DNA of 64,000 bases from Martelella alba. GTDB taxonomy: Bacteria; Pseudomonadota; Alphaproteobacteria; Rhizobiales; Rhizobiaceae. Under the pieces are notes generated by a model. It was not told the origin of the DNA. It made no database searches and saw nothing but the letters and a program-made list of their open reading frames with translations. The translations under genes and the position numbers were made by a program. The stretch covers positions 186,001 to 250,000 of the forward strand of contig NZ_VHLG01000002.1 in the NCBI RefSeq assembly GCF_006516955.1, given 5' to 3'. Below are positions 1-64,000 of the stretch, one piece after another (positions within the stretch are counted from its first letter, which is position 1; every line of letters begins with the position of its first letter).

Positions 1-1
1 G

Positions 2-1447
2 CCCGACCATGTGAACCCGGAAGCGCCCTGGCCGCAGATCATGGCGCTGGAGCGGGAGACCGAAAAGGCGGGCAAGATCCTGACCGAGCGGCTCGCCGCC
101 TATCCGCCTTATGCGCTTGATGCGGCCCGCTGGCTCGATGCCGGCCTTCACGGCGCGCTTTTGCGCCATCAGGACAGCGAGGGTTACGCCCGGCCGGATA
201 ACTGGATTGCAGGATCGGGCACGCAGCCGCCAACGCTTTTTGCAAAGCCCCCGGCCATGCGCGCCAATGACACGCTTCACGCCATCATCGACCGCGCCTT
301 TGCCGGAAAGCGCCTGTCGGAAGACGAAATCGTCCGGCTGTTTGCCGCACGCGGTGGAGAATATGAATTCGTCCGGGCCAAAGCCGATGAACTGCGCGAG
401 GCGATTTGCGGCGATGATGTTTCCTATGTCGTCACCCGCAACATCAACTACACCAATATCTGCTATTTCAAGTGCCAGTTCTGCGCCTTCTCCAAGGGCA
501 AGATGAGCGAGAACCTGCGCGGCCGCCCCTATAATCTGCCACTGGAAGAGATCCGCCGCCGGGTCGTCGAAGCCTGGCATCGCGGCGGCACCGAGGTTTG
601 CCTGCAGGGTGGCATTCATCCCGAATATACCGGCCAAACCTATCTCGACATCTGCGAGACGATCCGCAAGGCCGAGCCCGCCATGCATATTCACGCCTTC
701 TCGCCGCTGGAAGTGTGGCAGGGCGCAGAAACGCTGGGCCTTTCCGTACCTGATTTCCTCGTCGCACTGAAGGAAGCGGGCCTAAGCTCCATGCCCGGAA
801 CGGCCGCGGAAATCCTTGATGACGAGGTGCGGCGCGATCTCTGCCCCGACAAGATCAACACCGCCCAATGGATGGAGGTGGTGGAAGCCGCCCACATGGC
901 CGGTATCCGCACCACCGCCACCATCATGTTCGGCCATATCGACCGGCCGGTGCACTGGGCGCGGCATATTCTGCGCGTGCGCGAAATCCAGGAGAAAACC
1001 GGCGGCTTTACCGAATTTGTCGGCCTGCCCTTCGTGCCGATGGAAACGCCGATCTATCTGAAGAACCGCTCGCGTCTGGGTCCGACCTATCGCGAGGCGA
1101 TGCTGATGCATGCCGTCGCACGGCTGGCGCTCAACCCGGTCCTCACCAATATCCAGGCCTCCTGGGTCAAGCTCGGCGCGGAAGGTCTGTCCGATTGTCT
1201 GACGGCGGGCGCCAATGATGCCGGCGGCACGCTGATGGAAGAAACCATCACCCGGTCAGCAGGTGCCGTTCACGGCCAGGAAATGGCGCCGCACGAATTT
1301 GTCGAGATGATCCGCGCGCTCGGCCGCACGCCGCGGCTGCGCAACACGCTTTACGAAACGGCGCCCGAAAGCCGCATGCAGCGCGCTTTCCAGGCGCCGC
1401 CGCTGGAGCCGTCCATCAATACACTGGCATCGAAATATGACCGCTGA
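2..1447 (+). CDS. fbiC: FO synthase, FbiC-type CofG-CofH fusion, C-terminal part (5' truncated by window edge)
   Basis: Makes FO, the deazaflavin chromophore of coenzyme F420, from tyrosine and a flavin precursor. The frame is open to the left edge (P-D-H-V-N-P-E-A-P-W-P), and this stretch is the conserved tail of a CofG domain, so the visible GTG at 11 is an internal Val and not a start. A linker follows, then a full CofH radical SAM domain. Its iron-sulfur motif CxxxCxxC has Cys codons at 461, 473 and 482. The product therefore looks like the fused two-domain enzyme of actinobacteria and F420-making proteobacteria, not a standalone CofH. cofE follows after 30 bp, and cofD lies further along on the same strand. 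That the CofG half is intact upstream is inference. Confidence 0.93.
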   Translation, partial: PDHVNPEAPWPQIMALERETEKAGKILTERLAAYPPYALDAARWLDAGLHGALLRHQDSEGYARPDNWIAGSGTQPPTLFAKPPAMRANDTLHAIIDRAFAGKRLSEDEIVRLFAARGGEYEFVRAKADELREAICGDDVSYVVTRNINYTNICYFKCQFCAFSKGKMSENLRGRPYNLPLEEIRRRVVEAWHRGGTEVCLQGGIHPEYTGQTYLDICETIRKAEPAMHIHAFSPLEVWQGAETLGLSVPDFLVALKEAGLSSMPGTAAEILDDEVRRDLCPDKINTAQWMEVVEAAHMAGIRTTATIMFGHIDRPVHWARHILRVREIQEKTGGFTEFVGLPFVPMETPIYLKNRSRLGPTYREAMLMHAVARLALNPVLTNIQASWVKLGAEGLSDCLTAGANDAGGTLMEETITRSAGAVHGQEMAPHEFVEMIRALGRTPRLRNTLYETAPESRMQRAFQAPPLEPSINTLASKYDR

Positions 1448-1477
1448 CCTTCCGCAACCGTTTGATCGGCATTCCGC

Positions 1478-2242
1478 ATGAGCACGCCCCTCACCCTCAC
1501 CCCAATCGATGGTCTTCCTTTGATCAAAAAGGGCGATGACCTCGCCGCGCTGCTGATTGCCGCCATGGCAGAAGACAAGCTTGAGCCCAAAGCCGGCGAC
1601 GTGCTGGTTCTGGCACAGAAAATCGTCTCCAAGGCGGAAGGCCGCGCTGTCAAACTGTGCGATGTGACCCCAGGCCCGCAGGCGCAAGAGCTTGCCGCTG
1701 CGATCGGCAAGGATGCGCGCATGGTCGAGCTGATCCTCGGCGAAAGCCGCCGGGTGGTGCGCACCGGCCCCAACCTGCTGATCGTCGAAAACCGCAACGG
1801 GCTGATCATGGCCAATGCCGGGATCGACCGCTCGAATGTCGCCGAAAATGCCGAGGAAATCGCGCTTTTGCTGCCGCTCGATCCGGACGCGAGCGCTGCG
1901 CGGCTGCGCACGGCGCTGTCGGACCATTTCGGCATGGCGATTGCCGTACTGATCAACGATTCCTTCGGCAGGCCCTGGCGGCGCGGCACGGCTGGCACAG
2001 CGATCGGCGCTGCCGGATTGCCGGCGCTCATCGATATGCGCGGAGAGCCCGACCTGTTCGGCACACCATTGCAGCATACCGAAATCGCCTTTGGCGACGA
2101 AATCGCGGCTGCCGCCTCGCTGTTGATGGGGCAGGCTGCAGAAGGACGGCCTGCGGTCTTGATCAGCGGGCTTTCCTGGCAGGCAGACGCCAATCCGGCA
2201 TCGACCCTGCAGCGCCCCGCCGGGCAGGACCTGTTCCGATAA
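1478..2242 (+). CDS. cofE: coenzyme F420-0:L-glutamate ligase
   Basis: Adds L-glutamate residues to F420-0 using GTP, giving F420 with a gamma-glutamyl tail. The 254-aa product has the single-domain CofE length. Typical segments are present: GDVLVLAQKIVSKAEGR near residue 45, the ESRRVVRTG block near 90, NGLIMANAGIDRSNV near 108, and INDSFGRPWRRGTAG near 165. The actinobacterial FbiB has an extra C-terminal nitroreductase-like domain, which is absent here. The ATG lies 30 bp after fbiC, so co-transcription is likely. A strong nested stem-loop follows the stop. Confidence 0.93.
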   Translation: MSTPLTLTPIDGLPLIKKGDDLAALLIAAMAEDKLEPKAGDVLVLAQKIVSKAEGRAVKLCDVTPGPQAQELAAAIGKDARMVELILGESRRVVRTGPNLLIVENRNGLIMANAGIDRSNVAENAEEIALLLPLDPDASAARLRTALSDHFGMAIAVLINDSFGRPWRRGTAGTAIGAAGLPALIDMRGEPDLFGTPLQHTEIAFGDEIAAAASLLMGQAAEGRPAVLISGLSWQADANPASTLQRPAGQDLFR

Positions 2243-2248
2243 AAATCC

Positions 2249-2293
2249 GGCAGGGCGCAATGCTGCCGGAACAAAATTCCGGCAAGCCCTGCC
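2249..2293 (+). other. nested stem-loop between cofE and the LLM oxidoreductase gene
   Basis: An outer 8-bp stem (GGCAGGGC at 2249-2256 with GCCCTGCC at 2286-2293) encloses a perfect inner 8-bp stem (TGCCGGAA at 2264-2271 with TTCCGGCA at 2277-2284, loop CAAAA). No T-run follows, so it is more likely an mRNA processing or stability element or a leaky attenuator than a full terminator. Confidence 0.55.
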
Positions 2294-2374
2294 TTCGGGC
2301 GATAACAATGCCCTTCTGCTTCGGCTAATCTGACGGCACAATCAGAAAAAGCCTGTCAGAAGTGGAACGCAAGC

Positions 2375-3292
2375 ATGAAAATCGGCGCCCTGTTTCCCCA
2401 ATTCGAAATCGGAACCAATCCGAAGGATATTCGCGACTTTGCCGTGATCGCCGATGAACTCGGCTATACCCACCTGACCGCCTTCGACCAGATCATCGGG
2501 CTGAACAAACATAGCCGGCCGGACTGGACCTATGTTCATGATGCCGAAGACATGTTCCACGAGCTTTTCGTGCTTTACGGCTATCTTGCCGCCGTGACCA
2601 AGAAGATCGAGCTCGTCACCGGCGTGCTGGTGCTGCCGATGCGGGGCACGGCGCTCGTTGCCAAACAGGCCGCCGAAGTTGATCTCCTCAGCGGTGGCCG
2701 TCTGCGTCTCGGTGTCGGCGTCGGCGTCAAGCCCGAGGAATTCGAAGCCTGCGAGCGCGAATTCCGTGGCCGCGGCAAACGCATGGACGAGCAGATCGAC
2801 GTGTTGCGCAAGCTCTGGTGCGCCGACCTCATCACCTATGAAGGCAAATATCACCGTATCGAGGATGGCGGCATCAATCCGTTGCCGGTCCAGCGGCCGA
2901 TCCCGATCTGGATCGGCGGCGTCTCCGATGCCGCAATCAAACGCGTTGCCACGATCGGCGATGGCTGGCTGCCGAATTTCCAGGCCGACGACACCGGCAG
3001 GCGTGGCATTGCCCAGATGAAGGAGCTCGCCAAAGCCGCAGGCCGCGACCCCGACGCGATCGGCATTGAGGCAACGCTGACGATCATCGACCGTTCCTAT
3101 GCCGAACTGCGCGAGGAAATCGAGGAATGGCGTGCCATCGGCGCCACCCACATCACCGTCAACACCATGCCGGAACGTTGGGTTGAGGAAGAAAAGCGCT
3201 GGAACAAGGCCGAGATGGACGGACTTGCCCACCCGGAAGAGCATATCGACGCAATCCGCCGTTTCCACGCCGCGATGAAGGACTATTTCTGA
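2375..3292 (+). CDS. LLM-class F420-dependent oxidoreductase
   Basis: A luciferase-like TIM-barrel oxidoreductase of 305 aa. The N-terminus MKIGALFPQFEIG, the segment VTGVLVLPMRGTALVAKQAAEVD and the block GGRLRLGVGVGVKPEEFEACE are characteristic of the F420-binding subgroup (TIGR03619-like) rather than the FMN monooxygenases. The substrate cannot be deduced. It lies between cofE and cofD on the same strand, which supports F420 as the cofactor. Only 4 bp separate its stop from the next gene, so the two products may act together. Confidence 0.87.
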   Translation: MKIGALFPQFEIGTNPKDIRDFAVIADELGYTHLTAFDQIIGLNKHSRPDWTYVHDAEDMFHELFVLYGYLAAVTKKIELVTGVLVLPMRGTALVAKQAAEVDLLSGGRLRLGVGVGVKPEEFEACEREFRGRGKRMDEQIDVLRKLWCADLITYEGKYHRIEDGGINPLPVQRPIPIWIGGVSDAAIKRVATIGDGWLPNFQADDTGRRGIAQMKELAKAAGRDPDAIGIEATLTIIDRSYAELREEIEEWRAIGATHITVNTMPERWVEEEKRWNKAEMDGLAHPEEHIDAIRRFHAAMKDYF

Positions 3293-3296
3293 GCCG

Positions 3297-4472
3297 ATGC
3301 CGGTCTTTGCCTCATCCGAATATCAGGCCCGGATCGCCCGCGTTCGTGACCGCATGCGGGAGAAGGGTTTCGATGCGCTGATTGCTGCCGATCCGGCCAG
3401 CATCAACTATCTGACCGGCTATGATGGCTGGTCCTTCTATGTCCACCAATATGTGCTGCTCGATCTCGACAGCGCCGAACCCTTATGGATCGGCCGAGCC
3501 ATGGATGCCCCCGGCGCCCGGCTGACAAGTTTCCTGTCCGACAGCGCAATCCGTCCCTATCCGGAAAACTATGTTGATAGCTCCGCGCGCCATCCCGCCT
3601 CCTTTCTCGCTGAAGTGATCGCCGGACAGGGGCTTGCACGCGCCCGGATCGGTATCGATCTTGATGCCTTCTACTTTACCGCCAAGGACTATCTGACCCT
3701 GTCATCTGCCCTTCCCGCCGCAACGATCGGCGATACCGAGGGGCTCGTCAGCTGGGTCAGGCTGGTGAAATCGGATGCTGAAGTCGCGCTGATGCGCGGC
3801 GCCGGGCAGATCGTCTCGAAGGCGATGGAAGCCGGCATTCAGGCGATCCGTCCCGGTGTGCGCGAATGCGATGCCGTAGCCGAGATCACCGCTGCCCAGT
3901 TCCGCGGCACAGACGATTTCTGGGGAGACTACCCGGCCGCCCTCGCCGCAGTGCCAAGCGGCGCCAAGACCGCCGCCCCGCATCTCACCTGGTCGGGCGA
4001 CCCTTATCAGACAGACAGCATCGCCTATCTCGAGCTTGGCGGCTGCCATGCGCGCTATCACGCCGCACTCGCCCGCACGCTTTATATGGGTGATCCGCCC
4101 GACGCCCTTCATCGCATGGCCGGTGTGGTGGCCGAGGGGCTTGAGACGGCGCTTGACGCCGCACGCGCCGGTGTCACCTGTCATGATGTCGAAGCGGCCT
4201 GGCGCCAGGTGATTGCCAAGGCCGGCTATGAAAAGTCCTCACGCATCGGCTATTCGATCGGCCTCAACTACCCGCCTGACTGGGGCGAGCGCACCGCAAG
4301 CCTGCGCGAGGGCGACATGACGGTACTGGAACCCAATATGTGCTTCCACATGATCCTTGGCATGTGGATGGATGACTGGGGCTATGAACTGAGCGAAACC
4401 TTGTGTATCCGGAAGACCGGAGCACCCGAAATCCTGACCTCCTTTCCACGGGAACTGACGATCAAGCCATGA
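3297..4472 (+). CDS. M24-family hydrolase, ectoine hydrolase/creatinase-like
   Basis: A 391-aa two-domain pita-bread protein of peptidase family M24. The canonical metal ligands are mostly missing: the D...D pair in the usual DxGxxxxGYxSDxTRT block is E246 and A257 here (YLELGGCHARYHAALART), and the usual HGIG histidine is Tyr (GYSIG). The late glutamates (VLEPN, LSETL) remain. Metal-free M24 relatives such as creatinase and ectoine hydrolase (DoeA/EutD) cleave C-N bonds, and the GYSIGLNYPPDWGER segment resembles ectoine hydrolase. It follows the LLM gene by 4 bp and overlaps cofD by 4 bp (ATGA). No ectoine deacetylase (doeB) is nearby, so ectoine itself as substrate is uncertain. Confidence 0.8.
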   Translation: MPVFASSEYQARIARVRDRMREKGFDALIAADPASINYLTGYDGWSFYVHQYVLLDLDSAEPLWIGRAMDAPGARLTSFLSDSAIRPYPENYVDSSARHPASFLAEVIAGQGLARARIGIDLDAFYFTAKDYLTLSSALPAATIGDTEGLVSWVRLVKSDAEVALMRGAGQIVSKAMEAGIQAIRPGVRECDAVAEITAAQFRGTDDFWGDYPAALAAVPSGAKTAAPHLTWSGDPYQTDSIAYLELGGCHARYHAALARTLYMGDPPDALHRMAGVVAEGLETALDAARAGVTCHDVEAAWRQVIAKAGYEKSSRIGYSIGLNYPPDWGERTASLREGDMTVLEPNMCFHMILGMWMDDWGYELSETLCIRKTGAPEILTSFPRELTIKP

Positions 4473-5479
4473 GCGATGCTGCAGACAAAGCCCTGACCGA
4501 AGACATACCGGCACCTCTCAACGCCAAAGTTCTGGCGATCTGTGGCGGCGTTGGCGGCGCCAAGCTGGCGCTCGGCTTCTATCGCATCCTGAAGCAGGAC
4601 CACCTGACGGTCGCCATCAATACCGGCGATGATTTCGAGCATCTGGGCCTGCATGTCTCACCGGATATCGACACCGTGACCTACACGCTTTCCGGCCTCA
4701 ACGACACCCAGCGCGGCTGGGGCCTGAAGGATGAGAGCTGGAATTTCATGACCGGTCTTGGCCGGCTTGGCGGCGAGACCTGGTTCAATCTCGGCGATCA
4801 GGACATGGCCACCCATGTGCTGCGAACGGCGAAGATGAAGGCTGGCGAAAAGCTTTCCACCATTACCGCCGATTTCGCCCGCGAACTCGGTATCCGGGCG
4901 AAACTTCTGCCGATGAGCGACGATCCCGTGCGCACCATGGTCGACACCTCCGAAGGCGAATTGCCGTTCCAGCGCTATTTCGTCGGCCGCCAATGCGAAC
5001 CGGAAATCCGCAGCATCCGCTTTTCCGGCATCAATGCCGCAAGACCGCATCCCGCCTTCATCAAGGCGCTCGCCGACCCGGAGCTGACGGCCATCGTCAT
5101 CTGCCCGTCCAACCCTTATCTGAGCATTGATCCGATCCTGGCGCTGCCCGGCCTGCGCGACGCGCTGTCGATGGCGCCAGCCCCGGTGATTGCCGTTGCC
5201 CCCATTGTCGGCGGCCGGGCGATCAAGGGACCGACGGCAAAGATCATGCAGGAACTGAGGGTGCCGACAACGGTCTCCTCCATTGCCCAGCACTATACCA
5301 GCCTGATTGACGGCCTGATCGTCGACAATGCCGATGCCGCCGACATCCTGTCGCTGACCGTGCGCGTGGCCGTGACAGGCACGGTAATGGACAGCCTCAA
5401 GGACCGCGAACGGCTGGCCCGCACTGTGATCGACTTCGCCCGATCGCTGAAGCTGGAACAGGCAGTAAGCGCGCGCTGA
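4469..5479 (+). CDS. cofD: 2-phospho-L-lactate transferase (F420-0 synthesis)
   Basis: Transfers the phospholactyl or phosphoenolpyruvyl group from the activated guanylyl donor to FO, giving F420-0 or dehydro-F420-0. The 336-aa product carries the CofD/FbiA signatures: the glycine-rich nucleotide site AICGGVGGAKLALGFY near residue 24, NTGDDFEHLGLHVSPDIDTVTY near 50, and GETWFNLGDQDMATHVLRT near 102. ATG 4469 forms an ATGA overlap with the preceding stop; the frame stays open upstream, but this start gives translational coupling and normal length. No cofC/fbiD guanylyltransferase is visible in the window. Confidence 0.93.
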   Translation: MSDAADKALTEDIPAPLNAKVLAICGGVGGAKLALGFYRILKQDHLTVAINTGDDFEHLGLHVSPDIDTVTYTLSGLNDTQRGWGLKDESWNFMTGLGRLGGETWFNLGDQDMATHVLRTAKMKAGEKLSTITADFARELGIRAKLLPMSDDPVRTMVDTSEGELPFQRYFVGRQCEPEIRSIRFSGINAARPHPAFIKALADPELTAIVICPSNPYLSIDPILALPGLRDALSMAPAPVIAVAPIVGGRAIKGPTAKIMQELRVPTTVSSIAQHYTSLIDGLIVDNADAADILSLTVRVAVTGTVMDSLKDRERLARTVIDFARSLKLEQAVSAR

Positions 5480-5488
5480 AGCCGCCTT

Positions 5489-5592
5489 AGCGCATCGGCT
5501 CGAAAATCGGAATCGATTTTCGAAAAGAACGATGCGCAGATTCAATAAGTTAGAGCGTCCTGGTGCGTCCCAAAGGACGCACGGCGCTCTAA
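5489..5592 (+). repeat. rhizobial intergenic palindromic repeat, family 1, copy 1
   Basis: Fills the gap between cofD and the convergent nucleoside hydrolase. It contains the inverted repeat CGAAAATCG/CGATTTTCG, the segment AAAAGAACGATGCG, a ttcaataag spacer, and an 8-bp hairpin GTGCGTCC-caaa-GGACGCAC. Its right end supplies the TAG stop of the nucleoside hydrolase. A reverse-orientation copy lies at 39713-39780. Confidence 0.8.
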
Positions 5593-6533
5593 GGCAAGCG
5601 GCCGAGGCGCTCCAGCATCAGATCGTAAAAAGGCGGGTTGTTCAGTTCGCGCAGAACCATGCAATTGGGTGCCTGCTTGGTGACATTCCACCAGTCGACA
5701 ACCGTCATGCCGATGGTCATCGGCGATGAGATCTCGATCGTCACATAGCAGTTCTTGCCGCCAAATAGATCGGGCCGCAGCAGATAGCCGATCACGCAGG
5801 GGTCATGCAGCGGATATTCATCCGTTCCGAATTTCTGATTGCCCCATTCCTGGTAAAACGCGGCCATGCCGGCGGCCTGGATCGCCGTATTGGTGCCGAC
5901 GGCACGCAGCGTCTCCAGCCAGGCGGGCGTCATCACCGCCTTGTAGGTGCAGTCGATCGGCACCATGGTCAGCGCAACGCCAGAGGTGAACACGACATGG
6001 GCGGCATGGGGATCGACGAAAATGTTGAATTCAGCCGCCGGTGTCGTATTCCCGCCCTCGAAGAAGCCGCCGCCCATGAAAACGATCTCGCGGATCTTCG
6101 GCACAATGGCCGGTTCCTTGACCATGGCCATGGCGATATTGGTCATCGGCCCCAGCGGACACAGCGTGATCTCGCCGTCCTCTGACGCCATCAGCGTATC
6201 GATGATGAAATCGACGCCATGCCGGTCTCCCAAGGGCGCGGTTGGCTCCGGCAATTCGCAGCCATCAAGGCCGCTGTCGCCATGGACATATTCGGCGGTG
6301 AACAGCTTTTTCACCATCGGCCGCGCACAGCCGGGATAGACGGGAATATCAGAGCGGCCGGCAAGCGCCAGCACCTGCTGGGCATTGCGGGTGGTGCGCG
6401 ACAGAGGCACGTTTCCGGCAACGGAGGTGACACCGACGACCTCCAGCTCCTCAGGCGATCCGAGCGCCAGCAAGATGGCAAAGGCGTCGTCCTGGCCGGG
6501 ATCGGTATCAATGATGATTTTGCGCGGGGTCAT
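5589..6533 (-). CDS. nucleoside hydrolase (inosine-uridine preferring family)
   Basis: Cleaves ribonucleosides to ribose and free base. The 314-aa product has the calcium-binding N-terminal motif IIIDTDPGQDD at residues 6-16, the block EFNIFVDPHAAHVVF, and the C-terminal HDP catalytic histidine region (EYPLHDPCVIGYLL). ATG 6533 is preferred because GAGAG lies about 9 bp upstream; a TTG 15 bp earlier is less likely. It diverges from the ABC importer at 6883, which may hint at linked purine or pyrimidine salvage. Its stop codon lies inside a dispersed repeat. Confidence 0.9.
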   Translation of the reverse strand: MTPRKIIIDTDPGQDDAFAILLALGSPEELEVVGVTSVAGNVPLSRTTRNAQQVLALAGRSDIPVYPGCARPMVKKLFTAEYVHGDSGLDGCELPEPTAPLGDRHGVDFIIDTLMASEDGEITLCPLGPMTNIAMAMVKEPAIVPKIREIVFMGGGFFEGGNTTPAAEFNIFVDPHAAHVVFTSGVALTMVPIDCTYKAVMTPAWLETLRAVGTNTAIQAAGMAAFYQEWGNQKFGTDEYPLHDPCVIGYLLRPDLFGGKNCYVTIEISSPMTIGMTVVDWWNVTKQAPNCMVLRELNNPPFYDLMLERLGRLP

Positions 6534-6882
6534 GACATGCTCTCTCAAAAATCGTTTGTCCCAGCCGTTCCTTCGCCCCCGCCGGAGGCAAAAATCCGGA
6601 ACGACCGAAACTCCTTTGGGGGAAACCGGATGGCCTGCGGGAGGATACTGGCCTTTGCCGCAGGAAAGGCCCTCATGAGGCCTTATAAAACACAGTCTGG
6701 CGGGATCATCTCCGAAACTTCGGCCGGATCCCGAAACTTATTCGGAAACCGCTTTGCCTCGGTGATTGTTTTTCCGCAAACCCGCTTCTAGGCTTTCAAT
6801 CAGCCGGGACAGCGCCTGTCCTCGCGTAAAAACGACAATAAAAACAACTATAAATTCAAATTCCAGAGAGAGAACAAGCAAT
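6534..6882. promoter_or_regulatory. divergent intergenic region between nucleoside hydrolase and HAAT importer
   Basis: This 349-bp region holds no convincing gene. It contains a near-palindrome around 6666-6684 (AAGGCCCTCATGAGGCCTT), GGGATC/GGATCCC arms around 6699-6733, and an AT-rich stretch (6835-6865) just before the importer's GAGAGAG ribosome binding site. It probably carries promoters for both directions, but no confident -35/-10 pair can be assigned. Confidence 0.4.
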
Positions 6883-8001
6883 ATGAGAAAATGGATCCCC
6901 CTGACGCTTGCGGCCGTTGTGACCGCCGCCGGCCTCCAGACCTCTGTCCGTGCGGAAGAGGCGCCGATCGAAATCGGCGTGATTGCCAATCTGACCGGTC
7001 CCGACGTCAAGACCAGCCTGCAGATGAGCCGTGGCGTTGAACTTGCAGCCGATGACATCAACGCCGCCGGCGGCATTAACGGCCATCCGGTCAAGCTGAT
7101 CGTGGAGGATTCCGAATATCGCGCCCAGGAAGCGCTCAACGCCGCGACCAAGCTCTACACCGTCGACAAGGTTCCCGCCGCCATCATGTTCGGCGGTTCC
7201 AGCCTGATGATCCCGGTTGCGCAGATGGCCAAGGAACAGGGCAAGATCCTGATCAACACCTCTTCGTCCTCGCCCAAGCTCGGTGAATATCCCGGCACGC
7301 TGTTTTCCATCCTGCCGCTTGACGACATTGTCTCCAAGGATCTTGGTGACATGATTGCCGATGCCGGCATCAAGACCGCCGCTGTCGTCGTTCCCAACAA
7401 TGCTTTCGGTCTTGGCGTTGCCGATGCGGCAACCGCCGAGTTCGAAGCCAGGGGCGGTAAGGTTGTCGAAAAGATCGCCTATACCGAAGGCCAGCCCGAT
7501 TACCGCGCCGATGTGCAGGTTCTGGTCGGCGACGATGTCGGCGCCATCATTGCCACCGGCTACGGCGATGACAGCCGCACCGTATTCCGCAACATGCGCG
7601 AACTCGGCATCGATGCTCCCTGGTATGCCGCCTATCCCTCGATCCTCGACGTTGAAAACCCGGAATGGATGAACGGCAAGCTGACCGGTGTCGACAATGG
7701 CGGCTACGGCCAGGGTGTCGGCGAGAAGGTGCTGGCCGAATACAAGGCGAAATATGGCGATGAAGACGTGCTCGCCCACATCTATTACGGCTATGACGCG
7801 CTGATGGTGCTCGCCAAGGCCATGGAAAAGTCCGGCACCGAGCCTGCCGATATTGCCAAGGCGCTGCCGGAAGTGGTCAAGGACTATCAGGGTGCGACCG
7901 GCACCATCGTCTGGGATGATCGCGGTCAGCGCATCGACCCGCCGATCGACGTCATCACCTATGAAGACGGGAAGTTCGTGACCACCGGTCATCGTAACTG
8001 A
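6883..8001 (+). CDS. HAAT-family ABC transporter substrate-binding protein (branched-chain amino acid/amide type)
   Basis: Periplasmic type I binding protein of 372 aa. ATG 6883 follows GAGAGAG by about 10 bp and opens a Sec signal peptide (MRKWIPLTLAAVVTAAGLQTSVRA, residues 1-24). The mature protein begins EEAPIEIGVIANLTGPD and continues with the LivJ/LivK-like SRGVELAADDINAAGGINGHPVKLIVEDSEY block. It heads an operon with two permeases and two ATPases, then a deacetylase-family enzyme and a DmpA-type peptidase, so the ligand is probably a peptide, amide or unusual amino acid. A stem-loop directly after the stop probably raises its expression over the permeases. Confidence 0.9.
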   Translation: MRKWIPLTLAAVVTAAGLQTSVRAEEAPIEIGVIANLTGPDVKTSLQMSRGVELAADDINAAGGINGHPVKLIVEDSEYRAQEALNAATKLYTVDKVPAAIMFGGSSLMIPVAQMAKEQGKILINTSSSSPKLGEYPGTLFSILPLDDIVSKDLGDMIADAGIKTAAVVVPNNAFGLGVADAATAEFEARGGKVVEKIAYTEGQPDYRADVQVLVGDDVGAIIATGYGDDSRTVFRNMRELGIDAPWYAAYPSILDVENPEWMNGKLTGVDNGGYGQGVGEKVLAEYKAKYGDEDVLAHIYYGYDALMVLAKAMEKSGTEPADIAKALPEVVKDYQGATGTIVWDDRGQRIDPPIDVITYEDGKFVTTGHRN

Positions 8002-8011
8002 TCTTAAAAAA

Positions 8012-8050
8012 GACGCGCTGGCTGCCGCTACGGGCAGCCAGCGCTTCCTT
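8012..8050 (+). terminator. stem-loop after the binding-protein gene (attenuator or mRNA stabiliser)
   Basis: A perfect 12-bp stem (GCGCTGGCTGCC at 8015-8026 with GGCAGCCAGCGC at 8033-8044, loop GCTACG) followed by the pyrimidine-rich TTCCTTTC. It sits 13 bp after the binding-protein stop and 43 bp before the permease, the usual place for a structure allowing excess binding protein. Confidence 0.75.
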
Positions 8051-8086
8051 TCACCTGCCGCCGCCCCGGCGGATCAAGGGTTTGCT

Positions 8087-8971
8087 GTGCTTCAGGTTCT
8101 CGTCAATTCCATCGTTTATGCGAGTGAGATCGCCGTGATCGCCGTTGGCGTATCGCTGTGCTATTCGATCCTTCGCTTTGCCAATTTCGCCCATATCCAG
8201 CTGGCGGTCGTCGGCGGCTATCTTTGCCACGCCTTTTCAACGCTGGCGCATTTTCCGCTGCCGCTGGCGATCTTCGCCTCGGCGATTGCCACCGGTTTCA
8301 TCGCCATTCTCATCGATATGCTGGTCTTTTCGCGCATCCGCGACATCTCGCCGGAAGGCAAGATGATCGTTTCCTGGGGCGTGGCGCTGTTCATCCGCTC
8401 CATGGTGGCGGCGATCTGGGGCGGCTCCGCCCAGACCTTCAACGTCGATACCAAGGTAATCGTCTGGCACAAGACCGTCTTCACCTCGCTTGATTTCACC
8501 ATTGTTGCGGCGACGATCGTGCTGATGGTGGCGCTGCATGCCTATCTCTACCGCACCCGGATCGGTTCGGCGCTCCGCGCACTTGCCAGCAACTGGGAAC
8601 TGGCGGTCACCCGCGGCATTCCCGGTGAAAAGCTGATCCGGCTGATGTGGTTTCTCGCCGGTGCGCTGGCGGCCATCGGCGGTTCGCTGATGGCGATGCA
8701 GACGCGGCTGCAGCCGAGCCTTGATCTTCTGATCCTGCTGCCGGTCTTCGCCGCCGTGACCATTGGCGGCATGTCCAATGTCTTCGGCGCAGTGCTGGGC
8801 GCGATCGTGCTCTCTTTCGCACAGAATTTCCTGATCTGGTTCGATTTCGGCAGCCTGTTTGGCGGATCACCCTGGCATATCCCGACGCAGTTCCGCGACT
8901 ATGTCGCCGTTTTGGCGCTGGTGATCATGCTGTTGTTCCGCTCTGGCTCGAAATCAACGGCGACGAGGTGA
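8087..8971 (+). CDS. HAAT ABC transporter permease (LivH type)
   Basis: Inner-membrane permease of 294 aa with about eight hydrophobic segments. The LivH-type block IPGEKLIRLMWFLAGALAAIGGSL lies near residues 183-206, and TIGGMSNVFGAVLGAIVLSF near 225-244. The start is a GTG (8087) with AAGGG about 6 bp upstream; no closer ATG fits. The stop is 3 bp before the second permease. Confidence 0.9.
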   Translation: MLQVLVNSIVYASEIAVIAVGVSLCYSILRFANFAHIQLAVVGGYLCHAFSTLAHFPLPLAIFASAIATGFIAILIDMLVFSRIRDISPEGKMIVSWGVALFIRSMVAAIWGGSAQTFNVDTKVIVWHKTVFTSLDFTIVAATIVLMVALHAYLYRTRIGSALRALASNWELAVTRGIPGEKLIRLMWFLAGALAAIGGSLMAMQTRLQPSLDLLILLPVFAAVTIGGMSNVFGAVLGAIVLSFAQNFLIWFDFGSLFGGSPWHIPTQFRDYVAVLALVIMLLFRSGSKSTATR

Positions 8972-8974
8972 TAA

Positions 8975-9850
8975 ATGCTTGATTTTACGATCTATTGCAC
9001 CACCGTCATTGCCATATGGGCGGTGCTTGCCATCAGTCTCAACATCCAGTTCGGCATGACAGGCCTGGTCAATTTCGGCCAGATCCTGCCCTTCGCACTC
9101 GGTTGCTATTCAGCTGGCATTGCCGCCTCGATGGGTTATGCCTGGTGGGCCGGCACGATCGCCGCACTTGTCATCGCACCCATCATCTCGCTGCTTGTCA
9201 TCCTGCCGGCGAAACGCCTGTCGCAGGATTACTGGGCACTGATCACGCTGGGGGCAGCCGAACTTTTCCGGCTGACCATGCAGAACACGCCGTCTTTTGC
9301 CGGTGGTGCGGACGGCATCAACGTGCCGCGCTTTTCCGATCCGAAGATCGCCCTTGGCGTCGCCCTTGGCCTGCTCGTCTTTTCCTATCTCTTCGCCCAG
9401 CGCCTGAGCGGTTCGCCGCTTGGCCGCATGCTGCGGGTGCTGCGTGAGGACGAAATGCTGGCCTCAACGCTCGGGCGCGATCCGGCACGCTATCATGCGC
9501 TGGTCTCGATGCTGTCCTGGATGATGGCAGCGGCGGCCGGTGTCGTCTACGGTCATTTCGCCGGCTATGTGGCGCCGACAAGCTTTACCGTCACGGAGAC
9601 TTTCATCATCTGGACAACGGTCATCCTTGGCGGGCCGGGCCGCAATATCGGTGTCATCATCGGCGCTGTCATCGTCCAGCTGATCGGCGTTTCCTCGCGT
9701 TTCGTCGCCGGCTGGGTCGATCTGCCGCCGGATCTGATAGCCAATCTGCGGCTTGCCGCCTTTGGCCTGATCCTGGTGGTGATGTTCATCTACCGGCCGC
9801 AGGGCCTGATCCCGGAAAAGAAGGAGGTCCACCATGCTGAAGGCGACTGA
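8975..9850 (+). CDS. HAAT ABC transporter permease (LivM type)
   Basis: Second membrane subunit, 291 aa, with the conserved opening NIQFGMTGLVNFGQILPFALGCYSAG, the block AKRLSQDYWALITLGAAELFRL, and the cytoplasmic coupling segment RVLREDEMLASTLGRDPARYHALVS. The C-terminus reads FIYRPQGLIPEKK, typical of LivM. It overlaps the first ATPase gene by 17 bp, and that gene's ribosome binding site (AAGGAGGT) lies inside this coding sequence. Confidence 0.9.
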   Translation: MLDFTIYCTTVIAIWAVLAISLNIQFGMTGLVNFGQILPFALGCYSAGIAASMGYAWWAGTIAALVIAPIISLLVILPAKRLSQDYWALITLGAAELFRLTMQNTPSFAGGADGINVPRFSDPKIALGVALGLLVFSYLFAQRLSGSPLGRMLRVLREDEMLASTLGRDPARYHALVSMLSWMMAAAAGVVYGHFAGYVAPTSFTVTETFIIWTTVILGGPGRNIGVIIGAVIVQLIGVSSRFVAGWVDLPPDLIANLRLAAFGLILVVMFIYRPQGLIPEKKEVHHAEGD

Positions 9851-10598
9851 TATCAGCCTGGCCTTCGGTGGCTTCAAGGCCCTGAACGACGTCAGCATCG
9901 AAGCGGCGCCCGGCAGCATTACCGGGCTGATCGGCCCCAACGGCTCGGGCAAATCGACGCTTCTGAACGTCATCAGCGGTGTCTATGTGCCCGATCATGG
10001 CAGCGTGACGCTTGACCGCAATCCGCTGCCGCTCGGAAAGCCAGAGGAGGTCGCCGCCCGTGGTATCGGCCGCACCTTTCAGGTGCCGCGCCTGGCCCGA
10101 CGGCTGAGCGTGTTCCAGAACATGCTGGCCGGTGAGCCCAACCATGCGGGTGAAAACATCTTCGATCTGTTCCTGCGTCCGGGCCGGGTGGCGGCACAGG
10201 AAAGAACCGCCACGAAACGGGCATGGGCGATCCTGAAACGGCTCGGCATGGACCTGAAGGCCAATGATCCGGCCGGCAGCCTTTCCGGTGGCCAACAAAA
10301 GCTGCTCACCATGGGCATGCTGCTGATGGCCGATCCCGCCGTGCTTCTGCTCGATGAACCGGCAGCGGGCGTCAATCCGGTGCTGATCGCCCAGCAGGTG
10401 GACTTTCTGAAATCCCTGAAGGCGGAAGGCCGCACGGTGATCCTGATCGAGCATAATATGGAAATGATCGCCAATGTCTGCGACCGCGCCTATGTGCTGG
10501 ATGCCGGCGAAGTGATTGCCTTTGGCACACCGGCTGAAATCCGCGCCAATGAGCAGGTGATCCGGTCCTATCTCGGCCAGCCGGCCGAACAGGAGTAG
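9834..10598 (+). CDS. HAAT ABC transporter ATP-binding protein (LivG type)
   Basis: Cytoplasmic ATPase of 254 aa. Walker A is GPNGSGKST near residue 34, the signature is LSGGQQKLL near 149, and Walker B with the catalytic Glu is VLLLDEPAAGVNP near 171. The C-terminal GTPAEIRANEQVIRSYLG segment is typical of LivG. It overlaps the upstream permease and ends 5 bp before the LivF-type gene. Confidence 0.92.
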   Translation: MLKATDISLAFGGFKALNDVSIEAAPGSITGLIGPNGSGKSTLLNVISGVYVPDHGSVTLDRNPLPLGKPEEVAARGIGRTFQVPRLARRLSVFQNMLAGEPNHAGENIFDLFLRPGRVAAQERTATKRAWAILKRLGMDLKANDPAGSLSGGQQKLLTMGMLLMADPAVLLLDEPAAGVNPVLIAQQVDFLKSLKAEGRTVILIEHNMEMIANVCDRAYVLDAGEVIAFGTPAEIRANEQVIRSYLGQPAEQE

Positions 10599-10603
10599 AC
10601 CCC

Positions 10604-11326
10604 ATGAGCGAAATCCTCTCCTTCCACAATGTCACCGCCGGCTATGGCCTGATCACCGTTTTGAACGACCTGTCGCTTTCGCTTCAAAGCGGTGAAATCC
10701 TCACGGTTCTGGGTGCCAATGGCTGCGGCAAGTCGACGGTTTTGAAAACCGCGATGGGCCTGACCCAGACGACGTCGGGCCGGCTGATGCTGGCCGGCAC
10801 CGATATCACCGCCATGCCGGCGCATGAGCGCGCCAGGGCCGGGCTCGGCTATGTGCCGCAGAACAAGAACATCTTCGCCGATATGAGCGTTGCCGACAAT
10901 CTGCGCATGGGGGCCTATCTCTATCCGGGAGACCTCTCACGCGATGTCGAGCAGGTCTACGCGCTGTTTCCGCGCATCCGGGAGAAGCGCAATGACAGGG
11001 CAGGCAATCTTTCCGGCGGCGAGCGGCGCATGCTCTCGCTCGGCCTGACGCTGCTGCTGAAGCCGAAAATCCTTCTGCTGGATGAGCCAAGCAGTGACCT
11101 TGCACCCTCGACGGTGGATCTTGTTTTCCGCTCCATTCGCGATATCCATAGCGAGATGAATATTCCGATCCTGCTCGTCGAGCAGAATGTCAACAAGGCG
11201 CTGGAAATCGCCGACCGGGTCTGTGTTCTGGCGCGCGGACACGAAGCGCTGATCGCGCCGAAAGATGAGGTCGACACCCACCAGCTGCACGCGCTGTTCA
11301 TGGATGGCAGTGTCAAGACCAGCTGA
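10604..11326 (+). CDS. HAAT ABC transporter ATP-binding protein (LivF type)
   Basis: Second ATPase, 240 aa: Walker A GANGCGKST near residue 37, signature LSGGERRML near 135, Walker B ILLLDEPSSDLAP near 155, plus the LivF-type VPQNKNIFADMSVADNLRMGAY block. AGGAG precedes ATG 10604. It completes the five-component importer; the deacetylase-family gene follows 12 bp later. Confidence 0.92.
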   Translation: MSEILSFHNVTAGYGLITVLNDLSLSLQSGEILTVLGANGCGKSTVLKTAMGLTQTTSGRLMLAGTDITAMPAHERARAGLGYVPQNKNIFADMSVADNLRMGAYLYPGDLSRDVEQVYALFPRIREKRNDRAGNLSGGERRMLSLGLTLLLKPKILLLDEPSSDLAPSTVDLVFRSIRDIHSEMNIPILLVEQNVNKALEIADRVCVLARGHEALIAPKDEVDTHQLHALFMDGSVKTS

Positions 11327-11338
11327 GAAAGGCCACTG

Positions 11339-12247
11339 ATGATCGACAACCCGCCCCCATGGCCGGATGGCGCACGCATGGCGGTTGCCTTTTCCTTCGA
11401 TGTCGATGCCGATAGCGTCGTCCATGCAAGCCATGGCGCCGAGGCGATCCACATGCCGCATGCGCTGGCCCATATGCGTTACGACCCCTTTGTCGGTACG
11501 CCCCGCCTTTGCAAACTGTTCGCTGCACGCAATGTGCCGATCACCTGTTTCGTGCCGGGCTGGGTGGCGGAAACCTATCCGGGCGCGGTGGAGGCGATCC
11601 TCGAACATGGCAATGAGCTCGGCCATCACGGGCATTTCCACGAATGGCCGAGCCGGCAGACGGCCGCGGCCGAGCGCGAAACGCTGGAACGCGGTATCGA
11701 GGTGCTGACGCGGCTTTCGGGAAAACGCCCGCGCGGCTATCGCGCGCCCTATTACGGCCTGTCGCAGACGACCTATGACCTGCTGATCGAACTGGGTTTT
11801 GCCTATGACAGTTCGCTCTTTGCCGATGACATTCCGATCATCCTGGACAATGGCAAGGGCAGGCTCATCGAAATCCCGGTACCCGCAACGATCGACGATT
11901 ACAATCACTATGTCTCGAGCCGCGCCTTTGACTATCTGATGAAAGTGTCATCGCCGAAACAGGCGCTTGAGGTCTATCGCGCCGATTTCGACGCCATGTA
12001 TGAATTCGGCGGGTTATGGGTCTCCTGCTGGCATCCGGGCGTCAGCGGCCGGCCCGCCCAGGCCATCGCGATCCGCGAACTGATCGATTACATGCAGGAA
12101 AAGGGCGACGTCTGGTTTGCCACGATCGGCGAAATCACCGATCATGTGAACGGCCTGATTGCTGCTGGCACATTGTCGCCCCGCGTTGAAACCATTCCCT
12201 TCTATTCGTCGCCGGTTCTCGGCGGCCGAGATCAAGAAACACCATGA
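11339..12247 (+). CDS. polysaccharide deacetylase-family hydrolase (PuuE/CDA1-like)
   Basis: A 302-aa NodB-homology-fold protein without a signal peptide, so probably cytoplasmic. The metal and catalytic motifs are FSFDVDAD near residue 19 (aspartate motif), ELGHHGHFHEWPS near 96 (HxxxH motif), and RGYRAPYYG near 131. Intracellular members of this family include PuuE-type allantoinases and other cyclic-amide or N-acyl hydrolases, so sugar deacetylation is not assured. It sits between the importer genes and a DmpA-type peptidase, overlapping the latter by 4 bp (ATGA), which suggests joint breakdown of an imported amide or peptide. Confidence 0.82.
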   Translation: MIDNPPPWPDGARMAVAFSFDVDADSVVHASHGAEAIHMPHALAHMRYDPFVGTPRLCKLFAARNVPITCFVPGWVAETYPGAVEAILEHGNELGHHGHFHEWPSRQTAAAERETLERGIEVLTRLSGKRPRGYRAPYYGLSQTTYDLLIELGFAYDSSLFADDIPIILDNGKGRLIEIPVPATIDDYNHYVSSRAFDYLMKVSSPKQALEVYRADFDAMYEFGGLWVSCWHPGVSGRPAQAIAIRELIDYMQEKGDVWFATIGEITDHVNGLIAAGTLSPRVETIPFYSSPVLGGRDQETP

Positions 12248-13365
12248 CAGATCCGCTGAAACACACGCCCTCCGGCCTGCCGCGCGCCCGCAATTACGCG
12301 ATCGCCTTTGATGGCGAGACCGGTAAGAACAATGCCATCACCGATGTTGCCGGGGTTTCTGTTGGTTACAAGACACTGATTTCAGGCGATGGCCCGCTTG
12401 ACGTCGGCAAGGGCCCGGTGCGCACCGGCGTCACCGCCATTCTGCCGCGCCCGCGGGCGCAGATCACGGAACCCGTCTTTGCCGGTCTGTTCTCCGCCAA
12501 TGGCAATGGCGAGATGACCGGTTCTCACATGATCGAGGAGGTTGGCAGTTTCACCTTTCCGATCACCATCACCAATACCCATTCCTGCGGGATTGCCCGC
12601 GACGCGACGATCCGCTGGGTGACGGACACCCTGCCCGGCGCGCTTGACGATGCCTGGGGTCTGCCGGTGGCAGCGGAAACCTATGACGGTTTTCTCAACG
12701 ATATCGATGGTCATCATCTCACATCCGCCGATGTCGCTGCGGCGATCGACAATGCGACGGACGGCGCGATCGAGGAAGGCAGTGTCGGCGGTGGAACCGG
12801 CATGATTGCCTTTCAGTTCAAGGCCGGTTCCGGCACGGCTTCACGGATGGTGCCGTGGCAGGGCGGTCGCTATACGGTCGGCGCCTTCGTGCAGGCCAAT
12901 TTCGGCAAGCGGCGCAACCTGATGATCCGTGGTGCGCGGGTGGGCGAGGCGCTGGCGGAGCCAGCCATGGTGGAAAACACGCCGCGCAAGGAAAAGGGGT
13001 CGATCATCGCCGTGATCGCGACTGACGCACCTTTCATGCCGCATCAGCTGAAGCGGCTGGCGCGGCGCATTCCGCTCGGCATCGCCTGGACAGGCGGGCT
13101 CGGCTACCATTCCTCAGGCGATATCTTTCTCGCCTTCTCCACCGCCAACGGATCGGCGGCGGCCGGCACACCCGGCCGACTGCTGGAGGCGCACTATATC
13201 CCGGACGCGGATATCGATCCCTTTTTCGATGCGGTCGTCCAGTCGGTGGAAGAAGCGATCCTCAATGCCATGATCGCCAATTCAGACATGACCGGCCGGG
13301 ATGGCAATTTCGTACCCTGTCTGCCGAAAACCTGGCTGGACAAGCGGTATAAAGTCGTAACTTAA
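12244..13365 (+). CDS. P1-family peptidase, DmpA type (D-aminopeptidase/beta-peptidyl aminopeptidase family)
   Basis: A 373-aa Ntn-like self-processing hydrolase. The family motifs are ITDVAGVSVGYKT near residues 32-44, the NTHSCGIARDA segment near 111-121, EEGSVGGGTGM near 177-187, and GSGTASR at 195-201, where autocleavage creating the nucleophile normally occurs (probably Ser200). A late GDIFLAFSTAN block near 296 is also typical. DmpA enzymes act on N-terminal D- or L-alanyl amides, esters and beta-peptides. No signal peptide is visible. It is coupled by ATGA to the deacetylase-family gene in the HAAT operon. Confidence 0.87.
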   Translation: MTDPLKHTPSGLPRARNYAIAFDGETGKNNAITDVAGVSVGYKTLISGDGPLDVGKGPVRTGVTAILPRPRAQITEPVFAGLFSANGNGEMTGSHMIEEVGSFTFPITITNTHSCGIARDATIRWVTDTLPGALDDAWGLPVAAETYDGFLNDIDGHHLTSADVAAAIDNATDGAIEEGSVGGGTGMIAFQFKAGSGTASRMVPWQGGRYTVGAFVQANFGKRRNLMIRGARVGEALAEPAMVENTPRKEKGSIIAVIATDAPFMPHQLKRLARRIPLGIAWTGGLGYHSSGDIFLAFSTANGSAAAGTPGRLLEAHYIPDADIDPFFDAVVQSVEEAILNAMIANSDMTGRDGNFVPCLPKTWLDKRYKVVT

Positions 13366-13395
13366 TAGCAGGAAGGGGGACAAATGGAGAATTGA

Positions 13396-13893
13396 ATGAT
13401 CGGTGAAAAACTGGATGCGGTTGATGTCAGGATCCTGTCCCTCCTGCAGAAGAATGGCCGCGCCAAGAAAGTGGAACTCGCCGAGGCCGTCGGCCTGTCG
13501 CTTTCCTCCTGCTGGGACCGGCTGCAGAAGCTGGAGCAGGCCGGTCTTGTAAAAGGCTATCACGCCGAGATCGATCTCTCCCGGATTGTCCGCTGCGAAT
13601 TCATCTTCACCACGCTGTCGCTGCAGAACCACACGCGGGCGCATTTTGCCCGTTTCGAGCAGGTGGTGCGGCAGACGCCCGAGATCATTTCCTGTTTCGC
13701 CGTTGGCGGCGGCATCGACTATATCCTGCATATGGCCGTGCTCAGCATCAGCCATTATCAGGATATCATTGACGGGCTGCTGGCCCGCGAACTCGGTATT
13801 TCCGTCTATTTCACCTATGTCGTGACCAAGGCGGTCAAGCCCTATGACGGCTATCCACTCGCCCATCTTCTGGACGTCAGCACGACAGGCTAG
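13396..13893 (+). CDS. Lrp/AsnC-family transcriptional regulator
   Basis: A 165-aa feast/famine regulator. The N-terminal winged helix-turn-helix (LDAVDVRILSLLQKNGRAKK, then LAEAVGLSLSSCWDRLQKLEQAGLVKGYHAEID) is followed by an AsnC ligand-binding domain with the GGIDYILHMAV segment. Its ATG lies 30 bp after the DmpA-type gene, so it is probably the last gene of the operon and its autoregulator. Confidence 0.9.
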   Translation: MIGEKLDAVDVRILSLLQKNGRAKKVELAEAVGLSLSSCWDRLQKLEQAGLVKGYHAEIDLSRIVRCEFIFTTLSLQNHTRAHFARFEQVVRQTPEIISCFAVGGGIDYILHMAVLSISHYQDIIDGLLARELGISVYFTYVVTKAVKPYDGYPLAHLLDVSTTG

Positions 13894-13905
13894 ACCGAAG
13901 GAGGC

Positions 13906-14739
13906 CTACAGCATTTCCAGCGCTTCAGGACCGTTTGGCGGTGCGAAAAGCTGGTCAAGCGCTGCCAGGGTCTCATCGCTGAGAGTGGTTTCGGCGGCTT
14001 TTGCATTTTCTTCCACATGATCAGGTCGCGCGGCCTTGGGGATGGCGATGACATGGTCATGGCGCATAACCCAGGCAAGCGCCAGCTGGGCCGGTGTCAG
14101 CCCAACTTCGCCCGAAAGCCGGAACAGCCCGGCCTCACGCAGAAGACGCGCCTGTTCAACCGGTGAATAGGCCATGACCGGAACATCTTCCTCTTTGCAC
14201 CAGTCGAGAAGATCCCACTCGATACCGCGCCGGGTGAGATTATAGAGCACCTGATTGGCGGCAACGGCGTCACCGCCCGGTGCGGCAACAAGCGTTTCCA
14301 TATCTTCGACATCGAAATTGGAAACGCCCCATTGGCGGATTTTGCCCGCCTGTTGCAGCCGTTCAAAGGCCTCTACTGTCTCCTCCAGCGGCACACTGCC
14401 CGGCCAGTGCAGAAGGTAAAGATCGAGACAGTCCGTACCGAGACGTTTCAGCGAAGCCTCGCAGGCAGACACCGTCCCCGTCAGCGACGCATGATAGGGC
14501 AGCACCTTGGAGACGAGGAAAACCTCGTCGCGCCGTGTGGCGATCGCCTCGCCGACCCGTCGTTCCGACCGCCCGTCGCCATACATTTCCGCCGTGTCGA
14601 TCAGCGTCATGCCAAGATCGATGCCGCGATTGATCGCCGCGATTTCCTGGTTGCGCAGGGCCGGATCATCGCCGACATACCAGGTGCCCTGCCCCATCGC
14701 CGAAACCTTTTCTCCACCCGGAAGCGTGACCGTCTTCAT
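13906..14739 (-). CDS. aldo/keto reductase
   Basis: NADPH-dependent reductase of 277 aa. The catalytic tetrad is visible: Asp and Tyr in LIDTAEMYGDG near residues 46-56, Lys in VFLVSKVLP near 77, and His in LYLLHWPG near 109. Cofactor-binding features are IRQWGVSNFD near 135 and AIPKAARPDHVEENAKA near 235. It converges on the Lrp gene with 12 bp between the stops. The substrate is unknown. Confidence 0.92.
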   Translation of the reverse strand: MKTVTLPGGEKVSAMGQGTWYVGDDPALRNQEIAAINRGIDLGMTLIDTAEMYGDGRSERRVGEAIATRRDEVFLVSKVLPYHASLTGTVSACEASLKRLGTDCLDLYLLHWPGSVPLEETVEAFERLQQAGKIRQWGVSNFDVEDMETLVAAPGGDAVAANQVLYNLTRRGIEWDLLDWCKEEDVPVMAYSPVEQARLLREAGLFRLSGEVGLTPAQLALAWVMRHDHVIAIPKAARPDHVEENAKAAETTLSDETLAALDQLFAPPNGPEALEML

Positions 14740-14850
14740 CGCCTACCCCTTGCCGTTTTCGCGCGCCATGCCCGCTTCGTCGCATTGGTTCATGCTATTC
14801 CGGTTAGCGTCGGCAGACAACAAAAAGAGCCGACGCCAGCGCCCGGCCCT

Positions 14851-15032
14851 CAGACCGTTGACAACATCATTCAGATGACCTGCTTGGGGTAAAATAACCG
14901 CCCCCTCCGTCGTCATCCCCGTGCTTGTCACGGGGATCCATATTCATAAGACATTGAATAGACAAGTTCTTTCGCCGCGCAGACGCGCGTCGGCTGGATG
15001 CCTGTGACAAGCACAGGCATGACGTCAGAAAA
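14851..15032 (+). repeat. dispersed intergenic repeat, family 2, copy B
   Basis: About 180 bp, matching the copies at 53926-54110 (same strand) and 39783-39957 (reverse). It contains ATCCCCGTG-cttgt-CACGGGGAT and GCCTGTG-acaag-CACAGGC hairpins and ends at GACGTCAG. The outer segment CGTTGACAACATCATTCAG is the same as in the other copies with a few changes. Confidence 0.85.
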
Positions 15033-15180
15033 TAGGGGCCAGGTTTCTCAGCAGCCAGAAGGCCGAATAGGCCTTCAAACCGTCGACAGAGCTTTCCAAT
15101 CCCAACTGGCGTCATGTCTGGACCTGACACAACTATGACGCCGCCGTGGGTCTGCTCGGCCAGAGTCCCTTTTGGTCCAA
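15033..15180. other. spacer between two family 2 repeats, with one hairpin
   Basis: A gene-free 148-bp stretch. The only structure seen is an inverted repeat GGCGTCAT (15108-15115) with ATGACGCC (15135-15142). It may be a decayed part of the neighbouring repeats. Confidence 0.5.
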
Positions 15181-15288
15181 TGCCCTGAAGAGCCTCGATC
15201 CCCGTGACGAGCACGGGGATGACGACGGAGGGGGCGGCCATTCCACCCCGAACAGGCAATCTGAACGACTTAACCAACAGTCTGAAAG
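15181..15288 (-). repeat. dispersed intergenic repeat, family 2, copy C (partial, reverse)
   Basis: About 108 bp that match the outer half of the family: TGCCCTGAAG, the ATCCCCGTG/CACGGGGAT hairpin, and a tail ending CAGTCTGAAAG. The GCCTGTG hairpin half is missing. It ends 1 bp before the stop of the DUF3830 gene, and with copy B it forms an inverted pair. Confidence 0.8.
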
Positions 15289-15289
15289 A

Positions 15290-15703
15290 CTATTCGGCCT
15301 CTTCGATCAACAGATCCTGTGCGCCTTCCCAAAGACACAGACGGCCGATCTCGGGCAGTTTGTCGAGATTTGAGGTGATGGTGATGAAATGGTTGCCAGC
15401 GAGCTGGCCCATCTTGGAGGAGAAATCGACGCCGCCATAGGCAAGCAGGATTTCGGTTTCCGAAATGCCGCCCGGATAGAGAATGAACTGGCCGGGGGCC
15501 GGATGGCTGGTGTGGTTTTCATAACCAACGCCGAAATCGGTTTCGCCGAGCGGCACCCAGACGCCCTCGCCCGACCAGCGGACATGCACGACCTGGCTCT
15601 TGTAGGGTAGGTGCGGCGCGAAAGCGGCAGCGGTCTTTGGCGCCTTTTCGGTTTCCAGAACGGCGTCGAAAACGAGCGGTCCGGCGGTGATTTTCAGTTT
15701 CAT
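15290..15703 (-). CDS. DUF3830-like (cyclophilin-like fold) protein
   Basis: A 137-aa soluble protein that resembles the DUF3830 family, whose members have a cyclophilin-like beta-barrel and no known reaction. Conserved-looking features are TEKAPKTAAAF near residue 19, the SRVVHVRWSGEGVWVP-like segment near 36, and PGQFILYPGGISETEILLAYG near 72. ATG 15703 is chosen because AAAGGA lies 8 bp upstream; a TTG at 15718 is less likely. A possible 42-aa frame ends 11 bp upstream on the same strand. Confidence 0.72.
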   Translation of the reverse strand: MKLKITAGPLVFDAVLETEKAPKTAAAFAPHLPYKSQVVHVRWSGEGVWVPLGETDFGVGYENHTSHPAPGQFILYPGGISETEILLAYGGVDFSSKMGQLAGNHFITITSNLDKLPEIGRLCLWEGAQDLLIEEAE

Positions 15704-15714
15704 AAGATTTCCTT

Positions 15715-15843
15715 TCAAAACGCGAAGGCCCAGATCTTGCGGGGTGTGGCAGGGCCGTACTGGCCCTTCCTGCCGGTCTGCATGCCTTCAAGCCTTTCGC
15801 CGATCTGGACGGTCCTGCCATCGCGAATACCGATTGCGGCCAT
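15715..15843 (-). CDS. possible small protein (42 aa) upstream of the DUF3830 gene
   Basis: An ATG-initiated frame, M-A-A-I-G-I-R-D-G-R-T-V-Q-I-G..., ending K-I-W-A-F-A-F. AAGG lies about 7 bp before the ATG, and third-position GC is about three quarters, as in real genes here. It is 11 bp from the DUF3830 start, so it could be a short leader gene or the remnant of a larger one. No family is recognised, and a longer frame (15788-16141, same strand) overlaps it. Low confidence. Confidence 0.3.
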   Translation of the reverse strand: MAAIGIRDGRTVQIGERLEGMQTGRKGQYGPATPRKIWAFAF

Positions 15844-16173
15844 GCAGCGCCTTGGCGTGTTTGTGCACGGCCTCCTCACAGCGGCCAGGCACGACCTTCC
15901 GGATCAGCATGGCATTCTTTTCGAACGTGATATCGCATCGGCAAATCCTGTTTGCGTACAACGTATCCCACCATAACGCCCAAACCATCAAGCAGAATGC
16001 AAGCATCGGCCAGAGCATCGGGCGAAAAGCAGCAAGATCAACAAAAGTGGCAAATCCGGCGGCGCGATCGCGGGCGCATTTTTCCATCAATCCAGCCACG
16101 CAAACGCCCCGGCAAGAGGGACGCTGGCGCCTGTCCGGCACCGGTGTCCGGCATCAAGCTTGCAGCCAGAAAA
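15844..16173. other. 330-bp region without a convincing gene
   Basis: On the minus strand, the 117-codon frame at 15788-16141 encodes a hydrophobic stretch (PMLWPMLAFCLMVWALWW) followed by basic residues. It could be a small membrane protein or a decayed gene. No ribosome binding site or family supports it, and it is less GC-biased at third positions than its neighbours, so it is not called as a gene. Confidence 0.35.
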
Positions 16174-17115
16174 TCAGTCGCCGCTATCGGCCAGACGCTC
16201 AGCCTCTTCGACGGCAAGTGCCGCCATCTGCAAAATCGCCTCGCGCGATGCCGCCACGGCAATGAAGCGGGCATTGTGGCAGAAGCGGGCGCCCTTGACG
16301 CCTGAAGCGGCCTCAAGCTCGGCATCGGTCAGCCCCGCCCAGGCCACCGGAAGATCGGCCCGCTGTTCGAAGCCCTCGTCAAATTTACGGATGCCGGTGA
16401 TCGTCCAATCCTTGTCACGCGGGTTGACGACAAACAGCAGATGATCGGCGCCAGCCTTTTTCACTGCCGACTGGAAAGGCATGCCGCGCGGCAATTCGAG
16501 AACCCGCGACGTCCCGGCAGCGGCAATCGCGTCCATGACGATCTTTTCAGCCCTGAACTTTGCCGCCCGCCCGGCGATAACGGCTTCGACAATGGTGCGG
16601 GCAATCTGCAACGCGGTTTCGAAAGCACTCGTCTCTGCATCCGGATCCGTCTCGTCAAAGGCTGGCTTCAGCGCTTCGAGCAGCCCCGGAAGCGTCATCT
16701 CGGCGAGCAGTGGATTGATCGATGCCGGACTGAAGACACCGTTGTCCATCAGATCGATCGGCAGCACGAAACCGCTGTCAAATCGCTGATGAATCGCCTC
16801 CAGATCGGCTTCGGGAACATCGAGCGCACGCAGATAGTCCCGGCCGAAATGCCGCCAGATCAGCCCGAATGAACTCAATGGTTGACCATCATCACGCAGC
16901 GGCGCCTCGCGCTGGTGGTGATCGAAAATCCGCAATCCCGCATCATAGGCACGTCCGACGTCATAGACGATGCGATCAGGTGCAGGAGTGATCCAGTTCT
17001 TGTCCCGGCTCCGGACGATCCGGGCTTCGGGAAACAAACGGGTCAGAATGACAGAAGAGAGTAACTCGTCCGCATGAAATCCTCCGGAATGCGTAACGAG
17101 GAAGTCGGTGGTCAT
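16174..17115 (-). CDS. MYG1-family protein (UPF0160, putative metal-dependent hydrolase/exonuclease)
   Basis: A 313-aa DHH-related protein. The opening VTHSGGFHADELLSSVIL at residues 6-23 and FDHHQ near 64 are the metal-binding motifs of the family. Further segments are FGLIWRHFG near 82, IDLMDNGV near 119, and the C-terminal VNPRDKDWTITGIRKF and GARFCHNARFIAVAAS. Eukaryotic MYG1 is a 3'-5' RNA exonuclease; the bacterial role is not settled. ATG 17115 is preferred over a TTG 21 bp earlier. Confidence 0.85.
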   Translation of the reverse strand: MTTDFLVTHSGGFHADELLSSVILTRLFPEARIVRSRDKNWITPAPDRIVYDVGRAYDAGLRIFDHHQREAPLRDDGQPLSSFGLIWRHFGRDYLRALDVPEADLEAIHQRFDSGFVLPIDLMDNGVFSPASINPLLAEMTLPGLLEALKPAFDETDPDAETSAFETALQIARTIVEAVIAGRAAKFRAEKIVMDAIAAAGTSRVLELPRGMPFQSAVKKAGADHLLFVVNPRDKDWTITGIRKFDEGFEQRADLPVAWAGLTDAELEAASGVKGARFCHNARFIAVAASREAILQMAALAVEEAERLADSGD

Positions 17116-17377
17116 CTTTCTGGCGTCTTTCGGCAATGGTTTCAGGTATCCGCTGTATAAATCAGGCAGCGCATATTAGCGCAATTCCCTCTAAGCGCGT
17201 TTTTTTGATGAAGCATGTCTGTCATCATCTCACAAGCGCCTGTAACAGACAAATCCCGTCAAAAACCACTCTGAAAATCTGCTACCGGCCGGATACGCCT
17301 GAAAGCGCATAACGGCCTGTTCAGGGTGCCCGAGGCAGCCGCGGCCATATGTGGGCACGCCGCGCAACCGCGAAAGA

Positions 17378-17710
17378 TCAGAGGATCTTCACTGGCCTTG
17401 TCCATTGGATCAGCACGACACAGCCCTCCTGTGAGTGAACGGAATGGATCGTGCCTTCAGGATTTGCAACAAATGAGCCCACCGGATAATGGCCGAATTC
17501 ATCGCTCTGCGATCCTTCCAGCACCAGAATGGTTTCCAGCCCCTGATGCAGATGGCGCGGCACGGAAGCGCCGGGGGCATAGCGCAGAAGCGCCACTTCC
17601 GGCTCACCGGTCACCAGCCTGCAGATCTCCACCCCCTCGCGGAAAAATTCGAATTCATAAGACCGCCAGCCACCGGCAAGGAAATCGGTAAAGATCGAGA
17701 CAGTGCTCAT
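17378..17710 (-). CDS. cupin-domain protein (ChrR-cupin-like)
   Basis: A 110-aa single-cupin protein. Motif 1 has [16 protein letters not shown] near residues 52-67 (metal ligands His, His, Glu), and motif 2 has [15 protein letters not shown] near 83-97. The sequence recalls the cupin part of ChrR-type proteins but lacks an anti-sigma zinc domain. It is the last gene of the BMP-importer operon, and its ATG overlaps the stop of the cysteine hydrolase by 4 bp. It could be an isomerase, hydrolase or sensor for the imported compound; nothing in the sequence decides. Confidence 0.8.
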
Positions 17711-18372
17711 GCGAGCGCCTCCACGATCTGATCGGTTTCAGCTGCCCAGCCGATGATCGCCCCCTGTGCGGTGATCATGTCGATCGCCGCCTGCTTGAAT
17801 GCGGGAAAATAGCTTTCCGTCGCATCCGTCGCCAGCAGGCATTCATAGCCCCGGTCATTGGCCTCGCGCATGGTGGTCTGCACGCAGACCTCGGTGGTGA
17901 CACCGGCAAAGACGAGCTGGGTGATGCCGCGCTCTTTCAGCATGTCTGACAGCGGCGTTGCGTAGAATGCGCCCTTGCCCGGCTTGTCGAGCACGATCTC
18001 GCCTGCAACCGGATAGAGATCCGGGACAATATCGGCACCCGGTTCACCGGCAATCAGGATACGGCCCATGGGGCCTGGATCGCCAATCCTGAGCGCCGGG
18101 TTGCCGCGCTCGCGCTTGGCTGGTGGACAATCGGCAAGATCCGGCCGGTGGCATTCGCGCGTGTGAATGACGGTAAGGTTTGCAGCGCGAAACCCGGCGA
18201 TCAGACGCGCCGTTGCTGGTATGATCGCCTGCAACAGCGCCACCTTGTTGCCCAGTGTTTCACCAAAGCCGCCGGGTTCAATGAAATCGCGCTGCATGTC
18301 GATGACAATCAGTGCCGTGCTTTCCGGTTTGAGATCGAAATTGAAAGGTCTTGCCTTGATGATTGCCATCAT
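17707..18372 (-). CDS. isochorismatase-like cysteine hydrolase (second paralogue of the operon)
   Basis: A 221-aa amidohydrolase of the isochorismatase-like family. The catalytic triad is intact: Asp25 (VIDMQRD), Lys130 ([10 protein letters not shown]) and Cys163 (TTEVCVQTT), with the cis-peptide VTTEVC region. It is related to the 225-aa hydrolase three genes up but differs in the substrate loop ([20 protein letters not shown]). Such enzymes cleave ureides and amides, including biuret, triuret and ureidoacrylate. The start forms ATGA with the ATPase stop, and its own stop overlaps the cupin start. The substrate is inferred only from the context. Confidence 0.85.
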
Positions 18373-19907
18373 TGATGTCCTGCCATGTGCCGGCCGATCT
18401 CGCCGATATCGGCGCCGGCGCGTTGCGTTTCATAGGCGATATGCCCTTCCGACATCACCAGAATGCGGTCGGAGAGTTCGAGAATTTCATCCAGGTCCTC
18501 GGAAATCAGCAGGACGGCTGCGCCCTGATTGCGCGCCGCCATAATGCGCGCGCGGATTTCGGCAACGGCCGAGAAATCGAGGCCGAAACAGGGATTGGCG
18601 ATAATGAGCAGATCGACCTTGCCCGTCAGCTCGCGCGCCAGAACCGCGCGCTGGACATTGCCGCCCGAAAGGGCTGCGATCGGCGCGGACAGCGAGGCTG
18701 TCTTGACCTTGTATTCGCCGACCAGCCTTGCCGCCTCTTTCGCCATCCGCCGTCCATCGAGCCAGAATTGCGGCCTGCCAGAGGAAAAATCAAAGTCGCG
18801 CAGGAACATGTTTTCCGCCACCGTCATTTTCGGCGCACAGGCATTTTTCAAAGGTTCTTCCGGGAGATAACGCACATTGAACCGGCGCGCCTCCGCCCGG
18901 CTGGCATGAAAGGGCGTATCCTTCACCCTGATAGCCCCGGCCTCCAGCGGCCGCTGCCCGGTCAGCATCTCCATCAGTTCCATCTGTCCATTGCCGGACA
19001 CCCCGGCAATGCCGACAATCTCGCCGGATTTCACCGTCAGATCGGCAATATCAATGGTCTTGAGGCCCGAACGGTCTGGCGCCCTTGCGCCTTCAACGCT
19101 CAGCACGGGGGGGCCATCGAATGCCACGCGGGCGGCGGGGCGGACCAGTTCCTTCTCCCCGATCATCATCGCCGCCATATCAGCGGCCGAAAGCCCGGAT
19201 ACTTTGCCGCCGCCGACATGTTCGCCGCGCCGGAGCACAGACACAGCATCGGCAAAGGCGGTGACCTCACGGAATTTGTGGGAAATCATCAGACAGGTCA
19301 GTTCCCCCGCTGTCGTCAGCCCGCGCACCATGCCGAGCAGTTCATCGGCCTCGGACGGTGTCAGCACCGAGGTCGGTTCATCAAGGATCAGAAACCGGCG
19401 GCCAAGATAGAGCTGTTTCAGCAGTTCCAGCTTCTGCTTTTCACCGGCCGCAAGCCGTCCGACCGGAATATCGAGCGGCACCTTGAACGGCATGCGGGCC
19501 ATGAAACCGGCAAGCGCCTGCTTCTCTTTTTTCCAGTTGATCCGCGCCGGGGCATCGGCCCGGCTGATCACGAGGTTTTCCGCCGCCGTCAGCGACGGCA
19601 CCAGCGTGAAATGCTGGTAGACCATGCCAAGACCGAGATCATGCGCGGCACGGGGGTCGGCAATATCGGCCTCCATACCATCCACCATCATCTGGCCGGA
19701 TGTCGGGCGGTAGAAGCCCATCATGCATTTCACCAGCGTCGATTTTCCTGCCCCGTTCTCGCCGAGCAGAACATGGAAGGACCCCGGTTGAACCGTGATT
19801 GAGACATCGTTCAGCGCCGTGAAACTGCCGAAACGCATGGTCATGCCATGGGTTGAAACGCCAATGGCACGGTCGGGGACTTTCGGGGCTTTCAGCGCTG
19901 TGATCAT
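18369..19907 (-). CDS. BMP/nucleoside-type ABC transporter, double ATPase subunit
   Basis: A 512-aa fused ATPase of the sugar/nucleoside (RbsA, NupA/YufO) class. The N-terminal domain has Walker [12 protein letters not shown] near residue 40 and [18 protein letters not shown] as its signature region. The C-terminal domain has a degenerate Walker A ([11 protein letters not shown]), the signature [16 protein letters not shown], and [16 protein letters not shown] in place of Walker B. That asymmetry is usual in this class. ATG 19907 overlaps the upstream hydrolase stop (ATGA); the frame continues upstream, but the extension is not protein-like. Confidence 0.9.
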
Positions 19908-20581
19908 GGCAGCGCGCTCACGAGTTTCTCGCTGTCGGAGACCGAGCCGAACACGCCGCCCTGCATCTTGACCATATTGATGGCTGCGGCATGATTGCCC
20001 GGATCGGTCGCTCCGCAGCAATCCTCCAGAATGACGCATTCAAAGCCGCGGTCATTGGCCTCGCGCATGGTGGTATGAACGCAGACATCGGTGGTGATGC
20101 CGGTCAGGATGATATTCTCGATACCGCGCAGGCGCAGAATCAGTTCCAGATCGGTGGCACAGAAAGACCCCTTGCCGGGCTTGTCGATGATCACTTCGCC
20201 CGGCAGCGGCGCCAGTTCGTCGATGATCTCCCAGCCCGGCTCGCCGCGCACCAGTATCCGCCCGCAGGGACCTGCATCGCCGATGCCTGCGCCGATCTGC
20301 TGCGAACGCCAGCGCTTGTTGGGCGGCAGGTCGGAAAGATCGGGGCGATGGCCTTCGCGGGTGTGAATGATGTGGTAGCCTTTTTCACGCATGGCGGAAA
20401 GAACCGCCTTTATCGGTCCGATCGGTGCGCGCGTCAGGCTCAGATCATAGCCCATCTTGTCAACATAGCCGCCGACGCCACAGAAATCCGTCTGCATGTC
20501 GATGATGATCAGCGCGGTATTCTCCGGGCGGAGATCGCCATTATAGGGCCAGAGATAGGGATCTGCCGTTATAGTGGTCAT
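19904..20581 (-). CDS. biuH: cysteine hydrolase close to biuret amidohydrolase (BiuH)
   Basis: A 225-aa isochorismatase-like hydrolase. Triad residues are Asp28 (IIIDMQTDF), Lys134 ([10 protein letters not shown]) and Cys167 (TTDVCVHTT). The N-terminal [20 protein letters not shown] and the block [20 protein letters not shown] resemble what I remember of rhizobial biuret hydrolase, which converts biuret to allophanate and ammonia. Spacing of the triad also fits. It lies inside a BMP-type ABC operon between permease and ATPase genes, so the substrate is probably imported by that transporter. No allophanate hydrolase gene is in the window. Family certain; biuret specificity probable but unproven. 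Confidence 0.75.
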
Positions 20582-20597
20582 GGTTCCATGCTCCTTG

Positions 20598-21518
20598 CTA
20601 TTTGGTGATGCTCAGTTCGCCGGGTGCTGCCGTCATCTGCCGCGTGGTCGAGCTCGTGGCGATCAGAAGACCGAGGGTCAGCACATAGGGGGCGGCGTAG
20701 AACAGGTAGTAGCCCTGGGTGACGCCGACGGATTGCAGTGCCGGACCAAGTGCACCCGCCCCGCCGAACAGCAGTGAGGCATAGAGGCAGTTGACCGGGC
20801 TCCAGCGGGCGAAAATCACCAGCGCCACGGCCATCAGTCCCTGTCCAGACGAAATGCCCTCGGTCCAGCTGCCGGGATAATAGAGCGAGAGATAGGCACC
20901 GCCGATACCGGCCAGCGCTCCGCCCGCCGCCGTTGACCAGAGCCGCACGCGGTTGACATTGAAACCGAGTGCACGCGCCGCATCGGCACTGTCACCTGCG
21001 ACACGGATGGTCAGGCCGATACGAGTATTCTTCAGCATCCAGGAGGCAGCAATTGCCAGCACGATACCGGCCAGAAACAGCACATTGACATTCAGCGCGG
21101 CCCGGATCTGGGGAATATCCGACCACCAGCCGAAAGGAATGGCAGGCAGATCCGGCGCGACCGGCTGGACATAAGGCTTGCCGAAGAAGAAGGCGAGGCC
21201 CGAGCCGAAGATCATCAGCGCGATGCCAATGGCGATATCGTTGACCTTGGGCAGCTTGCAGATCCAGCCGTGGAAAAGGCCGAATAACAGGCCGAAAAAT
21301 CCGGCGGCAAGCGTGCCGATCCAGGCAGAATCGGTGTGATAGGCGACCGCATAGCCACTCATGGCACCGAAGACCAGCGTGCCTTCAAGACCGAGATTGA
21401 TGCGGCCCGAGCGCTCCGTCAGGCATTCTCCGACACTGACGAAGATAAAAGGCGTGGAGACGCGGATTGCTCCGCCGAGGATCGCAAGGGGCACGCCCCA
21501 GAGGCCGATATCTGTCAT
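20598..21518 (-). CDS. BMP/nucleoside-type ABC transporter permease 2
   Basis: A 306-aa membrane permease of the BPD_transp_2 family. The N-terminal block [20 protein letters not shown] and [17 protein letters not shown] near residues 33-49 is diagnostic of the NupC/YufQ-like subunit. The coupling region reads [22 protein letters not shown] near 175. ATG 21518 is chosen because it forms an ATGA overlap with the preceding permease and has GGAGG 8 bp upstream; a GTG 15 bp earlier also exists. Confidence 0.9.
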
Positions 21519-22627
21519 GGCGCGCGCCTCCACGAAAAAAGCTTTGTGAAATCAATACGGTCCTGAAGCGCATCGGAGAGCAGGATGGAAATGAAGATCA
21601 TGCCTTCGAAAACGACAATAGTGGCATCCGGCAGATCAAGCCGGCGCTGAACCAGGCCGCTTGATGCTTCAAAGCCGGCAAACAGGATCGCGGCCGGGAT
21701 AATGGCAAGCCCGTTATGGCGGGCAAGAAAGGCAATCAGGATACCGGTATAGCCGTAGCCCGCCGCAAGTGACGCATTGGCCGAGCCGTGAACGGCCGCC
21801 ACTTCGAACATGCCGGCAAGTCCGGCAAACACGCCGCCTAGCGCCGTAAAGCCGATCATCAGCAACCCGGCCGGAAGCCCCTGCACTTCAGCGGCGCGAA
21901 CATTGCCGCCGACAATGCGGGCGGCAAAGCCCCAGGTCGTGCGTTCGATCAATACCCAGCATAAAATGCAGGCAAGAATGCCGACCGCCAGCCCCCAATG
22001 GACCCCGACACCGGGGATCTCGCCAATCCGCCAGGCCGCAGGCAAAGGCGCAGTGGATGGCTTGTTGAGACTTGCCGGATCGCGCAGCACGCCTTCGACA
22101 AGCTGGTTCATCAGCGCGATGGCGATATAGGCCATCAACAGGCTCGATATGGTTTCGTTGACGCCGCGATAATGCCTGAGCGCACCGATGGCGCCGATCC
22201 ATACGCCGCCGGCAACGGAACCGGCAAGCGCCATGGCGGCAATGCCGAGCGGACCGGGAAGACCCGGCGCTACACTTGCCACCGCCCCGGCAGCGACACC
22301 GCCAAGCACGATTGCCCCCTCACCGCCGATGATGACAAGCCCGAGGCGGGCGGGAAGCGCAACGCACAGCGCCGCCAGAAGCAGAGGCGCCGCACGTGCC
22401 AGCGTATTGGTCCAGGAAAAGGCTGTACCAAAACCGGCCTTGTAGACGAGTGCATAAAATTCGAGAGGTGACTTGCCGAGAAAGAAAAGAAAAACCGAAA
22501 AGACAATCATTCCCGCCAGGAGTGCTGCCAGCGGCAGCAGCACCGGTTCAAGCTTACGGGTGACGTCTTCGGCAAGAAGTCCGCGTTTGATCGCAGTGCC
22601 TGCCGCCATTTCGCTTTGCGTCGTCAT
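21515..22627 (-). CDS. BMP/nucleoside-type ABC transporter permease 1
   Basis: A 370-aa permease (NupB/YufP-like) with about ten hydrophobic segments. It shows SPLEFYALVYKAGFGTAFSW near residue 54, IIGGEGAIVLGGVAAGAV near 100, RGVNETISSLLMAYIAIALMN near 154, and RIVGGNVRAAEVQGLP near 242. ATG 22627 follows a GAGAGAGGGGG ribosome binding site; the frame is open further upstream but lacks protein-like sequence. Confidence 0.9.
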   Translation of the reverse strand: MTTQSEMAAGTAIKRGLLAEDVTRKLEPVLLPLAALLAGMIVFSVFLFFLGKSPLEFYALVYKAGFGTAFSWTNTLARAAPLLLAALCVALPARLGLVIIGGEGAIVLGGVAAGAVASVAPGLPGPLGIAAMALAGSVAGGVWIGAIGALRHYRGVNETISSLLMAYIAIALMNQLVEGVLRDPASLNKPSTAPLPAAWRIGEIPGVGVHWGLAVGILACILCWVLIERTTWGFAARIVGGNVRAAEVQGLPAGLLMIGFTALGGVFAGLAGMFEVAAVHGSANASLAAGYGYTGILIAFLARHNGLAIIPAAILFAGFEASSGLVQRRLDLPDATIVVFEGMIFISILLSDALQDRIDFTKLFSWRRAP

Positions 22628-22655
22628 GGCATACCCCCTCTCTCGTTTCCAATTG

Positions 22656-23780
22656 TCAGGAGGTCGAACCGACAACGCCTTCGACCAGATAGTCCATGCT
22701 TTCCAGCGCGACATCGGTCTCGACGAAGGCCTGTCCCGCTGTCGCAACGACATTGCCCTTATTGTCCTTCAGCGGGCCCTTGATGACGGCGAAACCACCC
22801 AGCATGATCTCATCCAGCGTTGCGTCGAACTGTTTTCGCGCAGCCTCCGTCACCGCCGGGCCGAGCGGGCTCATCTTGACGAAGCCTTCGGCAAGACCGC
22901 CACGGACGAAATTGTCGATCGTGCCGCCATCCAGCGTGGTGTTGACCATGTCGGTATAGACCTTGGCCCAGTTCCATTCGGCACCGGACAGGTATTTTTC
23001 CGGCGCGAGCGGGCTCTGATTGGCATGATAGCCGCACAGATACATGCCGCGGCCGGCACCGGTTTCCATGACAACCTTCGGGCCATCGACATGGCAGGTG
23101 ATGACATCGACACCCTGATCGGCGAGTGCATTGGTGGCTTCCGCCTCCTTGACCGCCAGCGACCATTCGCCGGTGAAGATCACCTGGCAGGTGATTGCCG
23201 GATCGACGGCGCGGGCGCCGAGCAGGAAGGAATTGATGTTGAGCAGCACCTGGGGAATTGGCTTGGCGGCGACAAAGCCGATTTTCTTCGACTGCGTCAT
23301 ATGACCAGCGACGACGCCGTTCAGATATTGCCCCATGCCGATATAGCCGAAATAGGAACCGACATTCTGCGGCTTGTCCGGCGTCCACAGCCCGCCGCAA
23401 TGCTCAAAGCGGACATCGGGATATTTCGGCGCAACGGTCAGGATATGTGGGTCAAAATAACCGAAAGAGGTCGGAAACAGCAGGCTGGCGCCGTCAAAGT
23501 TGATCATGGATTCCATGGTCTTTTGCACATCGACGGTCTCGGGAACGCGCTCTTCCTCAACCACGGTCACACCTTCGATCGCCTTGACGGCGGCGGCCCC
23601 TTCGGCATGGGACTGGTTATAGCCGTAGTCATCCTTCGGGCCGACATAGATGAAGCCGACGGTCAGTCCCGCTGCGCGGGCGATATTGAAAGGCAGCGCG
23701 CTGCTGGCGGCTGCAAGACCGGCAAGACCTGCGGAATTGCGCAGAAACTGGCGGCGGTTCGGTGTCAGAAAATTGGTCAT
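22656..23780 (-). CDS. BMP-family ABC transporter substrate-binding protein with Tat signal
   Basis: A 374-aa periplasmic binding protein of the Bmp/PnrA (purine nucleoside) family. A twin-arginine signal is visible (NRRQFLRN at residues 8-15, hydrophobic AGLAGLAAASSALPF, cut after NIARA), and no lipobox Cys is present. The mature part begins AGLTVGFIYVGPKDDYGYNQSHAEG, which is the family's ligand-loop pattern. ATG 23780 is preferred over an earlier ATG at 23813, because only this start places the RR motif at the usual distance. First gene of the (-) operon; relatives bind nucleosides, purines or urea-like compounds. Confidence 0.9.
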   Translation of the reverse strand: MTNFLTPNRRQFLRNSAGLAGLAAASSALPFNIARAAGLTVGFIYVGPKDDYGYNQSHAEGAAAVKAIEGVTVVEEERVPETVDVQKTMESMINFDGASLLFPTSFGYFDPHILTVAPKYPDVRFEHCGGLWTPDKPQNVGSYFGYIGMGQYLNGVVAGHMTQSKKIGFVAAKPIPQVLLNINSFLLGARAVDPAITCQVIFTGEWSLAVKEAEATNALADQGVDVITCHVDGPKVVMETGAGRGMYLCGYHANQSPLAPEKYLSGAEWNWAKVYTDMVNTTLDGGTIDNFVRGGLAEGFVKMSPLGPAVTEAARKQFDATLDEIMLGGFAVIKGPLKDNKGNVVATAGQAFVETDVALESMDYLVEGVVGSTS

Positions 23781-23925
23781 CGGAAAGCGTCCCCAAAGGT
23801 CGAAATGAAACAAGCTGTGCTGCCTCGGGCCCGGCAGTCCTCATCGCAATCAACACCGTGCCCATTCCGTGAGCCAGTAATTCAGATGCAGCTGCTTCTG
23901 TCTTGTGCTAGTTTTTGGCCAAGCC

Positions 23926-23942
23926 GCTGCAAAATTTGCAGC
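23926..23942. promoter_or_regulatory. palindrome upstream of the LysR gene
   Basis: GCTGCAAA-A-TTTGCAGC, a perfect inverted repeat with 8-bp arms. It is in the 183-bp region between the BMP operon and the divergent LysR gene, 22 bp before the LysR ATG. It is a plausible LysR autoregulatory site, although it is not of the simple T-N11-A form. Confidence 0.5.
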
Positions 23943-23963
23943 AGCCTTCAGGAGGGAGACCCG

Positions 23964-24872
23964 ATGCGCCATCTGACTTCGCTTCGCTATATCGACGCCG
24001 TGGTAAAGGCTGGTTCCATTCGTGGTGCTGCGGAAACGCTTGCCATCACCTCCACCGCACTCAACCGGCGCATCCTCGCCATGGAGGAGGAGCTTGGCGT
24101 ACCGATTTTCGAACGGTTGGCCCATGGTGTGCGGCTTTCCAGTGCCGGTGAGATCCTGATCCATCACATCCGCAACCAGATTTCCGACATGGAACGGGTG
24201 AAATCACAGATTGCCGACCTTGAGGGTGTCAGGCGCGGCCATGTGGCAATCGCCTGCAGCCAGGCGCTGCTGCCGCAGTTCCTGCCCCATGAAATCGCGC
24301 ACTATCGCAAGGATCATCCCAAAGTGACCTTTGGCGTTCATCTGCGCGACCGCACCGCAGCCGAGCAGGCTTTGGTCGATCACAGTGCGGATATCGCCAT
24401 CGTGTTCGAACCTGTGCGGCTTGCCGATTTCATGACGCTGATGCGGGTGCGCCAGCCGGTCCATGCGGTGATGGGGCGCGATCACCCCCTGGCGCAAAAG
24501 CAGACGCTGCGTCTCGGCGAATGCCTGAGCTACCCGATCGCCCTGCCCACCGCCACATATGGTGTGCGCCATCTGCTTGATATTGCCGTTCAATCCGCCT
24601 CGCTCCGGCTGGAACCGGTCATTCAGTCCGACAGTTTCGAATTCCTGCGCAATCACGCCGTGGCCGAAAACATCATCACCTTCCAGATCCCGATCAGCCT
24701 TGGCAATGCGACGATCACCGGGGATCTGGTCTCGCGCCCGCTCGACAGGCGGGATGTGCCCGCCGGCGTACTCTATATGGGACAGCTGAAGGGGCGGACG
24801 CTGCCCGTCGCCGCCGCCCGCTTCGCCGATCAGATTTCAACAAGCCTCGCCAGCACCTACGAGATCTGCTGA
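23964..24872 (+). CDS. LysR-family transcriptional regulator
   Basis: A 302-aa LysR regulator. The N-terminal winged helix MRHLTSLRYIDAVVKAGSIRGAAETLAITSTALNRRI... carries the helix-turn-helix at about residues 17-40. The periplasmic-binding-like effector domain runs from about residue 90 (GHVAIACSQALLPQFLP). ATG 23964 has AGGAGGGA 8 bp upstream, so it is clear although the frame remains open far upstream. It diverges from the BMP importer/cysteine hydrolase operon and is its likely regulator. Confidence 0.93.
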   Translation: MRHLTSLRYIDAVVKAGSIRGAAETLAITSTALNRRILAMEEELGVPIFERLAHGVRLSSAGEILIHHIRNQISDMERVKSQIADLEGVRRGHVAIACSQALLPQFLPHEIAHYRKDHPKVTFGVHLRDRTAAEQALVDHSADIAIVFEPVRLADFMTLMRVRQPVHAVMGRDHPLAQKQTLRLGECLSYPIALPTATYGVRHLLDIAVQSASLRLEPVIQSDSFEFLRNHAVAENIITFQIPISLGNATITGDLVSRPLDRRDVPAGVLYMGQLKGRTLPVAAARFADQISTSLASTYEIC

Positions 24873-24933
24873 GAGAGAAGACAGGATATGCGACCGCCGC
24901 CCCAATACGGCTGGTGGCAGCGATCGCCTTCCC

Positions 24934-25971
24934 TCAGACATTTGGCAGATGCCTGATGGAAAGCTGGTGCGGCAGAAAGAATGCAGCCTTTGCCGTCTGC
25001 GGATCAAGCTGGCTCATCACCGCAGCACCATAGCGCTCGGCCGGGACAAAGGCCGAATTGAGCCAGGGGGCGACCCAGGCATTGAAAATCAGATCATCAA
25101 AGCCAAAAAAGACAAAGCGGCCGGGTGCTTCAAGACCAGCCTCATTCAGAGCGCGAAAAGCGCCATAGGCCAGCGTGTCACTCAGACAGAGAACGAGACA
25201 GGGCGTATCAGCCTGCGCAAGTGCCTGCCGCATGCCGCTGCGGCCAACCTCCAGCAGATTGGTGTCCGGCGCAGTGGCCAGTATCAGAGCGTCCTGCGGC
25301 AACCCCGCAGCGGAAAATTCCTCCCGGATGCCCTGAAACCTGAGTGTTGCAGCCGTGCGGTCGAGCGAGCCATGCAGCAGCACGGCGCGCCGGTAGCCGC
25401 GTTTCAGCACCGCACGCGCCACATCACGCCCGGCCTGAAGATTGTCCATGCCAGCATAGCAGGACGTCACATCCCCCGGATCGGGGCGATTGACGAAGAC
25501 TTTCGCAATGTCCGCCTGCCGGAGACGTTCCAGTTCCGGACTGTCAACCGCACCGAGCAGCACAAAGCCGCGCACCGACTGCGCGCGCATCTCGGCCAGA
25601 AATTCGTCCTGGACGTCGGCTTGCTCATGCGTATCGCTCAAGGCCATGACAAGACCACGTTCCCGCGTCGCCTGACCGATCGACGCGGTGATGGCCGCCA
25701 TGACCGGATTGATCAGCGATGCTGCCAGGACCGCAACAATCCGGCTCTCGCGCCGGCGCAGAGCCTGCGCTGCACCAGCGGGCCGATAGTTCAAGGCTGC
25801 GACAGCCGCCCGGACGCGCTTGACCGTCTCCGGCGATGCCTTGTTCGGGATCCCGTTGATCACACGCGACACGGTGGCAACCGAAACACCTGCATGTCTG
25901 GCGACCTGGCGGAGCGAAGCAGGGCCAGCTCCGGTCTTCGCTCCCGCATCTGAATTGTCCGAAGACGACAT
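24934..25971 (-). CDS. LacI-family transcriptional regulator (divergent to the secreted hydrolase)
   Basis: A 345-aa LacI regulator with a short acidic N-terminal tail. The helix-turn-helix and hinge read SLRQVARHAGVSVATVSRVINGIPNKASPETVKRV (about residues 21-55) and YRPAGAAQALRRRES. The sugar-binding domain starts about residue 77 (IVAVLAASLINPVMAAI). ATG 25971 has GGGAG 8 bp upstream. A perfect LacI-type operator lies 104 bp upstream, in front of the divergent hydrolase gene. Confidence 0.92.
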   Translation of the reverse strand: MSSSDNSDAGAKTGAGPASLRQVARHAGVSVATVSRVINGIPNKASPETVKRVRAAVAALNYRPAGAAQALRRRESRIVAVLAASLINPVMAAITASIGQATRERGLVMALSDTHEQADVQDEFLAEMRAQSVRGFVLLGAVDSPELERLRQADIAKVFVNRPDPGDVTSCYAGMDNLQAGRDVARAVLKRGYRRAVLLHGSLDRTAATLRFQGIREEFSAAGLPQDALILATAPDTNLLEVGRSGMRQALAQADTPCLVLCLSDTLAYGAFRALNEAGLEAPGRFVFFGFDDLIFNAWVAPWLNSAFVPAERYGAAVMSQLDPQTAKAAFFLPHQLSIRHLPNV

Positions 25972-26074
25972 GGCTGGCTCCCAAATGGCTGAACACCGGA
26001 TCGGCGAAAATATCGCAGCTCCGCCCTTCATAACGACTTGCCTAAAAAGCCGGAAAAGTTCAACCTTACAATGA

Positions 26075-26090
26075 GGGTAATCGATTACCC
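26075..26090. promoter_or_regulatory. LacI-type operator
   Basis: GGGTAATCGATTACCC is a perfect 16-bp palindrome with the central CG step typical of LacI-family sites. It lies between the divergent lacI-type gene (start 25971) and the hydrolase gene (start 26160), so it probably controls both. Confidence 0.8.
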
Positions 26091-26159
26091 TTATCTGGGA
26101 AGCTGCCGGCTGAAAGCCTTGAAGCAGATGGCAGCGGAGTGAATTCTGAGGAGTATGAA

Positions 26160-27494
26160 ATGCATGCAATAGGCAGATTGATATGCGGCGCAGTTTTGCT
26201 GGCTGCGACGGGAGTGCCGGCCTTGGCCGAAAACAGAATTGACGTAATCCGGCCGGATGCGCCGGCGCTTGCCCAATATGGAGACCAGACGGTAGGCGTA
26301 CGCGAACTATTACTGACCCACGAGAATCAGATCGACATCGCCAACGTCACCGCAGACATGACGTCACCGGATCAGATGCCGCATTATGATCGCCCGCTGC
26401 CGGTCGAAATCTGGTATCCGGCCCAAAGCGATGCAACCGGATCGACCACGCTGAAGGCCTATATGCGCGACGGCAAGACGCTGGTTGATCTTCATGGGAA
26501 AGCCATTCTGGACGCAGCACCGGCAAAGCCGGAAGCGGGTTTTCCGCTGGTAATCGTCTCGCATGGTTATCCCGGCAACCGCTTCTTGATGTCGCCGATT
26601 GCTGAAAATCTGGCATCCAAGGGCTATGTGGTCGTATCGATCGACCATACGGACACGACCTACAGCACCTTGCGATCCTTTCCCTCGGCACTGGTCAACC
26701 GCTCGGAAGACCAGATGTTCGTTCTCGATGAAATCGCCCGCCTGTCGGAAGATCCCGGCAGCTTCCTGCACGGCCTGGTCGACGCTGACGATACCGCGAT
26801 TGTCGGCTATTCGATGGGCGCCTATGGAACGCTCGTCTCCGTCGGCATCGGCCTGACGGATCAGGCGGTCGAGGCTACCGAGGGCTTTTGGCATGCGCCA
26901 GCCGGAACGCTGGAGCGCTATCGGGCAAGCTCTGACGCCTATCGCGACCGTTTTGATCCGCGTATCAAGACCGCCATCGTCTTTGCCCCGGCCGGTTATT
27001 CCTCGGGCTTCTTTGACGATGAGACACTGAAGGGCATCCGTGTCCCGACACTTTTCATCGGTGGCTCGAATGACGATACCGTCGGCTATGAGGATGGTGT
27101 TCTGCCGACATTCAGAGGTGCCAAGGGCGTCGATCGCGGCTTCCTGGTTTTTGAAGGCGCCAATCACAATGTCGGTGCGCCCATGCCCGCGCCCGAGGAA
27201 GCCTGGGTCTACGATCCCGACCTGAAATTCAATCTTGCGATGCACTATACCGATTTTGTCTGGGACAATGTGCGCATGAACAATATCGCCACCCACTTCG
27301 CCACCGCATGGCTCGGCAAATATCTGAAGGGCGATACCGCAATGCAGGACTATCTGGATCTGGTGCCGGTCTCCAATGATGGCGTTTACGATATGGCAGA
27401 CGGCAAACCCGCCGCGGACCACAGCTATTGGGCCGGCTTCCAGCCGCGGACCGCACAGGCACTGCGCTTTGATTTTCTGAGTGCCGATCAGTAA
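26160..27494 (+). CDS. secreted alpha/beta hydrolase (dienelactone hydrolase/PAF-acetylhydrolase-like)
   Basis: A 444-aa exported serine hydrolase. A Sec signal peptide (MHAIGRLICGAVLLAATGVPALA, residues 1-23) precedes the mature ENRIDVIRP. The oxyanion-hole segment is VIVSHGYPGNR near residue 127, the nucleophile elbow is GYSMGAYG near 219, and the acid and His are probably in IGGSNDDTVGYEDG and FEGANHNVGA (about 301-340). ATG 26160 has GAGGAG 7-9 bp upstream. The divergent LacI regulator and operator suggest sugar- or ester-induced expression; the substrate is unknown. Confidence 0.85.
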   Translation: MHAIGRLICGAVLLAATGVPALAENRIDVIRPDAPALAQYGDQTVGVRELLLTHENQIDIANVTADMTSPDQMPHYDRPLPVEIWYPAQSDATGSTTLKAYMRDGKTLVDLHGKAILDAAPAKPEAGFPLVIVSHGYPGNRFLMSPIAENLASKGYVVVSIDHTDTTYSTLRSFPSALVNRSEDQMFVLDEIARLSEDPGSFLHGLVDADDTAIVGYSMGAYGTLVSVGIGLTDQAVEATEGFWHAPAGTLERYRASSDAYRDRFDPRIKTAIVFAPAGYSSGFFDDETLKGIRVPTLFIGGSNDDTVGYEDGVLPTFRGAKGVDRGFLVFEGANHNVGAPMPAPEEAWVYDPDLKFNLAMHYTDFVWDNVRMNNIATHFATAWLGKYLKGDTAMQDYLDLVPVSNDGVYDMADGKPAADHSYWAGFQPRTAQALRFDFLSADQ

Positions 27495-27613
27495 CAGCAT
27501 TTTGCGGATCAATCGTGGCAGGTATCAACGGCCTTTTGATGCCTGCCACACCGGATTTCCTGCTCGGCTTTCACCGTCAATGGCCCCATAAAGTCCCCGG
27601 CAGCTCCTACAAA

Positions 27614-27659
27614 TGAAATTTTCTTTCATCTTGAGAAACAAAATTTCATTTTGCATAAT
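27614..27659 (+). promoter_or_regulatory. uronate-locus regulatory module 1 with promoter
   Basis: Site a is TGAAATTTTCTTTCA (27614-27628). Site b starts 21 bp later (27635-27654, ending TTTCATTTTGC). A promoter fits inside: TTGAGA (27631-27636), 17-bp spacer, CATAAT (27654-27659). The same arrangement occurs at 28931 and 34578. It precedes the TRAP binding-protein gene. Confidence 0.75.
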
Positions 27660-27743
27660 CTATTCCATAAAAGTGATCCTTTCCAATTCATGCCGGCAGA
27701 GGTCATCGCCGGAGGAACGGGACCTTTAATTGGGAGTGAGACA

Positions 27744-28721
27744 ATGAAGAATACGACTTACGCACTTGTCGCGCTTGCGGCAGGTATCGCGCTATCATCG
27801 ACCGCAGCGAACGCGGCGGTGCGCCTGAAACTGGCGGATGCCCTTGCGGCAGACCATCCGACCAGCGTCATCCTGCAGCAATTCGCCGACGAGGTTGAGG
27901 AAAAGACCGACGGCGAGGTCAAGATCCGTCTTTACATGAATGCGGTTTTGGGCTCGGAACGCGAGGTTCTCGAACAGGTTCAAAACGGTGCGGTCGACAT
28001 TACGCGTGTCAGCGCCGCCAATCTGGAAAACTTCAATCCGGTCTACCAGGCCTTCACGCTTCCCTATCTGTTTTCCGATCAAGAGCACTTCTACAAGGTC
28101 ATGGACGGCCCCATTATCGATCCGGTTTATGACGCCTCGATCGAGAGCGGTTTCAAGGGCCTGACCTATTTCGACAGCGGTGCCCGCTCCTTCTACACCA
28201 AATCAAAATGCGTCGAGACGCCGGATGATCTGATCGGCCAGAAACTGCGCGTCATCAATTCGCACACCTCGATCCGGATGGTCGAACTGATGGGCGGCAT
28301 TCCGACACCGCTGCCCTATGGCGAAATCTACACCGCCCTGCAGCAGGGCGTCATCGACGGCGCTGAAAACAATCCCACAGCGCTGACGCTTGGCCGCCAT
28401 GGTGAAGTGGTCAAATGCTACTCGCTCGATGAACATCTGCGCATTCCCGACTTTCTGGTCATCTCCAACAGCGCCCTTGAAAAACTAACGGATGAGCAAA
28501 AGGCCATCATCAAGGAAGCCGCCGTTCACGCCACCGCAGCCCAGAAGCAGGTCTGGAATGAGGCGGTCGACGAAGCGATGCAGCAGATCGCCGATATGGG
28601 CGTCCAGATCGTTCATCCCGACAAGGCGCCGTTCCAGGAAAAGGTTGCGCCGCTGATCGAGGAATACAAGGCCAATCCGGCCATCGGCCAGCTGGTCGAC
28701 GCCATTCAGAACGCCCAGTAA
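27744..28721 (+). CDS. TRAP transporter substrate-binding protein (DctP family)
   Basis: A 325-aa periplasmic binding protein. The signal peptide MKNTTYALVALAAGIALSSTAANA (1-24) precedes AVRLKLADALAADHPTS. Family features are YFDSGARSFYTKSK near residue 142, the ligand-binding Arg in GQKLRVINS near 167, GGIPTPLPYGEIYTALQQGVIDGAEN near 184, and LVISNSALEKLT near 234. ATG 27744 has GGGAGTGAG upstream. Its permeases lie 6 kb away (34755-36582) beyond the catabolic genes, and all are preceded by the same regulatory module. Ligand inferred: uronate-containing mono- or oligosaccharide. Confidence 0.9.
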   Translation: MKNTTYALVALAAGIALSSTAANAAVRLKLADALAADHPTSVILQQFADEVEEKTDGEVKIRLYMNAVLGSEREVLEQVQNGAVDITRVSAANLENFNPVYQAFTLPYLFSDQEHFYKVMDGPIIDPVYDASIESGFKGLTYFDSGARSFYTKSKCVETPDDLIGQKLRVINSHTSIRMVELMGGIPTPLPYGEIYTALQQGVIDGAENNPTALTLGRHGEVVKCYSLDEHLRIPDFLVISNSALEKLTDEQKAIIKEAAVHATAAQKQVWNEAVDEAMQQIADMGVQIVHPDKAPFQEKVAPLIEEYKANPAIGQLVDAIQNAQ

Positions 28722-28930
28722 ACCACATTCGCTGTTTCTTCTGGAAGGCGCCCTTTCGCACAGATCGCGATGATGAAGGCGCCTTTCAACATTCTGAATG
28801 CAGGCAAGGCCGAAACATCCGGTCACAGCGTCTGTGTGGTTACCCCTTCCCATCATCGCGATCCCGATCGAAACCAGCTGCACCACCGGTGCAGCTGAAC
28901 TGCATTTGCGCATCGTCAACCGAACCGCAA

Positions 28931-28976
28931 TGAAATTTTATTTCATATTTCGCAACAGAATTTCATGTTGCATATT
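28931..28976 (+). promoter_or_regulatory. uronate-locus regulatory module 2 with promoter
   Basis: Site a is the perfect inverted repeat TGAAAT-TTT-ATTTCA (28931-28945). Site b (28952-28971) begins GCAACA and ends TGTTGC, also an inverted repeat. CATATT at 28971-28976 is a plausible -10. The 21-bp offset between sites is identical to modules 1 and 3. It precedes the GH105 gene. Confidence 0.75.
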
Positions 28977-29009
28977 ATTACCACAAACAACAATAGCGGA
29001 GGAAAACCG

Positions 29010-30098
29010 GTGCTCTCGGCAAAACACCTGAAACAGAATATCGACCTGGTGGTGGAGGGACTGAAGTCGCTGCGCGACGAGGGAAAATTCAACGAGCCCA
29101 ATCTGGATGGCTCGGCGGGCGATTATGTCAGCTTCAATTCCTGGGAATGGCCGCAAGGCGTTGGTCTCTACGGCCTGGCCCAGATGTGGCGCCGAACCGG
29201 CGACAGTTCGATCCGCACGCTTCTGGAAGACTGGTACGCAGCGCAGATCGAAAAGGGACTGCCGCCGCAGAATGTCAATACCACGGCCCCGATGCTGGCA
29301 CTTTCGCTTCTGTGGCAGGAAACCCGCGATCCCCGCTGGGAAACACCTTTGAAGGATTGGGCTGACCAGCTTCTGGCAGAAATGCCCCGCACACGCAGCG
29401 GCGGCTTTCAGCATAATGTTTCAGACAAGATCAATGATGACGAACTCTGGGACGATACGCTGTTCATGGTTGCGCTGTTTCTGGCCAGCTATGGCCAGGC
29501 GGCCGGGCGCAAGGATCTGGTGAGCGAGGCCGCCTTCCAGTTCCTCATACACACCTTCTATCTTGCAGAACATGAAACCGGGCTCTGGTTCCACGGCTGG
29601 ACCTTTGCCGGTCACCACAATTTTGCCCGGGCACGCTGGGCACGCGGCAATTCCTGGATTTCTGCCGGTGTTCTCGACCTGCTTGAGCTTGCCGAGCTTG
29701 ATCCGGCGACACAGCGCTATCTGAGCGAAGTTGTGAAGGCGCAGCTTGAAACACTGATTGGCTATCAGACTGAAAGTGGCGCCTGGCACACGCTGGTGGA
29801 TGATGCCTCGTCCTACGAGGAGATCTCGGCCACCGCTGCAATCGGTTATGCGCTCCTGAAGGGAGCGCGGCTTGGCATCGGCCCGGCAAGCTGGCGCGAT
29901 GCGGGTCTGAAGGCGCTGAATGTCACCTTGAAGAATATCGGCGAAGACGGAATCGTCGCCAATGTTTCCTACGGCACGCGCATGGGCCACGACCTTCAGT
30001 TCTACAAGGATATCCCGATACAGCCGACCGGCTATGGCCAGTCGATGGCGCTCCTGCTTCTGGTCGAAGCGCTGAATATCGCCCATGAGGAGGCATGA
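29010..30098 (+). CDS. glycoside hydrolase family 105 (unsaturated uronyl/rhamnogalacturonyl hydrolase)
   Basis: A 362-aa (alpha/alpha)6-barrel hydrolase that adds water to the 4,5-double bond of unsaturated uronic acids at oligosaccharide ends, releasing 5-dehydro-4-deoxyuronate, the KduI substrate. The acid/base Asp lies in DELWDDTLFMVALFL (Asp148/149), and RARWARGNSWISAG near residue 206 is the other conserved block. The GTG at 29010 is chosen because GGAGGA lies 6 bp upstream; an ATG at 28965 lacks a site and lies over the promoter module. No signal peptide, so it acts in the cytoplasm on imported oligosaccharides. Confidence 0.88.
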   Translation: MLSAKHLKQNIDLVVEGLKSLRDEGKFNEPNLDGSAGDYVSFNSWEWPQGVGLYGLAQMWRRTGDSSIRTLLEDWYAAQIEKGLPPQNVNTTAPMLALSLLWQETRDPRWETPLKDWADQLLAEMPRTRSGGFQHNVSDKINDDELWDDTLFMVALFLASYGQAAGRKDLVSEAAFQFLIHTFYLAEHETGLWFHGWTFAGHHNFARARWARGNSWISAGVLDLLELAELDPATQRYLSEVVKAQLETLIGYQTESGAWHTLVDDASSYEEISATAAIGYALLKGARLGIGPASWRDAGLKALNVTLKNIGEDGIVANVSYGTRMGHDLQFYKDIPIQPTGYGQSMALLLLVEALNIAHEEA

Positions 30099-30100
30099 TC

Positions 30101-30937
30101 ATGTTTGAAGATACGCGCTATTCCGTCTCGCCCAGAGATGTCAGCAGCTATTCCAATGAACGTCTGCGTGAGGAGTTTCTGCTCGACAGACTGTTCGTCG
30201 CCGACCAACTGCAAATGGTCTATACCCATGTCGACCGCATGATCATTGGCGGCTTTCTCGCCGTCAGCGAAGAGGCAGAGATCGCCGACGGTTCCGCCGT
30301 GGGAACACCCGGCTTCTTCGATGCCCGCGAAATGGGTATCGCCAATCTCGGCGGCACCGGCACCGTCACCGTCGACGGCCAGGTCTTCACACTTGAACAC
30401 CGGGATATTCTTTATGTCGGCCGCGATACGAAATCGGTCAGGCTTTCCGGTAACGACCCGGACAGGCCTGCGGCATTCTACATGAACTCGGTTCCCGCCG
30501 GCTATGCCGTACCCTCAGCCCTGATCCGCCAGTCGGAATCAAAACCGGTGACCATGGGGGATGAGGCCCATGCCAACAAGCGCACGCTCAGAATGTATAT
30601 TCACCCGGAAGTGTCGCCCAGCTGCCTTTTGTTGATGGGCATCACCGAAACAGCCCCGGGCAGCATCTGGAATACCGAACCGCCACATGTGCATGAGCGC
30701 CGTATGGAGGCCTATGTCTATTTCAACATGGCACCGGAAGACCGGGTCATGCATTTCATGGGCGAGCCGAAACAGGTGCGCAATATCGTCGTGGCCGATC
30801 GCCAGGGCATTCTGTCGCCGGCCTGGTCCATCCATATGGGCGCAGGAACAGGCCCCTACTGCTTCGTCTGGGGTATGACAGGTGAGAACAAGGCCTATAA
30901 CGATGTCTCGCCCGTTGCCGTGAAAGATCTGCTGTGA
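30101..30937 (+). CDS. kduI: 5-dehydro-4-deoxy-D-glucuronate isomerase
   Basis: Interconverts 5-dehydro-4-deoxy-D-glucuronate and 3-deoxy-D-glycero-2,5-hexodiulosonate in pectin and glycosaminoglycan catabolism. Starting at ATG 30101 gives 278 aa, the usual length, and puts the zinc ligands at His196, His198, Glu203 (PHVHERRMEAYVYF) and His245 (IHMG), the same numbers as in the E. coli enzyme as I know it. An ATG 6 bp earlier overlaps the GH105 stop, but the ribosome binding site GAGGAGG is better spaced for 30101. The stop overlaps the next start (TGATG). Confidence 0.95.
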   Translation: MFEDTRYSVSPRDVSSYSNERLREEFLLDRLFVADQLQMVYTHVDRMIIGGFLAVSEEAEIADGSAVGTPGFFDAREMGIANLGGTGTVTVDGQVFTLEHRDILYVGRDTKSVRLSGNDPDRPAAFYMNSVPAGYAVPSALIRQSESKPVTMGDEAHANKRTLRMYIHPEVSPSCLLLMGITETAPGSIWNTEPPHVHERRMEAYVYFNMAPEDRVMHFMGEPKQVRNIVVADRQGILSPAWSIHMGAGTGPYCFVWGMTGENKAYNDVSPVAVKDLL

Positions 30938-33441
30938 TGAAACATGAAACGCAAATTGCCGACGCTGGCGCCATGCGCCGGCCGCTCCCGAAAGGGGGCC
31001 CGATCTGCTACTGGCACGTCTCTGCCATTGCCGAGACAGAATATAACGTCGCCGATACCACCATGTCCGGCCATATGGACGCCCAGTTCTTCCTGACCAA
31101 GGAAAAGAACTTCATTCCGCATGAATATCCCTGCCGCACAGAATTCCTGAAAGAAAGGCACGGCAAGCGTCCCGTTCTCGTAGACAGGCAGCGCCCGGCG
31201 CGGGTCTGGACGCCGTTCGGCTCACCACGGGTTGATCTGTCCGGCTTCTGGTTTCGCGCCACCGCCGTTTCGGCCTGGGCCGATACCCGCATCGAGGCCG
31301 AACAGGCGGGAACGGCGCGCCTGAAGCTCAGCTGCTGCGGCGGTGCCGTACTGTTCGTCAATGGCGTCGAGGTGGGGCATATGAGTGTCTATCAACGCAA
31401 TTTCGAAACAGCGGCCGAATTCGAGGTCGCCCTCGAGGCAGGCCTGAACGATATCACGGTCTTCTTCGATGACCTTGCCGAACGCGATGCCCGCTACTTC
31501 TTCGAGCTTGACTATATCGACGGCCCGGAAGCCCAAATTTCGCTTGATGTACCATGTAAGGACAGCCTTGCCGACGAGATGGAAGCGCTGCTGGAAACGA
31601 TGCATTTCGAGCATCCGGCCTATTCTTCCGGAACCGTCGCCTTCAATTGCCCGATCACGGTCAGTGAGGATCTTGATGTCGAGATCGCAGTCGCAGGCGA
31701 TTTCCTTGCCGAGGAGCATGACATCTTCACCAGCCGCCTGGCATCAGGATCGCCACGGCTTGAGGTCGGGGATATCTCGGCATTCCACAGCGACTTCAGA
31801 CATTTCGATGTCCGTCTGTCGTCCGGTGGCCTGACGCTGTCGCGCCCGTTCACGGTTGAGATCGCCCGGTGCGAGGACCAGGGCCGTCCGCCGGAAACCC
31901 TCGACTTACGGATTGATGAAGCGCTCCACCATGTTGCCGACAAGGGTTATGCCGATGCGATTTCGGCGCTCGCCCGGCTTGGCCTCGGCCTTGCCGGCAC
32001 GCGGACCGAAAAGATGATCGAAGTCTCGCTACCGAAAATCGAAAACTGCCACGACTGCGCCGATTTCCATCTTGTGCCGCTGCTGTTCGGCCGGATCCGC
32101 TTCGCCGGTCTGCTCTCGGACACCATCCGCGCACGCATTGATGCAGCGACACTCAACTTCCGCTTCTGGATGGATGAGCCCGGCAATGACGTGCAATGGT
32201 ATTATTCGGAAAATCACGCGCTTCTGTTTCACACGGCCGCCTATCTTGCCGGTCACTTCCACGCCGACAAGGTCTTTATCCGCTCCGGCCTTACGGGAGA
32301 GGAGCAATCGGCACGCGGCGCAGCGCGACTTCGCGCCTGGTTCGATCATTTCGAGTCCTGGGAGATGGCAGAATTCAACTCGGTTCCCTATTTTCCGATT
32401 GATCTGAAAGGCCTGACAACGCTTTACGCACTCGCCCATGACGATGATATCAGGACGCGGGCGGGCAATGCCATTATGCGGCTGATTGCCATTGTTGCAG
32501 CCTCGGCCCATCAGGGCACATTGACGGCAGCACAGGGACGCTCATACGAGCATACACTGATGGCGGCCCGGACCAGCGAATTATCGGCGATCGCCCGTGT
32601 CCTGTGGTCGCGCGGATTTTACGGCCGGACGTTCCAGACCCTGCCGCAATTCCTGCTGTGCCTGCGCGATCATGGTCTCACCCTCCCCGAGGAAATCCGG
32701 GCGGTCGCCTGCCTTTCAGGTGATAGCGCGCGGGAATGGACCTTCTCGCAGGGCGAGAACCGGTTTGCCCATCTTTATCACTACAAGACGGAAGACGCGG
32801 CCATGGGGTCGCTCGCCCGCTATCGCTGGAGCGAGTGGGGCTATCAGGAAACGGTGCTGCAGCTCAGGCTTGGCCATAATCCCGATGCCCAGATCTGGAT
32901 CAACCATCCCGGCGAGGTCATTCACTGCGGCTTCGGCCGTCCGTCCTATTGGGGCGGGTGTGGTTCACTGCCGCGCGTTCACCAGTATCGCGGCCTGGCC
33001 CTCGTCATGTTCGAAACCCATGAAGGGCAACCGGAATTCAGCCATATCTGGTTTCCCGAGCAGGTTTTCGACGAGGCGATCCGGCAGGACCAGCGCGCCG
33101 CTGCCCGTTCGGGCAGAGCCATGGTCGTGATCTCGGGATCCGGGCCACTCGAAGCCGTTCAGACCGGTCCCACGGCAGGCATGGAAATCCGCCAGAACGG
33201 GCGGAAAACCGCCTGGCTGATCCGGCTGGGTGTGGCGGAAACGGCGCAGGGAACGCTTGCCGCTTTCCAGGCACGGTTCAGCGTGCTCAAACCGGAAGAG
33301 GCCAGCAATGGCACGATCGTGGTCAATGATCCGGAATATGGCGTGGTCCGCTTCGGTGACGACGGTACGATCCGTGCCGAGGGGCGCAGACTTGACCCGG
33401 CGGACTGGACCATTGAAGGCAGCACCCATATCTTCGCCTGA
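30937..33441 (+). CDS. large uncharacterised protein of the uronate locus, predicted toroid-plus-beta-sandwich carbohydrate-active enzyme
   Basis: I do not recognise this 834-aa protein. Residues about 90-200 look like a beta-sandwich sugar-binding module (ARLKLSCCGGAVLFVNGVEVG, then LEAGLNDITVFFDD). Residues about 320-640 are helix-rich with the striking block NDVQWYYSENHALLFHTAAYLAG (YYSENH at 422-427), recalling (alpha/alpha) toroid lyases and hydrolases. The last 190 residues look beta-rich. That order is seen in several polysaccharide lyase families. No signal peptide, so a cytoplasmic enzyme acting on imported oligouronides is the simplest inference. ATG 30937 overlaps the kduI stop (TGATG), giving translational coupling. 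Confidence 0.6.
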   Translation: MKHETQIADAGAMRRPLPKGGPICYWHVSAIAETEYNVADTTMSGHMDAQFFLTKEKNFIPHEYPCRTEFLKERHGKRPVLVDRQRPARVWTPFGSPRVDLSGFWFRATAVSAWADTRIEAEQAGTARLKLSCCGGAVLFVNGVEVGHMSVYQRNFETAAEFEVALEAGLNDITVFFDDLAERDARYFFELDYIDGPEAQISLDVPCKDSLADEMEALLETMHFEHPAYSSGTVAFNCPITVSEDLDVEIAVAGDFLAEEHDIFTSRLASGSPRLEVGDISAFHSDFRHFDVRLSSGGLTLSRPFTVEIARCEDQGRPPETLDLRIDEALHHVADKGYADAISALARLGLGLAGTRTEKMIEVSLPKIENCHDCADFHLVPLLFGRIRFAGLLSDTIRARIDAATLNFRFWMDEPGNDVQWYYSENHALLFHTAAYLAGHFHADKVFIRSGLTGEEQSARGAARLRAWFDHFESWEMAEFNSVPYFPIDLKGLTTLYALAHDDDIRTRAGNAIMRLIAIVAASAHQGTLTAAQGRSYEHTLMAARTSELSAIARVLWSRGFYGRTFQTLPQFLLCLRDHGLTLPEEIRAVACLSGDSAREWTFSQGENRFAHLYHYKTEDAAMGSLARYRWSEWGYQETVLQLRLGHNPDAQIWINHPGEVIHCGFGRPSYWGGCGSLPRVHQYRGLALVMFETHEGQPEFSHIWFPEQVFDEAIRQDQRAAARSGRAMVVISGSGPLEAVQTGPTAGMEIRQNGRKTAWLIRLGVAETAQGTLAAFQARFSVLKPEEASNGTIVVNDPEYGVVRFGDDGTIRAEGRRLDPADWTIEGSTHIFA

Positions 33442-33454
33442 GCATCCCGGCCTG

Positions 33455-33493
33455 AAAAAAGGGCGCAGCGCCATAAGACGCTACGCCCTTTCT
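33455..33493. terminator. bidirectional terminator
   Basis: AAAAAAGGGCGCAGCG-ccataaga-CGCTACGCCCTTTCT: a stem of AAAGGGCG/CGCCCTTT continued by AGCG/CGCT with a single bulge pair, A-run on the left and T-run on the right. It lies between the convergent 834-aa protein gene and the LacI gene. Confidence 0.85.
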
Positions 33494-33523
33494 GTCGGAA
33501 GCCGCCAGAACCGGCCCGCCGGA

Positions 33524-34552
33524 CTATCGCCGCTGCCTTGGCGCAGCAGCGGATCCACCCTCTCCCATCGTGCAGGAGAGCTCCATTCTGCGCGGCAGCC
33601 AGGTTTCATTGTCAAGGTGATCGCGCAACATGTCGAGGGCCGCTGCCCCGACTTCACGCATCGGAATCTGAACCGATGTCAGCGGCGGATCGAGAAAATC
33701 ACTCTGCGGCAGGCCATCAATACCCACCACCGACACATCGTCGGGCACGGAAAGGCCAAGCGAGCGAAGACCGAGAATGGCCCCGGCGGCAAGACTGTCA
33801 CCGGCACACAGAACAGCCGTGAAGATGGGTGGCTTGCCATCAATGTAACGCCGCAGCGCATCAATCGCCGCATCGGGCGTCCAGTCGGCAGCGTCCACCA
33901 CCAGATCCCGCCAGTGGACACCCGGAATGGTTTCGATTTCATCCCGCCACCCTTCAAGACGGCGCAGGATCGTGCGCCGCCCGTGGCGGGCCAGAAACAG
34001 AATGCGCTCATGGCCAAGCGATTTCAGGTAACGTGTGGCAAGGGATGCCGCGGCGCGGTTATGGGGCGCAATACTGGAGAGCGCCATCAGCGGATCATCC
34101 CCGTTTACAAGCAGAACCGGCTTGGGAAAGGAACGGGCCGGCGTCAGCATCTCATCTTCATCAATCGTCAGCATCAAGACCCCGGCAATCTCGTCATCGC
34201 CAGCGGCTTCCGCAAGCATCTGCCGCTCTTCTTCCGGGTCGGAAATGGCCCGGGTCACCAGTGTCAGCCCCAGCACTTCGGCGCGCGCACGCATGCCTTC
34301 CAGCACGAAAGCGGTGAACTGATTGCGCTGGTAATCAATCATCGCACTGGCGCTGGCGGCAACAATGACCTTGTAGCCGGCAATCGAGGTCGGCACGTGA
34401 TAATTCTGCGACAGAGCGGCTTCAAGGATCTTCTCCCGAAGTTCGGGCCGGACGCCGGGGGTGCCGGAAAGCGCGCGTGAGGCCGTTGATGGCGAAACCC
34501 CGCAATAGCGGGCTAGATCACTGAGGCGGACGCGCTTGCTGGTCTTTTTCAT
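33524..34552 (-). CDS. LacI-family transcriptional regulator of the uronate locus
   Basis: A 342-aa LacI regulator. The helix-turn-helix is VRLSDLARYCGVSPSTASRALSGTPGVRPELREK (about residues 8-41), and the effector domain begins near 62 (KVIVAASASAMIDYQR). ATG 34552 has GGGAGTG about 8 bp upstream; a GTG 9 bp earlier is possible. It is divergent from the TRAP permeases across module 3. It is the only regulator in the locus, so it probably reads the repeated modules, although those sites lack the central CG of typical LacI operators. Confidence 0.9.
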   Translation of the reverse strand: MKKTSKRVRLSDLARYCGVSPSTASRALSGTPGVRPELREKILEAALSQNYHVPTSIAGYKVIVAASASAMIDYQRNQFTAFVLEGMRARAEVLGLTLVTRAISDPEEERQMLAEAAGDDEIAGVLMLTIDEDEMLTPARSFPKPVLLVNGDDPLMALSSIAPHNRAAASLATRYLKSLGHERILFLARHGRRTILRRLEGWRDEIETIPGVHWRDLVVDAADWTPDAAIDALRRYIDGKPPIFTAVLCAGDSLAAGAILGLRSLGLSVPDDVSVVGIDGLPQSDFLDPPLTSVQIPMREVGAAALDMLRDHLDNETWLPRRMELSCTMGEGGSAAAPRQRR

Positions 34553-34577
34553 TAAAGTCACTCCCTTTGCCTCAATA

Positions 34578-34623
34578 TGAAATATTATTTCATATAGCGC
34601 AATCAGTTTTCATGTTGCAATAT
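34578..34623. promoter_or_regulatory. uronate-locus regulatory module 3
   Basis: Site a is TGAAAT-ATT-ATTTCA (34578-34592). Site b (34599-34618) begins GCAA and ends CATGTTGC. The offset of 21 bp is the same as in modules 1 and 2. CAATAT at 34618-34623 is a possible -10 toward the TRAP permeases. The module lies 25 bp upstream of the divergent LacI gene start and 132 bp before the DctQ start. Confidence 0.72.
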
Positions 34624-34754
34624 AGGTTTCATATTCGCCACGCCCGCGGAGGAACGCGTTACGATGGGCCGGCGGAAAACAGCCACGAATGGAATGGTCG
34701 GGCGAGGCCCTGCGGCAGCTCCTGCGACAGTTCCGTGTGGCATGGAGGAAGCCC

Positions 34755-35258
34755 ATGCTGGACAAGATAAAAACAACACTTGAAAAAATACTGCTCTACC
34801 TGACCTCGGCCATGCTGGCAGTCATGGTCTGCCTGATGCTCTGGCAGGTCTTTACCCGTTACGTGCTGGCATCGCCGGCGCTCTATACCGAAGAGCTGCT
34901 CCGCTTCATGATGATCTGGATGGCCTTCCTCGGATCTGCCTATGCATTCGGAACCCGGCAGCACCTTTCCCTGGTCTTCATGGTCGATGCCATGTCGGGG
35001 CGCAAACAGCTCATTCTTATGCTGATCAATGATGCAGTCATCCTGCTTTTCGCGCTTCTGATCCTGCTGCCCGGCGGCATCAAGGCGGTGACGTCATCGA
35101 TGGAGCAGTTCTCGCCGATCATGCGCATTCCCATTGGCGAGGTCTACATGATCATGCCCATCACTGCGGTGCTGATCGCCATATTGCAAATTCTGAACAT
35201 GGCCGACCTGTTGCGAAACCACAAGCATCGGCACCTTCAGGCTGAAGGGACCCTCTGA
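34755..35258 (+). CDS. TRAP transporter small permease (DctQ family)
   Basis: A 167-aa membrane protein with four hydrophobic segments, of the TRAP small-subunit family (LWQVFTRYVLASPALYTEELLRFMMIWMAFLGSAYAF near residues 31-67 is the conserved core). ATG 34755 has GGAGGAAG 4-7 bp upstream and gives the usual family length; the frame is open 22 codons further up. It is followed after 1 bp by the large permease. Confidence 0.9.
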   Translation: MLDKIKTTLEKILLYLTSAMLAVMVCLMLWQVFTRYVLASPALYTEELLRFMMIWMAFLGSAYAFGTRQHLSLVFMVDAMSGRKQLILMLINDAVILLFALLILLPGGIKAVTSSMEQFSPIMRIPIGEVYMIMPITAVLIAILQILNMADLLRNHKHRHLQAEGTL

Positions 35259-35259
35259 A

Positions 35260-36582
35260 ATGGACGTCATATTTGATTATGTGGATGAGACGGTTTTTGC
35301 CTCCATCCTTCTCTTCGGCCTGTTTTTCTGGATGCTGGCGCAGGGCATTGCCATTTCGGTGGCCATCGCCGTTTCATCGATCATTACAGGGCTGTTTTTC
35401 CTTCCGGCCAAGGTCGCGTTCTTCGTCGCCGCGCAGAAGATGTTTTCCGGCCTCGACAGCTTCACGCTGCTGGCCATTCCCTTCTTCATTCTGGCCGGCA
35501 ACATCATGAACAAGGGCGGCATCGCCATCCGGCTGGTCAATCTTGCCAAACTGCTTGGCGGACGCCTGCCGGGTGCGCTGGCGCATACCAATGTCATTGC
35601 CAACATGCTGTTCGGTTCGATTTCCGGATCGGCGATTGCCGCGGCCGCAGCCGTTGGCGGCACCATGGCGCCTTTGCAGAAGAAGGAAGGCTATGACCCG
35701 ACATTCTCGGCCGCCGTCAATATCGCCTCGGCACCTTCGGGCATCCTCATTCCGCCAAGCGGACCACTGATCCTGTTCTCGCTCGTCTCCGGCGGCACGT
35801 CGATTTCAGCCCTCTTCATCGGCGGCTACGTACCTGGCGTGATGATGGGGCTGGCGGTGATGATTGTTGCCGGCATCATCGCCAAGCGCCGCAATTTCCC
35901 GATTGCCGATCGCCCAGGTGCGGGTGAGGCCATCAGGATCGTCTGGCAGGCCCTGCCATCGCTGTTCATGGTCGTCGTTGTCATTGGCGGTATCGTCATC
36001 GGTGCCTTCACCGCAACCGAAGGGGCTGCTGTCGCAGTCCTCTACTCCTTCGTCCTGTCGCTGATCTACCGCCTCGCGACCTGGCGGGAATATGTCGAAG
36101 TGCTGAAAAGCTCGATGGTCACCAGCGCGGTGATCCTCTTTCTGATCGCCGCTTCGGGCATCATGTCCTATGTGATGACGATCACCGGCATTCCCGACGC
36201 CATTGCCGACGCCCTGCTGACCTTCAAGAACCCGATCGTGATCCTGCTGATCATGAACATCTGCCTGCTGATCATCGGCTTCTTCATGGACCTGACACCT
36301 GCGGTTCTGATCTTCACCCCGATCTTTCTGCCGATCGCAACCCAGGTCGGCATGGATCCGGTTCAGTTCGGCCTGATGATGATCTTCAACCTCGGCATCG
36401 GCTCGATGACGCCTCCGGTTGGATCCGTGCTGTTTGTTGGTTGCTCGATTGCCGGCGTTACCATCGAGAAGGTCGCAAAGCCTTTGCTGCCTTTCTTCAT
36501 CACACTGTTCATCGCCTTGATGATGGTGACCTATATTCCGGCACTGACGCTCGGACTGCCCCGCCTGCTCGGCCTGATGTAA
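35260..36582 (+). CDS. TRAP transporter large permease (DctM family)
   Basis: A 440-aa ion-coupled permease with about 12 membrane segments. DctM signatures include FTLLAIPFFILAGNIMNKGGIA near residue 68, GALAHTNVIANMLFGSISGSAIAAAAAVGGTMAP near 107, and INIASAPSGILIPPSGPLILFSLVSGGTSI-like sequence near 152. With the DctQ subunit and the 27744 binding protein it makes a sodium-driven importer. A strong terminator follows. Confidence 0.92.
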   Translation: MDVIFDYVDETVFASILLFGLFFWMLAQGIAISVAIAVSSIITGLFFLPAKVAFFVAAQKMFSGLDSFTLLAIPFFILAGNIMNKGGIAIRLVNLAKLLGGRLPGALAHTNVIANMLFGSISGSAIAAAAAVGGTMAPLQKKEGYDPTFSAAVNIASAPSGILIPPSGPLILFSLVSGGTSISALFIGGYVPGVMMGLAVMIVAGIIAKRRNFPIADRPGAGEAIRIVWQALPSLFMVVVVIGGIVIGAFTATEGAAVAVLYSFVLSLIYRLATWREYVEVLKSSMVTSAVILFLIAASGIMSYVMTITGIPDAIADALLTFKNPIVILLIMNICLLIIGFFMDLTPAVLIFTPIFLPIATQVGMDPVQFGLMMIFNLGIGSMTPPVGSVLFVGCSIAGVTIEKVAKPLLPFFITLFIALMMVTYIPALTLGLPRLLGLM

Positions 36583-36596
36583 CCTTCCCCTCAGGT

Positions 36597-36639
36597 CAAA
36601 ATGGCTATGGCGACCGCAATGGTCGCCGTAGCCATTTCT
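36597..36639 (+). terminator. terminator of the TRAP permease genes
   Basis: AAATGGCTA-T-GGCGACC, loop GCAAT, GGTCGCC-G-TAGCCATTT: a 17-pair stem with one wobble, A-run before and TTTCTG after, 14 bp after the DctM stop. Confidence 0.8.
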
Positions 36640-36765
36640 GGCGTTCATTGCCTGAATGACAGCACGCCCCCTAAACGGCCTCCTATGCCACGATCCGCCG
36701 CCCACCGCCAAAAGACTCTCCGGCGCTTCCCTGTCTCACGACGAAGCAGGAAAACCACAAGACAG

Positions 36766-36797
36766 GCATCGGGCGATACCGAATTATCGCCCGATGC
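36766..36797. other. 13-bp inverted repeat before the GNAT gene
   Basis: GCATCGGGCGATA (36766-36778) and TATCGCCCGATGC (36785-36797) are perfect complements with loop CCGAAT. It ends 17 bp before the GNAT start. No T-run follows; it could be an operator or a leader hairpin covering translation initiation. Confidence 0.6.
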
Positions 36798-36814
36798 TGT
36801 AGACTGCCTGAACC

Positions 36815-37315
36815 ATGACAGACAGCCAATACGGTTTTCGCAGAGCAACAATGGACGATCTCGCCTTGATCATGGCATGGCGATCGCGCCCGCATGTCCG
36901 CAAATGGTGGGATCTGGGCAAGCCGTATAGCGAGGAGGAAATGGCCGATCCCCGCGTTGCGCGCTGGATTGTCTCAACAAATGAACGGCCTTTCGCCTTC
37001 ATGCAGGATTACTCCGTGCATGGCTGGGCAGATCACCATTTCGCCAGTCTCCCCGAAGGTTCCAGAGGTATTGATCAATTTATCGGCGAGCCGGGCATGA
37101 TCGGTCTTGGCCATGGCACGGCCTTTATCAGGGCCCGGATGAAAACGCTCTTCGATGAAGGCGCAGCTGTCATCGCGACGGATCCTCACCCCGACAATCT
37201 GCGGGCGATTGCCGCTTACAAGAAAGCCGGTTTTGAAGCTTTCTGCCCCCCTCGGGAGACCCGGTGGGGACGGATTTTACCGATGATGGCGCGGCAGCGC
37301 GGCCAGCATGGATGA
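36815..37315 (+). CDS. GNAT acetyltransferase, AAC(6')-like
   Basis: A 166-aa GNAT protein. The opening GFRRATMDDLALIMAWRSRPHVRKWWDLG, the acetyl-CoA loop FIGEPGMIGLGHGTAFIRARM near residue 89, and ATDPHPDNLRAIAAYKKAGFE near 121 resemble the aminoglycoside 6'-N-acetyltransferase subgroup. Resistance activity is not implied; many chromosomal relatives act on other amines. ATG 36815 has no clear ribosome binding site and lies just after a 13-bp inverted repeat. Confidence 0.82.
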   Translation: MTDSQYGFRRATMDDLALIMAWRSRPHVRKWWDLGKPYSEEEMADPRVARWIVSTNERPFAFMQDYSVHGWADHHFASLPEGSRGIDQFIGEPGMIGLGHGTAFIRARMKTLFDEGAAVIATDPHPDNLRAIAAYKKAGFEAFCPPRETRWGRILPMMARQRGQHG

Positions 37316-37381
37316 TCCCTTGCAGTCGTGCATCGATCCGCTAGACTTGCCTGCGAACCGGCTTGCAAGCGGAGCAATGGA

Positions 37382-38521
37382 ATGTATGTGACACGGCGCG
37401 CAGTGTCCTTCGGCGTGATGGCGTCTGTTCTTACGGCCTGCTCGAGCAATCTGATCGGCGGGTTTTCCACTGCGTCCAGCGCAGATTATCAGACCGTCGC
37501 CAATCCCGGCTTTAATGCTTTCGTGATAAAATTCAAAGCGAAGGCAGCGCAGAGCGGCATATCGAATGCCACATTGACTTCGGCCTTTTCCGGAGCCGGC
37601 TATATGCCGGAAGTGATTGCACATGACCGCAACCAGACGGAGTTCCGGCGCAGTCTGGAGGAATATATCGCCATTGCGGCATCCGATGAACGGGTTGCCA
37701 AGGGACGGGCAAATTACGCCCGCTATTACGATATCCTGACCGAGATCGAGGCACGTTACGGTGTGGATGCCCATGTGATCGTCGCCATATGGGGTGTTGA
37801 GACCATGTATGGGGAGAGACGCGGTGATGTTCCGGTGATCCCCGCGCTATCAACCCTGGCCTATGATGGCCGGCGCAGCGCCTTCTTCCAAAGCCAGCTT
37901 CTGGCAGCCCTGAAAATCCTCCAGAACGGCGATATCCGCCCCGGACAGATGACGGGCAGCTGGGCGGGCGCCATGGGACATACCCAGTTCATCCCCACGA
38001 CCTATCGCGCCTATGCCGTCGATTTCAACGGTGACGGACGACGCGATATCTGGAGTGACGATCCGACGGATGCGCTGGCCAGCACGGCCAACTACCTGGC
38101 GCGTTCCGGCTGGAAAAAAGGACAAGCCTGGGGTGGAGAGGAAGGATCGCCAGGTGCGGCTTCCGGTGATCGCCGCATCCAGCCGCATGCTGGTGGACCG
38201 GTTTTCGTGGTCGGCAGCAATTTCGATGTCATCAAACGCTATAACAATGCCACCAGCTATGCGATTGGTGTCGGGCATCTGGCCGACAGGATCGCCGGAG
38301 CAGGGCCGATAGAGGGCAGTTTCCCGCCCGATCGCTATGGCTTCACCGCCGATCAGCGCAAGGCGCTGCAACGACGCCTGAACCAGGCTGGCTATGATGC
38401 CGGCAGTGCAGATGGCGTGTTCGGCGACAGGACCCGCGCCGCCATTGCCGCCTATCAGAAAGATAACGGCCTGCCGGTCACCGGCGAGCCGTCAAAAGCC
38501 CTTCTGGACCGGCTTGGCTAA
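37382..38521 (+). CDS. MltB-family lytic murein transglycosylase with peptidoglycan-binding domain, lipoprotein
   Basis: A 379-aa outer-membrane-type lipoprotein that cleaves glycan strands with 1,6-anhydro end formation. The lipobox VLTAC puts the lipid Cys at about residue 20. The SltB/MltB catalytic domain follows, with the catalytic Glu in AIWGVETMYGERRGD near 139-144, and GSWAGAMGHTQFIPTTYRAYAVDFNGDGRRDIW near 195-227. A PG_binding_1 domain lies at the C-terminus (LQRRLNQAGYDAGSADGVFGDRTRAAIAAYQ). ATG 37382 has GGAG and ATGGA upstream; an earlier in-frame ATG would hide the signal. Confidence 0.92.
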   Translation: MYVTRRAVSFGVMASVLTACSSNLIGGFSTASSADYQTVANPGFNAFVIKFKAKAAQSGISNATLTSAFSGAGYMPEVIAHDRNQTEFRRSLEEYIAIAASDERVAKGRANYARYYDILTEIEARYGVDAHVIVAIWGVETMYGERRGDVPVIPALSTLAYDGRRSAFFQSQLLAALKILQNGDIRPGQMTGSWAGAMGHTQFIPTTYRAYAVDFNGDGRRDIWSDDPTDALASTANYLARSGWKKGQAWGGEEGSPGAASGDRRIQPHAGGPVFVVGSNFDVIKRYNNATSYAIGVGHLADRIAGAGPIEGSFPPDRYGFTADQRKALQRRLNQAGYDAGSADGVFGDRTRAAIAAYQKDNGLPVTGEPSKALLDRLG

Positions 38522-38723
38522 GCGGTCTGCACCTGACCGCCAGCGGCAATCCCGAGAGTAGACAGAACCGGTTTCACCACCAGGCGAATGAATTATTTGC
38601 CAGACAGCAGCCAGAAGCATGGCGATGGCACCACAGCTGCGCTCAGGGCTTTGGCAAGCCATGCTCCACCTTGATTGACAGGCCCCGTTGCCTTGGCTAC
38701 TCAGAACCAAAGGAACGGCGCCC

Positions 38724-39677
38724 ATGGCAAAACGCAACGGCTTATCTTCTCGGCTTGACGACGCCGCCCGGGCGGGCTGGCTTTACTACGTCGCTGGCCG
38801 GACCCAGGATGAAATCGCCGCTGCCATGGGCATTTCCCGCCAGAGCGCCCAGCGCCTTGTGTCGCTCGCCATGTCGGAACGTCTGATCAAGGTGCGGCTC
38901 GACCATCCGATTGCCGAATGCCTGGCGCTGGCTGAACGGCTGAAAGAGACCTATGGTCTGGTTCAGGTCGAGATCGTTCCCTCAGACCCGGCCTCCGACA
39001 GCACCACGACGGGTATTGCCGAAGTCGGGGCTGCCGAAATCGAACGCTGGCTGAAGCGGACCGAACCGCTGGTTCTGGCGATTGGCACCGGACGCACGCT
39101 GCGTGCCGCCGTTGACCAGCTTTCGCCGATGGATTGCCCGCAGCACCGGATCGTGTCCCTGACCGGCAATATCAGCCCCGATGGTTCGGCAGCCTATTAC
39201 AACGTCATCTTTTCGATGGCCGACGCCATCAATGCCCGCCATTTTCCGATGCCACTGCCGGTACTGGTGTCATCGGCCGAAGAACGCGAAATCTTTCAGG
39301 CGCAGCCGCTGGTCCGCCCGACCATAGCGCTCGGCGCCAAGGCCGATGTCACCTTTGTCGGCATTGGCGAGCTTGGCCGCACGGCACCGCTTCTGCTCGA
39401 TGGCTTTCTCACCGCTGCGGAAATGGATGAGCTGATCTCGGCTGGTGCAGCGGGTGAGATCTGCGGCTGGATCTTCGACCGCAATGGCGCGCTGCTCGAT
39501 CACCCGATCAATGAACGGGTCGCCTCCATTCCGCTCCCCACCCATGAAGGTGCAGTGGTCTTCGGCCTTGCCCGCGGGCGGCGCAAGCACGCCTCGATCC
39601 GCGCCGCTCTCGAAGGAGGCCATATCAACGCCCTGATCACTGACGAGGATGCCGCACGCTTCCTGCTCGGGCGCTGA
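38724..39677 (+). CDS. SorC-family transcriptional regulator of the polyol operon
   Basis: A 317-aa sugar-binding regulator. The N-terminal helix-turn-helix is RAGWLYYVAGRTQDEIAAAMGISRQSAQRLVSLA (about residues 17-50), followed by the SorC effector domain (LAIGTGRTLRAAVDQLSP near 125, FVGIGELGRTAPLL near 212, GEICGWIFDRNGALLDHPIN near 248). ATG 38724 has AAAGGA upstream. It sits directly before the sorbitol/mannitol operon, as in other rhizobia, and is its likely regulator. A possible promoter, TTGACA-N17-TACTCA, lies at 38675-38703. Confidence 0.92.
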   Translation: MAKRNGLSSRLDDAARAGWLYYVAGRTQDEIAAAMGISRQSAQRLVSLAMSERLIKVRLDHPIAECLALAERLKETYGLVQVEIVPSDPASDSTTTGIAEVGAAEIERWLKRTEPLVLAIGTGRTLRAAVDQLSPMDCPQHRIVSLTGNISPDGSAAYYNVIFSMADAINARHFPMPLPVLVSSAEEREIFQAQPLVRPTIALGAKADVTFVGIGELGRTAPLLLDGFLTAAEMDELISAGAAGEICGWIFDRNGALLDHPINERVASIPLPTHEGAVVFGLARGRRKHASIRAALEGGHINALITDEDAARFLLGR

Positions 39678-39712
39678 TCACCGCCACCGACGCCGTTCCC
39701 GATCACCCAGCG

Positions 39713-39780
39713 AGAGCGCCGTGCGTCCTTTTGGACGCACCAGGACGCTCAATCTTATTGAATTTACGCATCGTTCTTTT
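39713..39780 (-). repeat. rhizobial intergenic repeat, family 1, copy 2 (reverse)
   Basis: Reverse complement of the right two thirds of the copy at 5489-5592: GAGCGCCGTGCGTCC-tttt-GGACGCAC, CAGGACGCTC, an ATTGAAT spacer and GCATCGTTCTTTT, with only a few changes. It abuts family 2 copy D, making a composite block. Confidence 0.85.
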
Positions 39781-39782
39781 CG

Positions 39783-39957
39783 CTGACGTCATGCCTGTGC
39801 TTGGTCCACAGGCATCCAGCCGACGCGCGTCTTCACGGCGAAAGATCCTTGTATCCGATGCCCTGAAGCGCCTGGATCCCCGTGACGAGCACGGGGATGA
39901 CGAGGGAAGGCCCACCCCAAACAGGCAATTTGAATGACTGTGTCAGCGCTCTGAAAG
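39783..39957 (-). repeat. dispersed intergenic repeat, family 2, copy D (reverse)
   Basis: Begins CTGACGTCATGCCTGTG (reverse complement of the CACAGGCATGACGTCAG end of copies A and B), and includes CATCCAGCCG, TGCCCTGAAG, the ATCCCCGTG/CACGGGGAT hairpin and a degenerate tail ending GCTCTGAAAG. The rest of the interval up to 40020 holds nothing recognisable. Confidence 0.85.
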
Positions 39958-40026
39958 CCGGATCACACCGGCCTCCTTTTCGGTTTACCCGATTGTTTTT
40001 CTGCTCTCAGGACAAGAACTTATGAC

Positions 40027-40091
40027 TTTTGCCCACGATTGGGGCATTCGCCCACTTGACAAAACGCAGCCAAATTGTGAGTAATCGCCCA
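40027..40091 (+). promoter_or_regulatory. promoter and candidate SorC operators of the polyol operon
   Basis: TTGACA (40056-40061), 18-bp spacer, AGTAAT (40080-40085). An inverted repeat TGCCC-acgattg-GGGCA (40030-40046) lies upstream, and the heptamer TCGCCCA occurs at 40048-40054 and 40085-40091, flanking the promoter. These are plausible sites for the SorC regulator. Confidence 0.6.
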
Positions 40092-40128
40092 TGCATTTTG
40101 CATTTGCTCAATTCTCTGGGAGGAAGAA

Positions 40129-41448
40129 ATGAGATTGAAGACACTGTTCCTGGGCGCCTGCTCCGTTCTCGCCATTTCCGGTTTCACATCCGCTTCGGCC
40201 GAAACGCTGACCATTGCCACCGTCAATAACGGCGACATGATCCGCATGCAGAAGCTCACCGATGATTTCACCGCCAGTCATCCCGACATTCAGCTGGAAT
40301 GGGTGACGCTGGAAGAAAATGTTCTGCGCCAGAAGGTCACCACGGATATAGCCACCAAGGGCGGTCAGTATGACGTCATGACCATCGGCAATTACGAAGT
40401 GCCGATCTGGGCCAAACAGAACTGGCTGATGCCGCTCAACGATATGCCCGCCGATTATGATGCCGCCGACCTGCTTCCCGCCATTGCCGGCGGGCTTTCC
40501 GTCGACGGCACGCTTTATGCGGCGCCCTTCTATGGCGAAAGCGCCATGGTGATGTATCGCACCGATCTCGCTGAAAAGGCTGGCGTCACCATTCCTGCAG
40601 AACCGACCTGGGATGAGATCAAGACGGCTGCCGATGCCATGACCGACAAGGACAATGGCATCTATGGCATCTGCCTGCGCGGCAAGGCCGGATGGGGCGA
40701 GAACATGGCCTTCATCACCGCCATGTCCAATTCCTATGGCGCCCGCTGGTTCGACATGGACTGGAAGCCGCAATTTGAAAGCGATGAATGGAAGGCGACC
40801 CTCACCGACTATCTGACGCTGATGAAGAATGACGGCCCGCCCGGCGCATCATCGAACGGCTTCAACGAAAATCTGGCGCTGTTCCAGCAGGGCAAATGCG
40901 GCATGTGGATCGATGCCACGGTCGCCGCCTCCTTCGTGACGGACCCGGCAGAATCCAAGGTTGCCGACAAGGTCGGCTTCGCACTGTTCCCGCAAAAGGG
41001 CGATCTCGGCAATCGTGGCAACTGGCTGTGGTCATGGAACCTCGCCATTCCGGCCTCCACCACCAAGGGCGATGCCGCCAAGGCCTTCGTCGCTTGGGCA
41101 ACCTCCAAACATTACACCGATCTCGTCGCCTCCAAGGAAGGCTGGCGCGCGGCACCGCCCGGCACCAGAACCTCGCTCTACGACAACCCTGATTACCAGA
41201 AGGCCGCCCCCTTCGCCAAGATGACGCTGGACAGCATCAACGCGGTCGATACGTCAAAGCCCTCGGTTCAGGACATTCCCTATACCGGCGCGCAATTCGT
41301 CTCGATCCCGGAATTCCAGGGTATCGGTACGGCCGTCGGCCAGCAGTTCTCCGCAGCCCTTGCCGGCAACGTGACAGCGGATCAGGCGCTTTCCAGCGCC
41401 AACCAGCTGACCACGCGCGAAATGATGAAGGCCGGCTACATCAAGTAA
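40129..41448 (+). CDS. smoE: sorbitol/mannitol ABC transporter substrate-binding protein
   Basis: A 439-aa periplasmic binding protein. The signal peptide MRLKTLFLGACSVLAISGFTSASA (1-24) precedes ETLTIATVNNGDMIRMQKL. The polyol subgroup pattern includes YDVMTIGNYEVPIWAKQNWLMPL near residue 82, YAAPFYGESAMVMYRTDLAEKAG near 133, and CGMWIDATVAASFV near 257. ATG 40129 has GGGAGGA upstream. First gene of the smoEFGK-smoS-mtlK operon; the 145-bp gap to the permease holds two GC-rich hairpins. Confidence 0.92.
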   Translation: MRLKTLFLGACSVLAISGFTSASAETLTIATVNNGDMIRMQKLTDDFTASHPDIQLEWVTLEENVLRQKVTTDIATKGGQYDVMTIGNYEVPIWAKQNWLMPLNDMPADYDAADLLPAIAGGLSVDGTLYAAPFYGESAMVMYRTDLAEKAGVTIPAEPTWDEIKTAADAMTDKDNGIYGICLRGKAGWGENMAFITAMSNSYGARWFDMDWKPQFESDEWKATLTDYLTLMKNDGPPGASSNGFNENLALFQQGKCGMWIDATVAASFVTDPAESKVADKVGFALFPQKGDLGNRGNWLWSWNLAIPASTTKGDAAKAFVAWATSKHYTDLVASKEGWRAAPPGTRTSLYDNPDYQKAAPFAKMTLDSINAVDTSKPSVQDIPYTGAQFVSIPEFQGIGTAVGQQFSAALAGNVTADQALSSANQLTTREMMKAGYIK

Positions 41449-41466
41449 CGACTGATACGCCTCCCG

Positions 41467-41545
41467 GCGGCCGGGGATCTCCTCCGGCCGCATATGTGAC
41501 CGTCAAGCTCACGTCCTGTCCGTCCGGCCCTGCCGGGCGGGCCGG
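41467..41545 (+). other. two GC-rich stem-loops between smoE and smoF
   Basis: GCGGCCGG (41467-41474) pairs with CCGGCCGC (41484-41491). CCGGCCC (41524-41530) pairs with GGGCCGG (41539-41545). No T-runs. Their position suggests mRNA stabilisation that keeps binding protein in excess over permease. Confidence 0.6.
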
Positions 41546-41593
41546 CAGCGCCGTTTCCAACAGGAACGGGACAAAAGACCGGGACAAACCAAC

Positions 41594-42466
41594 ATGGCCA
41601 CCACTCATACCAGACACGCCGCACGCCTGATGATGGCACCGTCCGTCATCCTTCTGCTTTTGTGGATGATCGTGCCGCTGGCGATGACAATCTACTTCTC
41701 GTTCCTGCGCTACAATCTTCTGATGCCGGGAACGGAAAGCTTTGCCGGCTTCATGAATTATCGTTTCTTTCTCACCGATCCGGCTTTCTTTCAGGCGCTC
41801 GGCAACACGCTGATCCTGGTTGGCGGCGTGCTGTTTGCCACGGTTGCCGGCGGCATTTTGCTGGCGCTCTTGCTGGATCAGCCGATGTTTGGCCAGGGGA
41901 TCGTGCGCATTCTCGTCATTGCGCCCTTCTTCGTCATGCCGACCGTCTCGGCACTCGTCTGGAAGAATATGCTGATGAACCCGGTCAACGGGCTGTTTGC
42001 CTGGGTGGCGCAGACCCTTGGCTTCCAGCCGGTCGACTTTCTCTCGGTCATGCCGCTCACCTCGATCAGCATCATTGTCGCCTGGCAATGGCTGCCCTTC
42101 GCGACCCTGATCCTTCTGACTTCACTGCAGTCGCTCTCGGAGGAACAGAAGGAAGCGGCGGAAATGGACGGCGCCAATGCGCTGGCGCGGCTGATCTATA
42201 TCGTGCTGCCGCATATGGCGCGTGCGATCACCGTTGTCGTGCTGATCGAGACGATTTTCCTGCTTTCGGTCTTTGCTGAAATCCTCGTCACCACCAATGG
42301 CGGGCCCGGCACGGAAACCACCAATCTCACCTATCTCGTCTACATGCAGGCGCTGTTGCAATTCGATGTCGGCGGCGCATCGGCCGGCGGCATCGTCGCT
42401 GTCATCCTCGCCAATATCGTCGCGATCTTCCTGATCCGGATGATCGGCAGGAATCTGGAGGACTGA
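41594..42466 (+). CDS. smoF: sorbitol/mannitol ABC transporter permease
   Basis: A 290-aa MalF-type permease with about six membrane segments. The EAA loop is EEQKEAAEMDGANALARLIYIVLPHMARAI near residues 181-210, and the N-terminal MAPSVILLLLWMIVPLAMTIYFSFLRYNLLMPG is typical of polyol permeases. Two bp separate it from smoG. Confidence 0.92.
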   Translation: MATTHTRHAARLMMAPSVILLLLWMIVPLAMTIYFSFLRYNLLMPGTESFAGFMNYRFFLTDPAFFQALGNTLILVGGVLFATVAGGILLALLLDQPMFGQGIVRILVIAPFFVMPTVSALVWKNMLMNPVNGLFAWVAQTLGFQPVDFLSVMPLTSISIIVAWQWLPFATLILLTSLQSLSEEQKEAAEMDGANALARLIYIVLPHMARAITVVVLIETIFLLSVFAEILVTTNGGPGTETTNLTYLVYMQALLQFDVGGASAGGIVAVILANIVAIFLIRMIGRNLED

Positions 42467-42468
42467 TC

Positions 42469-43299
42469 ATGGCACGCAAGGTTACCACCAACCGCAAGAT
42501 CGCCTTCACCCTGCTGGCCTGGGCAATCGGTCTTCTGATCTTTTTCCCGATCCTCTGGACGGTGATCACCAGCTTCAAGACCGAAAGCGAGGCGGTTGCG
42601 ACGCCGCCCGCCTTCCTGTTCTTCCACTGGACGCTGGAGAATTATGCCGAGGTGCAGTCGCGCTCGAACTATTTCCACCACTTCCTCAACTCGGTGGCGA
42701 TTTCCTTCGGCTCCACGCTGGTGGGTCTTGTCATCGCCGTTCCGGCCGCCTGGGCGATGGCGTTCTCCCCGACAAAGCGCACCAAGGACGTGCTGATGTG
42801 GATGCTCTCGACCAAGATGCTCCCTGCCGTCGGCGTTCTGGTGCCAATCTACATCATCTTCCGTGATCTCGGCCTGCTCGACACGAGAATCGGTCTGATC
42901 GTGGTGATGATGCTGATCAACCTGCCGATCATGGTGTGGATGCTCTACACCTATTTCAAGGAAATCCCCGGCGAGATTTTGGAAGCCGCGCGCATGGATG
43001 GGGCGACGCTGGCCAAGGAACTGGTCTATGTGCTGACGCCGATGGCCATTCCCGGCATTGCCTCGACACTGCTCCTCAACATCATCCTGGCCTGGAACGA
43101 GGCCTTCTGGACCCTCAACCTCACGGCCTCGAAAGCAGCGCCGCTGACCGCCTTCATCGCTTCCTATTCAAGCCCGGAAGGCCTGTTTTACGCAAAACTC
43201 TCCGCCGCCTCGACGATGGCCATCGCGCCCATCGTGATCCTCGGCTGGTTCAGCCAGAAGCAGCTCGTGCGCGGGCTCACCTTCGGCGCGGTTAAATAA
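42469..43299 (+). CDS. smoG: sorbitol/mannitol ABC transporter permease
   Basis: A 276-aa MalG-type permease. The opening [33 protein letters not shown] and the EAA loop [33 protein letters not shown] (about residues 168-200) are diagnostic. GGAGG lies before ATG 42469. It ends 11 bp before smoK. Confidence 0.92.
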
Positions 43300-43310
43300 G
43301 GACAAGACCA

Positions 43311-44305
<995 letters not shown>

Positions 44306-44309
<4 letters not shown>

Positions 44310-45082
44310 CGGGCCGGTTGCAGGGCAAGTCGGCGCTGATCACCGGTTCGGCGCGCGGCATCGGTCGGGCCTTTGCCGCCGCGTATATCCGCGAGGGTGC
44401 CAGCGTTGCGATTGCCGATATCGATCTTGCCCGTGCTGGCGAGACTGCAGCGGCACTCGGGCCGTCGGCCTATCCGGTCGCGCTCGACGTCACCGATCAG
44501 GCGTCCATCGATCACGCTGTGACAACCGTCTGCGACAGGAAGGGCGGCATCGACATATTGGTAAACAACGCGGCGCTGTTCGACCTCGCGCCGATCACCG
44601 ACATTACCCGGGCAAGCTATGAGCGGCTGTTCTCCGTCAATGTCGCAGGCACACTGTTCATGCTGCAGGCAGCGGCCAAGGCCATGATTGCCCGCGGCAA
44701 GGGCGGCAAGATCATCAATATGGCCAGTCAGGCGGGCCGCCGCGGCGAGCCGCTGGTCGCCGTTTACTGCGCCACCAAGGCGGCGGTGATTTCGCTGACC
44801 CAGTCGGCAGCCCTCAACCTGATCGCCCACGGCATCAACGTCAACGCCATCGCCCCCGGTGTCGTTGATGGCGAGCACTGGGATGGCGTTGATGCGCTGT
44901 TTGCCCGTTATGAAAATCGCCCGCGCGGCGAAAAGAAACGGCTCGTCGGTGCCGAAGTCCCGTTTGGCCGCATGGCAACGGCAGATGATCTCACCGGCAT
45001 GGCGGTGTTCCTCGCCTCTGCCGAAGCCGATTACATCGTCGCCCAGACCTACAATGTCGACGGCGGCAACTGGATGAGCTGA
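44306..45082 (+). CDS. smoS: sorbitol dehydrogenase (short-chain type)
   Basis: Oxidises D-sorbitol to D-fructose with NAD, and related polyols. The 258-aa SDR has the cofactor motif TGSARGIG at residues 13-20, NNAAL near 89, catalytic Ser in [11 protein letters not shown], and YCATK near 154. The tail [11 protein letters not shown] is typical. It is coupled to smoK by the ATGA overlap, and mannitol dehydrogenase follows. Confidence 0.92.
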
Positions 45083-45115
45083 GCGCCCATCCGCGTTACG
45101 CACTGGAGTAGAAGA

Positions 45116-46600
45116 ATGACAAACACACTCTCGCTCGAAACGCTCGGCACCCATGCCGGCAAGGCTGCCATTCCCGGCTACCGCCGGTCAGACCTGCAGG
45201 CCGGGATCCTCCATTTCGGCGTCGGCAATTTCCATCGCGCCCATCAGGCGGTCTATCTGAATGCATTGTTCAACAAGGGCCGCGATCATGACTTCGCCAT
45301 TCTCGGCGCGGGCGTGCTGCCATCCGATGCCGCCATGCGCGACAAGCTCGCAGCCCAGGATTTCCTGACCACCGTGGTGGAGCAGGAAGCGACCCACAGC
45401 GAAGCGACCATTACCGGGGCCATGATCGGCATGATCGCCGCGCCCGATTTTGACGGCATTACAAAGGCACTGGCCGATCCGGCGATCCGCATCGTTTCGA
45501 TGACGATCACCGAAGGCGGCTATTTCATCGATCCGGCGACGGGCAGGTTTGACCCGAAACACCCGGCAATCCTTGCCGATGCGGCCAATCCGCAAAGCCC
45601 GAAGACCGTCTTCGGGCTGATCATTGCCGGGCTGAAGGCGCGTCGTGCCAAAGGTATCCCGCCTTTCACCGTGATGTGCTGCGACAACATTCCCCATAAT
45701 GGCGCGGTCACCCGGGCCACCATCACCGGGCTTGCAGCCCTGTCCGACAGCGATTTTGCCCGCTGGATCGGCGACAATGTTGCCTTCCCCAATGCCATGG
45801 TCGACCGCATTACTCCGGCAACGGGCAAACGCGAGATCGACATGACCCGCGACATCTACGGCATTAACGATGCATGGCCGGTGTTCTGCGAGGGGTTCAA
45901 ACAATGGGTGCTGGAGGACAATTTTCCGCTCGGACGGCCAGCGCTGGAACAGGTCGGCGTCACCTTTGTCGATGATGTCAGTCCCTATGAGCTGATGAAA
46001 CTCAGGATCCTCAATGGCGGCCATGCGGCGATCGCCTATCCGGGTGAGCTGCTGGATATCCACTTCGTCCATGAAGCCATGGAAAATCCGCTGATCACCG
46101 CCTTTCTCGACCGGCTGGAAAAAGAGGAGATCATTCCGGTGGTCCCACCGGTGCCGGACACAAACCTTGGCGACTATTATGCCCTGATTGCCAGCCGGTT
46201 CGCCAATCCCAAGATCGGCGACACGATTGCCCGCCTGGCCCAGGACGGCTCCAACCGTCAGCCGAAATTCGTTCTCCCGGCAACGGCCGCGCGGCTGGAA
46301 AAAGGCCTCGATGTCACCGGCCTGGCACTGGTTTCAGCACTCTGGTGCCGCTATTTCGAGGGTGTATCCGACAGCGGCCGCAAGATCACTTTCAACGACG
46401 CGGCCACCGACCGGCTGCACCATGCCGCCCTCGCCTCCAGAGAGGATCCGGCGATCTTTCTGGCCGAGCGCGACATTTTCGGCGCCCTTGCTGACAATCG
46501 CGCTTTTGTAACGCGGTTTGAAACGGCGCTTTTGTCGCTGAGAAAAGAGGGGACAGCAGCGACATTGCAGCGCTATATTGCCGGAAAGCTTCATACCTGA
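45116..46600 (+). CDS. mtlK: mannitol 2-dehydrogenase
   Basis: Oxidises D-mannitol to D-fructose. The 494-aa polyol-specific long-chain dehydrogenase has the N-terminal nucleotide-binding FGVGNFHRAHQAVY near residue 34, TITEGGYFIDPATG near 127, and the catalytic block MKLRILNGGHAAIAYPGELL near 300 containing the conserved Lys, Asn and His. GGAG precedes ATG 45116. Together with SmoS it sends imported polyols to fructose. Confidence 0.93.
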   Translation: MTNTLSLETLGTHAGKAAIPGYRRSDLQAGILHFGVGNFHRAHQAVYLNALFNKGRDHDFAILGAGVLPSDAAMRDKLAAQDFLTTVVEQEATHSEATITGAMIGMIAAPDFDGITKALADPAIRIVSMTITEGGYFIDPATGRFDPKHPAILADAANPQSPKTVFGLIIAGLKARRAKGIPPFTVMCCDNIPHNGAVTRATITGLAALSDSDFARWIGDNVAFPNAMVDRITPATGKREIDMTRDIYGINDAWPVFCEGFKQWVLEDNFPLGRPALEQVGVTFVDDVSPYELMKLRILNGGHAAIAYPGELLDIHFVHEAMENPLITAFLDRLEKEEIIPVVPPVPDTNLGDYYALIASRFANPKIGDTIARLAQDGSNRQPKFVLPATAARLEKGLDVTGLALVSALWCRYFEGVSDSGRKITFNDAATDRLHHAALASREDPAIFLAERDIFGALADNRAFVTRFETALLSLRKEGTAATLQRYIAGKLHT

Positions 46601-46610
46601 TGACGAAATC

Positions 46611-47282
46611 ATGCCTGACAATCCCCTGATCATCTTCGACTGCGACGGCGTCCTTGTGGACAGTGAACCGATATCGCTATCGGTGTTGCAGGAGGCTCTG
46701 GCGGCTGAGGGGATTGTCATCGGCATGGAAACGGCAAGCCGGCTGTTTCTCGGCCGCTCGCTTGCGACGATGATTTCCGTGGTCGCCCATGATTTCGGCG
46801 TTTCCATCGGCCCGGACTTTCTTGAAAGCATGCGCGCGCGGCTTTATGCGCGCTTTCGTGCCGAACTGAAGCCAATCCCCGGGATTCTCGATACCTGGCA
46901 GGCGCTGGCTGACCACGGCATTGACTGGTGCGTGGCCTCCTCGTCGCAACCGGAGCGGATCCATCTGTCGCTGGAAATCTGCGGTCTGCTGCCGCGCTTC
47001 TCGCCACTTGTTTTTTCAGCAAGCATGGTGCGCCATGGCAAGCCGGCGCCGGACCTGTTTCTCTACGCGGCAACACAGATGCGGCGCGATCCGGCCAGCT
47101 GCATCGTGATTGAGGATTCACCGGCGGGGATCGAAGCTGCAAAGGCCGCCGGCATGCGGAGTTTCGCCTTTCTCGGCGGCAGTCACATGATCTCTGCCAG
47201 CCTGCGCAGCCAGATTGCGGCACTTCACCCCGATCTACAGTTTGACGTCATGCCCGAACTCGTCCAACGTGTCACCGGGTGA
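46611..47282 (+). CDS. HAD-superfamily hydrolase (beta-phosphoglucomutase/GPH-like)
   Basis: A 223-aa HAD subfamily IA phosphatase: nucleophile motif IFDCDGVLVDSEPI near residue 8, motif II VASSSQPERI near 111, Lys in HGKPAPDLF near 144, and acidic motif IEDSPAGIEAAKAAGM near 165. In other rhizobia a HAD gene occupies this place in the mannitol operon; the substrate is presumably a sugar phosphate. ATG 46611 gives the motif its usual N-terminal position. Confidence 0.9.
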   Translation: MPDNPLIIFDCDGVLVDSEPISLSVLQEALAAEGIVIGMETASRLFLGRSLATMISVVAHDFGVSIGPDFLESMRARLYARFRAELKPIPGILDTWQALADHGIDWCVASSSQPERIHLSLEICGLLPRFSPLVFSASMVRHGKPAPDLFLYAATQMRRDPASCIVIEDSPAGIEAAKAAGMRSFAFLGGSHMISASLRSQIAALHPDLQFDVMPELVQRVTG

Positions 47283-47302
47283 GGAGACAACGGGAAGCAG
47301 CA

Positions 47303-48865
47303 ATGCGCAGATTTGTGATTGCCGTCGATGTTGGCACGGCAAGCGTTCGTGCTGGCCTTTTTGATAGCGACGGCTACATGAAAGCGCGCAGCGTGCATCC
47401 GCTCGATCTTGCCCGCGCTTCAGCCCGGCGCGGTGAATATGCCTCGCAAAACATCTGGCAAGCCGTGGCGACAACGGTCAGGGCCGTCAGGGCCGAGGCA
47501 AAAACCGACGTCACGGACATTGCCGCAATCGCCTTCGGCGCCACCTGCTCGCTTGTCTTTCAGCCCGCAGAGGCTGCGCCTGCTTCCCTGTCACGTCCTG
47601 GCTTCGATACCATTGCCTGGTTCGACCATCGGGCAAGTTCCGAGGCTTTCGAATGCACGGCAACGGGCCATGACCTCTTGTCCCATATCGGCGATGTCAT
47701 GTCACCGGAGATGCAGATTCCGAAACTGATGTGGGCGCGGCGGAACCGGCCTGATCTTCTGTCAAAGGGCGGCAATGTCTTCGATCTCGCCGATTTTCTG
47801 ACGTTTCGCGCCACCGGCAGCGCGCGGCGTTCAATCTCGACACTCGCATCGAAATGGACCTATCGGCCGGAGACGCCATCGGGCTGGGCATCTGATTTCC
47901 TCAAAACCGTCGGTCTTAAAGACCTGCCGGAACGTGACGGGCTTGACCGCCCGCCCCTGGCCGTCGGCTCGCCAGCCGGCACACTGACTGCGCAGGCTGC
48001 ATGTGACCTTGGACTTGATCAGACAGTGATCGTGGCACCAGGTATGGTCGACGCCTATGCGGGTGCGCTCGGCGTTTTGCCGCCACCGGAACCGGGCAAA
48101 CCTTCGCCACTGGCCCTGATCGGCGGCACCTCCAGCTGCCTTGTCGGCCAATCGGCAGTGCCCTGCCACGGCAAAAGCCTGTGGGGGCCGTTCTTTTCCG
48201 CCCTTTATGACGGCGCCTATCTGGTGGAGGCAGGTCAGTCGGCGACCGGCGGCCTGCTCAACCACCTGCTCGAAGCCTCAAGCGCCGGCGGCACCGCAAG
48301 CGAGGCCCTGCATGACCGGGTGATTGCCCGGATCGCAGCATTGCGGGCGACCGAAGGTGACAGCTTTGCTGCCGGCATCGATATCCTGCCGGATTTCCAC
48401 GGCAACCGCTCGCCCTTTGCCGATCCCGCCATGACGGGCATGATCGCAGGACTGACGCTCGACAGATCCTTCGACGGGCTCTGCCGGCTTTATTTCCGGG
48501 CGCTGGTGGCCATTGCGCTCGGCCTGAAACAGGTGATCAACGTGATGGCTGAGGCGGGCCTTGCCACCGACACGCTGTTTCTCGCCGGCGGCCATGCCCG
48601 CAACCCGTTATTGCGCGAAATCTACCCCGACGTGACCGGCAGAAAACTTGTCCTTGCCCGAGAAAAGGATGCCGTTCTGCTGGGTTCGGCGATCAATGCC
48701 GCTTCCGCTGCCGGTCTTCATCCGGGACTGAAGGCAGCGGCAGCCGCGATGCAGGCAAGCGAGATGACGGTTACGCCCGACCCTGTCCGCAGCCGCCTCT
48801 ATGAACGCGACATGCAGCGTCTGCTCATCCTTCAGGCCTGTCAGGCACAGCTGCGCACGATCTGA
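47303..48865 (+). CDS. FGGY-family carbohydrate kinase (ribulokinase/D-ribulokinase-like)
   Basis: A 520-aa pentulose/polyol kinase of the FGGY family. The ATPase motif AVDVGTASVRAGLFD lies near residues 6-20, substrate-side WFDHRA near 105, and DFHGNRSPFADPAMTGMIAGLTL near 362 is the ribulokinase-type segment. FLAGGHARNPLLREIYPDV near 430 is adenosine-binding. ATG 47303 has GGGAAGC upstream; a GTG at 47279 overlapping the HAD stop is a second candidate. Last gene of the polyol operon; it converges on pyrC with 3 bp between the stops. The substrate may be D-ribulose or D-xylulose. Confidence 0.88.
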   Translation: MRRFVIAVDVGTASVRAGLFDSDGYMKARSVHPLDLARASARRGEYASQNIWQAVATTVRAVRAEAKTDVTDIAAIAFGATCSLVFQPAEAAPASLSRPGFDTIAWFDHRASSEAFECTATGHDLLSHIGDVMSPEMQIPKLMWARRNRPDLLSKGGNVFDLADFLTFRATGSARRSISTLASKWTYRPETPSGWASDFLKTVGLKDLPERDGLDRPPLAVGSPAGTLTAQAACDLGLDQTVIVAPGMVDAYAGALGVLPPPEPGKPSPLALIGGTSSCLVGQSAVPCHGKSLWGPFFSALYDGAYLVEAGQSATGGLLNHLLEASSAGGTASEALHDRVIARIAALRATEGDSFAAGIDILPDFHGNRSPFADPAMTGMIAGLTLDRSFDGLCRLYFRALVAIALGLKQVINVMAEAGLATDTLFLAGGHARNPLLREIYPDVTGRKLVLAREKDAVLLGSAINAASAAGLHPGLKAAAAAMQASEMTVTPDPVRSRLYERDMQRLLILQACQAQLRTI

Positions 48866-48868
48866 TCG

Positions 48869-49909
48869 TTAAGCCTCGACATCCCAGAAAAGCGGGAACT
48901 TCGGATCGAAAACCGTGACGCTGCCAGCCCCGGTCGCAATCTTTGCCGGAAAGGCAACGGGTTCAGATCGCTTGACCATCGTGATCGTCTCGTCATTGGG
49001 CTTAAGACCATACCAGGCTGGCCCGTTGAGCGAGACAAAGGCTTCCAGCCTGTCCAGTGCAGCTTCATTTTCGAAGACATGGGCAAGGCAGCTCATCGTA
49101 TTGGGCGCGGTATAGATACCGGCACAGCCGCAGCCGCATTCCTTGGCCGGATCCACATGCGGGGCGGAATCGGTTCCGAGGAAGAAGCGCGGATCGCCCG
49201 AAACCGCCGCTGCGACCAATGCCTGACGGTGATTTTCACGCTTGGCGACCGGCAGGCAGTAATAATGCGGATGAATACCGCCGACGAGAATATCATTGCG
49301 GTTGATGATCAGATGATGGGTCGTCAGCGAACCGGCAAGGTTCTTTTCCGCCGCAGAAATATAGTCGATGCCGTCTTTCGTCGTCACATGTTCCATCGTG
49401 ACCTTCAGTTCCGGCAGACGGCTGCGCAACGGATCAAGCACGGTCTCGATGAAGACGGCCTCACGATCGAAGATATCGACATCCGCCGATGTAACCTCGC
49501 CATGGACACAGAGATTAAGGCCGATCTCCGCCATCTTCTCCAGAACCGGCATGGCATTTTCAAAATTGCGCACGCCACTCTGCGAATTGGTGGTCGCGCC
49601 AGCGGGATAAAGCTTCACCGCAGTAATCAGCCCGCTCTCATAGGCTGCTGCAACATCTGCCGGATCGGTGCTTTCCGTCAGGTAGAGCGTCATCAGCGGC
49701 TTGAAGCTGTCGCCGTCCGGAATAGCCTTTTGAATGCGCTCGCGATAGGCCACCGCATCGGCGGCCGTCACCACCGGCGGCACCAGATTGGGCATGATGA
49801 TGGCGCGGGCAAAATGGCGGCTGGTATCACCGATCACACCTTCCATCATCGCACCATCGCGCAGGTGCAGATGCCAGTCATCGGGGCGGCGGAGTATCAG
49901 GCGATCCAT
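48869..49909 (-). CDS. pyrC: dihydroorotase (class II, E. coli-like)
   Basis: Interconverts carbamoyl-aspartate and dihydroorotate in pyrimidine synthesis. The 346-aa product matches the E. coli-type enzyme length. Zinc ligands are His13 and His15 ([10 protein letters not shown]), the carboxylated Lys99 (AVKLYPAG), the His residues in LCVHGEV and MEHVTTKDG, and Asp in [13 protein letters not shown] 49909 has AAAGGA upstream; the longer frame adds a basic, non-conserved stretch. Confidence 0.95.
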
Positions 49910-49992
49910 GGCGGCGGCTTCCTTTCGGCGTTTTTCTCGCCACCGCCATAGCATTGGCTGGCCTATCGAGGCAATCGCCTCGCTGGCCGCGA

Positions 49993-50628
49993 TCAGTCCA
50001 TCGCGTCAAAGACCAGGCTTGCCCGCAGGCGATGCTCCAGAATGCGCGTGGCATTGGCCAGATCATTTTCCTGCACCCGCTTTTCAGCAGTCTCGGCATC
50101 AAGACCGTAACCCCGCCAGCGCTTTACAAGTCGCTCCTGAAGAACGCCCAGCGGTGGTGCCAGAAAGGCCGTTATATCGAGCATGTGCCGTATTTCACGC
50201 CAGCCCGGCTCATCCAGCAGCAGATAGCTGCCCTCAAGGATCACGATCCGGTCTTCCGGTGCGATCGAAAGTGCAGCGGCAATCGCCAGATCATGCTCGC
50301 TGTCGAAGGCTGGCACGAAAACCTCGTGCTGATCCTGCCGGACAGCTTTGAGCATGGACGCAAAGCCGAAGCGGTCGAAGCTTTCCGGCACACCTTTTCT
50401 GAAAAGAAGCCCCTTCTCTTCCAGAAGCTGGTTTGCCAGATAAAAGCCGTTCATGGACAAAAGCACGGCAGGGCGTTGCTGCTCTTTCAATGCGGCAACA
50501 AGCGCGGCAGCCATGGTTGATTTACCGGAACCGGGCGGACCGGCAATGCCAATGACGAGACGCCGGTTACCGACCGTTTTTGACGCGGCGACTATCTTTT
50601 CCGCCAATATCTCTACCGCCGTATTCAT
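49993..50628 (-). CDS. P-loop kinase of the uridine kinase/phosphoribulokinase type (FrcK-like)
   Basis: A 211-aa P-loop NTPase: Walker [12 protein letters not shown] near residue 27, a [11 protein letters not shown] segment near 57, [16 protein letters not shown] near 130, and the [27 protein letters not shown] lid region near 166. It resembles nucleoside or sugar kinases such as YggC and FrcK. It is 83 bp upstream of pyrC on the same strand; the substrate is not evident. Confidence 0.85.
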
Positions 50629-50900
50629 TGGCGTACAGCAATTCTGGCCAAGCCATTACGATGCAACATTTTCTTACCCCCATTTGTAAGAACTCATATT
50701 TCTCAATTGATTGCGTTGACATACGCGCCCCTGAATCACGGTTTTCGCCTTGTTTTTCTATGTTCTCAACGCATAACGCGCCGAAATGCTATTCCGTGAA
50801 CGGGAAGCTTATAGCAAGAAAATCGTTGAGGTGTGGATAATCCTCCCCGTAAACTGAAGCAAAAACCCAATATGACCAACAAGACTTGCGGGAGGTCCAG

Positions 50901-51665
50901 ATGCGCCAGCGGATCGATATCAACAGTGACATGGGCGAAAGTTTCGGTGCCTGGGACAAAGGCGATGATGCCGCCATGCTCAAGATTGTATCCTCGGCCA
51001 ATATCGCCTGCGGATTTCATGCCGGCGATCCGAATATCATGGCTCAGACCTTTGCGATTGCACGCGACCGCAATGTCGCCGTTGGCGCCCATCCGGGATT
51101 TCCCGATCTCATGGGTTTCGGCCGACGCCACATCCCCTATTCGATCGGCGAGATCGAACGCATGGTCGCCTATCAGATCGGCGCTGCCCAGGCGATGTCG
51201 GATTATGTCGGTCACCCGATCACCCATGTGAAGGCGCATGGCGCGCTTGGCAATCTTGCCCAGCAGGACAAGGCGGTGGCGCGCGCGCTCAACAATGCCA
51301 TCAAGGCGGTTGATCCCGCACTGATCTGCCTTGCGATTGCGCTTGGCCATCAGGCCCGGATCGGCGAAGAAATGGGCCTGACCGTGGTGCCGGAAATCTT
51401 TGCTGACCGCGCCTATTCCGATGACGGCTTCCTCGTACCGCGCGGTCAGAAGGGCGCCCTCATCCACGACCCGGAAGAAGCCGGCGACCGGGTGGTCGCC
51501 ATGGTCTCGGATGGCGCCATCATCACTGTATCCGGCAAGCGGATCGAAACGCCGATGGGATCCGTCTGCGTCCACTCCGATACCCCGGAAGCATTGCTGA
51601 TCGCCCAGACCGTCCGCAACAAGCTGGAAAAGAACGGTTTTGCCGTCGCCAATTTCATTCACTGA
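50901..51665 (+). CDS. pxpA: LamB/YcsF-family protein, 5-oxoprolinase subunit A
   Basis: A 254-aa PxpA subunit of the ATP-dependent 5-oxoprolinase. Family features are IDINSDMGESFGAWDKGDDAAMLKIVSSANIACGFHAGDP at residues 5-44, VGAHPGFPDLMGFGRR near 59, VKAHGALGN near 104, and EIFADRAYSDDGFLVPRGQKGALI near 159. ATG 50901 has GGGAGGT upstream. pxpB and pxpC are not adjacent, so they must lie elsewhere, or this copy has another role. Confidence 0.92.
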   Translation: MRQRIDINSDMGESFGAWDKGDDAAMLKIVSSANIACGFHAGDPNIMAQTFAIARDRNVAVGAHPGFPDLMGFGRRHIPYSIGEIERMVAYQIGAAQAMSDYVGHPITHVKAHGALGNLAQQDKAVARALNNAIKAVDPALICLAIALGHQARIGEEMGLTVVPEIFADRAYSDDGFLVPRGQKGALIHDPEEAGDRVVAMVSDGAIITVSGKRIETPMGSVCVHSDTPEALLIAQTVRNKLEKNGFAVANFIH

Positions 51666-51708
51666 CGGCGGCGCGTTTTTCCTCAGCCTCTCCGCTCCGC
51701 ATCGTGCC

Positions 51709-51732
51709 TTGTGCATCCGCATGGATGCACAA
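51709..51732. terminator. hairpin between convergent pxpA and trxC
   Basis: TTGTGCATCC (51709-51718), loop GCAT, GGATGCACAA (51723-51732): a perfect 10-bp stem in the 71-bp gap between the two stops, probably terminating both genes. The T-run is weak. Confidence 0.65.
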
Positions 51733-51736
51733 AGCT

Positions 51737-52204
<468 letters not shown>

Positions 52205-52307
52205 GACACATCCTCCACTAAGACGACAAACCGGTTGCATCGCAGCAAAATGAAGCCGCAATCATTGCCGATCATCAAAGCATCCGGTACTAATGACGCT
52301 TATCGCA

Positions 52308-52336
52308 TTGACAATATATGCAAATAAACGTAAATA
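52308..52336 (+). promoter_or_regulatory. promoter of the ArsR-family gene
   Basis: TTGACA (52308-52313), 17-bp AT-rich spacer, TAAATA (52331-52336). Transcription would begin very near ATG 52344, so the transcript could be leaderless; no ribosome binding site is seen there. Confidence 0.45.
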
Positions 52337-52343
52337 CGCAAGA

Positions 52344-52688
52344 ATGAAAATTAAAAGCGAAGATATGCTAGATGCGGCGAATGAAGCCTGCGAGCTGCTC
52401 AAAGCGCTCGGCAATCGGCATCGCCTGCTTATTCTCTGCCAGCTGATCGACGGCGAACGCTCGGTCGGACAGCTTGCCGATTTCCTCGGCATACGCGACA
52501 GTACGGTTTCCCAGCATCTGGCGCTCCTGCGCCGCGACAAGCTCATCTCCGGGCGTCGCGACGGCCAGACGATCTGGTACCGGATCGACAGCGAACCAGC
52601 GCGTGACATCGTGACAGCGCTTTACAAGACCTTCTGCGCCACCGATTTCACCTGTGTGAACGACGATCTCTCCTCGGCGACTGAATAA
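52344..52688 (+). CDS. ArsR-family transcriptional regulator
   Basis: A 114-aa winged-helix repressor: LKALGNRHRLLILCQLIDGERSVGQLADFLGIRDSTVSQHLALLRRDKLIS... spans about residues 19-70, with RRDGQTIWYRI as the wing. Four Cys residues are present (CELL, LCQL, and two in FCATDFTC), so metal or redox sensing is possible. The classic alpha-3 CVC metal motif is absent. ATG 52344 lacks a ribosome binding site; an ATG at 52365 is an alternative. The MFS gene follows by 29 bp. Confidence 0.87.
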   Translation: MKIKSEDMLDAANEACELLKALGNRHRLLILCQLIDGERSVGQLADFLGIRDSTVSQHLALLRRDKLISGRRDGQTIWYRIDSEPARDIVTALYKTFCATDFTCVNDDLSSATE

Positions 52689-52717
52689 TCCTGCCGCCCT
52701 TTCCAGAAAGCTGCCCC

Positions 52718-53896
52718 ATGGACGCCTCAAGGCGCAACATGAATACCCTCACGCTTGCCCAGTCCCTGGGGGGTGCCGGACCGACGATCGTCATCTCGCT
52801 CGGCGGCATTGTCGGCCAGCTGATCGCGCCGGATGCGGCGCTGGCGACGCTGCCGGTCAGTCTCTACAATCTCGGGGTTGCCGCCGGCACTTTGCCGGCT
52901 GCCTTCATCATGCGCCGCTACGGCCGCAGGCTCGGCTACACTTTCGGTACACTGATCGGCATGATGGGCGGCCTCATCGCCGCATCCGGTATCGTGATAT
53001 CGGCCTTCTGGCTCTTCTGCCTCGGCACCATCGCCGCCGGCCTTTATAATGCATATGTGCAGAGCTTCCGCTTTGCCGCCGCTGACACCGTCGCCGACGG
53101 CATGAAGGCGACCGCAATTTCCCGGGTCATGATCGGCGGTCTTGCCGCCGCCATTATCGGTCCGCAGGTGGTGATCTGGACCCGCAACGCCCTGCCCGGC
53201 ATTCCCTATGCCGGCGGCTTCATCGGTCAGTCCGTGCTGGCGCTGCTGACACTTCTCGTCATTCTCAGGCTACGCTTCCCGAAACCCGCAACGCCCGGGC
53301 CGAAGGGCATGTCCGGCGGGCGTCCGCTTTCACAAATCGCCCGTAGCCCGCGCTTCATCATGGCGGTTGCTACAGGCGTGGTCTCCTACGCGCTGATGGC
53401 ATTTGTGATGACGGCTGCACCGCTGGCCATGGTCGCCTGCGGCCATTCCGTCGGCGAGGCAGCGCTTGGCATTCAGTGGCACGTGCTGGCCATGTTCGGC
53501 CCGAGCTTCTTCACCGGGCGGCTGATTTCCCGCTTTGGCAAGGAAAAGATTGCCATGACAGGCCTCGTCCTGCTGGCGCTCTGTGCCGTCTCTGCCCTTT
53601 CGGGCCTGGGGCTGGCGCATTTCTGGATCGCACTGATCTTCCTCGGCGTTGGATGGAATTTCGGCTTTATCGGCGCCACCGCCATGATCACCGAATGCCA
53701 TACGGCAGAAGAACGTGGCAAGGTTCAGGGCCTCAACGATTTCCTGATCTTCGGTTCGGTTGCGATGGCTTCTTTCCTCGCCGGCGGTCTGGTCAATCTT
53801 GACGGTGGCTGGAACCTGATGAACTGGCTGGTCCTGCCAACCACAGCGGTCATCTTCACCGCCCTCGCCGTCTCCCGCCGCAAAGCAGCCGCCTGA
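52718..53896 (+). CDS. major facilitator superfamily transporter
   Basis: A 392-aa membrane carrier with about 12 hydrophobic segments. The loop 2-3 motif appears as RRYGRRLGYTFGTLIGMMGG near residue 66, and RLISRFGKEKIAMTG near 268 marks the second half. GVGWNFGFIGATAMITECHTAEERGKVQGLNDF near 308 is a conserved stretch of this subgroup. The start is 52718 or the Met at 52739. It lies directly after the ArsR gene, so it is probably under its control; efflux is likely, substrate unknown. A GAGGCCCGG-aacg-CCGGGCCTC hairpin (53904-53925) follows the stop. Confidence 0.88.
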   Translation: MDASRRNMNTLTLAQSLGGAGPTIVISLGGIVGQLIAPDAALATLPVSLYNLGVAAGTLPAAFIMRRYGRRLGYTFGTLIGMMGGLIAASGIVISAFWLFCLGTIAAGLYNAYVQSFRFAAADTVADGMKATAISRVMIGGLAAAIIGPQVVIWTRNALPGIPYAGGFIGQSVLALLTLLVILRLRFPKPATPGPKGMSGGRPLSQIARSPRFIMAVATGVVSYALMAFVMTAAPLAMVACGHSVGEAALGIQWHVLAMFGPSFFTGRLISRFGKEKIAMTGLVLLALCAVSALSGLGLAHFWIALIFLGVGWNFGFIGATAMITECHTAEERGKVQGLNDFLIFGSVAMASFLAGGLVNLDGGWNLMNWLVLPTTAVIFTALAVSRRKAAA

Positions 53897-53903
53897 TACG
53901 ACA

Positions 53904-53925
53904 GAGGCCCGGAACGCCGGGCCTC
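53904..53925 (+). terminator. hairpin after the MFS gene
   Basis: Perfect 9-bp stem GAGGCCCGG-aacg-CCGGGCCTC, 7 bp after the stop, without a T-run. Eighteen bases of it (CCCGGAACGCCGGGCCTC) recur at 54140-54157 on the far side of the repeat element. Confidence 0.55.
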
Positions 53926-54110
53926 CAGACTGTTGACAAAGTCGTTCAGATTGCCAGCTTGGGGCGGAATAGCCGCGCCCCCGTCGTCATCCCCGTGCTC
54001 GTCACGGGGATCCAGCTTCTTTATAGCATTGGATTATAAGTGCCTTTCGCCGTGCAGACTCACGGCGGCTGGATGCCTGTGGACCAAGCACAGGCATGAC
54101 GTCAGAAAAA
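53926..54110 (+). repeat. dispersed intergenic repeat, family 2, copy A
   Basis: The fullest copy, about 185 bp: GACTGTTGACAAAGTCG, CAGATTGCC, ATCCCCGTG-ctcgt-CACGGGGAT, a variable core, GCTGGATGCCTGTG-gaccaag-CACAGGC, ending ATGACGTCAG. It is flanked by an 18-bp direct repeat (53908-53925 and 54140-54157). Confidence 0.85.
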
Positions 54111-54140
54111 GCGGGCGTGTCTTGTCAGCAATCCGAAGAC

Positions 54141-54179
54141 CCGGAACGCCGGGCCTCGTCATCGCCGGTAAAACCGGCG
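54141..54179 (-). terminator. hairpins downstream of the CoA hydrolase/transferase gene
   Basis: On the minus strand, two stem-loops follow the stop at 54189: CGCCGGT-tt-ACCGGCG (about 54164-54179), then GGCCCGGCGTTCCGGG (about 54141-54155). They probably terminate the minus-strand gene. Confidence 0.5.
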
Positions 54180-54188
54180 TCGCATCGA

Positions 54189-55697
54189 TTATTCGGCCGC
54201 CACCGAAAGCCCCGGCAGCATCGAACCGTGGCGCTTCAGATTGATGTGCCAGTCGAAGGCCTCTTCCATGATATGCGGCGTGTGGCCGCCAAGACGACAG
54301 GCCCGCTGGAAATAGTCATTCAGCGCATCGCGATAGAGCGGGTCAACGCAATTGGCAATAATCGTGCGCGCCCGCTCGCGCGGTGCCAGACCGCGCAGAT
54401 CGGCGAGCCCGACATCGGTAACGACGATACCGACATCATGCTCGCTGTGATCAACATGCGAGACCATCGGCACAACCGATGACACCGCGCCGCCCTTGGC
54501 CAGCGCCTTGGTGACAAAGATCGAGGCGTAGCCGTTGCGGGCAAAATCACCCGAACCGCCAATCCCGTTCATCATATGCGTGCCGCCGACATGAGTTGAA
54601 TTCACATTGCCGTAAATATCGAATTCCAGCGCCGTGTTGATGCCGATCGTGCCGAGACGGCGCACCACTTCGGGATGGTTCGACACCTCCTGCGGCCGCA
54701 GGATCAGCCGTGACTTGTAACGATCAAGATCGGCAAAGACCTTGCGATACATCGGCGTCGAAAGCGTGATCGACGAGCCAGAGGCAAAGGAGAGCTTGCC
54801 GGCATCGAAAAGGTCGAAGGTCGAATCCTGCAAGACTTCCGAATACATTTTCAGATTCTCGAAGGGCGAATCGAGAAAGCCGTTCATCACCGCATTGGCA
54901 ATCGCACCAATGCCGGCCTGCAATGGCAGCAGCGAATTGGTGAGCCGGCCCATTTTGACCTCATGTTCGAGGAATTCCATCAGATGGCCGGCAATGGCGC
55001 GCGTGCCCTCATCCGGCGGCTGTACCTTGGCGGCACTGTCCTGCTTCTCGGTGACGACGATGGCAGCAATCTTTTCCGGCGGGATCGGAATATAGGGCAG
55101 GCCGACCCGGCTTTCCGGCGAAACAACCGGAATGGGGCTGCGCGAGGGCCGCTGCGCCGGGATGAAGACATCATGCAGGCCGATCAGCGAAAGCGGGTGA
55201 TGGGTATTGACCTCGACAATCACCTTGTCAGCCAGAATGGCGAAGCTTGCGGAATTACCGACCGAGGTCGTCGGTACGATGCCGCCATGTTCCAGCACGG
55301 CAACCGCCTCGATGACGGCCACGTTGACCGGCGCAATCTGGCGGGTGCGCAGCAGTTCCACCGTCTGCGACAGATGCTGGTCGATGAACATCACCTCACC
55401 GGAATTGATTTCGCCACGCAGGACCGAATCAACCTGGAAGGGCATGCGGCGCGACAGCACATGTGCCTCGGCCAGCGTCTTGTCGAGATCATTGCCAAGC
55501 GAGGCGCCGGTCATCAGCGTGATACGAAAAGGCTCGGTCCTGGCACGCTCGGCCAGCGCCATGGGCACCGCCATGGCCTCGCCCGCGCGGGTGAACCCGC
55601 TCATGCCGACCACCATACCATCCGTGATCAGCGCAGCCGCATCGCTGGCGCTGACAATCTTGTCGCGAAGGCTCGCATTCCGCACTCTCTGTTCCAA
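54189..55697 (-). CDS. acetyl-CoA hydrolase/transferase family protein (succinyl-CoA:acetate or propionate CoA-transferase-like)
   Basis: A 502-aa class I CoA-transferase. The catalytic Glu lies in NTALEFDIYGNVNSTHVGG near residue 351, GIGGSGDFARNGY follows, and VGMSGFTRAGEA is in the N-terminal half. The family contains CoA-transferases (AarC, SCACT) and yeast-type Ach1; transfer between succinate and acetate or propionate is most likely. The start is a TTG at 55697: GGGAGGAG lies 7 bp upstream and the next Met is residue 28, inside conserved sequence. Confidence 0.9.
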   Translation of the reverse strand: MEQRVRNASLRDKIVSASDAAALITDGMVVGMSGFTRAGEAMAVPMALAERARTEPFRITLMTGASLGNDLDKTLAEAHVLSRRMPFQVDSVLRGEINSGEVMFIDQHLSQTVELLRTRQIAPVNVAVIEAVAVLEHGGIVPTTSVGNSASFAILADKVIVEVNTHHPLSLIGLHDVFIPAQRPSRSPIPVVSPESRVGLPYIPIPPEKIAAIVVTEKQDSAAKVQPPDEGTRAIAGHLMEFLEHEVKMGRLTNSLLPLQAGIGAIANAVMNGFLDSPFENLKMYSEVLQDSTFDLFDAGKLSFASGSSITLSTPMYRKVFADLDRYKSRLILRPQEVSNHPEVVRRLGTIGINTALEFDIYGNVNSTHVGGTHMMNGIGGSGDFARNGYASIFVTKALAKGGAVSSVVPMVSHVDHSEHDVGIVVTDVGLADLRGLAPRERARTIIANCVDPLYRDALNDYFQRACRLGGHTPHIMEEAFDWHINLKRHGSMLPGLSVAAE

Positions 55698-55887
55698 ACC
55701 GGAACTCCTCCCTTATTTCTCAAGACTGGCTTCCCGAAGAAGGTCGGGACCATGAAGGTGGGACGCCGCAAAAAGGCAGGCGTGAGACGTCGGGCCTTGG
55801 CGGCAAAAATATCAAAAGCCAGTTTTCACAGCGCTGCAGCAAAATCACAACCACGACCAAAGTCGAGTCGGGCCTTTTCGTGGCGGC

Positions 55888-55901
55888 ATGACATAAATCA
55901 A
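55888..55901. promoter_or_regulatory. candidate FNR/FixK box upstream of the cytochrome bd operon
   Basis: ATGACATAAATCAA fits TTGAN6TCAA with one mismatch (first T is A). It lies 155 bp before the GbsR-type gene that heads the cyd genes. Oxygen control of bd oxidase by FNR-type regulators is well known, but the site is a by-eye match. Confidence 0.4.
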
Positions 55902-56014
55902 ATGGCCTGCGGAAGCGCTCTGCTAAAGCCTTTAAAGATTAGGGGGAAGCGATTGCGCATTTTGATGGCCGGCAGGAACGCCCTTGCAACATATCATTTG
56001 CCGCAGTACAAGGT

Positions 56015-56032
56015 TTTCAGAAATTACTGAAA
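56015..56032. promoter_or_regulatory. inverted repeat before the GbsR/MarR gene
   Basis: TTTCAG-AAATTA-CTGAAA, 6-bp arms with a 6-bp centre, 23 bp upstream of ATG 56056. It is a plausible autoregulatory operator. The rest of 55698-56055 holds no gene. Confidence 0.45.
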
Positions 56033-56055
56033 TTCCAGATTTGACAGGACCGGAT

Positions 56056-56634
56056 ATGATTTTGTCGCCGATGGCGCAGGACTTTGTCCTACATTTCGGA
56101 GAGATGGGAAGCCGTTGGGGGATCAGCCGCACGGTCGGGCAGATCTATGCCCTTCTCTACATCGCGCCGGAACCGGTCTGCGCCGATGGCATTGTCGAGG
56201 CGCTGAAGATGTCGCGCTCCAATGTTTCCATGGGCCTGAAAGAGCTGCAGTCCTGGGGGCTGTTGAACCTGCGCCATGTGCCGGGCGATCGCCGCGACTA
56301 TTTCACCACGCCGGAAGATGTCTGGGCCATCCTCAGAATTCTTGCCGAGGAGCGCAAGCGCCGCGAGATCGACCCCACGCTGTCCGTTCTGCGCGACATA
56401 TTGCAGCGCGAGCCGGAAGATGAGGCCGACAGTTATGCCCAGACCCGTATGCATGAAATGCACGCCCTGATCGAACAGCTCACCGGCTGGTATGACGATA
56501 TCAAGACGCTTGAGACAGAGCGGCTGAAGACGTTGCTCACGCTTGGCTCCAAGGTCACGAAACTGCTCGAAACCAAGGACAGGATCATGACGCTTGGAAA
56601 GCCGCCCAAGGGTGAAAAGGGCAAGGTGGCCTGA
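56056..56634 (+). CDS. GbsR/MarR-family transcriptional regulator
   Basis: A 192-aa winged-helix regulator. The opening MAQDFVLHFGEMGSRWGISRTVGQIYALLYIAPEPVCADGIVEALKMSRSNVSMGLKELQSWGLL (about residues 6-70) is the GbsR pattern; a helical tail with EERKRREIDPTL and KLLETKDRI may dimerise. ATG 56056 has an AGGACCGG site upstream. It ends 3 bp before cydD, so it is co-transcribed with the bd oxidase genes and may control them. Confidence 0.9.
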   Translation: MILSPMAQDFVLHFGEMGSRWGISRTVGQIYALLYIAPEPVCADGIVEALKMSRSNVSMGLKELQSWGLLNLRHVPGDRRDYFTTPEDVWAILRILAEERKRREIDPTLSVLRDILQREPEDEADSYAQTRMHEMHALIEQLTGWYDDIKTLETERLKTLLTLGSKVTKLLETKDRIMTLGKPPKGEKGKVA

Positions 56635-56637
56635 GCG

Positions 56638-58416
56638 ATGGACCAGCGTGTTTCCCCCGATAGCGGTGCCGTGACGCTTGATCTGCCGGCCGGCCTTGCC
56701 AAGGCGGCGGATGAAAAGCCGCGCAGGTCCCGGCGCCAGCGTGAAAAGGCTCCATCCACGCCGACAAGCCGCCGCCTGTCCGCTGCTGCCTGGCTGCAAA
56801 CGCTGGCCGAACTGATGTGGGTGCCGCAGGCCGCCTGCCTTGCCAATGGTATTGGCATGATTGCACGCGGCCAGCCGGTCGCCGATGTGGCGCCCATGGC
56901 GGCCATCGTGCTGATGCTCGGTCTTGTCAAAGCCTTGCTGGAACGTCAGGGCGCCAGGCTTGCCTATCGCGCCGCCCGAACCATTTTGAGCGAAAAGCGC
57001 GATGCCGCGATTGCCGCGATTGCCGCCCGCTCGCCGCTTGATACCGCCCGCGCGCCTTCCGGCGAGGCTGCCAGCATTCTCGCTGAGCAAGCCGAACATA
57101 TCGTACCCTATCTCGCCCGCTTCCAGACGGCCCGCAAGAAGGCCTCGATCGTGCCGCTGGTCATACTGGCGGTGATTTTTCCCTTTTCCTGGATCGCCGG
57201 TCTTGTGCTCCTGCTTGCCGCACCGTTGATCCCCGTTTTCATGGCGCTGATCGGTTACAGTGCCCAGTCGGCCTCCGAAAAGCACCTCGCCGATATGGGC
57301 ACGCTCAATGCCTTTCTGCTCGACCGGCTGCGCGGCCTTGCGACAATCCGCGCCTTTGATGCGGTCGACATGGTCTCCAACCGGCTGCGCGTGCGCGCCG
57401 AAAGCCTTCGTATCCGCACCATGGCTGTGCTGAAAGTGGCCTTTCTGACCTCGGCCGTGCTGGAGCTTTTCTCAGCACTGGGCGTTGCCATGGCGGCCGC
57501 CTATATCGGCTTCCATCTGCTTGGCGAGATCGGCTTTGGTGCCTGGGGCGACAGGCTCACGCTTGCCGAAGGCCTGTTCATCCTGTTGCTGGCGCCAGCC
57601 TTTTTTGATCCGCTGCGCATGCTCTCAGCCGTCTGGCATGACCGCGCCTCCGGTGTTGCAGCCCTTGAAGCGCTCGACCGGCTGGCCGAAAGCGGCCTGA
57701 AGATAGTCGATGACGCTGCTGCGGACGAACCGGCGGCCGTCCCGCGGCCCGCGCAGCCTGCCCATCTCCTCGTCCGCCATCTTGGCTTCACCCATGCCGG
57801 TGCATCGAACCCGGTTTTCGAAGACTTTTCCCTCTCGGTCGCCGAAGGCGAACATGTGGCAATACTGGGTCCCTCGGGCAGCGGAAAGTCGACCCTTCTG
57901 TCACTGATTGCCGGCCTTGCGGAACCAGCCAGGGGCTGTGTCGTGATTGATGACCAGACCCTGAACGCCGATACGGCCGGAGCCCTGCGCCGCCGCATTG
58001 CCTGGATCGGTCAGACGCCGCATCTTTTTGCCGGTTCGATTGCCGCCAATATCCGGCTTGGCCGGCACGAGATTGGTGTCGATGCCATCCGACAGGCGCT
58101 GACGCTTGCCCGTCTGGACACCACGGCCGAGGCGCATGGCCACGCGCTGATCGGCGAGAACGGCGCCGGGCTTTCCGGAGGTGAAGGGCTTCGCCTGACG
58201 CTGGCACGCGCTGCGGCCAACCATCATACCGGGCTTGTCCTCGCCGACGAGCCGACCGCCCATCTTGATCGTGCAACCGCCGCTGAAATCACCGAAGCGC
58301 TGCTGACCTTCGCCGTTGGCCGTACCATGGTGATCGCAACCCATGATCCGGTCCTTGCAGATCGCATGGATCGTGTCATCATCCTTGACGGGATGAACAT
58401 GAGGGGGCGCCCATGA
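56638..58416 (+). CDS. cydD: heterodimeric thiol ABC exporter subunit CydD
   Basis: A 592-aa half-transporter of the CydDC complex, which exports glutathione or cysteine (or handles haem) and is needed for bd oxidase assembly. An N-terminal basic cytoplasmic stretch is followed by six membrane helices (about residues 40-310) and the ATPase domain with Walker A GPSGSGKST near 411, signature LSGGEGLRLTLARA near 513 and Walker B GLVLADEPTAHLD near 533. It overlaps cydC by ATGA. Confidence 0.92.
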   Translation: MDQRVSPDSGAVTLDLPAGLAKAADEKPRRSRRQREKAPSTPTSRRLSAAAWLQTLAELMWVPQAACLANGIGMIARGQPVADVAPMAAIVLMLGLVKALLERQGARLAYRAARTILSEKRDAAIAAIAARSPLDTARAPSGEAASILAEQAEHIVPYLARFQTARKKASIVPLVILAVIFPFSWIAGLVLLLAAPLIPVFMALIGYSAQSASEKHLADMGTLNAFLLDRLRGLATIRAFDAVDMVSNRLRVRAESLRIRTMAVLKVAFLTSAVLELFSALGVAMAAAYIGFHLLGEIGFGAWGDRLTLAEGLFILLLAPAFFDPLRMLSAVWHDRASGVAALEALDRLAESGLKIVDDAAADEPAAVPRPAQPAHLLVRHLGFTHAGASNPVFEDFSLSVAEGEHVAILGPSGSGKSTLLSLIAGLAEPARGCVVIDDQTLNADTAGALRRRIAWIGQTPHLFAGSIAANIRLGRHEIGVDAIRQALTLARLDTTAEAHGHALIGENGAGLSGGEGLRLTLARAAANHHTGLVLADEPTAHLDRATAAEITEALLTFAVGRTMVIATHDPVLADRMDRVIILDGMNMRGRP

Positions 58417-60113
58417 GACGGGGGGGATTAAAACCGCTCGGCCCGGTCATCCGGCTGTTCCTGAGCGAACGCCGGTTCGGGCTGCTTGCAGGTGTTGCAC
58501 TGGCCGCGGCCACGGTTCTGGCAGGCATTGCCCTTCTCGGCGTGTCTGGATGGTTCGTCACGGCCACCGGTATTGCCGGGCTCTCGGCAACGACGGCCCT
58601 CGCCTTCGATGTCTTTGCCCCCTCTGCCGCCATCCGTTTCCTCGCATTGTCGCGCACGGCAGCGCGCTATTTCGAGCGGCTGCAAACCCATGATTCGACC
58701 CTGCGGGTTCTGGCCGGGCTTCGGGTGAGGCTGTTTCGCGGCTTTGCCGTGCCGGGCGCTGCCCGCGCGCTTGCCTTCCGCCCTGCCCGGCTTCTGTTTC
58801 GCTTGACGGCCGATGTCGATGCACTTGATTCGCTCTATCTGCGCGTTCTCGTACCCGGCTCGGTTGCTCTCCTGACTGGCCTCGTGACGCTGATCGTGCT
58901 GGGTATCCTGTCCTGGCCGCTCGGCCTTGGCGTTGCCGCTGCGATTGTTCTGCCTGGTCTTGCGCTGCCGCTTCTGGCGGCCAAAACAGCTGAAAAGCCC
59001 GCCCGCCGCCGCGCCCATGCACAAGAAGCATTGCGCGCCCGCGCCGTTGATCTCGTTGCCGGACAGAGCGAACTTGCCCTTGCCGGACGTCTTCATAACC
59101 AGAAACGCATGGTCGCCGATGCCGACCGGCGTGAGCGTGACAGCGATCTTGCCCTCAATGCCATCGAAACCAATACCGGCATGGGCTTTGACATCGTCAC
59201 AGCCCTCATTCTCGCCGGCGTACTGATTGCCGGTGCCGGCCTTGCAGAAGCGGGCACCATCACCGCGCCGCTGGCAGCCCTGGCGCTGCTGGTGGCGTTT
59301 GCCGCGATGGAGCCCTTCGCAGCGCTGAGGCGCGGCGCCTTGGAGCTTGGCCGCACGCTTTTATCAGCCCGGCGGCTCGGCCCTCGCTTCGAGGCAGCCG
59401 GAGAACCTGCCAACCACCCGGCAACACCCCGCGATGGCGTGGCGCTAGCGCTTGAAACCGTGACCCAGCGCTATGACGGTCGCCGCAAACCCGCCGTTTC
59501 CGGTATATCGCTGGAAATTACCTGCGGCGAAAAGATCGCCCTGATCGGCGCAAGCGGGGCGGGAAAATCTTCGCTGATGGCCCTTTTTGCCGGTGAAACC
59601 ATCGCTGAAGAAGGCTTGGTCTGTGCCCTTCCCACGACCCTTCTGACCCAGCGCACCGAGCTGTTCCGCGACACGCTGCGCGCTAATCTCAAGCTTGCAG
59701 CCCCGAAGGCTGGCGATGCCACACTGATGGATGCGCTTGATGCTGCAGGCCTTGGCGAAACGATCCGCGCCCTGCCGCTGGGTCTTGATACCGAACTCGG
59801 CGAGAGCGGCCTCGGGCTTTCCGGCGGTCAGGCCCGGCGCCTGGCGCTCGCCCGTCTCATTTTGCGCGACACCCCGGTCTGGCTCCTGGATGAGCCGACC
59901 GAAGGCCTTGACGGGCCGACAGCGCGCGACGTCATGACCCGGCTGTTGAGCCGGGCCGGCAGCGACCGTACGGTCGTGATTGCCACCCATATCCGCCGCG
60001 AAGCCGAAATGGCTGACCGGCTGATGCTGATATCTTCGGGGCGGATTATCGCAAGCCCCAGACGCGGTGAGGACGCCTTTCAGGTGACCCTTGCCACCCT
60101 GAGACCGGACTAG
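58413..60113 (+). CDS. cydC: heterodimeric thiol ABC exporter subunit CydC
   Basis: A 566-aa partner of CydD. Membrane helices lie in the first 300 residues (LLAGVALAAATVLAGIALLGVSGWFVTATGIAGLSA near 25), and the ATPase domain has Walker A IGASGAGKSS near 376, signature LSGGQARRLALAR near 469 and Walker B VWLLDEPTEGLDG near 488. Its last codons and TAG stop are inside a perfect 22-bp palindrome. Confidence 0.92.
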   Translation: MRRGGLKPLGPVIRLFLSERRFGLLAGVALAAATVLAGIALLGVSGWFVTATGIAGLSATTALAFDVFAPSAAIRFLALSRTAARYFERLQTHDSTLRVLAGLRVRLFRGFAVPGAARALAFRPARLLFRLTADVDALDSLYLRVLVPGSVALLTGLVTLIVLGILSWPLGLGVAAAIVLPGLALPLLAAKTAEKPARRRAHAQEALRARAVDLVAGQSELALAGRLHNQKRMVADADRRERDSDLALNAIETNTGMGFDIVTALILAGVLIAGAGLAEAGTITAPLAALALLVAFAAMEPFAALRRGALELGRTLLSARRLGPRFEAAGEPANHPATPRDGVALALETVTQRYDGRRKPAVSGISLEITCGEKIALIGASGAGKSSLMALFAGETIAEEGLVCALPTTLLTQRTELFRDTLRANLKLAAPKAGDATLMDALDAAGLGETIRALPLGLDTELGESGLGLSGGQARRLALARLILRDTPVWLLDEPTEGLDGPTARDVMTRLLSRAGSDRTVVIATHIRREAEMADRLMLISSGRIIASPRRGEDAFQVTLATLRPD

Positions 60114-60122
60114 TCCGGTCTC
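60101..60122. other. 22-bp perfect palindrome over the cydC stop codon
   Basis: GAGACCGGACT followed by AGTCCGGTCTC, with TTTG after it. As RNA it would form a stem with a tight loop ahead of a short U-run, a possible partial terminator or processing site between cydDC and cydAB. Confidence 0.6.
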
Positions 60123-60202
60123 TTTGATCACATGAGCTCCGGCTCCGCTCGAGGGGGCGAAGCCTGTAAAACCTGACCCGGTTTGAAAGCGGGAGAGACG
60201 CA

Positions 60203-61795
60203 ATGGAACTGGATATCGTGGCGCTATCGCGCCTTCAATTTGCTATGACGGCGCTATACCACTTTTTGTTTGTGCCGTTGACGCTGGGCCTTTCCATGAT
60301 CGTGGCGATCATGGAAACGGTCTACGTCATGTCGGGCCGCCCCATCTGGCGGCAGATGACCAAATTCTGGGGAACGCTGTTTGGCATCAATTTCGTGCTG
60401 GGCGTGTCGACCGGTATCGTGATGGAATTCCAGTTCGGCATGAACTGGAGCTATTACAGCCACTATGTCGGTGACATTTTCGGTGCACCGCTGGCGATTG
60501 AGGGCTTGATGGCCTTCTTCCTGGAAGCGACCTTTGTCGGCCTGTTCTTCTTTGGCTGGGACCGAATGTCCAAGGTTGCCCATTTGATCACCGCCTGGTG
60601 CGTGGCCATCGGCTCCAACCTGTCCGCATTGTGGATCCTGATCGCCAATGGCTGGATGCAGAACCCGGTTGGCTCCGCATTCAACCCGGCGACGATGCGC
60701 ATGGAGGTCACGAACTTCTTCCAGGTTCTGACCAATCCCGTCGCGCAGGCCAAGTTCGTCCACACCGTTTCAGCCGGCTATGTCTGTGCTTCGGTCTTCG
60801 TTCTTGGCGTTTCGGCCTGGTATATTCTCAAGGGACGCAACGTCGAACTGGCCAAACGGTCCATGACGGTTGCCTGTTCCTTCGGTCTGGCCGCGTCGCT
60901 GTCCGTCGTCGTTCTCGGTGACGAAAGCGGTTACCTGACCACCGAACATCAGAAGATGAAGCTGGCAGCAATCGAATCGATGTGGAACACCGAACCGGCA
61001 CCTGCTTCCTTCACCCTGTTCGGCGTGCCCGACATGAAGGATCGTGAAACCCACTTTGCCGTGCGCATTCCGTGGGTCATGGGACTGATCGGAACCCGTT
61101 CGCTTGATACGCCGATCGAGGGTATCAACCAGCTTGTCGATCAGGGCAAGACCCAGGTTGAGAACGGCATTCTCGCCTATGATGCGCTGGTTAAGGTTCG
61201 TGAGGGCATGGCCAGTGGCACGGCAGATCCGACGGATCAGGCCACGCTTGAGAAATACGGCAATGATCTCGGCTACGCCTATCTGCTGAAGCGCTGGGTT
61301 GACGATCCGCGCGATGCGACGCCCGAACAGATCACCATGGCAGCCAACAGCCTGGTTCCGAATGTACCGACGCTGTTCTGGACATTCCGCATCATGGTTG
61401 CGTGCGGCTTCGGCTTCATCGCCGTCATGCTGGTATTCTTCTATCTGTCGGCTCGCCGCCGTCTGGACACCTATCCCTGGCTGCTGAAGCTGGCCGTGCT
61501 GATCATTCCGCTGCCGTGGATTGCCATTGAATGCGGCTGGATCGTCGCGGAATTCGGACGTCAACCCTGGATCATCGAAGGCGTTCTTCCGACCGCCGCC
61601 GCTGTCTCCAGCCTTGGCGCTTCGACGGTGCTTCTCACCATTATCGGCTTTGCCGCCATCTACACCATCCTCTTCATCGTCGAAATGGGCCTGATGCTCG
61701 CGGGCATCCGCAAGGGTCCGCAGCCCGATCACGGTCCTGAAATGCCGATGCTCGGTATCGGCCAGATCAAGAGCAACGCGGCACCTGCGGAGTAA
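60203..61795 (+). CDS. cydA: cytochrome bd ubiquinol oxidase subunit I
   Basis: A 530-aa membrane subunit that binds haems b558, b595 and d and oxidises ubiquinol. The haem b595 ligand is His20 (ALYHFLFVPLTLG), the b558 His lies in KFVHTVSAGYVC near residue 190, and the Q-loop begins GDESGYLTTEHQKMKLAAIESMW near 239. The Q-loop is of the long, E. coli bd-I-like form, with no sign of the short loop of cyanide-insensitive oxidases. PWIAIECGWIVAEFGRQPW near 436 is conserved. GGGAGAG precedes ATG 60203. Confidence 0.95.
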   Translation: MELDIVALSRLQFAMTALYHFLFVPLTLGLSMIVAIMETVYVMSGRPIWRQMTKFWGTLFGINFVLGVSTGIVMEFQFGMNWSYYSHYVGDIFGAPLAIEGLMAFFLEATFVGLFFFGWDRMSKVAHLITAWCVAIGSNLSALWILIANGWMQNPVGSAFNPATMRMEVTNFFQVLTNPVAQAKFVHTVSAGYVCASVFVLGVSAWYILKGRNVELAKRSMTVACSFGLAASLSVVVLGDESGYLTTEHQKMKLAAIESMWNTEPAPASFTLFGVPDMKDRETHFAVRIPWVMGLIGTRSLDTPIEGINQLVDQGKTQVENGILAYDALVKVREGMASGTADPTDQATLEKYGNDLGYAYLLKRWVDDPRDATPEQITMAANSLVPNVPTLFWTFRIMVACGFGFIAVMLVFFYLSARRRLDTYPWLLKLAVLIIPLPWIAIECGWIVAEFGRQPWIIEGVLPTAAAVSSLGASTVLLTIIGFAAIYTILFIVEMGLMLAGIRKGPQPDHGPEMPMLGIGQIKSNAAPAE

Positions 61796-61801
61796 AAAAT
61801 C

Positions 61802-62956
61802 ATGGTATTGCACGATCTTATCTCCTACGAAGTCCTCCGCATCATCTGGTGGCTACTGCTCGGCGTTCTGCTGATCGGCTATGCGATCATGGACGGCTTC
61901 GATCTTGGCACGGCAACGCTGTTGCCTTTCGTCGGCCGCAATGACGTCGAAAGGCGCATTGTCATCAACACGATCGGTCCGGTCTGGGAAGGCAATCAGG
62001 TCTGGCTCATCCTCGGCGGCGGCGCCATCTTCGCCGCATGGCCGCTGATCTACGCCGTGTCCTTCTCCGGCTTCTATCTGGCCATGTTCGCGATCCTGTT
62101 CGCGCTCATCCTGCGCCCGGTCGGTTTCAAATATCGCTCCAAGCGCGAAAGTGCCGCTTGGCGCAACACCTGGGACTGGCTGCTGTTCATCGGCGGTTTC
62201 GTGCCGACGCTGATCATCGGCGTTGCGCTTGGCAACACCCTGCAGGGCGTTCCCTTCCGCTTTGACGATTCGCTCAGGGTCTTTTATGACGGCTCGTTCT
62301 TCGGCCTTTTGAACCCCTTCGCGCTTCTGACCGGTCTGGTCTGCGTCGCCATGCTCGTCATGCACGGCGCCTCCTGGCTGACCCTGAAGTCCGACGGCCC
62401 CGTTGCAGAGCGCGCCCGCGGCTATGGTGCCATCGCTGGCGTCTTGCTGATCGTTCTGTTCGCCATCGCTGGCGTCTGGCTCTATTATGGCATTGATGGC
62501 TACGCCTTCACGGCTGCTGCAGATCCTGCCGGGCCGTCCAACCCGCTGATGAGCGAAGTTGTCCGCGAAAAGGGTGCCTGGTTCACCAACTACGGCAAGT
62601 ATCCGTGGATGATCCTGGCCCCCGTGCTCGGCTTCCTTGGTGCCATCGGTGCGATCATCGGCTTCAAGTCGAAGAAGGAAATCTTCGGCATGCTGTCCTC
62701 GTCGCTCTCGGTCTTCGGCATTGTTGCCACGCCCGGCGTTGCCATGTTCCCCTTCATCCTGCCCTCGTCGGAACATCCGACCAGCAGCCTGACGGTATGG
62801 GATTCGTCATCCAGCCACCTGACCCTCTTCATCATGCTGGTCTGCTCGGTGATCTTTGTTCCGATCATCATCGCCTACACCAGCTGGGTCTACCACATCA
62901 TGTGGGGTAAGGTGACGCCCAAGGACATCAACAAGGAAGGCGGCCACGCCTATTGA
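61802..62956 (+). CDS. cydB: cytochrome bd ubiquinol oxidase subunit II
   Basis: A 384-aa membrane subunit with about nine helices. Conserved segments are YAIMDGFDLGTATLLPFVGRNDVERRIVINTIGPVWEGNQVWLI near residues 23-66 and the C-terminal PSSEHPTSSLTVWDSSSSHLTL near 321. It starts 6 bp after cydA and is followed after 60 bp by cydX. Confidence 0.95.
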   Translation: MVLHDLISYEVLRIIWWLLLGVLLIGYAIMDGFDLGTATLLPFVGRNDVERRIVINTIGPVWEGNQVWLILGGGAIFAAWPLIYAVSFSGFYLAMFAILFALILRPVGFKYRSKRESAAWRNTWDWLLFIGGFVPTLIIGVALGNTLQGVPFRFDDSLRVFYDGSFFGLLNPFALLTGLVCVAMLVMHGASWLTLKSDGPVAERARGYGAIAGVLLIVLFAIAGVWLYYGIDGYAFTAAADPAGPSNPLMSEVVREKGAWFTNYGKYPWMILAPVLGFLGAIGAIIGFKSKKEIFGMLSSSLSVFGIVATPGVAMFPFILPSSEHPTSSLTVWDSSSSHLTLFIMLVCSVIFVPIIIAYTSWVYHIMWGKVTPKDINKEGGHAY

Positions 62957-63016
62957 TCGACGGATGCGGGCCGCCCGCGCGGCCCCTCCCCCTCCAACGA
63001 ACAAGGAGAATTGACT

Positions 63017-63127
63017 ATGTGGTATTTCGCCTGGGTCCTCGGCCTTCCGCTGGCAGCACTCTTCGCCGTGCTCAACGCCATGTGGTATGAAATGATGGAT
63101 GACGCCGCGAAGCAGAAAAAGGGCTGA
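63017..63127 (+). CDS. cydX: cytochrome bd oxidase small subunit CydX
   Basis: A 36-aa single-pass membrane peptide: MWYFAWVLGLPLAALFAV then LNAMWYEMMDDAAKQKKG. CydX peptides share this MWYFxWxLG opening and a hydrophobic stretch ending in a charged tail, and they stabilise the CydAB haem site. AAGGAG lies 8 bp before ATG 63017. Its place directly after cydB confirms the identity. Confidence 0.95.
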   Translation: MWYFAWVLGLPLAALFAVLNAMWYEMMDDAAKQKKG

Positions 63128-63158
63128 TCCGCCCGATCCAGTTCATTGCGGACACAGG

Positions 63159-63191
63159 AAAAGCCGGAACGGGAAACCGTTCCGGCTTTTT
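63159..63191 (+). terminator. intrinsic terminator of the cyd operon
   Basis: AAAGCCGGAACGG-gaaa-CCGTTCCGGCTTTTT: a perfect stem of 12 or more pairs with a GNRA-like loop and a run of five T, 34 bp after the cydX stop. Confidence 0.95.
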
Positions 63192-63211
63192 GCTATCGGA
63201 AGCAAAACAAA

Positions 63212-63820
63212 TCAGATCCGCTTGCCCGCGAGCTTCTCATCTTCGGCGTCGACATGGGCCGCAACCTTGCGGTCGGCCGGATAGATATCCAGATAGTGCC
63301 GCCAGACGGAAAGCGCCTGCTCCGTTCGGCCAGATTGTTCAAGGATCGTCGCCATCAGCGCCATAGAGCCGATATCGCGCGGCTCCAGCGCCAGTACGGC
63401 CTGCAGATCGTCCATGCTTTTGTGGTAATTGTGATCGGCATAATGAAGCTGCGCGCGCTTGCGGCGGCCAGCGGGATCTTCAGGATCAAGCGCAATGGCC
63501 TCGCTCAGGAAGTCCAGCGCTGCGGCAGGATGCTGCTGGTTTCTGGCATCGTCCGACCAGGCGATCAGCAGTCGGATCGTGGCGCTGTCAGAATAATCGA
63601 GGTCTTCGTCAATCCGGGCGGCAATCGTGGCGGCCTCGTCGGCGTCACGGGTCTTCTTCAGCGAAGAGAACAACAGATCAAGCGATCCGTCCTCGCTTTC
63701 ATCCGCCAGGACGGCTTGCTGGCCAGATTGAGCCACCACCTCCGCGGCAAAACTTGCCGTGCCGGAGAGCAGGATAAATGCCAGAAATGGGAGCACAGAA
63801 AAACGCATGACGGGAATCAT
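63212..63820 (-). CDS. exported TPR-repeat protein
   Basis: A 202-aa secreted or periplasmic protein. A signal peptide (MRFSVLPFLAFILLSGTASFAAE after a short lead) is followed by a helical region and tetratricopeptide-like repeats, clearest at AALDFLSEAIALDPEDPAGRRKRAQLHYADHNYHKSMDDLQAVLALEPRDIGSMALMATILEQSGRTEQALSVW (about residues 98-172). Such proteins act as scaffolds; the partner is unknown. The start is ATG 63820 or ATG 63808. A 10-bp inverted repeat (63806-63831) covers both. Confidence 0.85.
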   Translation of the reverse strand: MIPVMRFSVLPFLAFILLSGTASFAAEVVAQSGQQAVLADESEDGSLDLLFSSLKKTRDADEAATIAARIDEDLDYSDSATIRLLIAWSDDARNQQHPAAALDFLSEAIALDPEDPAGRRKRAQLHYADHNYHKSMDDLQAVLALEPRDIGSMALMATILEQSGRTEQALSVWRHYLDIYPADRKVAAHVDAEDEKLAGKRI

Positions 63821-63831
63821 ATCCCGTCATG
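63806..63831. promoter_or_regulatory. inverted repeat over the TPR gene start
   Basis: CATGACGGGA (63806-63815), ATCATA, TCCCGTCATG (63822-63831): perfect 10-bp arms spanning both candidate start codons and the ribosome binding region. It could fold in the mRNA and block initiation, or be a protein-binding site. Confidence 0.5.
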
Positions 63832-63865
63832 ACGAAAAATCAAAGCAAATGCTGGAACCGGACAA

Positions 63866-63991
63866 TCAGCCCTGACGAGCCTTGAAGCGCGGGTTCAGCT
63901 TGTTGATGATGTAAACACGACCCTTGCGGCGAACCAGACGGTTTTCGCGATGGCGGGCCTTCAGCGCTTTGAGCGAATTCTTGATCTTCAT
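63866..63991 (-). CDS. rpmJ: 50S ribosomal protein bL36
   Basis: A 41-aa basic protein: [20 protein letters not shown], then [21 protein letters not shown]. It is of the zinc-ligand-free (C-minus) alphaproteobacterial type, lacking the Cys/His pairs of the short bL36. Too short for most gene callers, but the sequence is unmistakable. Confidence 0.95.
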
Positions 63992-64000
63992 TTTTTCGAT

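Follow-up and report, generated by a model that had tools for sequence, protein, structure and literature searches.

Where genes for GH105 hydrolases and for KduI occur, they are commonly taken for the intracellular part of a pathway that has its lyase outside the cell. A lyase for oligomers that feeds KduI is also known, the PL22 oligogalacturonide lyase Ogl, whose fold is a beta-propeller and to which the protein described here can be likened in its working; unlike in the pathway that we propose below, the GH105 step is not required with Ogl. In the excerpt of PMC12838403, where OGL is named too, the GH105 enzyme YteR acts on an unsaturated uronoside to free 5-keto-4-deoxyuronate (DHU), the compound that KduI isomerises. 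The active sites of the PL12, 15, 17, 21, 33, 35 and 39 families keep the order Asn, Tyr, His, the first two lying 53-57 residues apart and the last two 130-166 (excerpts of PMC12088678, Table 4, and of PMC11848413); these ranges come from nine enzymes, with Atu3025 and PL21 counted by the His that replaces Asn there. PL8 and PL23, in which His precedes Tyr (excerpt of PMC12088678), were excluded from the spacing comparison. Here we propose, with a probability of roughly 0.75, that an unnamed family represented in Martelella alba is a cytoplasmic beta-eliminating oligouronide lyase with a toroid-plus-beta-sheet fold and an active-site layout like that of these seven families.

The window, that is, the whole stretch of 64,000 nucleotides that was analyzed, belongs to a 5.0-Mb assembly. 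The probable intracellular lyase, an unnamed protein of 834 aa supported by its ORF, the homologue alignment and Foldseek, is encoded at 30937..33441 (+). Its ATG (30937-30939) has one base in common with the TGA of kduI (30935-30937), which bears out both the ORF and the TGATG overlap reported in the first-pass annotation, and a GTG at position 30934, in the same frame, could serve as start instead. The identities proposed there for the two preceding genes also agree with Pfam and NCBIfam: a GH88/105 unsaturated uronyl hydrolase-like gene (28965..30098, +), whose product is above the NCBIfam cut-off for 'beta-galactosidase BglB' as well, and kduI, for 5-dehydro-4-deoxy-D-glucuronate isomerase (30095..30937, +), whose first four bases (30095-30098) are also the last four of the GH105 gene. 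The locus includes a TRAP transporter substrate-binding protein, DctP (27651..28721, +, Pfam), a LacI-type regulator (33524..34561, -, Pfam), and the TRAP small and large permeases DctQ (34689..35258, +) and DctM (35260..36582, +, Pfam).

Since 37 homologues could be aligned with the 834-aa protein, at 28-84% identity, this ORF is more than a chance one. The family was present in 69 of 394 genomes of the window's taxonomic family and in 9 of 398 across the phylum, while a profile search of the order gave 19 positives among 297; the window's own genome is included each time, and some genomes are common to several searches. It was also found in 200 of 72,556 plasmid records, and the 40 plasmid matches listed are all labelled 'hypothetical protein' or carry no annotation. 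The loci in named genomes (n=5) belong to four Martelella (74-84% identity) and one Formivibrio bin (53%). There are two main branches, with identities to the 834-aa protein of 48-84% (A) and 28-30% (B), and more distant members in Catenovulum, Subdoligranulum and Haladaptatus. The Haladaptatus member (32% over 205 aa and 25% over 245 aa) is without most of the N-terminal part and begins near the toroid described below. Judged by these sequence comparisons, the protein is a member of a wide unannotated family. Conservation was read in two alignments that include the protein itself, one of 38 sequences and one of nine very diverse sequences spanning Proteobacteria, Bacillota and Haladaptatus.

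The 834-aa protein gave no match in Pfam (E 0.01), NCBIfam (E 1) or the PDB sequences (E 10), and a Pfam search at E 1 returned a weak match to PA14 (E 0.17). When the 38 family members were searched, Pfam MalQ_N was matched by two (best E 7.7e-4), the beta-galactosidase galactose-binding domain by four (best E 0.08) and PA14 by seven (best E 0.012). No Pfam rhamnosidase, the test for GH78, was among the families listed, nor did the family match Glyco_hydro_88, the test for GH105/GH88. In the PDB profile searches the matches start at E 0.048 and include no significant link to a lyase. No PL27 chain was present among the PDB sequence and profile matches, in a copy of the database that we take to include a PL27 structure. 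None of the HH comparisons, made with the Hepar_II/III sets, GH78, GH105, GH28 and controls, reached significance, and similarity to any one toroid-lyase family was not detected by Pfam, NCBIfam, PDB profiles or HH. We judge the weak matches, outside those counted below for rival readings, to be due to chance. As far as sequence goes, no family in Pfam, NCBIfam or the PDB appears to fit, and a recent CAZy number (PL36-PL44 or later) might already cover this one. Among viral contigs, 19 stretches matched the search pattern and none of them encodes a relative; phages gave no match with the archaeal homologue, the only query used, and a viral fold library gave four matches at E<=1e-3, none of them named as a lyase. 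Among the papers listed in literature searches, no description of this family was recognised.

A crude scan of N-terminal hydropathy gave 0.92 for the 834-aa protein and a median of 0.65 (top 1.57) for the 38 family sequences, with two ABC binding proteins as controls at 2.05 and 2.19; it gave no indication of a signal peptide in the family. The scan is a weak one, as a cytosolic sugar kinase reached 1.84 and the TRAP binding protein only 1.18. The listed start of this TRAP binding protein is probably too far upstream.

The gene neighborhood was compared in 88 loci distinct by DNA, 59 of branch A and 29 of branch B or more distant; they are part of the matches from the taxonomic-family, plasmid and order searches, are related to each other, and many of branch A were taken with only about 1.5 kb per side. 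Annotations were read in nine plasmid records, two further records having none. A GH88/105 gene is present in the stretch at 79 of the 88 loci (A, 53/59; B or distant, 26/29), and within 1 kb on the same strand at 77 (51/59 and 26/29, respectively). By comparison, kduI lies at most 100 bp away in 54/59 branch A loci and in 0/29 of the others. The nine loci where GH105 was not seen in the stretch are six of branch A, among them L074 and L075, which have short flanks, and three others. Four genomes whose A locus has no GH105 were checked, and all four encode GH105 elsewhere: in three it adjoins the genome's own branch B copy (46-47%), and in the fourth the copy (63%) is on another contig. Three of these four genomes also have a kduI (42-43%).

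The importer varies while the pair formed by the lyase candidate and GH105 persists. The close Martelella relatives have a TRAP importer, as do Pseudosulfitobacter and Salipiger, where GH105 lies 6.1 kb off on the opposite strand. Many rhizobia have a UgpC-type ABC system instead, which is also present in Pannonibacter, Phyllobacterium and Gemmobacter; Catenovulum has an MFS importer; and, in Subdoligranulum, both an MFS importer and an ABC binding protein are nearby. The TRAP and MFS importers suggest that the imported substrate is of about disaccharide size. GH28 is present in 13 of the 22 branch B loci that have wide flanks, suggesting that the substrates of this branch derive from pectin.

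The AlphaFold2 model of the full-length protein, built from six sequences, is poor (pLDDT 58.3). It places a first beta-rich part, of low confidence, at about residues 110-205 (31264..31551, +) and a second one at about residues 230-310 (31624..31866, +). Foldseek returned 149 matches for this model at E<=1e-3; the best 50 of them are mostly GH2 enzymes, but Alg17c, a PL17 lyase, occupies five rows, the first at rank 9, and a single GH78 rhamnosidase, 3w5n, stands at rank 12. The GH2 matches, reported without aligned ranges, would fit the N-terminal sandwiches. For the part at 110-205, these matches (aligned ranges not given) and the weak PA14 match are a further basis.

Residues 313-834 were modelled with pLDDT 70.6 and pTM 0.63 as toroid helices followed by a beta domain: a helical toroid at about residues 322-592, with 12 helices of at least 8 residues (31900..32712, +), and a C-terminal beta domain at about residues 600-820 (32734..33396, +), both assigned from this partial model and Foldseek. 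Its 18 PDB matches at E<=1e-3 are 17 toroid-type lyases and human DS-epimerase 1. The lyases are GAGases II and VII, Alg17c and other PL17/alginate lyases, Atu3025, Dp0100 and chondroitin ABC lyase I; rank 19 is a hyaluronate lyase (E 7.4e-3), and lower ranks are mixed, with GH146 from E 0.018 and GH92 from E 0.082. With TM-scores of 0.26-0.42, the 18 matches point to a fold class but are not close. A helical toroid followed by an antiparallel beta-sheet domain, the architecture of the PL8/12/15/17/21/33/35/39 lyases, is therefore predicted at class level only, from a moderate model of six sequences.

The same data have to be weighed for an inverting glycoside hydrolase with an alpha-barrel and a beta-sandwich (GH78-, GH146- or GH92-like), whose role would be to trim the oligosaccharide, either ahead of GH105 or following it. 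Such an enzyme would agree with 3w5n and the many GH2 enzymes in the full-length search, with the weak MalQ_N, galactose-binding domain and PA14 matches among the 38 members, with the acids invariant in the nine-sequence alignment (D373, D376, D413, E425, E479 and D489), and with the GH78 set standing highest in the ten full-length HH comparisons, at a non-significant E 0.019 and a probability of 2.4%. Nevertheless, we consider it improbable: the catalytic part alone found only lyases or DS-epimerase at E<=1e-3 (18/18), the GH78 signal in HH was lost in that part (E 0.56, the ABC binding-protein control being better at E 0.034), and a hydrolase would not make the unsaturated substrate that the GH105 partner needs. 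A uronyl C5-epimerase, which would use the proton chemistry of DS-epimerase 1 to ready the substrate for another enzyme, agrees with match 7 of the catalytic part (6hzn), whose query TM-score of 0.42 is the highest among the matches listed, and fold and residues are common to both enzyme kinds (excerpt of PMC11848413); however, an epimerase would not supply unsaturated uronates for GH105 and KduI, and we regard it as very unlikely.

As regards the lyase, the residues invariant in the nine-sequence alignment include N426, H427, H432, Y485, R535, Y537, H657, W672 and H703. Four sites, all invariant in 38/38 and 9/9 sequences, could form the active center: N426-H427 of the SENH motif (32212..32217, +), the proposed carboxylate neutraliser; Y485 (32389..32391, +), the proposed catalytic acid/base; H657 of NHP in the beta domain (32905..32907, +), the proposed catalytic His; and Y537 of GRxY (32545..32547, +), possibly a second active-site tyrosine or the alternative to Y485. 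The spacings, 59 residues from N426 to Y485 and 172 from Y485 to H657, are both slightly outside the published ranges. When residue types were shuffled among the positions invariant in the nine-sequence alignment, such a triad arose in 1.6% of 20,000 trials, with windows (50-62 and 120-180) chosen post hoc. In the model, N426 and Y485 sit just ahead of two helices with one helix between them, the adjoining loops being of low confidence, and the invariant polar residues are placed around the mouth of the toroid. H657 ends the fifth C-terminal strand of the full-length model, before a long loop; His401 of GAGase II is at the top of an omega loop after strand 5 (excerpt of PMC12088678). Another triad, N481-Y537-H703 (spacings 56 and 166), was dropped because the archaeal homologue has a leucine aligned at N481 and this position is variable among the nine sequences. 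Least probable of all is that the protein serves the uronate operon as an accessory, either non-catalytic or regulatory, for which one could cite that no reported activity was found for any family member and that GH105 was not seen in the stretch at 9/88 loci. Against this, the polar residues that the model places at the mouth of the toroid are the same in all the bacterial and archaeal members aligned, and the four genomes checked encode GH105 elsewhere, although three of them have it beside a branch B copy.

The first-pass annotation had described a cytoplasmic protein of no known family with a beta N-terminus, a helical middle and a beta C-terminus. That order is seen in the models, the toroid it asked to be looked for is predicted and resembles toroid lyases in Foldseek, Pfam, NCBIfam and the PDB gave no significant match, and the crude, weak hydropathy scan agrees on the lack of a signal peptide. 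Its motif at residues 418-435 is present, running one residue earlier (N417-A434), and on conservation mapping the SENH motif within it holds two of the most conserved residues, N426 and H427. The link with GH105 (79/88 loci) is far stronger than a single locus had shown. Finally, where a lyase or an exo-hydrolase had been suggested, the lyase is the best reading and the exo-hydrolase is disfavored.

Beta-elimination to a 4,5-unsaturated uronate is what we infer from the pairing of the family with GH105, and the order of the steps follows the known reactions of GH105 and KduI. A small acidic oligosaccharide would be imported, by TRAP here and by UgpC-type ABC or MFS systems in relatives. N426, perhaps with H427, would neutralise the uronate carboxylate, and H657 and Y485 would serve as base and acid, so that the C5 proton is removed and the C4-O bond broken. 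GH105 would then hydrolyse the 4,5-unsaturated uronoside, and the resulting DHU would be converted to 2-keto-3-deoxygluconate by KduI together with a KduD-type reductase. No kduD is present in the window locus; three Martelella relatives have it between the TRAP binding protein and GH105, and a fourth (L125) has a short-chain dehydrogenase in that position. In the window's genome, the best candidate for a KduD reaches an identity of only about 40% with the KduD of Phyllobacterium, so that a different reductase may take the final step there.

The occurrence of the lyase-candidate gene beside GH105 at 77/88 loci, with varied importers, suggests an intracellular lyase step in many plant- and alga-associated bacteria. 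This would give a testable function to a gene now labelled 'hypothetical protein'. The toroid lyases would gain a family that carries additional domains at its N-terminus, and new lyase specificities would come within reach. More tentatively, at somewhat less than even odds, the family would desaturate imported saturated uronosides in the cell across Proteobacteria, Bacillota and a haloarchaeon and pass them to GH105, the pair replacing a classical uronidase behind TRAP, ABC or MFS importers.

Among the known systems, the PL17 oligoalginate lyases (Alg17c) provide several of the top fold matches and share the order Asn, Tyr, His, with spacings of their own of 57 and 155; in contrast, no sequence similarity to them was found, and the locus of the 834-aa protein has GH105 and KduI, whereas the products of alginate lyases take a different route. 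The PL15 exo-lyases are alike in their fold matches (3a0o and 3afl, Atu3025), in the approximately 126 residues that precede the toroid in 3A0O and in the Asn-His tandem N336-H337 of 6LJA (excerpt of PMC12088678), but no sequence similarity was found and their Tyr-His spacing is 165-166 against 172. The PL27 rhamnose-glucuronate lyases, which desaturate GlcA, share an N-terminal beta-sandwich and an (alpha/alpha)6 barrel (excerpt of PMC8377490); however, they are absent among the fold matches listed, and PL27 ends with the barrel (same excerpt), whereas in our protein a large beta domain follows. The PL35 GAGases (8KHV, 8KHW) are the best structural match (E 2e-7), with an (alpha/alpha)6 toroid, a beta-sheet domain and the same succession of Asn, Tyr and His, at spacings of 54 and 155-156 against 59 and 172. 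They differ in acting on glycosaminoglycans, in showing no detected sequence similarity, and in consisting of toroid and beta-sheet only, N-terminal sandwiches not being described in the excerpt of PMC12088678. The predicted fold class and the probable mechanism are of an already known kind, but by sequence the protein fits none of the families compared.

The GH105 gene of the window (28965-30098) scored 535.7 bits, against a cut-off of 420, with the NCBIfam model "beta-galactosidase BglB". The activity implied by this label is at odds with the position of the gene beside kduI, and a literature search on the BglB-type assignment showed nothing relevant among the papers listed.

Heparinase II/III-related proteins were observed near two relatives of the 834-aa protein. 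At locus L125, an 804-aa protein with DUF4962 and Hepar_II_III_C domains (3456-5870, minus strand) is surrounded by ABC transporter genes, and the orthologue of the 834-aa protein is about 10 kb away; we regard the 804-aa protein as a candidate second lyase of the same region. The Haladaptatus locus (L083) encodes a heparinase II/III-type protein of 1305 aa (65-3982, minus strand), located about 8 kb away from the archaeal homologue, in surroundings of sugar oxidoreductase and isomerase genes. In genome G298, from the taxonomic-family search, a homologue (contig 1, 2597187-2599653) appeared as two overlapping matches with in-frame stops, and is apparently a decaying copy.

Elsewhere in the window, positions 38688-48865 are likely a sugar-alcohol cluster, comprising a sugar-binding regulator, an ABC binding protein, permease and ATPase, a short-chain dehydrogenase, a mannitol dehydrogenase and an FGGY kinase. 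A putatively coding 334-aa ORF (24949-25953) had no match in Pfam or NCBIfam; a 411-aa ORF overlaps it on the opposite strand. Upstream of the TRAP binding-protein gene, an alpha/beta hydrolase (26139-27494) is related to the PETase-like and PAF acetylhydrolase families.

Between the TRAP binding-protein and GH105 genes, kduD is absent from the window (28721-28965) and likewise from locus L004. In three Martelella relatives kduD occupies this place (L002, 7109-7852; L003, 7104-7847; L006, 2831-3574), matching Phyllobacterium KduD at 56-59% over the three loci.
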